Positions 1 to 32,951 of a DNA stretch of 32,951 nt are shown here, in pieces. The notes beneath the pieces were generated by a model. That model searched no databases and had not been told where the DNA came from. It was given only the letters and a program-made list of their open reading frames with translations. The stretch covers positions 1 through 32,951 of the forward strand of contig QHYI01000141.1 of the NCBI GenBank assembly GCA_003223245.1, in the 5' to 3' direction. Source of the DNA: Acidobacteriota bacterium. Lineage in GTDB: Bacteria > Acidobacteriota > Terriglobia > Acidiferrales > UBA7541. Positions within the stretch are counted from its first letter, which is position 1, and every line of letters begins with the position of its first letter. The position numbers and the translations under genes are program-made.

Positions 1-640
1 GTGCCATTCTTCTGCCATTGGTAACCGAGCGGCGCTGTGCCCGTGGCCACCACCGCGAACGTGGCCGTCTGTCCCACCGTTACAGTTTGGTTGGCCGGCT
101 GCGTGGTGATCGTGGGCGCCGTCGCACTTGCATTTACTGTGAGCGTAGCTGCGTTGCTGGTTGCGCTCCCCGCGGAGTTGCTCACCGCCACGACGAACTT
201 AGCTCCGTCGTCCGTTGAGGTGGTAACGGATGTAGTGTAGCTCGCGGAAGTCGCTCCGCTGATGGCTGTGCCGTTCTTTCGCCACTGGTAACCGAGTGGC
301 GCTGTGCCCGTGGCCACCACCGCGAACGTGGCCGTCTGCCCCATCGTCACCGTCTGATTGGCCGGCTGCGTTGTGATCGTGGGCGCCGCTGCTGCTGCAC
401 TCACCGTGAGTGTGGCGGTGCTGCTGACCACGCGCCCCGCCGAGTCTTTCACCACGACGTAGAACTTAGCGCCGTTATCGGAAGTCTTGACGGGCGCGGT
501 GGTGTAACTCGCGGAAGTTGCTCCTTTGATGGTCTCTCCGTTTTCCTTCCACCGGTACGTGAGAGAAGCCGTGCCCGCAGCCACCACGGTGAATGTGGCT
601 CTCTGGCCAACCAGTACTGTTACACTGGCAGGTTGGGAAG
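1..640 (-). repeat. 267-bp tandem repeat units coding Ig-like domains
   Basis: The motif cgcgaacgtggccgtctg at 54 recurs at 321, and a diverged copy sits near 588, which gives a constant 267-bp (89-codon) period. The first two units are almost identical at the DNA level across their conserved half, while the signal-proximal unit is clearly diverged. This pattern suggests recent unit duplication or gene conversion in the distal repeats. Confidence 0.85.
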
Positions 641-758
641 TGATAGTCGGGGGGACGCCGTCCCGATCACCATCATTAGCACGGACCGTGAGAGCGACAA
701 ACAAAACTGCGACTAGCATTGCAATGGACCGCATGAAAATGGAACTCTTGCGTTTCAA
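1..758 (-). CDS. Secreted Ig-like repeat protein (5' part only; runs off the left edge)
   Basis: The reverse strand reads open from 758 to the window edge (252 codons). I chose a TTG start at 756-758 because GGAGG lies 7 bases upstream of it; an in-frame ATG at 734 is the alternative. The first ~27 residues are a signal peptide (basic start, then a hydrophobic run such as MLVAVLFVALTV, ending near VRA). Then follow 89-residue units of bacterial Ig-like form: PTIT.QPA..TV..GQ.ATF.VVA.GTA.L.Y.W.KNG..I.GATSASYTT, closing with a strand such as ATLTV. Two units are complete and a third begins. Such domains are common in very large secreted or adhesive proteins of Acidobacteriota and Verrucomicrobia. 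The rest of the protein, and any catalytic or anchoring domain, lies outside the window. Function is otherwise unknown. Confidence 0.85.
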   Translation of the reverse strand, partial: MKRKSSIFMRSIAMLVAVLFVALTVRANDGDRDGVPPTITSQPASVTVLVGQRATFTVVAAGTASLTYRWKENGETIKGATSASYTTAPVKTSDNGAKFYVVVKDSAGRVVSSTATLTVSAAAAAPTITTQPANQTVTMGQTATFAVVATGTAPLGYQWRKNGTAISGATSASYTTSVTTSTDDGAKFVVAVSNSAGSATSNAATLTVNASATAPTITTQPANQTVTVGQTATFAVVATGTAPLGYQWQKNG

Positions 759-1210
759 GAGCACACCTCCAGTGTTTGTTGTTTGTTGTTGGGCCAATCA
801 GAACACCGAGCTTGCTGTGGCCGGGAGTGGTAGGTGCTGTGAGCGGTAAGACGTCACGGCACGTCAGAGGTGGATTGTCGCGAAGTTTTCTAAACCCAGG
901 CTCTAGGGTTGGCCATTTCTACGGGTCGAAGGGTATCCCACGGGCTTTTGCCCTGCAGTCAGACAGCAGCCGATTCTTCCGTCGGACGAAAGCACGGCGC
1001 CGTGTCGGATTTCGCTTACTCCTGTCCTACAAGACACATCCCGTCATCCAGGAATTCTCCGTTTCCACACGAACGAGGAGTAGACTCGCCGAAATATCGG
1101 GCTCCTTTACGAAATTTGCCAAAAGAGGTCATCCTGGAGGGCGCGACGCCGAAAGCTGAGCTACGCATTTCTTTTTGAGGACACCGAAAGGATGCTAGAA
1201 GCACTGGAGA
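759..1210. other. Intergenic region; possible dispersed intergenic repeat at about 1127-1178
   Basis: No credible gene is seen here; the reading frames present have no recognisable composition or start signal. The leader of the Ig-repeat gene occupies the left end. At about 1127-1178 the stretch gtcatcctggaggg...gcatttcttttt resembles the short intergenic repeat (gtcatcctgag...gcatttc) that I recall from soil acidobacterial assemblies. A short inverted repeat, gacgt/acgtc, lies near 850-865. Confidence 0.4.
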
Positions 1211-2017
1211 ATGATACGCTCTGCCCTTGGGAAGCCCATGGAACAGTCATCAAATCCCAAAGATAGAACCATAAATTACGGTGAGTCTCAGGATGTCCGT
1301 CCCATTTCCGCAGAGACCAGAGGTGGCGTTGGATGGTGGAAAAGAAAATGGCAGTTCATAATCGTGCCCCAGCATTCCAACGCTTTGGTTGCAGTCTTTA
1401 GCGCCCTGCTTTTCCTTGCCACTGTGGTCTATACGGTTTTTGCGGCTTTCCAATGGTCTGAAATGAAAAACGCTACTCAAGCCTCACAACGCGCGGCAAT
1501 TGCCGCGAAAGACAGCGCCGACCTCGCTCGCAAACAAATGGAGGGCTTAGTCGCTGCTATCGTTGACATTCCTGGTGGAGTTTCTGTTGATTTTCCCGTC
1601 CCTCCATTTGGCGAAGCCAGAGCCAATCTCATAAATAGCGGCCACGTTTTAGCGCATGATATCCACCTCACACTGTCTGTAACCATTCGAAAAACCGACG
1701 AAGATTTCGCTGCGGTTCGGCGCACGATTCTATCGAAAGCGGAAACTGTTCCGACCATTCCACCGACTACCTCAACTAGACCAGGTTTTATTTACCCCTT
1801 CGAATTGACCCAATCGGAATTCACGCAAGTCATGAACACAGAGAGCTACATCATCACTGAAGGAATCCTGGATTACGAAAACGGTTTCGACAGCAGAATT
1901 AAACTACCGTTCTGCTACGCCTACATATGGGGAGGCCAAGTATTCGGTAGGTGGACAGGAGATTGCGGTCAGGCGCAGTCGCAGATCCATCTGGCTAAGA
2001 AGCTGGCCAAGCAATAG
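1211..2017 (+). CDS. Hypothetical protein with one transmembrane helix
   Basis: This is a 268-codon frame. An internal ATG at 1238 (reading MEQSSNPKDR) is an equally plausible start, and neither site has a strong ribosome binding site. The N-terminus is polar, followed by a Trp/Lys-rich patch (GWWKRKWQF) and one hydrophobic helix (ALVAVFSALLFLATVVYTVF, about residues 58-78). A short Ala-rich helical stretch comes next (ATQASQRAAIAAKDSADLARKQ), then a soluble domain of roughly 170 residues with two late cysteines. The layout suggests a bitopic inner-membrane protein whose C-terminal domain is mainly beta. I do not recognise the family, and no neighbour suggests a role: the gene stands alone between divergent and convergent genes. 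Confidence 0.75.
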   Translation: MIRSALGKPMEQSSNPKDRTINYGESQDVRPISAETRGGVGWWKRKWQFIIVPQHSNALVAVFSALLFLATVVYTVFAAFQWSEMKNATQASQRAAIAAKDSADLARKQMEGLVAAIVDIPGGVSVDFPVPPFGEARANLINSGHVLAHDIHLTLSVTIRKTDEDFAAVRRTILSKAETVPTIPPTTSTRPGFIYPFELTQSEFTQVMNTESYIITEGILDYENGFDSRIKLPFCYAYIWGGQVFGRWTGDCGQAQSQIHLAKKLAKQ

Positions 2018-2071
2018 TTGTGCGGCTTCTAAAAAGGATGCTCGACCAGATGATTTAGCTGCGTTAGGGAT

Positions 2072-3427
2072 TTATCGTTTGTAGATTACGCCGCCCTTCA
2101 TCACGAACGAGACATGCTGCGTGACGCCGATGTCGTCGAGTGGATTCCCGGGCACCGCGACAACGTCGGCGAAATATCCGGGCTTCAAATCGCCAATCTG
2201 CCCCTGCCACATAAGCACTTTCGCGCCTTCGAGCATGTCCGCCTGCAATACCGCGAGCGGCTTCATTCCGTAACGCACCATGAGCACCAATTCGCGCGCT
2301 TGCGTGCCGTGCGGGAAAGGCCCAACGTCGGAGCCGACGGCCAACGGAATGCCCGCAGCAATTTGTTTTTTGAACTGTTGGATGTGGTAATCGAGGGATT
2401 CGTGCTCGGCCTTTGCCATCGTGGGATTCTGCGCATGGTCCGCGAAATACTCAAAAATAGCAAACGTAGGAATCGCGGGAATATCTTTCTCACGCATGGT
2501 GCGCATGGTTTCATCACTTAACTGCGCGGCGTGATCAATGGACTCGCCGCCGGCTTGCACGGCCCACAGTGCTCCCGGCTCGCCCATACAGTGCACGCCC
2601 ACCTTGGTTCCCAGGCGTGCTGCTTCCTGCACGGCGGCAGCGAGTTGCGCTTCGGTGTACTGATATTGCGAGGTGAATTGCCCGTCGCGGAAAATGTCGC
2701 GGCCGGTTTCGTAAATCTTCACGAAGTCGGAACCTTCTTTATGCTGCTCGCGGATCGTCGCGATGAGTTCGTCCGTGGTGTTCGCGTAATCGGCGTTTCC
2801 CAGCACATGCTGTGCGGGATTGAAACCGATAGCGTCCTCGTGTCCGCCAAGAATGGAAATCGCGTTGCCGCTGACGCGCAGACGCGGCCCGGGAATTTCT
2901 CCGCGATTGATGGCGTTGCGCACGGCGGTGTCTGCCGAGCCGGCGCCTTCGGTGCCCATGTCGCGTTCCGCGGTGAAGCCTGCCATCAAATCGTCGCGCG
3001 CAGCAAGCGTTGCTTGAATGGTGCGCTGCGCCACAGACTCCTCGACGGTCTGCAAGCCCTCGTCGCCCGGATGGAGGAACAGATGGACGTGCGCGTCGAT
3101 CAGGCCGGGGATGAGCGTCGTATCACCCAGGTCAATCGTCTGCGCATCCGCGGGATGCGTCACCGACTGGCCCGCTTCCGCGATTTTGTCGCCGCGGACC
3201 AAGACTTCTCCCGGGCTGATAGTTTTGCCCGATTCGATGTCAAGCAGGCGCGCGGCGTGCAGTACGATCGGGTGCTTCGGCGGCGCGTAAGTATGTTCCC
3301 AGCCTGTTTGCATCTGCGCTGAGGCGCGCGGCGGCACAAACGTCGCGACCGCTGCAAAACAAACGGCAAACCAAAACAGAACGACGGAACTAGGCCTCGG
3401 GTTAAGACGGCGGCAGTGTTTGTTCAT
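2072..3427 (-). CDS. Secreted amidohydrolase-family metal-dependent hydrolase
   Basis: The 451-residue protein has an N-terminal hydrophobic segment (about 15-37, ending in RASA) that acts as a signal peptide. A typical amidohydrolase composite beta domain follows, then a TIM barrel. The metal and catalytic residues are visible in order: HxH in LIDAHVHLF (H113, H115), the bridging Lys in FVKIYE (K237), H279 in VGVHCMG, H299 in SIDHAAQ and D367 in AVGSDVGPF. The C-terminus returns to the beta domain (LKPGYFADVVAVPGNPLDD). This is the imidazolonepropionase / Xaa-Pro dipeptidase-like branch, whose exported members cleave cyclic amides or dipeptides. The true substrate cannot be read from sequence. 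It is monocistronic on the minus strand. Confidence 0.9.
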   Translation of the reverse strand: MNKHCRRLNPRPSSVVLFWFAVCFAAVATFVPPRASAQMQTGWEHTYAPPKHPIVLHAARLLDIESGKTISPGEVLVRGDKIAEAGQSVTHPADAQTIDLGDTTLIPGLIDAHVHLFLHPGDEGLQTVEESVAQRTIQATLAARDDLMAGFTAERDMGTEGAGSADTAVRNAINRGEIPGPRLRVSGNAISILGGHEDAIGFNPAQHVLGNADYANTTDELIATIREQHKEGSDFVKIYETGRDIFRDGQFTSQYQYTEAQLAAAVQEAARLGTKVGVHCMGEPGALWAVQAGGESIDHAAQLSDETMRTMREKDIPAIPTFAIFEYFADHAQNPTMAKAEHESLDYHIQQFKKQIAAGIPLAVGSDVGPFPHGTQARELVLMVRYGMKPLAVLQADMLEGAKVLMWQGQIGDLKPGYFADVVAVPGNPLDDIGVTQHVSFVMKGGVIYKR

Positions 3428-4088
3428 AGCGTCGGGATCATACCACTGAGCGCATCGCTAATCGGTACGTGCGTTGCCGACGTGCCCAAACTACTCCGCC
3501 CGAACCCGCCTGAGTGGTCGGAAAACAGGTAAACTGAGAATCTAGGCCGATATTTTCCGGCTAGGACGTCGTGCACCCACAATCGGCACCCATGACAACG
3601 AGCCCGTTGACTGATCAAATTGGTGTTGAATCCCTGTAACTCAGTCGAGAGAGCGGACCAGCTTTTGCACCCATGTGGCGAAGTTTTGCCAAAAGGCGGT
3701 TCGCCCAATCGGAATTCGCGTTTGCTGTAGAACAATCAGGAGGCAAATCTATCTCCTGCTGACGGTTCTTCGGATTTTGATTACCGGAATCGTAGCAGTT
3801 TCATACTTGAATCATTTGATGTATCCAGAGGCTCTCTCGAGGAATGACGTGACCCGCGCACTCACTCGCGCGCCTCGTCAGGCTATTGGTTACGCGGTGT
3901 TCCCCGTGGAGCGGCGAGTTGACGAACTTGATGCGCCTGACCACATTCAGACGGAGGCTGCGCAAGACGGAAAAGGCTCTGGCTGAGGTATTTCCGATCA
4001 AGGCTAGCGGCCATCCGCAAGTTGGTTAACCCGCACATGGCGCCCGTGACTTGCTTTTGTGCAAAACCTAACATGCCTTGCCGATAGC
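3428..4088. other. 661-bp region without a supported gene
   Basis: The amidohydrolase leader occupies the right-hand neighbourhood of 3427. The remaining frames on either strand (for example 3675-3986 plus and 3801-4001 minus) show no recognisable domain and no ribosome binding site. The stretch immediately left of 4089 abuts a LacI remnant and may itself be debris from the rearrangement there. I could not assign it. Confidence 0.5.
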
Positions 4089-4188
4089 AGTCGCGCTGAT
4101 CGAGCGCGAGTCCACGGCCATTTGCCGTGAACGTGCACGCGAGCTGCAATCGGACACCAAGAAGCAGCAAGGCTATGCCGACCACTGA
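4089..4188 (+). pseudogene. LacI-family regulator, C-terminal remnant
   Basis: Read on the plus strand, this stretch encodes about 32 residues, ALIERESTAICRERARELQ and so on, ending GYADH then TGA at 4186-4188. It matches almost residue for residue the C-terminus of the intact LacI regulator at 27453-28571, which reads ALIERESTAICCERAREPQ and ends GYADH. Homology stops abruptly near 4089, so the DNA-binding and sugar-binding domains are missing. The remnant overlaps the 3' end of the convergent GH51 gene by 16 bp (4173-4188), exactly the geometry seen at the other locus. It is not expected to yield a functional product. Confidence 0.88.
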
Positions 4189-5801
4189 ATTGCAGTGTAG
4201 GAGCGCGGGGGGACCTCGAACTTCGTACGGCCGTTAGCGGTAGTAGGTTTCGCAAAGGTTTGCGGAGCTACGTTCAGGGGAGCTTCAAAAGTATTGAAAG
4301 CCTTCAGATCTGTACCGGTCAAAACGGTGCCGACGAGCACTTGACCCGGACTTTTGTCTTGCCAAGAGATCTCCACGACGTACGGTTTGGACAGATCACG
4401 ATTCAGAATGAATAGGGCAACTTTTCCATCCTGAGGATTCAAGGTACCCGCGACGTCCACGAACGGAACCTGACCCATGTTCGAAACTTCATACGCCGGA
4501 GATTCTACCAACAGATTGAGGACCGAGCCGCGCGCATACTGAAGCGCCCAAGTATAGGGATAGTAGATGGTCTGGTGAAGCAAACCATTTGCATTGGTCA
4601 TGATGGGAGCGATGACATTGATCAACTGTGCCAGGCAGGCCACTTTAACGCGATCCGCATGACGAAGCAGAGAGTTAGCCAGGCCCCCGACAAGCAACGC
4701 GTCTTCAAGGTTGTACACTTCCTCCAACAAATGCGGTGCCTGCTGGTGATGTCCATTCGTGGCGTCGCCGCTGCGCGCGCGGTACCAAACGTTCCACTCG
4801 TCAAACGACAGCCACAATTTCTTCGGCGAGCGTTTGTGCCCGCCGACGAGGTCGCATACAGCTACGGTCTCTTCAATTTGTTTTTCCATGCTCAAGTTCA
4901 TTGCAAGGAACTTCGCGCTGTCGCCGCCTGTTTCCTGCCCGCTGTTTGAAAAATAGCGGTGAAGCGAGAGTCCGTCCACATACTCGTAACATTGCTCCAG
5001 AACTTCGCGATCCCATTCCAGATAGGTGGGCATGAACGGGCCGCTTGACCCACACGCGATCAATTGCAGTGAAGGATCTACGTACCGCATCTGCCGGGCA
5101 GCATCCTGCGCTTTCAGCCCGTACTCGGTAGCCGTCATGTGGCCGATTTGCCAGGGACCATCCATCTCGTTGCCCAGACACCAGTGTTTGACCCCGTAAG
5201 GCTCCGCAAATCCGTGCTTGCGGCGAAGATCGCTCCACTTGGTTCCCTTATCTACGTTGCAATACTCGACCAGGGCGGCCGCTTCTTCGGGAGTGCCGGT
5301 TCCAAGATTAAGGCCCATTAACGGCTCGGTGCCCACGGCTTTACACCAGGCCATAAATTCATTCGTACCGAACTGATTTGTGTTGATCGAGTTCCAAGCC
5401 TTATCAAGCACGCGCGGACGGCTCTCCTTGGGGCCGACACCGTCGAGCCAGTTGTAGCCGGAAACGAAATTGCCGCCCGGATAGCGAATGATGGGAACTC
5501 CCATCTGGCGCACTTCTTCCATAACGTCCTTGCGGAATCCGTTGGCATCCGAAAGTTTCGAACCCGGCTCAAAAATGCCTTCGTAAATTGCACGTCCCAA
5601 GTGCTCCAGGAACGATCCAAAGAGATTGCGGTCGAGCGGCGCCGTGATACGGCGTGAGTCAAGATAAACCCTGGCCGTGTCGCCGGAGCCTGGCCCGGGT
5701 TGACCACGCAGGAGAGAATCGCCAAATAGAGAGGTCAGGCCCCAGGCCATTGCTCCGTTTGCAGCTTGGCGCAAAAAACGCCGCCTTTCATTGGAAAACA
5801 T
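4173..5801 (-). CDS. Exported GH51 alpha-L-arabinofuranosidase
   Basis: I chose the ATG at 5799-5801 (542 residues) over the longer frame beginning at 5876 because AGGAG lies about 9 bases upstream and the protein then begins with a Tat-type signal, NERRRFLRQAANGAMAW. The GH51 fold follows: FGSFLEHLGRAIYEG near the start of the barrel, IIRYPGGNFVSGY, the acid/base Glu in LGNEMDG (E212) and the nucleophile Glu in SFDEWNVWY (E335). A C-terminal beta-sandwich ends in YTAIQW. GH51 enzymes remove alpha-L-arabinofuranosyl side chains from arabinan or arabinoxylan. It is divergent from a GH39 enzyme and probably co-regulated with it. The last ~92 codons are duplicated as a remnant at 27191-27468. 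Confidence 0.95.
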   Translation of the reverse strand: MFSNERRRFLRQAANGAMAWGLTSLFGDSLLRGQPGPGSGDTARVYLDSRRITAPLDRNLFGSFLEHLGRAIYEGIFEPGSKLSDANGFRKDVMEEVRQMGVPIIRYPGGNFVSGYNWLDGVGPKESRPRVLDKAWNSINTNQFGTNEFMAWCKAVGTEPLMGLNLGTGTPEEAAALVEYCNVDKGTKWSDLRRKHGFAEPYGVKHWCLGNEMDGPWQIGHMTATEYGLKAQDAARQMRYVDPSLQLIACGSSGPFMPTYLEWDREVLEQCYEYVDGLSLHRYFSNSGQETGGDSAKFLAMNLSMEKQIEETVAVCDLVGGHKRSPKKLWLSFDEWNVWYRARSGDATNGHHQQAPHLLEEVYNLEDALLVGGLANSLLRHADRVKVACLAQLINVIAPIMTNANGLLHQTIYYPYTWALQYARGSVLNLLVESPAYEVSNMGQVPFVDVAGTLNPQDGKVALFILNRDLSKPYVVEISWQDKSPGQVLVGTVLTGTDLKAFNTFEAPLNVAPQTFAKPTTANGRTKFEVPPRSYTAIQWSA

Positions 5802-6045
5802 TTGTTTGCTCTCCTGGTGCTTGGTGGCCGCAAAATTCCGTCGGAAATGTGCCAGTTCCTTGTGTGGAGGAACCAACTAAGCTAACGGCGTCCGAGCGGC
5901 CCAAACGCCGGCTGCCTCATCCGTTTTTCGCAGGATGCGAGCAACCGTTTACCACATATCGCCTATCACCAGCAAGTTGTTCGAGCGAGGAGCTTTATTC
6001 GCTTGAGAAAACCATTACAGCTTATCGACCAGGCTCGGGGGATGT
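5802..6045. promoter_or_regulatory. Divergent GH51/GH39 intergenic region with a LacI-type operator candidate
   Basis: This 244-bp spacer serves two divergently transcribed glycoside hydrolases. At 5941-5952 the sequence gcaaccgtttac contains AACCGTTT, which fits the AANCGNTT core with central CpG typical of LacI/GalR operators. It lies about 95 bp from the GH39 start. Clear -35/-10 pairs were not resolved. The operator reading is inference: such an 8-mer is expected several times by chance in a window of this size. Confidence 0.4.
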
Positions 6046-7803
6046 ATGATGCGGGAAATTAAGCTGGAGGCCGAGAAACGAATGAAAGTGCCGCGAAGAA
6101 TACTCTTCATAGCAGCCATGATTTCGGCGCTCACACCGGTGAACTCAAACGTTGGCCAGGCGTTAAGCACTCCGGTAACAAAGGTGCGGCCCACAGTAAC
6201 GATCGAAGTGGATGCATCCAAACCTTCTGGGCCGTTGCCGCGGATTTGGAGCTATTTTGGTTACGACGAACCGAATTTCACGTACAGCGCGAATGGGAAA
6301 AAGCTGCTGAAGGAACTAGCTCAGTTGAGCCCTGTTCCTATCTACCTTCGCACCCACAACCTTTTCACGAGTGGCGACGGCACGGGCTCATTGAAATGGG
6401 GGTCCACCAACGCCTACACGGAAGACCCACGAGGCCAGCCGGTGTACGACTGGACGATTGTGGATCGCATCTTCGACGCGTATCAGGAGGTTGGGGCACG
6501 TCCGTTGGTGGAGATCGGCTTTATGCCCGAAGCCCTGACGACCGGGCCTCCTCCTTATCGGCATAACTTTCCCAAAGATTTCGCCACCGGATGGAGTTAT
6601 CCGCCAAAAGATTACGTGAAGTGGGCCGAACTTGTCTCTCAATTTGCGAAACACTTGCGCGAAAGATACGGCGTCGCGGCAGTGAAAATGTGGCTATGGG
6701 AGGTCTGGAACGAGCCGGACATTTTCTATTGGCACGGGACTCCGGAAGAGTACTTCCAGTTGTATGACGTTTCCGCCGACGCAATACGGCGTGTCCTACC
6801 TGGAGCAAGCATCGGTGGTCCGGACAGCACCGGCCCAGGAAACCTACGGGCTGCAAATTTCTTGCGTCTGTTTCTCGATCATTGTGCCCATGGAAAGAAC
6901 TATGCAACGGGCAAAACCGGAGCGCCCCTGGATTTCATAAGTTTTCATCCCAAAGGTTCGCCCGAATGGGTGGATGGGCATGTGCGGATGGGGCCTTCAG
7001 AGCAATTGAAGGCGATCGACGCCGGTTTCAAAATTGTGGGGAACACTCCGGAGTGGCGGAACACTCCGATCATTCTAGGAGAGAACGACCCGGAGGGATG
7101 CGCCGCGTGCTCTGCAAAAGAACGGCCCCAAAACGCATACCGGAACGAATCACTCTACGGAGCTTATACGGTTGTCATTCTAGATTGCGCGATGAAGCTG
7201 GCGAAGGAGGACGGTGTGAACCTCCAGGGCTCCGTTACTTGGGCATTTCAGTTCGATGGGCAGCCGTATTTTGAAGGTCTCCGAGAGTTAACAACAAACG
7301 GAATCGATAAGCCTGTGTTGAACGCGTTTCGCATGCTCGGCTTGCTCGGAGAGACACGACTCACGGTTACAAGCGGTGCCGCGATTTCTGTGAGAGAGAT
7401 CGAGCAAAAAGGAGTAACCGCACAGCCGGACCTGGATGCCGTCGCGGCGCGGAAAGAAAAGGAAGTGGAAGTCCTGGTCGTGAACTATCACGATCATGAC
7501 GTGCCATCGGACGCCACCGCGGTTGATTTGATTCTCAAGGGGCTTCCTGCAAGGTTGGACCGCGCGCTCGTAGAGCAATACCGTTTAGACGCGACCCACA
7601 GCAACGCGTACACGCTTTGGAAGCAGATGGGCCAACCCCTGCAGCCAACGTCGGAACAATACGAGCGGCTTGAGATTGCCGGACGCTTAGAAATGGAAGG
7701 ACCGCCCGACTGGGCGAGGGTCGTGGATGGCACGGTTCGCCGCGCGTTCTCACAACCCAGGGAAGGATTGTCTCTTTTTCTGTTCAAGTGGGATGCGAAA
7801 TAG
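6046..7803 (+). CDS. Secreted GH39-family glycoside hydrolase (beta-xylosidase-like)
   Basis: The protein has 585 residues from 6046; an in-frame ATG at 6082 puts the signal peptide (KVPRRILFIAAMISAL) directly at the N-terminus and may be the true start. The barrel domain shows the GH39 landmarks: YLRTHNLF near the beginning, the acid/base Glu in WLWEVWNEPDIFY (E223), SFHPKG and the nucleophile Glu in IILGENDPEG (E346). TWAFQFD follows, then a C-terminal beta domain. GH39 members include beta-xylosidases and alpha-L-iduronidases; the exact substrate is not determined. Beside a GH51 arabinofuranosidase, xylan or arabinoxylan oligosaccharides are the natural guess. It is slightly longer than the ~500-residue classical xylosidases. 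Confidence 0.88.
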   Translation: MMREIKLEAEKRMKVPRRILFIAAMISALTPVNSNVGQALSTPVTKVRPTVTIEVDASKPSGPLPRIWSYFGYDEPNFTYSANGKKLLKELAQLSPVPIYLRTHNLFTSGDGTGSLKWGSTNAYTEDPRGQPVYDWTIVDRIFDAYQEVGARPLVEIGFMPEALTTGPPPYRHNFPKDFATGWSYPPKDYVKWAELVSQFAKHLRERYGVAAVKMWLWEVWNEPDIFYWHGTPEEYFQLYDVSADAIRRVLPGASIGGPDSTGPGNLRAANFLRLFLDHCAHGKNYATGKTGAPLDFISFHPKGSPEWVDGHVRMGPSEQLKAIDAGFKIVGNTPEWRNTPIILGENDPEGCAACSAKERPQNAYRNESLYGAYTVVILDCAMKLAKEDGVNLQGSVTWAFQFDGQPYFEGLRELTTNGIDKPVLNAFRMLGLLGETRLTVTSGAAISVREIEQKGVTAQPDLDAVAARKEKEVEVLVVNYHDHDVPSDATAVDLILKGLPARLDRALVEQYRLDATHSNAYTLWKQMGQPLQPTSEQYERLEIAGRLEMEGPPDWARVVDGTVRRAFSQPREGLSLFLFKWDAK

Positions 7804-7872
7804 GGCCTTCAATCTGCCCCGTCTGTGCGCCAGCACTCTTTACTAGGGTTGGTGAGGCATCTGGAGGCACGG

Positions 7873-8075
7873 CTAGCTATCGGTGACAACCACGTTCGCC
7901 GCATGCTGGCCATTCGCCCCATGCACGATCTCATATTCGCCTAAATCGCCGTCCTTCAACGTTCGGTAGACGTCGCCGTGAATGTCCGAATAATGTACGA
8001 ACACGTCAGGGCTGCGAACCTACCCAATAAAATGTAGCCCTTGGAATCACTGAACCAGTTCACCCCGCCGCGCAC
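7873..8075 (-). pseudogene. CspA-family cold-shock protein, frameshifted
   Basis: On the minus strand 8075 to ~8000 reads GVNWFSDSKGYILLGR, matching the start of a cold-shock domain (GTVKWFNDSKGYGFI). After a one-base phase change near 8010 the next frame continues SPDVFVHYSDIHGD, then LKDGDLGEYEIVHGANGQHAANVVV and a stop at 7873-7875. RNP2 (VFVH) is intact but RNP1 (KGYGFI) has become KGYILL. The total of 203 nt is the expected ~67 codons, so essentially the whole gene is present but out of frame, with only a possible GTG start. It is most likely a dead copy. Confidence 0.82.
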
Positions 8076-8183
8076 TTACTTTTCTTGCCTTCCAGAGCGG
8101 ACTTGCTACGGTCACCCTGGCGCAGACTCTGTTCATCCGTCACGTTCATCACGTGGTTTGGTCACACCTAGCGATGATGTTCG

Positions 8184-8414
8184 TCACCGCAAGCCCTTGT
8201 TTGATGCGCTAGAAAAGCACGACAGCATGCTCCAGCGCGGCGATGGCTGCCTGGCGTGTGACGGGATGGAAACTCCGCCAAGAATTTCGTCCAGAGTGTG
8301 GCCGCCTTCGAGGTAATCGAGTAAGTTCTTGAAAGGCACGCGTGTCCCCCGGAATACTGGTATGCCGCCCAGGATTTCGGGATCACGAACGATAACCTTA
8401 GCTGGGGCGCTCAT
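8184..8414 (-). pseudogene. DUF433-family antitoxin, frameshifted C-terminus
   Basis: The first ~45 residues are a textbook DUF433 protein: VIVRDPEILGGIPVFRGTR, then VPFKNLLDYLEGGHTLDEI. DUF433 proteins are usually antitoxins of VapC-like or related toxins. After DEI the annotated frame loses the family pattern, but the other frames restore it piecewise: LAEFPS, then VTRQAAIAALEHAVVLF followed by TAG at 8209-8211. Two apparent single-base insertions, near 8282 and 8267, explain this. The reading frame as it stands therefore ends in a scrambled tail. Its ATG overlaps the stop of the upstream gene (ATGA at 8411-8414). Confidence 0.8.
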
Positions 8415-8719
8415 ACTCGTTTCTCTTTAATCCGCAATTTCAAAGCCTCAATCTCCTGCTTGGTCATGCCTTGCAGAGCCATCGCTGTGGCCAGATACAA
8501 AGCGGGAACGTGTTTCATTTTGTTGCCGCGCGCCACTTTGCTACGGAGTTTCTGTACTTCTGGGTCAGCGCCCACTTTCAAAAACACTTCATACGCATCG
8601 GGGATGGACAGAGTCTTTTCAATCAGGCCATGCTTAACAAGAATGCGATGATACGAAGGTACTGCCAACGCAGATGGATGAGTCTGCGGAGCGTGCTTGT
8701 TTTGTTTTGGGTGTTTCAT
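8411..8719 (-). CDS. Small hypothetical protein upstream of a DUF433 antitoxin
   Basis: I took the ATG at 8717-8719 (102 residues) rather than the longer frame from 8839, because the extra N-terminus is low-complexity and unrelated in composition. The protein is basic and helical (YHRILVKHGLIEKTL, ADPEVQKLRSKVARG, MTKQEIEALKLRIKEK) with no recognisable domain. The stop overlaps the DUF433 start by ATGA, so the two were translated as an operon. The position would suit a TA partner, but it lacks a PIN or other toxin signature and I do not assign one. Confidence 0.6.
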   Translation of the reverse strand: MKHPKQNKHAPQTHPSALAVPSYHRILVKHGLIEKTLSIPDAYEVFLKVGADPEVQKLRSKVARGNKMKHVPALYLATAMALQGMTKQEIEALKLRIKEKRV

Positions 8720-8881
8720 TGCACTATGCTGACACGTTTTCTCAGTCCGGTCATTTCTTTTGGCGCTCCTAACGACCGGATTGTTCAATTGTAGACAGAC
8801 AGATGGTCCCGACGAGTGGTATGCTGTGTGTGTTTGCAATCTGTTTGGCGGGATTTGACGAAATCCTGACTTTACAATGGG

Positions 8882-8906
8882 GCGCCTCGCGAACGGGGCG
8901 CCCTTT
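8882..8906. terminator. GC-rich hairpin, possible terminator
   Basis: GGGCGCC and GGCGCCC form a 7-bp stem around a ~10-nt loop (tcgcgaacgg). On the plus strand it is followed by tttcc; on the minus strand no T-run follows. It sits between the small minus-strand genes. Its role as a terminator is weakly supported. Confidence 0.35.
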
Positions 8907-8958
8907 CCATTTAGGAGACCTTTCGACCCCAGTGGAAGAGCGCTCCCAGATAGACTTT

Positions 8959-9110
8959 TTAGAGGGATTTCTTGGACTTGGAAGGACGACCGCCTTTGCG
9001 TTTCTTCCGTCGAGCTTGCAACTGCCTGAAGTACTCAGGCCCGCGCTTGGCGATCTCCTCCCACCTTTCCGTCCAAGCTTAACGGCGGCGGGATCTTTTT
9101 TCTTCGGCAA
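8959..9110 (-). pseudogene. Short Lys/Arg-rich protein, frameshifted
   Basis: The frame from 9110 begins MPKKKDPAAVKLGRKGG, the start of a widespread tiny basic protein (KNPAAVxLGRxGG). A frameshift just after GRKGG moves the plausible continuation to another frame, which reads EIAKRGPEYFRQLQARRKK then RKGGRPSKSKKSL with a TAA at 8959-8961. The joined product would be ~50 residues. The family function is unknown; a nucleic-acid-binding role would fit the charge but is inference. It could also be a genuine short gene carrying a sequencing error. Confidence 0.6.
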
Positions 9111-9370
9111 AATTCAGAGGGTCTAGCTTTATTCTCCTAACCGTATTAGGCATTACGACCAATCAGATGGATGAGAGGCCTGCCCTTCTCGCTCCGAATT
9201 TTGTGACTGACGCTTTCGATTCAACGCCTTCCACAAACCGGGAGATTTTCATCGACCAACCAATGCAATTCGCTCAAACACTTGCGTAGACCCGCCTTCT
9301 CGGAAACACCAAAGACAGCAAGTACTTCATTGAAGATCCTCACAGCGAGCCTTGGCGCTAATGGCGTGAA

Positions 9371-9834
9371 TCAGCCAATACTTTGTTTCCGTGGCGTGCC
9401 GGCTCCCAGGTCATCCGAATACCCGGCCTCCAGGCGAGGCCATTGGGCGATCGGGCGTCCGCCCGGCCACACTGGATGCCAAGTGGGCGAGCCGCTGCTA
9501 GTCCGCGTGTAGGTGCAGTGTTGTGGCCAGCCCGTAGGCGACTCCTCCCACGACTCCTGCCGCCCGTAGACGGTCAAGTCGACCAACCGATAGCTGTTAT
9601 CCATTGCTTCCACACCGCGTGCTGTAGTCCAGTAGGTTTCGAACACCAGGTCGCCTTGTCGCAGGTAGCAAACGATATGCATCCTCCCGACTTGGCGTCC
9701 AACCAGAAGAGTCTCGAGTGAGTCCCGGGCGGCCGAATACCAAGGCATCTCCCAGCCCACGAATTCACGGTAACGCGCGCTCTCTTCATACGGGCCTTGG
9801 CAAAAGACGGCGAAGGTGACGTCGCGCGACTAAA
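9371..9834 (-). pseudogene. DUF899 family protein, N-terminally truncated
   Basis: From just after an in-frame TAG near 9835 the minus strand reads SRDVTFAVFCQGPYEESARY, then REFVGWEMPWYSA, VGRMHIVCYLRQGDLVFETYW, DNSYRLVDLTVYGRQESWEE, WPQHCTYTRT and finally RPIAQWPRLEAGYSDDLG. These are the characteristic blocks of the thioredoxin-like DUF899 family. The first ~100 residues of a normal ~250-residue member are missing and there is no ATG before 9760. The product is probably inactive. The upstream boundary lies ~75 bp from a broken tRNA, consistent with a rearranged spot. Confidence 0.7.
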
Positions 9835-9907
9835 TGGGTACAGCTCAATGAGGGGTCGAGTAGCACCGCCTCCTCGGGGGCCGACAACCGAGCCCGGAGG
9901 GCCATAC

Positions 9908-9940
9908 GGGCAGCGTTCTAACCAACTGAACTACGTCCCC
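9908..9940 (-). pseudogene. 5' half of a tRNA gene, probably tRNA-Asp
   Basis: Reverse-complemented, the sequence begins GGGGACGTAGTTCAGTTGG and continues TTAGAACGCTGCCC. That is a complete acceptor 5' strand, D-arm with A-box, and the 5' side of the anticodon stem. After the anticodon-stem position similarity ends: no 3' stem strand, T-arm (GGTTCGA) or CGTCCCC closing strand follows within 100 bases. The TAGTTCAGTTGGTTAGAA pattern is typical of tRNA-Asp. It is best read as a gene truncated at the anticodon loop. Confidence 0.55.
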
Positions 9941-10310
9941 AACCGTGGAATCAACGCGCTCCCCCTTTCTTGGATGTACCCGATTTTATGAATTTTCCCT
10001 GGTCCTGGAGGTCGTGCCACGTCAAAAAAAAACGCTCTGGGCGCCGGGTAGCGCGAAATTGTTGGGTAATAAGAAATGTAAATTTTGAGCGGTTTCTCAA
10101 TTCGCTCAGAAAGGAGCGCCCCTATTGAACAGTAGCAAATATATCGCCTATGCACGCCGCCGGGACGCTTCGTTTTTGGACTGGCTTTGCCGGCGCATAC
10201 CGCTTACGCGGTCACCGGCGAACAATGCTCCGCACGGCCAGCCGCCGTCCACACGCCCAGCAGTACGGCATGCGGGTCGGTCTCAGGCGAAACCGAACTC
10301 AACGGAAATG
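9941..10310. other. Intergenic region with hairpin-forming sequence
   Basis: No supported gene. A run of nine A at about 10023-10032 next to gggcgccgggtagcgc could act as a weak minus-strand terminator. TGAGCG...CGCTCA near 10088-10110 forms a short inverted repeat. Otherwise featureless. Confidence 0.4.
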
Positions 10311-10312
10311 AA

Positions 10313-10342
10313 AAGAGGGGAGAGCTTCCGCTTTCCCCTCTT
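10313..10342 (-). terminator. Rho-independent terminator of the TonB-receptor gene
   Basis: AAGAGGGGA (10313-10321) pairs perfectly with TCCCCTCTT (10334-10342) around a 12-nt loop. Read on the minus strand the stem is followed by ttttcattt. It lies 19 bp beyond the stop codon of the 10361-14335 gene, so the assignment is natural. A T-rich stretch on the plus side means it could act in both directions. Confidence 0.85.
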
Positions 10343-10360
10343 GTTTTGACTCAGGACAGG

Positions 10361-13300
10361 CTAGAACTTAAAGCGCAGGCCCAACTGAATCCACCGCGAA
10401 CCTTGAATCCGGTCAGCGGGAACGAGTTGCGTGTTGATGACGCCAAAGGTGGCTGGGTTCGTCGTATCGAAGGACGGATCCAGGAAGTTGACGTGATTGA
10501 AGATGTTGAAGAGGTCGGCCGAGAAGTCGACCTTGATGCGTTCGGTAAGAGATGTGGATTTGCCAAGGCTCATGTCCAAGTTCCAGAAGGGCAGGCCGTG
10601 AAGCGGACTGCTGCGGCCATCGTTGGTATCGCTGGAGAGCAAAATCTGGCGGAAATCGTTGATCGCGGCCGCCGGGTTGGAAAAGTAATTCAGGCCGGTG
10701 CCCGTTCCCTTATTTGCACCGCAGTTGGGGCCGTTGCCCCCGGAGCCTGCTCCTGTGCTGCAGATGCCTGAATTAACTCCTCCGCCGCCAATGGAGCCAA
10801 TCGACACCGTCGGGACCATGCCGGCGGTGATGCCGAAAATGTCGCCTCCACCAAAAGATTGACCGCTTACGGTGACGAGTTCGGGGATGCCGCTGCTGAT
10901 GCGCATGATGCCCGCCGTATACCAACCGCCAATGATCCGATTGACCGCCGTATGGCTGCTGCTCAGGCGATGCGAGCCGCCGATGGGCAGGTCGTAATGA
11001 TAAATGGCGTTAAACACATGCGGGCGGTTGAAGAAAGACGGGCCGTAGTCCAGGTTGAAGTTGAAGCTGGAGGAGTGGTACTCGGCGGCGTTCTGAACCG
11101 CGCCCACGTCATCCAGGGACTTGGAAAAGGTGTAATTCATGTCGAAGACGAGCCCGTGCCAATTGTTGTTGCGAAGAGTAACGACGAAGGCGTTGTAATT
11201 GGAATGGTCGTTGCTGTCGCGCATGAAGAGGTCGAGGACCTGAGTATTGTCGTAGGATGGCAGCCCCAAGGCTTCTCGTGTGAAGTCCAAAGTCAGGAAA
11301 AGGCTGGAAAGGTTGTCATCAATGAAATTGGTGGCGTTGCCAGAGGCAAGACACGCAGTGGAAGAAATGTTGGTGTTGCCAGGGCCGCAACCTGCGCCCA
11401 GACCGGGGAGCTGATTCTCAAACCAAGGTTGCGTGGTAACGGAGGTTGGGGCCACACCCGCGCGAAGCTGCTTGGCCGTAGCATCAAAGGCCTGAGCAAA
11501 GATTTGGCCTGAGGTCTTGTCCTTAAACATATAGGGAGCAGAATTGAAGTTGATGCTGCCGGCAAGGTTTCGGCCAAACCGCCCGACATAGCCGAGTTCC
11601 AGAATCATCTGTCCCGGCAAGCTGCGCTGAATGGTGAAATCGACCATGTGAGCGCGTCCGTCCTTGAAGTTGGGATCATTTTGGAAGCTAAGGAATTCGC
11701 TCAGGCCGTTGGCCGGTACGATAGGTGATGTGAGCGAACCCGGCAATGCCGGAGTTGGGATCGTGCCGTCGATACCGACGCGGAAGCTCGATAGTCCGGG
11801 ATTGGATGCACCCGCGGCCGCGTTGCATCCCGTTCCTCCAGGACCCGTGGCATTGCACAGGGGCGAATTTACGTTAATGGTCTGCGCAAATCCTACACCG
11901 AGCATGGGGATGATGACGCTCTGCACCGTGTTGACGCGATCGTAAGCGATGCCGTAGCCACCTCGTATAACCGTCTTGCGATCTCCAAAAATCCGGTGCC
12001 GGAAGCCACTAGAAAAGCTGGGATTCCAAGCCGCCGAGGCCCGCGGGGCCCAGTCGCCGTAATCAACGTTGAAGACGTCGGCCCGGCCGCTATCCTTGAT
12101 GGGAATATAGGAAAGCGTGGGATTGTAGGTGTTGCCTGCTTCTGCGGCGGCTTCTTTGGCTTGAATGTACTGAAGGCCGTTAATGATGGTATCGCCGGCA
12201 TCATGATTCGCGATAAAGGTCTGCTGCTGGTTTAGCTCGTGGGGCGTGGTCTGCCAACCGTAGCCCAGGCCGTAGGTCAGAGTGAAAGAGTGTGTCAATC
12301 GCCAGGAGTCTTGCACGAAGAAGTCATAGGCGCGAAGGGTTGTCCTGGCAATAAGCGAAGTGCCGAGAGGCTTGGGATTGAGGTTGCCATCGCGCACCGC
12401 CAAAATGCCGACATTGTTCACCAGGCCAAGAGCCGCCGCGTACAGGCGGTCCCAGTCTTGCTGGTTGGCGGTGGGAAGCGCTGCCGGCCGATCCGCTGCG
12501 GGGATTCCAAGAGTGCCCGTAGCTTCGTTGGAGTCGAGAGTCGCCACCAGGGAATTGACGGAGCCAATTACCTTATCGTCGCGATCGTGAATCGTAGGAA
12601 GCCAGCGGATGTCCGCGCCGGTGACGAGTGTGTGGTTTCCCTTGATCCAGTTCAGATTGTCGGCATACTGTTTGTTGCTGTCATAGATGGCCTGATGGCG
12701 TGCGCGTTGTGTGTCGACGTCTACGACGGTGTCGATCAAGCCCGTGGCGCCGAGACCGGGAGCCAAAGCGATGTCGCCAAGGGGAGTTTGCGTGCCGGGC
12801 AGATTCAGGTCTGCCGCGGAAACGCGCGGGCGAACGACGTTGAAGTCCTGGCGGCTGCGAATCCAGCCGGCGTGGAAACTGTTGATGAGATTATCCCTGA
12901 TCTGCCAGTCGAGTCCGCTGGTGAAACCGTCGCCGCGGATATCCGCAGCACTCGCGGCAGTGGTGGTGTTGTTGAGGAAGCTCACTTGTCCTGAACTCCC
13001 GCTGGAGTTGGGCGCAAGATCGCGGTGATAGAGGTAGCGGCCAAAGAATCTTACTTTGTCCGTAAAGTTGTGGTCCAGGCGGAAGTTGACGAAGTCATCC
13101 TTCAAGGGTTCGGCCACATTCGTCCGGAAGCCTTCGGTATTTACGTGGTCGCCGACGTTGGGATCGTTGCCCGTAGGCATCATGTTCCAGAGTTGCTGGA
13201 CAGTCGGACTGATGCCGATGCCGCGCGGATCACAAGGCAAGTTGCCGGATGCACCGCAGGCCATCGAGGTCGCCAGGTTATACTGCACGCCGCCAAAAGT

Positions 13301-14335
13301 CAGAATCCCATTGCGCAGGGTACTGGTCGGGACGATGCGTTCCACTTCGACAGACTGGGGGAAGCGGCGGAGTTCATAGTTTCCGAAGAAAAAGGTCTTG
13401 TCCTTTTTGAGCGGACCCCCGAAGGTAACGCCGCCGCGGTTGTCGTGCTGCGGCTGCTTGGGAGTGAAGTCCTTGCCGGAACCATCCGGTGTGTGCCCGT
13501 TGTCCCAGGTATTGGCATTGAGAGCGGAATTCTGGTGGTACCAATAAACCGCTCCGTGAAAGTCGTTTGAGCCGGTCTTGCTGATGACGTTGATCTGGCC
13601 GCCCTCGGCGCGTTGGAAGGAAGCGTTGTTATTGGTGACGCCTACGCGGAATTCGGAAACGGTTTCCACGCTGATCGGAATAATCGGGGCTTCATTCCCT
13701 CCGCCGGCGATGACGTTATCCGTAATATCGATGCCGTCGAGGTTGAAAGCGTTCTGATCGCTGCGCGCGCCAGCAATGGTGCCGCCGGTGTTTCCAAAGT
13801 CTCCGCCATTGCTGCTTGCGAAGGGAGTGGACATCGGTTGCAGGGTGAGCAATTCACGAGAGTCGCGCCCGAGCGTTGGAAGAGTCATCAATTCGTTTTC
13901 GCCAACCACGTTTCCGACGACCGCGTCAACCGTCTGCAATTCGGCAGAGGCCCCCGCGGACACTTCCACGATCTCCTTGCCAGAACTGACTTGGAGTTTT
14001 GCGTCATAGGTATAGCTCTTGCTGACGTCGAACTTGATATTGGAGAAGGTTATGGTTGCGAAGCCCGCCTTTGAGATTTTAAGTGTGTAAGTTCCCGGAG
14101 TGACGCTCGGAAAAACGTACTGGCCAGAAGCGTTGGTGGTCACCGACTTGGTTTCGTTCGTCGCAGCATTGGTCAGTTCTGCAGTCGCATCCGGAACGAC
14201 TGCCCCGCCGGGGTCGGTTACAGTTCCCAAAACAAGTGCCGTGTCGGCCGTTTGCGCCCAGGCTGGTGCAGCCGAAAGAAGCGCAGCCGACAGGACAAAA
14301 GTTCCCGCGATGAAAAGATTCTTGAAGATTTTCAT
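10361..14335 (-). CDS. Oar-like TonB-dependent outer-membrane receptor with carboxypeptidase-regulatory-like domain
   Basis: The protein has 1324 residues. A signal peptide (1-28, ending PAWAQ) precedes a carboxypeptidase-regulatory-like beta-sandwich at about 33-115 (LGTVTDPGGAVVPDATAELT, TNASGQYVFPSVTPGTYTL). Next is a plug domain (ELMTLPTLGRDSRELLTLQP, NAFNLDGIDITDN), then a ~1000-residue beta-barrel. The last residues, GSRWIQLGLRFKF, end in the aromatic residue expected of an outer-membrane barrel. This Oar-type architecture is the expanded acidobacterial TonB receptor class, thought to import oligosaccharides or other large ligands. The specific ligand is unknown. It is monocistronic with its own terminator; a long leader of ~240 nt separates it from the candidate promoter. 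Confidence 0.95.
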   Translation of the reverse strand: MKIFKNLFIAGTFVLSAALLSAAPAWAQTADTALVLGTVTDPGGAVVPDATAELTNAATNETKSVTTNASGQYVFPSVTPGTYTLKISKAGFATITFSNIKFDVSKSYTYDAKLQVSSGKEIVEVSAGASAELQTVDAVVGNVVGENELMTLPTLGRDSRELLTLQPMSTPFASSNGGDFGNTGGTIAGARSDQNAFNLDGIDITDNVIAGGGNEAPIIPISVETVSEFRVGVTNNNASFQRAEGGQINVISKTGSNDFHGAVYWYHQNSALNANTWDNGHTPDGSGKDFTPKQPQHDNRGGVTFGGPLKKDKTFFFGNYELRRFPQSVEVERIVPTSTLRNGILTFGGVQYNLATSMACGASGNLPCDPRGIGISPTVQQLWNMMPTGNDPNVGDHVNTEGFRTNVAEPLKDDFVNFRLDHNFTDKVRFFGRYLYHRDLAPNSSGSSGQVSFLNNTTTAASAADIRGDGFTSGLDWQIRDNLINSFHAGWIRSRQDFNVVRPRVSAADLNLPGTQTPLGDIALAPGLGATGLIDTVVDVDTQRARHQAIYDSNKQYADNLNWIKGNHTLVTGADIRWLPTIHDRDDKVIGSVNSLVATLDSNEATGTLGIPAADRPAALPTANQQDWDRLYAAALGLVNNVGILAVRDGNLNPKPLGTSLIARTTLRAYDFFVQDSWRLTHSFTLTYGLGYGWQTTPHELNQQQTFIANHDAGDTIINGLQYIQAKEAAAEAGNTYNPTLSYIPIKDSGRADVFNVDYGDWAPRASAAWNPSFSSGFRHRIFGDRKTVIRGGYGIAYDRVNTVQSVIIPMLGVGFAQTINVNSPLCNATGPGGTGCNAAAGASNPGLSSFRVGIDGTIPTPALPGSLTSPIVPANGLSEFLSFQNDPNFKDGRAHMVDFTIQRSLPGQMILELGYVGRFGRNLAGSINFNSAPYMFKDKTSGQIFAQAFDATAKQLRAGVAPTSVTTQPWFENQLPGLGAGCGPGNTNISSTACLASGNATNFIDDNLSSLFLTLDFTREALGLPSYDNTQVLDLFMRDSNDHSNYNAFVVTLRNNNWHGLVFDMNYTFSKSLDDVGAVQNAAEYHSSSFNFNLDYGPSFFNRPHVFNAIYHYDLPIGGSHRLSSSHTAVNRIIGGWYTAGIMRISSGIPELVTVSGQSFGGGDIFGITAGMVPTVSIGSIGGGGVNSGICSTGAGSGGNGPNCGANKGTGTGLNYFSNPAAAINDFRQILLSSDTNDGRSSPLHGLPFWNLDMSLGKSTSLTERIKVDFSADLFNIFNHVNFLDPSFDTTNPATFGVINTQLVPADRIQGSRWIQLGLRFKF

Positions 14336-14573
14336 GATGCCTCCGCCCCGCGAAAACTAAATGAGTTGGCGACGTGGGAGGAAGCCTGGCAGGCTTGCGC
14401 CCTGAAAACGCGAAACCTGCGTGACCCCTTTGCAACGAAAATCTCTCGGGGAGCAAACGAAAGGAATTTGCGCGAAACACACACCCGCATTAGGAATAGG
14501 AATGGACTTGCAACCCGAGAGAGACGGTGCTTTTGGTTCACTCGCAGACCCACTCTCACAAACTGTGGGTGAG

Positions 14574-14603
14574 CAAATACACCGACTTGCGGACGGCTGT
14601 CAA
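14574..14603 (-). promoter_or_regulatory. Candidate sigma-70 promoter of the TonB-receptor gene
   Basis: On the minus strand a perfect TTGACA (complement of 14598-14603) is followed after 18 bases by TATTTG (complement of 14574-14579). This gives a leader of about 230 nt. The -10 match is weak, so this is a candidate only. Confidence 0.45.
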
Positions 14604-14605
14604 CA

Positions 14606-14629
14606 ACTAATTTGCCGACTAATTTGCCG
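14606..14629 (-). repeat. 12-bp perfect tandem repeat next to the -35 element
   Basis: ACTAATTTGCCG occurs twice back to back at 14606-14617 and 14618-14629, immediately upstream (in the direction of transcription) of the TTGACA candidate. Its position suits an activator site with two direct half-sites; no regulator can be assigned. Confidence 0.5.
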
Positions 14630-14641
14630 AATCCAAAGAAC

Positions 14642-14684
14642 GGAAACGTTTGTTGGCTTGGGGAAAGAGAGGCGGAAGCGTTTG
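14642..14684 (-). promoter_or_regulatory. Two LacI-type operator candidates upstream of the TonB-receptor promoter
   Basis: GGAAACGTTTG (14642-14652) and GGAAGCGTTTG (around 14673-14683) are spaced ~31 bp apart. Both match AANCGNTT with a central CpG, the core used by LacI/GalR repressors. The same core is present between GH51 and GH39. The LacI protein at 27453-28571 is the obvious candidate binder. This is inference from position and motif. Confidence 0.4.
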
Positions 14685-14760
14685 CAGATGAATGTCAAGC
14701 TGCAAACATAACAGGCGGCGAGACTTGCGGGATTAAATCCGCGCAATCGAAGGGCGCCAC

Positions 14761-14778
14761 ATGAAACATGCGTTTCAT
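14761..14778. repeat. Perfect 7-bp inverted repeat
   Basis: ATGAAAC-ATGC-GTTTCAT is a perfect dyad with a 4-nt spacer, in the gap between the receptor leader and the beta-propeller remnant. It looks like a regulator binding site, but no flanking promoter was recognised. Confidence 0.4.
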
Positions 14779-14849
14779 AAGAAGGTAGAGCGAAAAGGGG
14801 GCGGCAGCTCCTGGCGCCACCCCTCGCGAAACAGTCCCCGGAGCAAAAC

Positions 14850-15050
14850 CTATTTGCCGACAACCACGATGACAAACGAATTCGCCTTCATTTTGCCCCG
14901 GCGCTCTCCGGGGGCGGGAGGATCAAAATCCGCTGCGGGCATGAAGATGTTGTGCGTTTTTAAATCCAGGCCCATGGTGCGCGCGCTCCGTTTTGTCGGA
15001 ACGTTCTCGACCACGGTGTATTTGTCCGGCGAATCTTCGTGGTTGGATTT
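14850..15050 (-). pseudogene. YncE/YVTN-type beta-propeller protein, C-terminal remnant
   Basis: The minus strand reads HEDSPDKYTVVENVPTKRSA, then ARTMGLDLKTHNIFMPAADF, a Pro-rich loop, and SFVIVVVGK with a TAG at 14850-14852. These are the closing blade and tail motifs of acidobacterial YncE-like propeller proteins. An in-frame TAA at 15051-15053 cuts the frame. The sequence beyond it shows only faint continuation (about AAALLFESG) in another phase. The rest of a normal ~330-residue protein is absent, so this is a dead fragment of 66 codons. Confidence 0.72.
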
Positions 15051-15203
15051 TTATTCGTTCCGCTCACAATGGCTGCCTATGTCGGCCTGCCGGATTCGAA
15101 AAGCAACGCTGCGGCCGGCTTGATAAACTTTACGCGCAATCAACCGATCGCGCGACAGCTCGTGGACGGGCCTTGTCGTGATGGACTATTCAAGAAAAGA
15201 GAA

Positions 15204-15240
15204 CGCGGGAATCCGGGTAACGCCCTCCCGGATTCCCGCG
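15204..15240 (-). terminator. Strong rho-independent terminator
   Basis: CGCGGGAATCCGGG (15204-15217) and CCCGGATTCCCGCG (15227-15240) form a perfect 14-bp stem with a 9-nt loop. On the minus strand it is followed by ttctcttttcttg. It lies about 30 bp after the stop codon of the 15272-15715 gene. Confidence 0.88.
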
Positions 15241-15271
15241 TGGGGTTGTCCTCGTTCGGGGGGGCGAGGCA

Positions 15272-15715
15272 CTAGGGCTTGGGCGGGATAAGACGTGCAA
15301 CAATCGTGACACGGTCAGGCTTCTCGTTGCGGGCTCCCAGAGCCTGCTCTTTTTCTTTAGCAGATTTTGTCAGCGCACGTCCGCGAGTACTGCCTGCGGT
15401 CCAGACTTGCGCGAGAAAATAGTGGTTGCCATAGCGGTGGAAGATCAGCTTGGTTTGCGTTTGCGGTGCGTTCACCGACGCGGCGAACGTCATCACAATC
15501 GTGGCTTCGTTTCCGTCCGTGCTTCGGACCAGCAGTGCGGAAGAGTCATCGTTCATTCTCTGCACTTTGTACTCACCGGCCGGGAGCGTCATCTGCCCCG
15601 CTGTGAATTGAAATGGAATACTCGCGAGTACGGGCTCCTGCGCTCGGGCGTCCTGGATTGTTGCCAGCAAGGCCAGCCCTAAGAACCCTGTGATTCTGTA
15701 TACCGTGTTCTTCAT
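15272..15715 (-). CDS. Small secreted conserved protein of unknown function
   Basis: The ATG at 15713-15715 is preceded by AGGAGG with a 5-base spacer, which fixes the start. The 147-residue protein has a signal peptide of ~25 residues (GFLGLALLATIQDARA, then QEP). It contains one predicted beta domain with blocks IPFQFTAGQMTLPAGEYKV, SALLVRSTDGNEATIVMTF and TKLIFHRYGNHYFLAQVW. I recognise this pattern as a recurrent acidobacterial secreted protein with no known activity. The C-terminal part is basic. It is monocistronic with a strong terminator, so it is likely expressed independently and exported to the periplasm. Confidence 0.85.
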   Translation of the reverse strand: MKNTVYRITGFLGLALLATIQDARAQEPVLASIPFQFTAGQMTLPAGEYKVQRMNDDSSALLVRSTDGNEATIVMTFAASVNAPQTQTKLIFHRYGNHYFLAQVWTAGSTRGRALTKSAKEKEQALGARNEKPDRVTIVARLIPPKP

Positions 15716-16052
15716 GGAATCCTCCTGTTTGCTAACTTCAGCGCCGTTCTAGATCACCCAGCTTGAGCCCCTCTTACCTGAACCTGCGCTGTTATGCCGC
15801 ACACTCTTGCGCATTTCTGGATGGATGACAATGCACTGCGGGTGAACTGCAAGGCAACTTTAAGTCGTCAGCAAAGTCCACATGGATAGCGGGTTTGCCC
15901 TCGGGGAAAAGCTTGCGCCATGTGCCCAGAAGATAGTCCAGTTCCCTTGCGGGTCGTAAGGCAAAGGAAAATTGCAAGGGCTGAGTTAGTCGCCAAGTCC
16001 CGGCTTACCAGGAATCAGCCGTACGTGGGATAATCGTACCGGGCTTCCTTCT
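15716..16052. other. Divergent intergenic region, 337 bp
   Basis: This holds the leaders of the minus-strand secreted protein and the plus-strand NHL protein. A minus-strand frame at 15792-15977 (containing ELDYLLGTWRKLFPEG) has no recognisable homology, and I do not call it. No clear promoter was resolved. Confidence 0.4.
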
Positions 16053-17108
16053 ATGAATTCCCTCACTCGACGCAGGTTCCTTAGAGACACCTCGACGGCG
16101 ACAGCCGCAACCATGCTGCCGCCTTTCTTTCTGCAGACCTCCAGCAAGTCCGGCAATCGCCTTCCCATTGTCGGCTCCGGAGCGCACACCTATGAGTGTG
16201 TTCACGACTGGCTCGTGCCGCCGGACGGCCTGGTTTGGGGGGACACCCATGGTTTGGCGCAGGATGCGCAAGGTAACATCTATGTGGCGCACACGGTGAA
16301 CAAATCCAGCATGCGCGGAGAAGCCGTGGTGGTTTACGACGCGTCGGGGCGCTTCATGCGCGCATTCGGAGAGGAGTTTCGTGGCGGCGCGCATGGGCTT
16401 GGTTTGCGCCGCGAGAAAGGCGAGGAAGTTCTCTATCACTGCGATATCAATCAGTGCAAGATGACAAAGACCACCCTGAAGGGCGAGTCTCTTTGGGCAC
16501 ACAGCTATCCGCGGGAAGACCCTGCCTACGCAGTGCGGCCCATTGATTTTGTTCCCACCAACGTAGCCTTTGCTCCCAATGGAGATTTTTTTGTAGGGGA
16601 TGGCTACGGCTCGCACCACGTGCTGCGATTTTCGTCCGATGGGAAGTTCCTCGGAGAAGTCGGGCGGCCGGGCCACGGCGATGGAGAATTCGACACGCCC
16701 CACGGCCTCTTCGTGGATGCCCGGGGTGAGGACCCCGTCCTTGTCATTGCGGATCGTGGGAACCGGCGCGTGCAGACTTTCTCCTTGGACGGCTCGCATC
16801 TTCACACGATCAAGCAAGAGCCGCAGCTTCGCATGCCGTGTCACTTCCATACGCAAGGCGCATGGATGGTCTGTCCGGACCTCGACAGCCAGGTTTGCAT
16901 TCTCGACGTTGAGTACAAGGTGGTTATGCAATTGGGAGACGGCGGTGCTTTCAACGGCGAGGTTGGCTCGCGCCGAAAGCAATCGCGCAGCGAATTCACT
17001 CCGGGGCAGTTCATCACGCCGCACGCGGCGATTTTCCTTCACAACGGCGACATTCTGGTTGCCGAATGGCTGCCCATCGGCCGCATCACCCTGTTGCGCC
17101 GCGTCTGA
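16053..17108 (+). CDS. Tat-exported NHL-repeat beta-propeller protein
   Basis: The 351-residue protein starts with a classical Tat signal (SLTRRRFLRDTSTATAATM). NHL-type blades follow: DTHGLAQDAQGNIYVAHTV, AVVVYDASGRFMRAFG, VAFAPNGDFFVGDGYG and VLRFSSDGKFLGEVGRPG. Then come DTPHGLFVDARG, VLVIADRGNRRVQTFSLDG and AIFLHNGDILVAEW. The spacing suggests a six-bladed propeller. The pattern HGL...D..G..YVA and DRGNRRVQ resembles the propeller of peptidyl-alpha-hydroxyglycine lyases and related periplasmic proteins. No enzymatic activity can be inferred. Tat export suggests that it folds, perhaps with a metal, before crossing the membrane. Confidence 0.88.
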   Translation: MNSLTRRRFLRDTSTATAATMLPPFFLQTSSKSGNRLPIVGSGAHTYECVHDWLVPPDGLVWGDTHGLAQDAQGNIYVAHTVNKSSMRGEAVVVYDASGRFMRAFGEEFRGGAHGLGLRREKGEEVLYHCDINQCKMTKTTLKGESLWAHSYPREDPAYAVRPIDFVPTNVAFAPNGDFFVGDGYGSHHVLRFSSDGKFLGEVGRPGHGDGEFDTPHGLFVDARGEDPVLVIADRGNRRVQTFSLDGSHLHTIKQEPQLRMPCHFHTQGAWMVCPDLDSQVCILDVEYKVVMQLGDGGAFNGEVGSRRKQSRSEFTPGQFITPHAAIFLHNGDILVAEWLPIGRITLLRRV

Positions 17109-17814
17109 GTCTTCCCGATCGACTTCCCCGCTTCGAGGACGACAATCCCATCACTCAGGTTTTGCTGCGCGACCTGGGATTAGTCTTGCCGCGGAGTACG
17201 GTCCTGATCATTTGGCCTGCCAGGCCCTGATTGAGCCGCCCCAACCACTTAACTATACGGAAGAGCATGTTCCGCTCATGTCTTCGGAGGGGGTGACTGA
17301 GGTTCTGGAAGAGGTTGCACCCGTTGCAACGAGAGGAAAAGAAATCAGTGACGGTAGCTTCCAGAGCGGATGCAACGTAGCTCGCATCACCGATTACGAG
17401 AACGTATCTATAATGCGCTCAACGCACACGTGTGATCCTTCTAGCCACGACCAGGACGTGCGCACAGCGATCACCTTCAAGCGAGAGACTTGCCCAAAAC
17501 CAGGAACTCCGCTCACGGCGACTCGGCCTTAAAGCCCGATAGGGGCTACCAAAGCAGAGTTGAAGAAAGTCGTTTGACTGATTAAGGGCTATTCTATCGT
17601 GACGTTATTCGAGGATCGCCCCTGGAACCTCCTTCAGGAGGTTCTTGCCTTAACATTTCAACTGTTGAGCTTGTTCCCGGTAGGAGTTCGCCTCATAAAG
17701 AAGCTCGCTGGCGTCATCGGCTCCCCTCCAGGCAGTGGCTCCCGTCTGTTCAACGGCACAAGTCCCGTAGACAAATCCTCCCGACTCGATTGTCCTATTA
17801 TTGAGGGTCAGGAC
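17109..17814 (+). other. 706-bp region without a supported gene; two inverted repeats
   Basis: The frames here show no recognisable protein. Two dyads stand out: GTTGCA/TGCAAC at 17314-17330, and a perfect hairpin GAACCTCCT-TC-AGGAGGTTC at 17625-17644. The latter lies ~170 bp upstream of the next start and contains an AGGAGG sequence paired to its complement. It may be a weak terminator for the NHL gene or a leader structure. Confidence 0.45.
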
Positions 17815-18291
17815 ATGAAAACCAACCAAGTACCGATCATCGCCGCATGCGCTGGCCTTGTAATGCTCCTTCCAACACAACCGCCTGTGCCAGTTCACGC
17901 GAAGTCTTCGTTCGCTGGAGTGTGGGAAGGAAAAATGAACGACCTCCCGGGCATCGACCTTAAGATTGAGGAGGTGCGCGGAAAAATCAGCGGCCACATA
18001 ATTTTTTACTACCAGGAACGCAGCGATCCTAATGGCCCGTGGCGTACCAAGGGCGAATATCCGGCGACACTGCTGGCGCCGCACGTGGAAGGCAAGACCT
18101 TGACGTTTGAGGCTCAGCATCACAAATGCCATGAATGCGCGGAGCTAGGCCCCAATGCGAAATTTCGCATGGAGCTTGTAGGACCCAATGAGGCGCGTCT
18201 ATGGAACCTCTTAAATGAGGAGCGAGGCGAGGATCCAGGGCCTGGAATGAAGCTCGTGCGGCGAAGTGAGGCCGCATCCGGGCCTAATTAG
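17815..18291 (+). CDS. Small secreted hypothetical protein
   Basis: I chose the ATG at 17815, preceded by GAGG at 7-base spacing, over the longer frame from 17599; it places the signal peptide at the N-terminus (MKTNQVPIIAACAGLVMLL, cleavage near VHAKS). The mature protein is ~128 residues: SSFAGVWEGKMNDLPGIDLKI, KISGHIIFYYQER, KTLTFEAQHHKCHECAELG, AKFRMELVGPNEARLWNL. The GVWEG...G.I.F pattern is that of a lipocalin-like or calycin-type small beta-barrel found in many acidobacterial exported proteins. Function is unknown. It stands just upstream of the sigma-factor operon, separated by ~40 bp, and might be part of the same transcript. Confidence 0.82.
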   Translation: MKTNQVPIIAACAGLVMLLPTQPPVPVHAKSSFAGVWEGKMNDLPGIDLKIEEVRGKISGHIIFYYQERSDPNGPWRTKGEYPATLLAPHVEGKTLTFEAQHHKCHECAELGPNAKFRMELVGPNEARLWNLLNEERGEDPGPGMKLVRRSEAASGPN

Positions 18292-18330
18292 AGCGCATTC
18301 AGTGCAGTATAAATAACTAGAGACCGCAAC

Positions 18331-18837
18331 GTGCACCGAACTGAGGGAAATATCGCCGAGATCGAGTTCCTGTATCGCGAGCACGGGCCAGCGCTCCTCC
18401 TCTTTGCCCAGGCGGTTACGGGTGAACGAGGCCGCGCTCAAGATGCGGTCCATCAAGTGTTCCTGAGGTTGCTCGAGAAAGGGAGTCTCAGCCAAGTGGG
18501 GGACAAGAAGGCTTATCTGTTCGCGTGTGTGCGAAACGCTGCTCTCAATGACAGCAAGCTTCGGGACCGACATGCGCCGCTTGAGCCGGACTCGGCCTGG
18601 TTTCGTCCTCCCGACCGAGACTATGCGGGAGAACAGAATCTGAGACGTGCGCTAGAGGCTCTCCCGAATGATCAGCGACAAGTCATGGTTCTACACATCT
18701 GGGGCGAACTCACCTTCTTGCAGATAAGTGACCTGCTGGATCTTAGCTCGAACACAGTGGCATCGCGATACCGCTATGCCCTTGCCAAGCTGCGCGACTC
18801 CATGTTCGCGAGGGAGAATTCCTGTGCCAACTCTTGA
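18331..18837 (+). CDS. ECF-type sigma-70 family RNA polymerase sigma factor
   Basis: The 168-residue protein starts at GTG 18331. Region 2 is at about residues 10-75 (EFLYREHGPALLLFAQAVTG, AQDAVHQVFLRLLE, KKAYLFACVRNAALN). A short linker follows, then region 4 at about 105-160 (ALEALPNDQRQVMVLHIWGE, LTFLQISDLLDLSSNTVASR, YRYALAKLRDSM). The helix-turn-helix is complete. There is no region 3, as expected for extracytoplasmic-function sigma factors. The 3' end overlaps the next gene by 14 nt, which points to translational coupling. A TATAAAT box lies 20 bp upstream. The partner gene is a one-TM protein that could be its anti-sigma factor. Confidence 0.93.
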   Translation: MHRTEGNIAEIEFLYREHGPALLLFAQAVTGERGRAQDAVHQVFLRLLEKGSLSQVGDKKAYLFACVRNAALNDSKLRDRHAPLEPDSAWFRPPDRDYAGEQNLRRALEALPNDQRQVMVLHIWGELTFLQISDLLDLSSNTVASRYRYALAKLRDSMFARENSCANS

Positions 18838-19228
18838 TGATGAGCAGTTCGAGGCGTATTTGCAGCAGTTCCGCCCGTGCGTTCCGGAGCCGCTCCCGGC
18901 AGTAGAACGTCGCCATCGGGCTCGTCGCGTGTTCATCGTCGGGGCATGGGCCACGGCAGCGGTGGCCATCCTTGTTCTGGGGGCGCTCACACTACACCTT
19001 CACACTAACCGCGTCCGCGTCGCCGAAACCAGCGGGAATGCCGGAACCCCAAAGCACCTTCAGGACAGCCAGCCATTAACGATGCGGAGTGCAAATGCCC
19101 TGATGGCGAAGGCGCCGTCCTTTAAGACGATGGTCGACGACATGGCCTTTCGCTCTCAAACCGTTCCACTTCCGAAGGGTAAACGGAGCGCCGTTGCTGT
19201 GCTCGGTAAGGAGAAGATCAAGCTATGA
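18824..19228 (+). CDS. One-TM protein coupled to the ECF sigma factor (anti-sigma candidate)
   Basis: I chose the GTG at 18824 (134 residues), preceded by GGGAG at suitable spacing, over the longer frame from 18728 whose N-terminus is an out-of-phase shadow of the sigma gene. The cytoplasmic N-terminus (PTLDDEQFEAYLQQFRP) is followed by an RRHRARR patch and one membrane helix (about residues 36-57, VFIVGAWATAAVAILVLGAL). A ~75-residue periplasmic tail contains LTMRSANALMAKAPSFKTMV. The tail lacks a cysteine pair or zinc-binding anti-sigma motif (HxxxCxxC). Its position overlapping both neighbours suggests it senses or sequesters with the sigma factor; that is inference. Confidence 0.75.
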   Translation: MPTLDDEQFEAYLQQFRPCVPEPLPAVERRHRARRVFIVGAWATAAVAILVLGALTLHLHTNRVRVAETSGNAGTPKHLQDSQPLTMRSANALMAKAPSFKTMVDDMAFRSQTVPLPKGKRSAVAVLGKEKIKL

Positions 19229-20094
19229 AACACATCACCGCGATTCCATCGATTGTCCTTCTTTTACTGCTATCTGCCGGTTCCGCATTCGCTGACAAAA
19301 ATGTGTCTCTTGCAGACAATGCGGCATTGCGCTACTGGTCCGCATTCTCGGCGTTGCAAGACTCCGCTATAACGGACGAGCAGGCAAGAGAACTAAACGC
19401 GATCCTCGATGGTACGGCCCCGTACGATGATTCGAAGTACAAAGACTTGCTTGAGAAAAACAGATTGGCCTTGGAAATCATGGCCCGCGCGACTTCTCTT
19501 TCAAACTGTGACTGGGGCTTGGACTACGGGGCGGAAGACGTACCTGTTGAGTATGCCCGAAAGGCACTGGTGCTCGGGCGGCTCAACGTTCTCTATGCGT
19601 TTCACTTGTTTATTGCGGGCGACAAGGATGGAGGAGTTCGCACTCTCGCGGCCGGACTGAGGTTTTCGCATGATGTGGCGAACGGTGGATCACTTTTTGC
19701 AACGCTGATCGCAAAAGATCTTCTCGTCAATCATCTTAGAGCGATAGCCGGCGCACTCCATCTGGAGCAGCTTTCTGCAGCTCAGAGAGCGCGGTTGCAG
19801 GAAGCGGTCACGAGATTGGGGGGAGGACTCGATTGGCGAACGGCGGCAAAGCTTGATCTGGAAGGCCTTCGCAATCATTACGAAAGAGACTCAGTCGCGT
19901 CCACAGCTCTGAACCGGATTATCTCATCGTACGTCGCTGCTCTCGACGATCAGTCCAAACTGCCAACCCTAGATGAAGCGATTCACAGCGCACCGCAGCA
20001 ACTTGCGAACCTAATCCCGAATGCAAAACGCGTCCTAGAGCAAAAACAAGACTTGAGCAACACGCTTCTGCAGACACGTTCGCTGCTGCAGTGA
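19225..20094 (+). CDS. Secreted all-helical hypothetical protein, third gene of the sigma operon
   Basis: The ATG at 19225 overlaps the previous stop (ATGA), so it is translationally coupled. The 289-residue protein has a Sec signal (MKHITAIPSIVLLLLLSAG, ending SAFADKN). A helical mature region follows: ALRYWSAFSALQDSAITDEQ, CDWGLDYGAEDVPVEYARKA, LRFSHDVANGGSLFATLIAK, EQLSAAQRARLQEAVTRL and NLIPNAKRVLEQKQDLSN. One cysteine (in SNCDWGLDYG) and the conserved-looking DWGLDYG block are notable. I do not recognise a catalytic motif. Its place behind a sigma factor and a membrane protein suggests a periplasmic sensor or effector of that system. Confidence 0.8.
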   Translation: MKHITAIPSIVLLLLLSAGSAFADKNVSLADNAALRYWSAFSALQDSAITDEQARELNAILDGTAPYDDSKYKDLLEKNRLALEIMARATSLSNCDWGLDYGAEDVPVEYARKALVLGRLNVLYAFHLFIAGDKDGGVRTLAAGLRFSHDVANGGSLFATLIAKDLLVNHLRAIAGALHLEQLSAAQRARLQEAVTRLGGGLDWRTAAKLDLEGLRNHYERDSVASTALNRIISSYVAALDDQSKLPTLDEAIHSAPQQLANLIPNAKRVLEQKQDLSNTLLQTRSLLQ

Positions 20095-20206
20095 TGCTGA
20101 AAGTGCGGCCCGCTCTGTGTGGATCGCAGTCTGCGGCGACACATCCGGTTGGTCGCAGATTTTGGGCAGGAAGGAAGCAGGGCTTCGGGTAGGCGGGCGG
20201 GAATCG

Positions 20207-20240
20207 AAAAAAAACGGGCCGCACCGAAGAGGTGCAGGCC
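20207..20240 (-). terminator. Rho-independent terminator with T8 tail
   Basis: On the minus strand GGCC(T)GCACC pairs with GGTGCGGCC around a 5-nt loop and is followed by CG and eight T (complement of 20207-20214). It ends the minus-strand ParB-like unit and lies in the convergent gap with the sigma operon. This is a textbook structure apart from one bulged base. Confidence 0.85.
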
Positions 20241-20262
20241 GCACAAATCATTTTGATTTGTT

Positions 20263-20783
20263 CTACCTGGTTGTTTTCCCTTTCGATAGCTCGCATCGTC
20301 CTGACAGAGTGCTGGGCGAAGTCTTGGTCTTTTTCACCCCGGCCTTCGCTTCTTTCTTCTTCGTCAACTCGGCGCGAACCGTAGAGCCGACTTTGGCTAG
20401 GTCCATCTTGTAGCGGACTGCGGTGCGTGCGAGGTTGGTATCTCTCGCAAGCGATTGCTTCGGATTGTAGCCGGGGCAGACAACGAGAAACCGATGCACG
20501 TCTGCGGTTTTCATTGCTAACACCGCAGTAGCCGCAATCTTCTCGTAGTCCACAGCCTGAGCGCCCCACGAGGTTTTGCTCTTCTTTTCATCCCATGAGT
20601 AGAGCTTGGAGAGACGACGATGGTTGTCATGCCCCAACCGCCGGAAGTAGTCGAGGGCAACCACACCATATTTCTAATCCTGGAGCCGATCCCGACCATC
20701 CCGCAAACTCCTCGATCTGCCGCCCGGTCGCCCTGATCCACACAAAGCACGTGAAATTGTTTGGTGGTCCGTGGTGTAGGCAC
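20263..20783 (-). pseudogene. ParB-like protein, multiply frameshifted remnant
   Basis: The longest open piece (20263-20664, 133 codons) reads YFRRLGHDNHRRLSKLYSWD, SKTSWGAQAVDYEKIAATAV, DVHRFLVVCPGYNPKQSLAR and VRYKMDLAKVGSTVRAELTK. This is the C-terminal part of a ParB-N-domain protein family I know from Acidobacteriota. Between VVC and PGYNP about seven family residues are missing. Upstream, the pieces QFHVLCV, WIRATGRQIEEFAGWSG and IGSRIRNMV follow each other in alternating frames, showing at least two further frameshifts. The nuclease/ParB N-terminal domain is absent. The gene is dead or severely truncated. A complete terminator is still present. Confidence 0.68.
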
Positions 20784-20794
20784 AACGGCTGCGA

Positions 20795-21178
20795 TCAGGC
20801 CGCAGTCTTGGTCGGTCCCTCTAACTGAAGGACAATCGGTAGCCAGTTTTCCGGCCCGTTTTGTCGCACGTTGTAATCCGCTGCGAGGACTTCTTGATTG
20901 GGCGGATTGAGGGCAAGAACTTTGACGTTAGGGTATTCGGCTTTAAGCCAATCAACCATTTCTCTTCTCGTCTCTTCAGGTGCTGCATGACCAATAATGA
21001 AGAGGTCGTAACGCTGAGGCGAGCTTAGGAGAACTTTCGCTGCTTCGTTGCCGATTACAGAGATCACGCCATAACCACGCGATCTTAGAAGTTCGGCTCT
21101 TCGAAGCCCTAGTTCTTCGTCGTAAGAAATCTGAAAAATCCGTCGCAACTTTACTGGAGCCACATTCATCTGCATCAC
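20795..21178 (-). CDS. Response-regulator receiver-like protein
   Basis: This 127-residue protein has receiver-domain rhythm: LRRIFQISYDEELGLRRAEL, RGYGVISVIGNEAAKVLLSS, YDLFIIGHAAPEETRREMVD and YPNVKVLALNPPN. The phospho-acceptor position, normally D in a DLVLLD-type strand, appears as the G/H of LFIIGHA. The conserved Lys/Thr pocket is not evident either, so it may be a degenerate (non-phosphorylatable) receiver. Similar small single-domain proteins with an IIGH strand are common in Acidobacteriota. No kinase is adjacent. It is followed at once by the ParB remnant. Confidence 0.65.
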   Translation of the reverse strand: MMQMNVAPVKLRRIFQISYDEELGLRRAELLRSRGYGVISVIGNEAAKVLLSSPQRYDLFIIGHAAPEETRREMVDWLKAEYPNVKVLALNPPNQEVLAADYNVRQNGPENWLPIVLQLEGPTKTAA

Positions 21179-21384
21179 AACTTGGCGTGTTTTTGCATCG
21201 GCAACAAAGCACTCGTTGTTCGTGCCGAGCGCGACAACGATTGCGGCGACGACGGCGACGAGGATGGTTGGGCGCAGCGCAATGACAATAGCAGAGACAC
21301 CATCTGTCTCGATGAGAAGAGGTTTGAGAATTGCCCATTTTGTAGAGCCTCGGTATACAAAATCCGCCTTTTCTAAACTGGCTT

Positions 21385-22263
21385 TTGGTTTATGATTGTG
21401 CTATTTTGTCAACCGTGGGTGTACGAACACAGGATAAGTTAAACTGGCTGCAGCGCTCCCTTCCAGAAGGGCTAGTTGCCGACGCTGCCTGGCTTGAAAG
21501 GCACGGCTACTCCAGAGCCTTGCGTAATAAATATGTTGCCCGCGGCTGGCTCGATAAAATGGCTCGGGGGGTATACCGCCGCCCAGCTCCGACCCTGAAG
21601 AGTAAGGCTCACGAGGGCCTACGGTGGGAGTCCGTCGTGATATCCCTTCAGACTCTCCTCGGATACTCATATGCAGTCGGCGGTCGAACAGCGCTCGAAC
21701 TCCAGGGGTTCGCGCATTATCTGTCCGCGCGACACCGTCAAATCCACCTCTACGGAACTCGCAAACTTCCGGGCTGGGTCTACAAGCTAAAGCTGGACGA
21801 CCGGTTTGCATTTCACAACGCCGACAGGCTCTTCAGGAGCGAAAAGATACGCTCGCACGGAAGCAAAGGCCACAGAGAAAACGATCTTCAGCAAAGCAGC
21901 TACATACAGCAATCCTGGGGACAGTGGGAATGGCCGATGGTAATGTCATCCCCCGAACGGGCCATCCTTGAATTGCTGGACGAAGTTCCGCAACGCGAAA
22001 CCTTTCACCAGGCCGATGTTCTAATAGAAGGTCTGCGCAACCTCAGCCCGCGACGGCTTCAGGGGTTGCTGACCGCCTGCCGCAGCGTCAAGGTGAAGCG
22101 TCTATTTCTGTGGTTCGCCGAACGACATCAGCACGCGTGGCTCAAAAACCTGGACTCCAACCGTATCGACCTTGGGAAGGGGAAGCGCATGCTCGTGCGT
22201 GGCGGCAAGCTTGATCCGAAATTCAAAATAACGGTGCCGGAGTCAATCGATGCCGGTGGATGA
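21385..22263 (+). CDS. AbiEi-like antitoxin of a type IV toxin-antitoxin system
   Basis: The frame from TTG 21385 gives 292 residues; a GTG at 21415 gives the more usual start just before RTQDKLNWLQ. The N-terminal winged-helix block (SLPEGLVADAAWLERHGYSR, ALRNKYVARGWLDKMARGVY, then RRP) is the AbiEi signature. The following GYSYAVGGRTALELQGFAHY and SSPERAILELLDEVP are AbiEi core motifs. AbiEi proteins repress their own promoter and neutralise the nucleotidyltransferase toxin AbiEii. The next gene begins in the overlapping position expected of AbiEii but is truncated, so this antitoxin is an orphan here. The antitoxin itself looks full length. Confidence 0.88.
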   Translation: MVYDCAILSTVGVRTQDKLNWLQRSLPEGLVADAAWLERHGYSRALRNKYVARGWLDKMARGVYRRPAPTLKSKAHEGLRWESVVISLQTLLGYSYAVGGRTALELQGFAHYLSARHRQIHLYGTRKLPGWVYKLKLDDRFAFHNADRLFRSEKIRSHGSKGHRENDLQQSSYIQQSWGQWEWPMVMSSPERAILELLDEVPQRETFHQADVLIEGLRNLSPRRLQGLLTACRSVKVKRLFLWFAERHQHAWLKNLDSNRIDLGKGKRMLVRGGKLDPKFKITVPESIDAGG

Positions 22264-22381
22264 AAACTATCGCAAGCAGGTCTCTTTGCTTGTGAAGATT
22301 CTTCCGCTTGTCGCTAGGGAAACAATATTTGCGCTCAAGGGAAATCGCGCCGTTGCGTGTGCCGCCAAGATTCGACGTTAG
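22250..22381 (+). pseudogene. AbiEii toxin, N-terminal remnant
   Basis: The ATG at 22250 overlaps the AbiEi stop. The 43-codon frame begins MPVDENYRKQVSLLVKILPL and continues VARETIFALKG, the conserved start of AbiEii nucleotidyltransferases. Where the catalytic GGTAI...DIDLT region should follow, the frame reads NRAVACAAKIRR and stops at 22379-22381. The nucleotidyltransferase fold, including the catalytic aspartates, is gone. The cut lies 17 bp from the 3' end of tRNA-Ser, which suggests that integration or excision at the tRNA removed the rest. Confidence 0.8.
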
Positions 22382-22397
22382 AACAAGATACAGAATC

Positions 22398-22491
<94 letters not shown>

Positions 22492-22523
22492 GCAGTTTGC
22501 TTTGAACAGCTTACCACAACTGC

Positions 22524-22926
22524 CTAATTCACCTGCTGAACAGTTGCTGAACACTGGCTCAGCGTGTCCAAGGTCGTCTCGAGGCTCTTCATAGCGGCCA
22601 AGACCGCCGGATCGAAGGCCTTGATGTAACGCTCGTTGGTCACGTGTGGTTTTGCGTGTCTGAGGATGCGCTGGACCACCTTGTCGTTCGCACCCAACTC
22701 ATACAGATTCGACGCAATTCCCCGCCTGAACCCATGCATACCACTCCAACTTAATGGCTTCCACTGCTGGACGGACAACGTTTTGGCCCATCCTGCTCAA
22801 GTCCATGGGTTCGCCGCCACCAGAATGAAACATTATCCCGGTTGCCGGGTTCCCCATAGAAATGCGATACATATTTAGGATTTCCGCCAATTGCCCGTCA
22901 TCCGACCGGAACAAATCAATGCTCAC
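22524..22926 (-). pseudogene. Tyrosine recombinase/integrase, frameshifted C-terminal fragment
   Basis: From 22926 one frame reads DGQLAEILNMYRISMGNPAT, MFHSGGGEPMDLSRMGQ and VVRPAVEAIKLEWYAW. A frame change near 22740 then leads into HGFRRGIASNLYELGANDKV, VQRILRHAKPHVTNERYIKA. The second part holds the C-terminal catalytic residues of tyrosine recombinases: HxxR in HGFRRG, H in LRHAKP and the Tyr in NERYIKAF. The N-terminal core-binding domain and the first catalytic Arg are missing. It lies 33 bp from tRNA-Ser(GCT), a typical integration partner. It is non-functional. Confidence 0.85.
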
Positions 22927-23045
22927 GCGGCATCATGGGTAAGTGCTTGGCGCCAAGCCAGGATCTGTTCCTCGCAAAGCGCTGTGGAGCGAATTCAACG
23001 CCCGGTATTTAGGTCGGCGAAGCAGAGACGAAAAAACGATGCCGG

Positions 23046-25832
23046 TCACTCGTGCCGTAGCGCGGCCATAGGATCGATTCGAGATGCTTTCCGGGCAGGA
23101 GCATAACCGCCCAGCGTGACTGCGGCGAACAGAATCGCCACCGCTGCCAAGAGGGCAAGCGGATCGTTGGATTTGATTCCATACAGGAGAGATTCGACGA
23201 ATTTCGATGTACCCAGAGCCGCAGCCATGCCAATGGCAAGCCCCACCGCCGCCAGCCCCAAGACTTCACTTAAGACCATCCGAACGACACGGCCTCGTTG
23301 TGCACCCAGCGCCATCCGGATGCCGATCTCGGCCGTGCGGCGTGCGACGTTGTACGAAACGGTGCCGTAGAGACCGACGCAAGCGATCACTAGAGTCAGA
23401 ATCGCAAAACCACTGCACAATTCGGCAAACGTGATCTCCTGGTTGATGGTCTGGTCGATCTCCGCTGCCTGGGTTCTTACCTCGGACACTGGCACGCGTG
23501 CGTCCGCCTGGTGAACGATTTCGCGTACGGAATTTACATAAAGAAGTGGATCACCCGCTGTGCGCAGTGCGTACACCATCTGATCGGGACGCGGGTAACC
23601 TTGGTTATACGCGAGATACGCCACGGGCGGTATGTCCCTCGTCAGGCCCCCGTAGCGGGCGTTCCGGCAGACCCCCACAATCTCCATGTCGCGCGCCAGA
23701 CGGCCTCCTTCTCCGGTCTGAAGGTCCGGTTCGCGCAAAATCAGGTGCTGCCCAAGCGGATTTCGATTGCCGAAATTGGCTTTGGCAAATGCCTCATTGA
23801 TCACCGCAACGGCCGGCGAGCCTGGCCTGTCGCGTTCTTCGATATCACGGCCGGCCAGAATCGGAATCTCCATGGTTCTGAAGAACGCCGGCCCGACGTT
23901 CAAAATGCGGTTGGCAGGATTGGGTGGAGCGCCTGCCGGGCCCAGGGGCAGTCCGGTTCCGGCTTCGATGAGGGAATCTTCCGAAAGGCTTGCGTCGCGC
24001 ACGCCCGGGATCGCGCTGAGACGTTTGCGCAGATCGCCGTAAAAGGCGGCAATCTCCGGATCTTTGTGTCCGGCTTTGCGCGCGTCCACCTGGAACAAAA
24101 GCACATTCTCGCGATTGAAGCCGAGTTCGACCGACTCTAGATTTGCTAAGGTACGGACAAAAAGACCGGCCGCAACCAGCAGCAGCAGCGAGATAGCGAT
24201 CTGACTCATTACCAGTATCTGGCTCAGGCTGATGTGCCGAAAATTATGTCGTGCGGCCGGCTGGCCCGCCGGTGATTCCTTCAGGGCCAGGATGACGTCC
24301 ACGCGCGTGGACTGCAGCGCCGGAGCGAGGCCGAATAGGATGCCGGTCAGGAACGAAAGTGCGATCGCCGCACCCAGCACGTGCCAGTTCAAATCCGCGT
24401 GCAGCGTGAAATTCGCGCGGCCATTTGCCAGCAGTAATGTGAGGAAGCGAATCCCCCAGAGAGCAAACAGCAATCCCAGAGCCCCGCTTAGCGACGCCAG
24501 CAGAACGCTTTCGGTGAGCAGTTGCCGCACAATGCGAAACCGGCCGGCCCCCACGCTGAGCCGCAGCGCCATTTCTCGTCTTCTTGCCGCGGCCCGCACA
24601 AGGAGGAGATTGGCGACATTGGCGCACGCCAGGGCGAGAATCAAACCAACCAAAGTTAGCAGTACATACAGTGGCTTTGAATATCGGCGGCGTAGACTAT
24701 CCAGCCCGCCCGCTCCTTTTTTGACGACGAGCTGGGGAAGATTGGCCCTCTCCTGATCATTCGTGGCTGTGCTCGCCACCCATTGCTGGAACGCAGGAGC
24801 GAGCGCGGCCTGCGCTTGAGCGAGGGTCACTCCCGGGCGCAACCGGCCCATGACATGAACCCAATAATAGTTCCGAGCTAGGTAATCCTCGGCTCGAAAG
24901 CCAAACTGATTGCTGGCTCCCAGCAACTCATTGGTGTGCATCGGAAGATAGACGTCTGGCGGCGACGCGGGATCGACGCCAAAGAATTCCGGTGGAGTAA
25001 CCCCAATCAGGGTGAAGGGCAGGTTGTCGATCAGAATCGGTTGACCGAGGGCATTGGCAGCTCCTCCGAAGCGCTTTTGACTAAACCCATAGCTGACGAC
25101 CGCGACCGCCGGAGCTCCCGGCCGGTCGTCGTCGGGAATGATCAGGCGCCCTGCTGCCGGGGCCACGCCGAGTCCACGAAAATAATCGCCCGAGACGCTC
25201 CAGCCAGCCGCAACGTCAGCTTGTCCTTTGGCACTTAGGTTCAGTCTCCTCATTTGCCAGGATGGGTAGTGCGCGAACACGATAGAAAAGACGGCGTCGT
25301 TTCTCTGGAAAAGTTCAAACGCGGGAAAGGGGAAGATACCAGCAGAGACTCCTGAGTTGGGTTCGTGATAGGTGGTTCCGCTCATAGCTTTCATGACGGA
25401 GTCGCCCTCGGTGGCTTTGGCATACCAGTTCAGGACCACCAGCGACTCGGGATCGGACACCGGCAGCGAGCGCAGCAGGATTGCATCCATGAAGCTGTAA
25501 ATCGCCGTGTTGGCTCCAATTCCCAACGCCAGCGAGGTCATCGCCAGTAAGGTGAACAGCCGGTTGGCGGCCATGGTCCGGAAGGCGTAGCGCAGGTCTT
25601 GGCCAACTTGCTCGAAGATCGTCCATCCCCACATGGCCCGAGTGTCCTCCTGCAACAGGGTGAGGTTGCCCAACTCGCGGCGCGCTGCCCATCGAGCCTG
25701 ATCTTCCGTTAAGCCTTCTGCTCGATGCTGTTCCGCTTCCTCATCAAGGTGGAACTGGAGTTCTTCGCGGAGTTCCGATTCCTTGCGGCGGCGCTGCACA
25801 AACCAATGCAACCTGCGAAAAAACGATCTCAT
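23046..25832 (-). CDS. ADOP-type ABC transporter permease (MacB/FtsX-like, two permease halves)
   Basis: The protein has 928 residues. The N-terminal ~90 carry the ADOP extension (ESELREELQFHLDEEAEQHR, LTEDQARWAARRELGN). Then the first transmembrane helix (LFTLLAMTSLALGIGANTAI) and a MacB-like periplasmic domain (FFGVDPASPPDVYLP) lead to a FtsX-type helix cluster (LLTLVGLILALACANVANLL). The pattern repeats in the second half: ISLLLLVAAGLFVRTLANLE, a second periplasmic domain, and C-terminal helices ending APARKASRIDPMAALRHE. ADOP proteins lack their own ATPase; the family may act in efflux, but its substrate is unknown. The start overlaps the PadR stop by ATGA, so the two form one operon. Confidence 0.95.
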   Translation of the reverse strand: MRSFFRRLHWFVQRRRKESELREELQFHLDEEAEQHRAEGLTEDQARWAARRELGNLTLLQEDTRAMWGWTIFEQVGQDLRYAFRTMAANRLFTLLAMTSLALGIGANTAIYSFMDAILLRSLPVSDPESLVVLNWYAKATEGDSVMKAMSGTTYHEPNSGVSAGIFPFPAFELFQRNDAVFSIVFAHYPSWQMRRLNLSAKGQADVAAGWSVSGDYFRGLGVAPAAGRLIIPDDDRPGAPAVAVVSYGFSQKRFGGAANALGQPILIDNLPFTLIGVTPPEFFGVDPASPPDVYLPMHTNELLGASNQFGFRAEDYLARNYYWVHVMGRLRPGVTLAQAQAALAPAFQQWVASTATNDQERANLPQLVVKKGAGGLDSLRRRYSKPLYVLLTLVGLILALACANVANLLLVRAAARRREMALRLSVGAGRFRIVRQLLTESVLLASLSGALGLLFALWGIRFLTLLLANGRANFTLHADLNWHVLGAAIALSFLTGILFGLAPALQSTRVDVILALKESPAGQPAARHNFRHISLSQILVMSQIAISLLLLVAAGLFVRTLANLESVELGFNRENVLLFQVDARKAGHKDPEIAAFYGDLRKRLSAIPGVRDASLSEDSLIEAGTGLPLGPAGAPPNPANRILNVGPAFFRTMEIPILAGRDIEERDRPGSPAVAVINEAFAKANFGNRNPLGQHLILREPDLQTGEGGRLARDMEIVGVCRNARYGGLTRDIPPVAYLAYNQGYPRPDQMVYALRTAGDPLLYVNSVREIVHQADARVPVSEVRTQAAEIDQTINQEITFAELCSGFAILTLVIACVGLYGTVSYNVARRTAEIGIRMALGAQRGRVVRMVLSEVLGLAAVGLAIGMAAALGTSKFVESLLYGIKSNDPLALLAAVAILFAAVTLGGYAPARKASRIDPMAALRHE

Positions 25833-26185
25833 GGTCCCTCCTGATCAACTGGGTTCAGGATCAAACCAACAGCGCGCGAGAACGCACGCCATTTCGATTG
25901 TTCGCTGGCGAGCTGTTTCCGCCCGAGACGAGTGAGGCGGTAATACCTGGCGCGCTTACCTTTGTCGGAGAGCTTCCAAGAGGCTGCGATCCAGCCTTTG
26001 GCCTCCAAGCGATGCAGAGCCGGGTACAAGGAACCAGTCTCGACCTGAAGCAGTTCTTCCGAGGTCCGCTGAATGTGTTTGGCGATGGCGTGGCCATGAG
26101 TGGGTCCTGCAAGCAACGTGCGGAGGATAAGGAGGTCGAGCGTGCCTTGCAGGAGTTCTACACGCGACGGCGGCTCTCTAAGCAT
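25829..26185 (-). CDS. PadR-family transcriptional regulator
   Basis: The 118-residue protein shows the PadR winged helix: VELLQGTLDLLILRTLLAGP, THGHAIAKHIQRTSEELLQV, ETGSLYPALHRLEAKGWIAA, SWKLSDKGKRARYYRLTRLG and RKQLASEQ. PadR regulators typically repress a neighbouring transporter and themselves until a ligand binds. Here the stop overlaps the ADOP permease start. The ATG at 26183-26185 lies only 9 bp from a -10 box, so the mRNA is probably leaderless or nearly so, and an ATTGTGTAG direct repeat overlaps the promoter and the start codon. Autoregulation is therefore likely. Confidence 0.94.
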   Translation of the reverse strand: MLREPPSRVELLQGTLDLLILRTLLAGPTHGHAIAKHIQRTSEELLQVETGSLYPALHRLEAKGWIAASWKLSDKGKRARYYRLTRLGRKQLASEQSKWRAFSRAVGLILNPVDQEGP

Positions 26186-26223
26186 TGTGTAGGTATTCTA
26201 CTAAAGATTGTGTAGAGTGTCTA
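26184..26223 (-). promoter_or_regulatory. Promoter and operator repeat of the PadR-ADOP operon
   Basis: On the minus strand TAGACA (complement of 26218-26223), 17 bases, then TAGAAT (complement of 26195-26200) form a good sigma-70 promoter. The 9-mer ATTGTGTAG occurs on the plus strand at 26184-26192 and again at 26207-26215, a 23-bp period of about two helical turns. The first copy overlaps the initiation codon and the second lies in the spacer. This is a likely PadR operator. Confidence 0.65.
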
Positions 26224-26323
26224 CCAACGACAGACATCTAGAAGCTGAACCGGATCCACCCCCCCCAACGACGTCGCAGCCTTTGCCGAGACGCCGACTC
26301 CCGGATGGTCCAGCCGGAATTAA

Positions 26324-26587
26324 TGCTGCACGTACGTGATCTCGGTGCCGAGGCCGCAACCGGAATTCGGCGTGCCGCTCGGCGGACCATCATTCGCGAT
26401 TGCCCCCACGGGGAATGTTCTGGTCGAGAGCACTGAGCCGATAGCCCTTGTCACCATTGAACGCAACGTGATCGAGGAGGCGCGTCAGCGTTATCCAGGT
26501 TATCTCCCGACCCGAGCCGAGGTGTACGTGGAGGGATCGAAATCCGTCGCACGAATTCCGGCGATGACGCTCGGCCGATTCCGATGA
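26324..26587 (+). pseudogene. Carbon-nitrogen hydrolase (nitrilase superfamily), C-terminal remnant
   Basis: After an in-frame stop the plus strand reads TYVISVPRPQPEFGVPLGGP, SFAIAPTGNVLVESTEPIAL, VTIERNVIEEARQRYPGYLP and TRAEVYVEG. This matches the tail of acidobacterial carbon-nitrogen hydrolases (the IAP.G.VL strand and the VT.....EEAR..YPGYLPTR helix). The catalytic Glu-Lys-Cys segments lie upstream in a normal gene and are absent. The frame ends at 26585-26587, essentially at the broken end of the IS66 remnant, so the two were probably brought together by the IS rearrangement. The assignment is from motif memory and moderately certain. Confidence 0.6.
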
Positions 26588-26811
26588 ATCGGCGCGAATC
26601 CGTCGCGATCCCAATACAGAATTTTCAACCGGTCGCCGCGTCGCGAATGAAAGACAAACCAATGTCCACTCAGTGGATCCTCACCAATCACCGCTCGCAC
26701 CCGCTCCGCCAGCCGGTCGAACCCACAGCGCATGTCCGCAGCCTCGCTCGCCAGCCAGATCCGCGTCTCCTGCGCGCGGTCCATGGCCTGCAGACTCGGC
26801 AGCCCGATCAC
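26500..26811 (-). pseudogene. tnpB: IS66-family TnpB (Orf2), C-terminally truncated
   Basis: The frame starts with ATG overlapping the tnpA stop (ATGA at 26808-26811), as in intact IS66 elements. It shows the TnpB blocks IWLASEAADMRCGFDRLAER, IGEDPLSGHWFVFHSRRGDR and LKILYWDRDGFA. Immediately after DRDGFA (near 26594) the expected LWYKRLE...F motif is lost, and the frame runs into unrelated sequence antisense to the carbon-nitrogen hydrolase fragment. About 75 of ~115 residues remain. The transposase gene tnpC is wholly missing. Confidence 0.85.
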
Positions 26812-27184
26812 GATGCCGTCTCCACCAGCGCCAGCAACGCCCGTACCTGTTCGACATCGAATCCTCGCCCCACCACCAGGCTCCGGCCATTCGACAGCCG
26901 GATTTCAACACGCGTGTCCCTCCCCGCGCTCGGCGTGGTCTCTCTCAGTTGCACTTCCAGGAATTTAGGGGTGGTATCCTCACGCAGGCGTTTCTTCCAG
27001 ACGAAGAAGTACGCCCTACATAGCCCGCGCTCACGGCAGAACGCAGTTACCGTCTGCCCGCTACGCGCCTGCTCGGAAATCAGCTCCCGCCATTTCGTCC
27101 AGGTCTTCTTTGTGCGCCGCTTCATGGCGCAACATTGCTACACTCTCGCCACGCCCCGCAAGATGTGGTTCGTTAATCGCTCAC
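26594..27184 (-). mobile_element. IS66-family insertion sequence remnant
   Basis: The remnant contains tnpA and part of tnpB on the minus strand. The outer end (right side) is preserved: reading inward from 27184 the sequence is GTGAGCGATTAACGAACC, of the GTAAGCG-type expected for IS66 inverted repeats. The other end, with tnpC and the second inverted repeat, is deleted. The element end lies ~6 bp from the beginning of the GH51 remnant, so it seems to have inserted into the second GH51 copy. Confidence 0.82.
26808..27125 (-). CDS. tnpA: IS66-family TnpA (Orf1) accessory protein
   Basis: The 105-residue protein has the TnpA arrangement: KKTWTKWRELISEQARSGQT, VTAFCRERGLCRAYFFVWKK and RLRE, a helix-turn-helix of the transposase-8 type. 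A variable linker and a C-terminal strand-helix block follow (VEIRLSNGRSLVVGRGFDVE, QVRALLALVE). The length is normal for IS66 tnpA. It precedes the truncated tnpB with ATGA overlap. Without TnpC the element cannot transpose by itself. Confidence 0.88.
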   Translation of the reverse strand: MKRRTKKTWTKWRELISEQARSGQTVTAFCRERGLCRAYFFVWKKRLREDTTPKFLEVQLRETTPSAGRDTRVEIRLSNGRSLVVGRGFDVEQVRALLALVETAS

Positions 27185-27190
27185 TATATA

Positions 27191-27468
27191 GACGTAGCGG
27201 GCACCATGAATCCGCAAGATGGGAAAGTGGCAATTTTCGTTTTGAATCGTGACTTCCGCACGTCGTAGAGATCAATTGGCAGGACAAAAGCCCTGTTGAA
27301 GTGCTTGTCGCTACCGTGTTGACGGGAACAGACCTGAAGGCTTTCAATACCTTCGAAGCTCCCCAAAGAGTAGCTCCGCAAACGTTTGCGAAACCTGCTA
27401 CTGCCAATGGCCCGACGAAGTTCGAGGTTCCGGCGCGCTCCTGCACTGCAATTCAGTGGTCGGCATAG
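27191..27468 (+). pseudogene. GH51 alpha-L-arabinofuranosidase, frameshifted C-terminal remnant
   Basis: The plus strand reads DVAGTMNPQDGKVAIFVLNR then DFRT. After a phase change near 27262 the next frame continues VEINWQDKSPVEVLVATVLT, GTDLKAFNTFEAPQRVAPQT, FAKPATANGPTKFEVPARS, CTAIQWSA and TAG at 27466-27468. This matches the last ~92 residues of the intact GH51 enzyme at 4173-5801 nearly position by position; by eye about four in five bases agree over the first 63 bp. The catalytic barrel is absent. Homology begins within ~6 bp of the IS66 end. Its 3' end overlaps the convergent LacI gene by 16 bp. Confidence 0.92.
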
Positions 27469-28571
27469 CCGTGCTGATTCTTGCCGTCCGATTGCGGCTC
27501 GCGGGCGCGTTCACAGCAAATGGCCGTGGACTCACGTTCGATTAGTGCGGTCTTCAACACATATTCGGATCCTTCCGGAAGCGGCTCCTCTCGTTCTACT
27601 TCGGCCAACAGCGCATCGAAAGCGAGCCGGGCTAACTCCGCTTGAGACATTTGCACGGTGGTCAAAGGCGGGAGCATGAATTGCGCTAATCGGATATCAT
27701 CAAAACCGACGACGGAAAGATCTCTCGGAATCGATATGCCGTCTTCATAACACTTTCTCATTACTCCGATCGCAGTCATATCGTTGGAACAGAGAATGGC
27801 TGTAGGCTTTTTGGCCAGCGCCAGCAGGTGACCGCAAGCCAGACGTCCTCCCTCCATAGTGTGGTTCCCTTCTACAATCAGTTCCATATCCGGATCTCGC
27901 CCGATTTCGTGGATGGCCTTCAAAAACGCCTGTTTACGGGCCATCGCAGATTTGAGCATATGAGGCCCCGTGATGAAGGCAATTCTCTCGTGTCTCAGCG
28001 CCGCTACGTGCTGCACTGCCTGGCGTATACCGCTCAGGTAGTCGATCCGCAGGTTGCTGACTCGCGGACGAGGCGGACCAACATCAACGAAAACCAAAGG
28101 AACCTGTCGCAGCTTCAAGTCCTCCAGCAGCGCATCCTCCATGCCGAAGGTCATGACGGCTACGCCTTCGACCTGCCTTTCGATCATTCGGCGCACGGAG
28201 CTCTCCATCTGCTCCGGGTCGTTCATGGTGGAGGTTAATAAAATCTCGTAGTGGTGCCGAACCGCGATGGTTTCGAACACCTGGACGATTTCAGGAAAAA
28301 ACGGATTGGTTAGTTCGGACACAATAAGCCCGAAAATTCGGCTACGCCCAGAGACCAGAGCTCGCGCCTGCGTATTTGGATAATATCCAAGCTCCTTGAT
28401 GGCTCTCCAAACGCGCTGGGCGAGTTTGGGGTTAACTGTGGGAACCCGGTTGATAGCGCGAGATACCGTGGCCGTAGACACCTTGGCCCGTCTCGCAACC
28501 TCATGGATATTCAAGGCTTGTTCTTTAGTACGCACTGGTTCAGACACTCGTAAAAACGAGCAATTTAACAC
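27453..28571 (-). CDS. LacI-family transcriptional regulator
   Basis: The frame to ATG 28571 has 372 codons, but the helix-turn-helix begins at ALNIHEVARRAKVSTATVSR, ~20 residues in, so a later GTG or TTG start (for example the TTG of LNIHEV) is likely. The DNA-binding domain includes the hinge region PNTQARALVSGRS. The periplasmic-binding-like effector domain follows: IFGLIVSELTNPFFPEIVQV, HERIAFITGP, PTAILCSNDMTAIGVMRKCY, LSVVGFDDIRLAQFMLPPLT and TTVQMSQAELARLAFDALL. A sugar is the expected ligand. Its last ~30 codons are duplicated at 4089-4188 beside the intact GH51 gene, suggesting it once sat beside that enzyme and may still regulate it. Confidence 0.92.
   Translation of the reverse strand: MLNCSFLRVSEPVRTKEQALNIHEVARRAKVSTATVSRAINRVPTVNPKLAQRVWRAIKELGYYPNTQARALVSGRSRIFGLIVSELTNPFFPEIVQVFETIAVRHHYEILLTSTMNDPEQMESSVRRMIERQVEGVAVMTFGMEDALLEDLKLRQVPLVFVDVGPPRPRVSNLRIDYLSGIRQAVQHVAALRHERIAFITGPHMLKSAMARKQAFLKAIHEIGRDPDMELIVEGNHTMEGGRLACGHLLALAKKPTAILCSNDMTAIGVMRKCYEDGISIPRDLSVVGFDDIRLAQFMLPPLTTVQMSQAELARLAFDALLAEVEREEPLPEGSEYVLKTALIERESTAICCERAREPQSDGKNQHGYADH
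28547..28560. promoter_or_regulatory. Inverted repeat at the LacI 5' end
   Basis: CTCGT-AAAA-ACGAG is a perfect 5-bp dyad lying just inside the longest LacI frame. If translation starts at a later GTG or TTG it would sit in the leader, where an autoregulatory operator is common. It does not fit the AANCGNTT core seen elsewhere. Confidence 0.3.
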
Positions 28572-28665
28572 TTTGAGGCTGGGCCGGACTAGAGTATCGG
28601 CTCGCTTGCATGTCTGCTGCGACCTCTACCTGCCGCCTGAAGCAAAGATATGTGGCGGTGATGCG

Positions 28666-30405
28666 TCAAGTTTTGCCATCTGGCTCACCCTCTCCCTCCA
28701 CAATGCCTGTGTATTGATCGACGGGAAGATTGGTGAAGCGTTCTGAACGCCCGCTCGGCAGCGGCCACTTAACTTCGACCCAGTCAATCTTGCTGCGCCT
28801 ACCTATGCCCAAAACCACGCGCGGATCATGCGACGCTAAGTAGCTTCCCCCTCCCGTCTTGAAGTATGACCGCTTGACGTCTCCGGCCTGCCAGGTGATC
28901 TGCGTGCCTACAGCGTCGGGGTTGGCTCGTTTCGCCACCAGCTTCAATCCTACCCAATGATTGAGTTGTCCGACTTGATTTTTGAGCAGCAGAGGCGGCC
29001 CGTCATTTATTGAGATCAGGACATCCAGAGCGCCGTCGTTATTAAAATCGCCAACTGCCATTCCGCGCGCAGCATAGGGCTTTGCGAAAAGGGGACCGCT
29101 GCTGCCGTTCAGATTCTCGAATCCGTGGCCCGTGCCGCGAAACAGCAGTAAGGGCTCGCGGTATTTTACTTCGTTGGAATGCGCCTCGATTTTGTCGTCA
29201 GGATGACCGTTGGCAAGAAACAGATCAGGGGTTCCGTCGTTGTCATAGTCAAAAAACTTCACTCCCCACCCGCTCATAAGGCGCGTCACCCTACCAATTC
29301 CATAGGGAACAGCCATATCATCGAAGGTCTCATCGCGATTGTTGTGGTAAAGGGAGTACATCTCCTGGTCCACGTTGGTAACAAACAAGTCCATCCAGCC
29401 ATCCTGGTCGTAATCAGCGGAGTCGACCCCCATCCCGGACCGTGGCCGCCCCTCGGCGCTGTAACCAACATTGGCTTGCAGGCCTATTTCCTCGAACTTC
29501 CCGTTGCCGCGATTAACGAACAGAAAATTCGCCACTGTATCATTGGCAACGAACAGGTCCATCCGCCCGTCGTTATTGATGTCGCAGGCCACCACACCCC
29601 AAGCTTTGCCGAGGGACTTGGCAATCCCGGATTCGAGGCTCACGTCAGTAAAAGTGCCGTCGCCGTTGTTGTGAAATAGCCAGCTTGGTGTGGGGTCGTA
29701 AACGCGCGGGATACAGTAGTAGCGGTCACCCGTCTTGGAGTTGCCGCAGAACTTATTCTTGGACTTGCTGAAGTCCACAAAGCGGCAGATAAAGAGATCG
29801 AGTCTCCCATCGTTGTCGTAATCAAACCAGACGGCGCTGGATGCCCAGCCTTCCCTCGGCAGGCCGGCTTTCACCGTAACGTCGCTAAAAGTGCCGTCTC
29901 CGTTGTTATGGTACAGAATGACCCCGTTGTATTGGGTAACCAGGAGATCGGGCCAACCATCTCCATCATAATCTCCCACTGCCGCCCCCATCCCATATCC
30001 GCCGCCAGAGACGCGAGCTTTTTCGGTTACGTCGGTGAAGGTTCCGTCGCGGTTGTTCTTGTAAAGGGCATTGCGCATCGGTGGCTGCGGATCGAAGAAA
30101 TCGCACTTCCCGCTGTTGACGAGATAAATGTCCATCCACCCATCGTTGTCGTAATCGATGAATGCGCACCCGGCACCCACGGTTTCAGGCAAGTACATCT
30201 CTGGAGATCGGCCGTTGCGGTGCACCCACATGATGCCGCTTGTTGCGGATGGAACAATCTCAAAGGGAAATTTGACACTGCGCTGGGCGGTGGTCAGAAG
30301 GGGCCAGGAGGGGGTTGATAGCCGGCCGCTGGCAATCCCTGCGAGGAAATGCTTCAGGAAGGTACGGCGCGAGCCAATATGTGCCCCCTTTTTTTGGACG
30401 ATCAA
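28666..30405 (-). CDS. CRTAC1-family VCBS/FG-GAP repeat protein with ASPIC/UnbV domain
   Basis: The 579-residue protein begins with a Tat-like leader ([16 protein letters not shown]). FG-GAP/VCBS repeats follow, with calcium-binding DxDxDG loops: [96 protein letters not shown] and [16 protein letters not shown]. The [10 protein letters not shown] linkers between them are also typical. The C-terminal ~90 residues are an ASPIC/UnbV domain ([39 protein letters not shown]). These propeller proteins are exported and often accompany TonB receptors. Function is not established. It is divergent from the TPR gene. Confidence 0.93.
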
Positions 30406-30556
30406 CTGTGAAACTCCCCGATTCGTTCGAGAGGGTTCAGCGGAGTATGACCGACATGTTCGACCATAGGAATTTACCTCACAATGGACGTGTCCTCAAT
30501 ACGGCGGCCTGAGCAAACGTTGTCGCGATCCTGGCGCCTTGCTACCATACTGGAAC
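30406..30556. promoter_or_regulatory. Divergent CRTAC1/TPR promoter region
   Basis: About 150 bp separate the two divergent genes. At 30513-30522 GCAAACGTTG resembles the LacI-type core with one mismatch. No convincing -35/-10 pairs were identified by eye. Confidence 0.3.
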
Positions 30557-32146
30557 ATGTGCAGCTGGGGCGAACCCGAAAACTTCCTTTGGCTTGCTGT
30601 TCGCAGACTCAGACGCCTCTACCTGTGTAGTGTTGGGCTCTTGGTTCTCGCAAACGTCAGCTTTGGCCAGCTCAATCGCATAGAAATTGCGGCTAACCTG
30701 TTGGATCAGGGGCAAGTAGGACAGGCAGAGGCGGAAGCGCGCAAGGCATTGAACAATCCGTCCACACGGGCGCTGGCTCTGGCAATGCTCGGGACGATTC
30801 GCTTGCAGGAGCGCAAATACAAGGAAAGCGCACGCTTCCTGACGCAAGCTCTAGCGCTTAATTCTCTGCTGGTCGGCGCCCGAACGAGTTTGGGAAACGC
30901 TTACTTGCTCCAGGGGAAATTCGATCTGGCCCGAAAGAGTTTCCGGGAAGTCCTCCAGATGGACTCCGGTAACCTCAACGCGCGCTTTGGCTTGGCCAAG
31001 GTGGAGGCATCGCTCCAAAACTATCAGAAATCTCTGGAAGTAGCACAACCCATCGTGCCTCAACTGAGTGCGTCTGATGATGGCATCCTCCTTCTAGCCA
31101 CAGACTATGGAGGCCTAGGAAGAGCGGAAGAGCTAGCGAGTTTGGCGGGCTCCTGGAGGAATATCTCGGCTCCATCCGATGAATCGTCCCTCGAGTTTGC
31201 TAACGTTTTGGCGAAGTATCAAATGGCTGCCGAAGCGGAGAAGGTTCTTGAAGCCATGGAGACAAGAGCTAGGGACCACATGTCTTCCGCCTTGGCCTTG
31301 AAGCTTGGAGAAGCTTATTTTTCGCTGGGACAACTCGATCGGGCGGACGAGAGGTTCCAAGTCGCACTGAATATGGATCCCGCTTGCGGGGCCTGCGATC
31401 GGGATCTCGCTCAACTTGCGGAGCGACAAGGGAATACCGAGAAAGCTTTGGCGTATTTAGTCAAAGCCAAGCGAGAGGCTCCAGAGGATCCCGAGACGCT
31501 ATTCGAGTTCGGAAAGGTATGCCTACAGCGAAACCTGCTGGAGGACGCCTTGCCTGCTCTCGCGAAAGCGGCAACCTTGAAACCGGATCGCGATCCCTAC
31601 ATTTACGTACTAGCCTCTGCCAACGTTGCCAAGGGTAACTTATCCGCGGCGGCTTCGCTTATCGCCGGCCTTCTGCGGAAGCGTCCTCAGGATGCGATCC
31701 TGAACTATGCAATTGGTTCAGTGTACTACCTGCAGGGTAAGTACAGCGAAGCCGAGGCCGCCCTCAAAAGAAGCTTGCAGGCCCAAGCAGACCAAGTTGC
31801 CGCTTCCTACTACTTGGCCCTTACGTATGCGGCCATTGGTCGAGAAAACCAGGCTGTCTCAGTCTTTCGCGACCTCCTAAAGAACCATCCCGAGCATGCG
31901 CCTTCCTACGTCAAGCTGGGGGGCATTCTCTTGAGACAACATCAATATGACGAGGCACAGCAGCGTCTCGAACGTGCGGTCGCACTCGACCCGGAGTCCG
32001 TAGAAGGCCACTACCAGCTTGGCCTTTTACTGCGTCGCCTCGGCAGAATCACCGAATCGGAGAGTCAGTTTGCCGAGTCGCGTAGGCTGGAAGCGGAGCA
32101 TAGCGCACAGGCTGACACGCGCCTTCGGTTGCTGTTGCCAGATTAA
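30557..32146 (+). CDS. Secreted or membrane-anchored TPR-repeat protein
   Basis: I favour the ATG at 30557 (529 residues) over the TTG at 30539. An N-terminal hydrophobic segment (LYLCSVGLLVLANVSFG, about residues 21-37) ends in GQ and is probably a signal peptide. The rest is a solenoid of about ten or more tetratricopeptide repeats, for example ALAMLGTIRLQERKYKESAR, ARTSLGNAYLLQGKFDLARK, ILNYAIGSVYYLQGKYSEAE, AASYYLALTYAAIGRENQAV and APSYVKLGGILLRQHQYDEA. It ends 6 bp before the second CRTAC1-family gene. TPR-CRTAC1 neighbours recur in Acidobacteriota, and the TPR protein may act as a periplasmic scaffold for them; this is inference. Confidence 0.88.
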   Translation: MCSWGEPENFLWLAVRRLRRLYLCSVGLLVLANVSFGQLNRIEIAANLLDQGQVGQAEAEARKALNNPSTRALALAMLGTIRLQERKYKESARFLTQALALNSLLVGARTSLGNAYLLQGKFDLARKSFREVLQMDSGNLNARFGLAKVEASLQNYQKSLEVAQPIVPQLSASDDGILLLATDYGGLGRAEELASLAGSWRNISAPSDESSLEFANVLAKYQMAAEAEKVLEAMETRARDHMSSALALKLGEAYFSLGQLDRADERFQVALNMDPACGACDRDLAQLAERQGNTEKALAYLVKAKREAPEDPETLFEFGKVCLQRNLLEDALPALAKAATLKPDRDPYIYVLASANVAKGNLSAAASLIAGLLRKRPQDAILNYAIGSVYYLQGKYSEAEAALKRSLQAQADQVAASYYLALTYAAIGRENQAVSVFRDLLKNHPEHAPSYVKLGGILLRQHQYDEAQQRLERAVALDPESVEGHYQLGLLLRRLGRITESESQFAESRRLEAEHSAQADTRLRLLLPD

Positions 32147-32152
32147 ACGACG

Positions 32153-32951
32153 ATGTCAGATCATCGGTTTAAGCTGGAGAGTTCGCGAAGTTCCTCGAAG
32201 CTAACGCAAATCTCACGTCGCAATTTTCTCCGTCAACTTGCGAGCTTGGGCCCAGTTGTGCCTGCGTCTGTTCTGTTGACCGGACTCGCCGAATCGTTCG
32301 CCTCGCAAAGATCGCCGTTGTCCTCCTCCACACGGAAATCCGGAACCGGTTTCGAATCCACTACAGGTTTCGTTTTTACTGACGTCGCCGCTCGAGCCGG
32401 ATTGGGTCAGGCAAGCAACGTGTTCGGCGGCGTTACGCGCAAGCGGTACCTCCTGGAAGAAATTGGCTGCGGTCTTGCTTTTTTCGACTACGACAACGAT
32501 GGATGGCTGGATCTCTTCCTGGTTAATGGAACGAGATTCGAAGGCGTCTCCGGCGAACATCCGCCGACGAACTTTTTGTTTCGCAATAATCGCGATGGAT
32601 CCTTTACCGACGTAACGGAAAAAGCCGGACTGATTCGTTCAGGGTGGGGACAGGGCTGCTGCGTCGGAGACTATGACAACGACGGATATGATGATCTGGT
32701 CGTCACCTATTGGGGAGGAATCGTCCTCTACCATAACAACGGAGATGGAACCTTCACGGACGTTACGAAAAAGGCGGGCCTCGTGCAGAAGGGGCCACGA
32801 TGGAATACCGGCTGCTGCTTTGTGGATTACGACCGCGACGGCCTTCTCGACCTGTTTGTCGCGAACTACGTCAATTTCGATCCGCAAGCGGCTCCTCAGC
32901 CCGGTGACAACCAGTATTGCCGCTATTTTGGCTTGTCCGTCGGATGCGGAC
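32153..32951 (+). CDS. CRTAC1-family VCBS/FG-GAP repeat protein (5' part; runs off the right edge)
   Basis: The ATG at 32153 lies 6 bp after the TPR stop, so the two are co-transcribed. 266 codons are visible and the frame stays open to the edge. An N-terminal SRRNFLRQLASLGPV segment resembles a Tat signal. Repeats follow with DxDxDG loops: [32 protein letters not shown] and FVDYDRDGLLDLFVAN, joined by [15 protein letters not shown] and [16 protein letters not shown]. It is a close paralogue of the divergent 28666-30405 protein. The C-terminal ASPIC/UnbV domain, if present, lies outside the window. Confidence 0.9.
   Translation, partial: MSDHRFKLESSRSSSKLTQISRRNFLRQLASLGPVVPASVLLTGLAESFASQRSPLSSSTRKSGTGFESTTGFVFTDVAARAGLGQASNVFGGVTRKRYLLEEIGCGLAFFDYDNDGWLDLFLVNGTRFEGVSGEHPPTNFLFRNNRDGSFTDVTEKAGLIRSGWGQGCCVGDYDNDGYDDLVVTYWGGIVLYHNNGDGTFTDVTKKAGLVQKGPRWNTGCCFVDYDRDGLLDLFVANYVNFDPQAAPQPGDNQYCRYFGLSVGCG

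Follow-up and report, generated by a model that had tools for sequence, protein, structure and literature searches.

An Acidobacteriota draft genome carries parts of the same convergent gene pair at two places and in inverted orientation: a LacI-family regulator gene and a GH51 arabinofuranosidase gene that meet at their 3′ ends. Each place keeps one of the two genes whole and only the tail of the other. This raises the question of how regulator and enzyme gene came to be parted, and whether the regulator may still act on the enzyme gene from a distance. The stretch analyzed (the window) is the entire contig C66, 32,951 bp, of a 237-contig, 6.31-Mb draft genome coded G000; the genus set consisted of 36 genomes, G000 and 35 others.

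BLASTN of the window against itself matched positions 4092-4457 with 27191-27549 of the minus strand at 82.0% identity over 366 bp (E 9.7e-102). The ungapped core of this repeat is 294 nt long with 85% identity, the longest identical run is 27 bp, and the alignment extends across the stop codons of both genes and a 16-bp overlap of their frames. A preliminary description of this DNA had placed inverted copies at about 4.1 and 27.2 kb, and its coordinates were correct to within a few bases; the 3′-3′ overlap that it reported in both copies is likewise present in the sequence and in the ends of the open reading frames. We refer to the two places as locus A and locus B. Locus A consists of the following features:

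4092-4188, plus strand: LacI 3′ remnant, the last 31 codons (residues 342-372, 84% amino acid identity) and the stop codon
4173-4188: 16-bp 3′-3′ overlap of the GH51 and LacI frames, copy A (GH51 stop at 4173-4175, LacI stop at 4186-4188)
4173-5876, minus strand: predicted GH51 alpha-L-arabinofuranosidase gene, intact, 567 aa, likely start an ATG near 5801
5940-5953, minus strand: operator-like box upstream of GH51 A, with one core base unlike that of relatives
6046-7803, plus strand: GH39 gene, divergent from GH51 A (Pfam PF01229, 201.7 bits)

As the preliminary description held, GH51 at A is whole; the LacI piece beside it, put there at about 30 codons, was counted at 31. The GH51 A product matched Pfam PF06964 with 149.9 bits (cut-off 27) and NCBIfam NF051901 (ArfA) with 652.9 (cut-off 625). 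Its nearest named matches were mostly in Acidobacteriota draft genomes, and dN/dS to four relatives was 0.05-0.11. The LacI tail is 88% identical in DNA to the LacI gene of locus B over 97 bp and ends sharply at 4092: five relatives align from 4092-4097 onward, G003 and G018 from 4177, and a search with the B LacI found no LacI-like sequence upstream of 4092. Locus B is composed as follows:

26595-27184, minus strand: end portion (590 bp) of an IS66-family element, 91.5% identical to an IS66 copy in G006
26808-27125: tnpA of this element (NCBIfam IS66 TnpA, 57.8, cut-off 28)
about 26593-26811: first half of tnpB (TnpB, 70.6, cut-off 50)
27184/27185: junction of the IS66 end and the GH51 remnant; the IS end is common to three G006 copies
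27185-27468, plus strand: GH51 3′ remnant, 95% DNA identity to the whole GH51 gene of G012, with a 7-nt deletion
27453-27468: 16-bp 3′-3′ overlap, copy B (LacI end at 27453, GH51 stop at 27466-27468)
27453-28571, minus strand: LacI-family regulator gene, intact, 372 aa (Pfam LacI 56.5 bits, Peripla_BP_3 118.8 bits; cut-offs 27 and 26.5)
28666-30405, minus strand: FG-GAP/UnbV (CRTAC1-like) gene, a cassette neighbour in five relatives (G002, G006, G007, G008, and G012 on contig C454)
30539-32146, plus strand: TPR-repeat protein gene, outer cassette neighbour in G002, G006 and G008

The B LacI has the N-terminal LacI helix-turn-helix and the periplasmic-binding-like sensor domain of the LacI/GalR family. 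It is 98% identical to the G012 protein, with dN/dS of 0.09-0.13 (NG86) or 0.23 (YN00, C-terminal part), and judged by these ratios looks maintained. The GH51 frame opposite is a relic. The preliminary description of a whole LacI with a frameshifted GH51 tail was borne out, residues from about 471 to 567 being kept with a deletion of 7 nt relative to G012. Some 95 C-terminal codons remain, in a shifted frame and with no full-length intact frame; about five sixths of the gene, its 5′ part, is gone, and no other high-identity piece of GH51 B was found elsewhere in the G000 assembly. Counted against G012, with one codon at the frameshift omitted, non-synonymous and synonymous changes numbered 5 and 3 in the GH51 tail and 9 and 23 in LacI; the difference (Fisher p 0.10) is only suggestive of relaxed selection on the tail. 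A perfect 14-bp palindrome within this tail (27377-27390) was considered as a second operator and rejected: it is the same in G012 and changed in G006, G007 and G008, the alignments to G002, G003 and G018 being too short to show its state.

Comparison with relatives identified locus B as a familiar arrangement. At E 1e-60 a LacI match was found in 27 of the 36 genomes, and the same number had a GH51 match at E 1e-30. The undivided cassette that the preliminary description proposed to look for, here a LacI gene more than 90% identical with a convergent GH51 gene, occurs in seven of the 35 other genomes (G002, G003, G006, G007, G008, G012 and G018), and the G012 cassette has the identical 16-bp overlap (724-739 of L135). 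The order CRTAC1-LacI-GH51, with the last two convergent, is common to G002, G006, G007, G008 and locus B, the TPR gene lies outside the cassette in G002, G006 and G008, and in G012 a second contig (C454) carries the CRTAC1 gene and part of the TPR gene. Since locus B has this common gene order, it was treated as the standard site. The genes around the cassette in G003 and G018 are unlike those of locus B. Looser pairs were also seen: a 65% identical LacI in G011, convergent to GH51 at a distance of about 1.5 kb; LacI genes of 68-69% identity near GH51 on the same strand in G016, G017 and G019; and, outside the genus set, a convergent pair in a Terriglobia stretch (L015) with 66% and 73% identity. 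Overall, these comparisons support the derivation of loci A and B from one convergent LacI-GH51 cassette. Within the TPR gene ARAGORN called a tRNA-Val (31677-31775), which had no Rfam match at the gathering score.

The break in GH51 B coincides with the IS66-family element, which the preliminary description did not mention. The element ends at 27184, and homology to the whole GH51 gene of G012 begins at 27185, corresponding to codon 469 of 564 in that gene. Of the three G006 copies that share this IS end, the other two stand in different surroundings. The copy in the window is truncated near 26595 and has a single end: TnpB of a reference stretch (L198) matched the window over residues 1-73 of 146 at 97% identity, and 205 residues of the TnpC from the same stretch gave no match (best E 0.89). 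The sole other match in the G000 assembly was one of 55 bp to the IS66 end, on contig C156. Because the other IS66 end and the missing GH51 B sequence are both absent, no target-site duplication can be read. Adjacent deletion is a known mode for IS66-family insertion. The present case resembles it in the IS66-type TnpA and TnpB and in the shared end sequence at the junction, and differs in having one end, 590 bp and no TnpC match. As the far part of the element and the 5′ part of GH51 are both gone, an IS-adjacent deletion would be the simplest reading.

The relative ages of the two events were estimated from synonymous divergence (NG86). Between the B remnant and the G012 GH51 gene dS was 0.05 over 71 codons and 0.10 over another 25; against the same genome LacI gave 0.08-0.10, and in the comparison that included control genes LacI, CRTAC1 and TPR gave 0.07-0.08. 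For A and G012 it was 0.83, and for A and B 0.55. Judged by these values, A differs from B and G012 as different species do. In a tree of the 366-bp repeat the B remnant grouped with G012 (98/98), A being outside and joined to them at 53.5/69; other GH51 trees were weak and inconsistent, placing A with the A-type copy of G007 (33/53) or with its B-type copy (79/63). The low B-G012 and high A-G012 divergence, together with the tree, indicate that A and B split long before B was broken. The closest relative of B is G012 and not A, and a recent duplication of the cassette within this lineage is ruled out by dS and the tree.

The closeness of B to G012 is not typical of the two genomes. Positions 27185-31237 match two G012 contigs at 96.5-96.8% DNA identity. 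In a control of 20 kb from another G000 contig (L215), G012 was 72-85% identical over seven pieces longer than 1 kb. Control genes gave dS of 0.70-2.07 for G000-G012 (n=9) and of 0.10-1.50 for G000-G007 (n=8), two of the latter being close (0.10 and 0.26) and six at 0.73-1.50. Only minus-strand control frames found in at least four of six genomes were kept; four plus-strand frames (dS 0.04-0.39 in all pairs) were dropped, each lying opposite a longer minus-strand frame. With such control identities, B as a plain vertical locus, with G012 a near relative, was discarded. The tract at 96-97% appears to mark a recent exchange with the G012 lineage; possibly it reflects a misbinned G012 contig instead, as the G012 assembly has about 740 contigs and 4% contamination and its contigs matching the window are short (8.0 and 3.1 kb). 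On either reading, the cassette is still whole in a close relative, and the IS event happened recently. A near-identical tract in two species at a syntenic site would fit replacing recombination in the distinction between additive and replacing transfer, as far as it is set out in the part of PMC11375855 considered; our tract, compared with that work, is read without direction or donor.

Locus A has a different history. Its GH39-GH51 pair is shared with contig C40 of G007, which gave a continuous 86.7% DNA match over 5256-7841; there GH51 reaches query residue 207 before the contig ends, and a GH127 gene lies on the far side of GH39. The last ~79 bp of C40 are identical to C137, the G007 contig with a whole B-type cassette, and this can explain the contig break. 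Among the 36 genomes only G000 and G007 have a GH51 gene beside a GH39 gene at least 75% like that of the window. A boundary of the A unit common to G000 and G007 was at first sight proof of a single origin; it was dropped because G008 and G012 diverge from each other in their B-type copies at this very point, and the continuous GH39-GH51 alignment was kept as the evidence for the pair. On the other side, the DNA at 3500-4110 had no match longer than 45 bp in the 35 other genomes, and matches of 36-45 bp occurred in five of them. No full LacI was seen beside an A-type GH51 gene in G000 or in G007, whose copy stops at the contig end. Locus A perhaps never had a complete LacI; as the G007 copy is cut by its contig, one may also have stood at an ancestral A. 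On these alignments we read locus A as a second GH51 unit of greater age, in which the LacI tail is a passenger. A GH51 gene without its middle (residues 26-156, then 482-566) was found directly before GH39 in G008 (contig C401; L167, 8968-9608).

Some further observations concern the window to the left of locus B. Among the matches listed for five relatives, positions 1-27184 form a patchwork whose blocks fit separate contigs of G006, G007 and G008; examples are 1203-2028 (91%, G006:C184), 16001-17132 (89%, G008:C38) and 18320-20097 (84%, G008:C261). An amidohydrolase block at 2073-3527 is 93% identical to G007:C24 (dS 0.22). Two 208-nt direct repeats of 81% identity lie within 1-608, 267 bp from start to start, with many similar sites in relatives among the matches listed. 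An element of about 330-370 bp at 8405-8772, whose frame has no Pfam match, is 86-92% identical in G002, G006 and G008 and has two copies on G002:C3, again among the matches listed. The 48 bp at 9908-9955 are 92-100% identical at many sites in relatives among the matches listed; we take them to resemble half of a tRNA, tRNA-Asp-like, and perhaps to be an attachment-site relic. An AbiEi-type antitoxin gene occupies 21385-22263, with no frame of 90 aa or longer following it before 23046, and a tRNA-Ser(GCT) gene on the minus strand (22398-22491) is a possible integration point.

Taken together, the data are probably best explained by an older second GH51 locus and a standard cassette broken by IS66, with the regulator probably acting in trans. 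Locus B would be the standard convergent LacI-GH51 arabinan cassette of the genus. An IS66-family element would have inserted into its GH51 gene at about codon 470, and a flanking deletion would then have taken the 5′ five sixths of GH51 and most of the element. Locus A would be a separate, older GH51 copy that carries its upstream box and, from LacI, the final 97 bp, stands beside GH39 and was not copied from B within the G000 lineage. The LacI at B was kept, and it probably acts in trans as a sugar-responsive repressor on the box before GH51 A. The homology, the IS junction, the loss of GH51 B, the relative divergence and the intactness of LacI are observed; the deletion, DNA binding, repression and action in trans are inferences.

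How A and B met in one genome is a further question, and an answer compatible with this account is that they are xenologues from different species of the genus, with no duplication in the direct ancestor; we regard this as a real possibility, at somewhat less than even chances. The 96-97% likeness of 27185-31237 to G012 set against control dS of 0.70-2.07 speaks for it, as do dS values to G007 of 0.35 (GH39) and 0.22 (amidohydrolase) where six of eight controls were at 0.73-1.50. GH51 identity between G007 and G008 is also mosaic: over 2.1 kb, the first 0.8 kb are 89-100% identical, the next 0.2 kb 92-93% and the rest 68-89% (last partial window excluded), and from just upstream of GH51 outwards the contigs G007:C137 and G008:C191 are 99% identical over 1.1 kb (L133, L134). 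Either GH51 has been touched by recombination or some contigs are misbinned. However, the direction of exchange is unreadable, the species being about equidistant; the shortness of the matching G012 contigs could again mean misbinning; and the two controls that are also near G007 indicate that exchange is common and not special to A and B.

The preliminary description proposed an inverted duplication of the entire cassette within the lineage, after which LacI was lost from one copy and GH51 from the other. In its favor are the complementary remnants and the homology that crosses both stops, and with both locus types present in G007 a duplication in a shared ancestor is possible. Common origin and the parting of regulator and enzyme by about 22 kb are upheld; in-lineage duplication with matched losses is contradicted by the species-level A-B divergence, by the B-G012 values of 0.05-0.10 and by the tree, which sets A apart from B and G012. 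No eroded LacI extends past 4092, and neither A-type copy, that of G007 being contig-cut, has shown a full LacI. The decay was called reciprocal, and both remnants are real, but the losses are unlike, an IS66 breakage at B and a sharp LacI edge at A. We consider this scenario unlikely.

The contig itself might be an assembly chimera, falsely joining two genomes via an IS66 copy. The window makes up an entire contig of a fragmented draft, and likeness to G012 jumps at the IS66 end: among the listed matches longer than 100 bp, those on the left reach no more than 84% (GH51 A) and are mostly under 80%, against 96-97% from 27185. Yet an element truncated near 26595, whose only other match in the assembly is a 55-bp end, is a poor repeat for a misjoin, and the GH51 tail has its own 7-nt deletion, as expected of a truly broken gene. 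A false join is thus improbable. It was also suggested that the inverted copies could drive inversion of the 4.1-27.5 kb segment. They are indeed inverted and on one contig, but at 82% identity and with no identical run above 27 bp this is very doubtful; in the matches listed for five relatives, this segment occurs only in pieces on separate contigs, so that there is no alternative orientation for comparison. Finally, an origin of the A/B match in chance or in convergently conserved protein 3′ ends, on which the preliminary description would have given way, is refuted by homology that crosses both stop codons and the overlap at E 9.7e-102, and has practically no probability left.

We return to the account of a broken cassette with an older second GH51 locus, and to what the regulator may control. 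A 14-bp box with a central CG is near-invariant upstream of GH51 in all seven aligned copies (A of G000 and G007; B of G002, G006, G007, G008 and G012). In six genomes a degenerate form of the box gave nine exact matches and a reversed control pattern ten; the number is not in excess, but the location is striking. Seven of the nine are the GH51 upstream sites, and G007 has exactly two, one ahead of each GH51 copy. The remaining two (G000:C123 and G006:C37) are inside one homologous coding frame, and were taken as chance and rejected as operators. Similar palindromes with 2-3 mismatches occur just upstream of GH51 in G016, G019 and L015, in the last also upstream of LacI, and about 37 bp upstream of GH51 in G003 and G018. 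In the 300 bp before LacI no site resembling the box to within 3 mismatches was found in G000, G002, G006, G007 or G008, and thus there is no sign of autoregulation in these five; nor was a LacI-upstream site with up to 2 mismatches found in stretches L016, L017, L203 and L204. The helix-turn-helix residues of LacI are nearly identical across the eight genomes compared.

The putative box, with its central CG, may be compared with what is described for the family: in the portion of PMC4052901 considered, most sites of LacI-family regulators are even palindromes centred on a CG pair, and local regulators make up nearly 90% of those studied. The LacI of B, about 22 kb from the intact GH51 A, may therefore be a candidate for binding the putative box before that gene, with the changed core base, and for repressing it in trans, perhaps weakly. 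Counterparts are AbfR, AauR and BauR, which the excerpted account in PMC5928203 presents as local LacI-family repressors of arabinofuranosidase genes in Bifidobacterium. The likeness, by that account, consists in a LacI-family regulator beside an arabinofuranosidase gene and a palindrome-like upstream site. Our case belongs to a different phylum and is compared by description, not orthology; further, the adjacent target is destroyed here and the intact presumed target lies elsewhere. A literature search in a limited PMC set returned no paper joining the LacI family, arabinofuranosidase and Acidobacter.

As far as the excerpts of the Solibacter (PMC3174227) and 24-genome (PMC5900883) studies go, Acidobacteria are rich in paralogues and mobile elements, and diverged paralogues near mobile elements are what we see here. 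The resemblance to those genomes extends to old acquisitions rather than recent duplications. The difference from these excerpts is that a single case is here dated against species divergence, with the disrupting element placed to the base. The case is otherwise one of ordinary genome decay by an insertion sequence, with an unusually readable separation of regulator and target. Local regulators are usually assumed to act on the adjacent gene; here the neighbour of a well-conserved LacI is a relic, and its likely target is ~22 kb off, beside a scrap of the same regulator. Annotation based on neighbours would assign the B LacI no intact enzyme target. The relatives show apparent intermediate states between a cis-linked and a trans pair, and they could, tentatively and with the odds rather against it, be arranged as stages in the relocation of a regulon: a LacI with a single neighbouring target (G012, G008), a LacI with two GH51 genes bearing the identical box (G007), and loss of the neighbour by an insertion sequence (G000). 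If that series were true, the G000 regulator would control a diverged, relocated copy whose box is already drifting. The best use of the locus would be as a dated case in which a local regulator and its neighbouring gene came apart.
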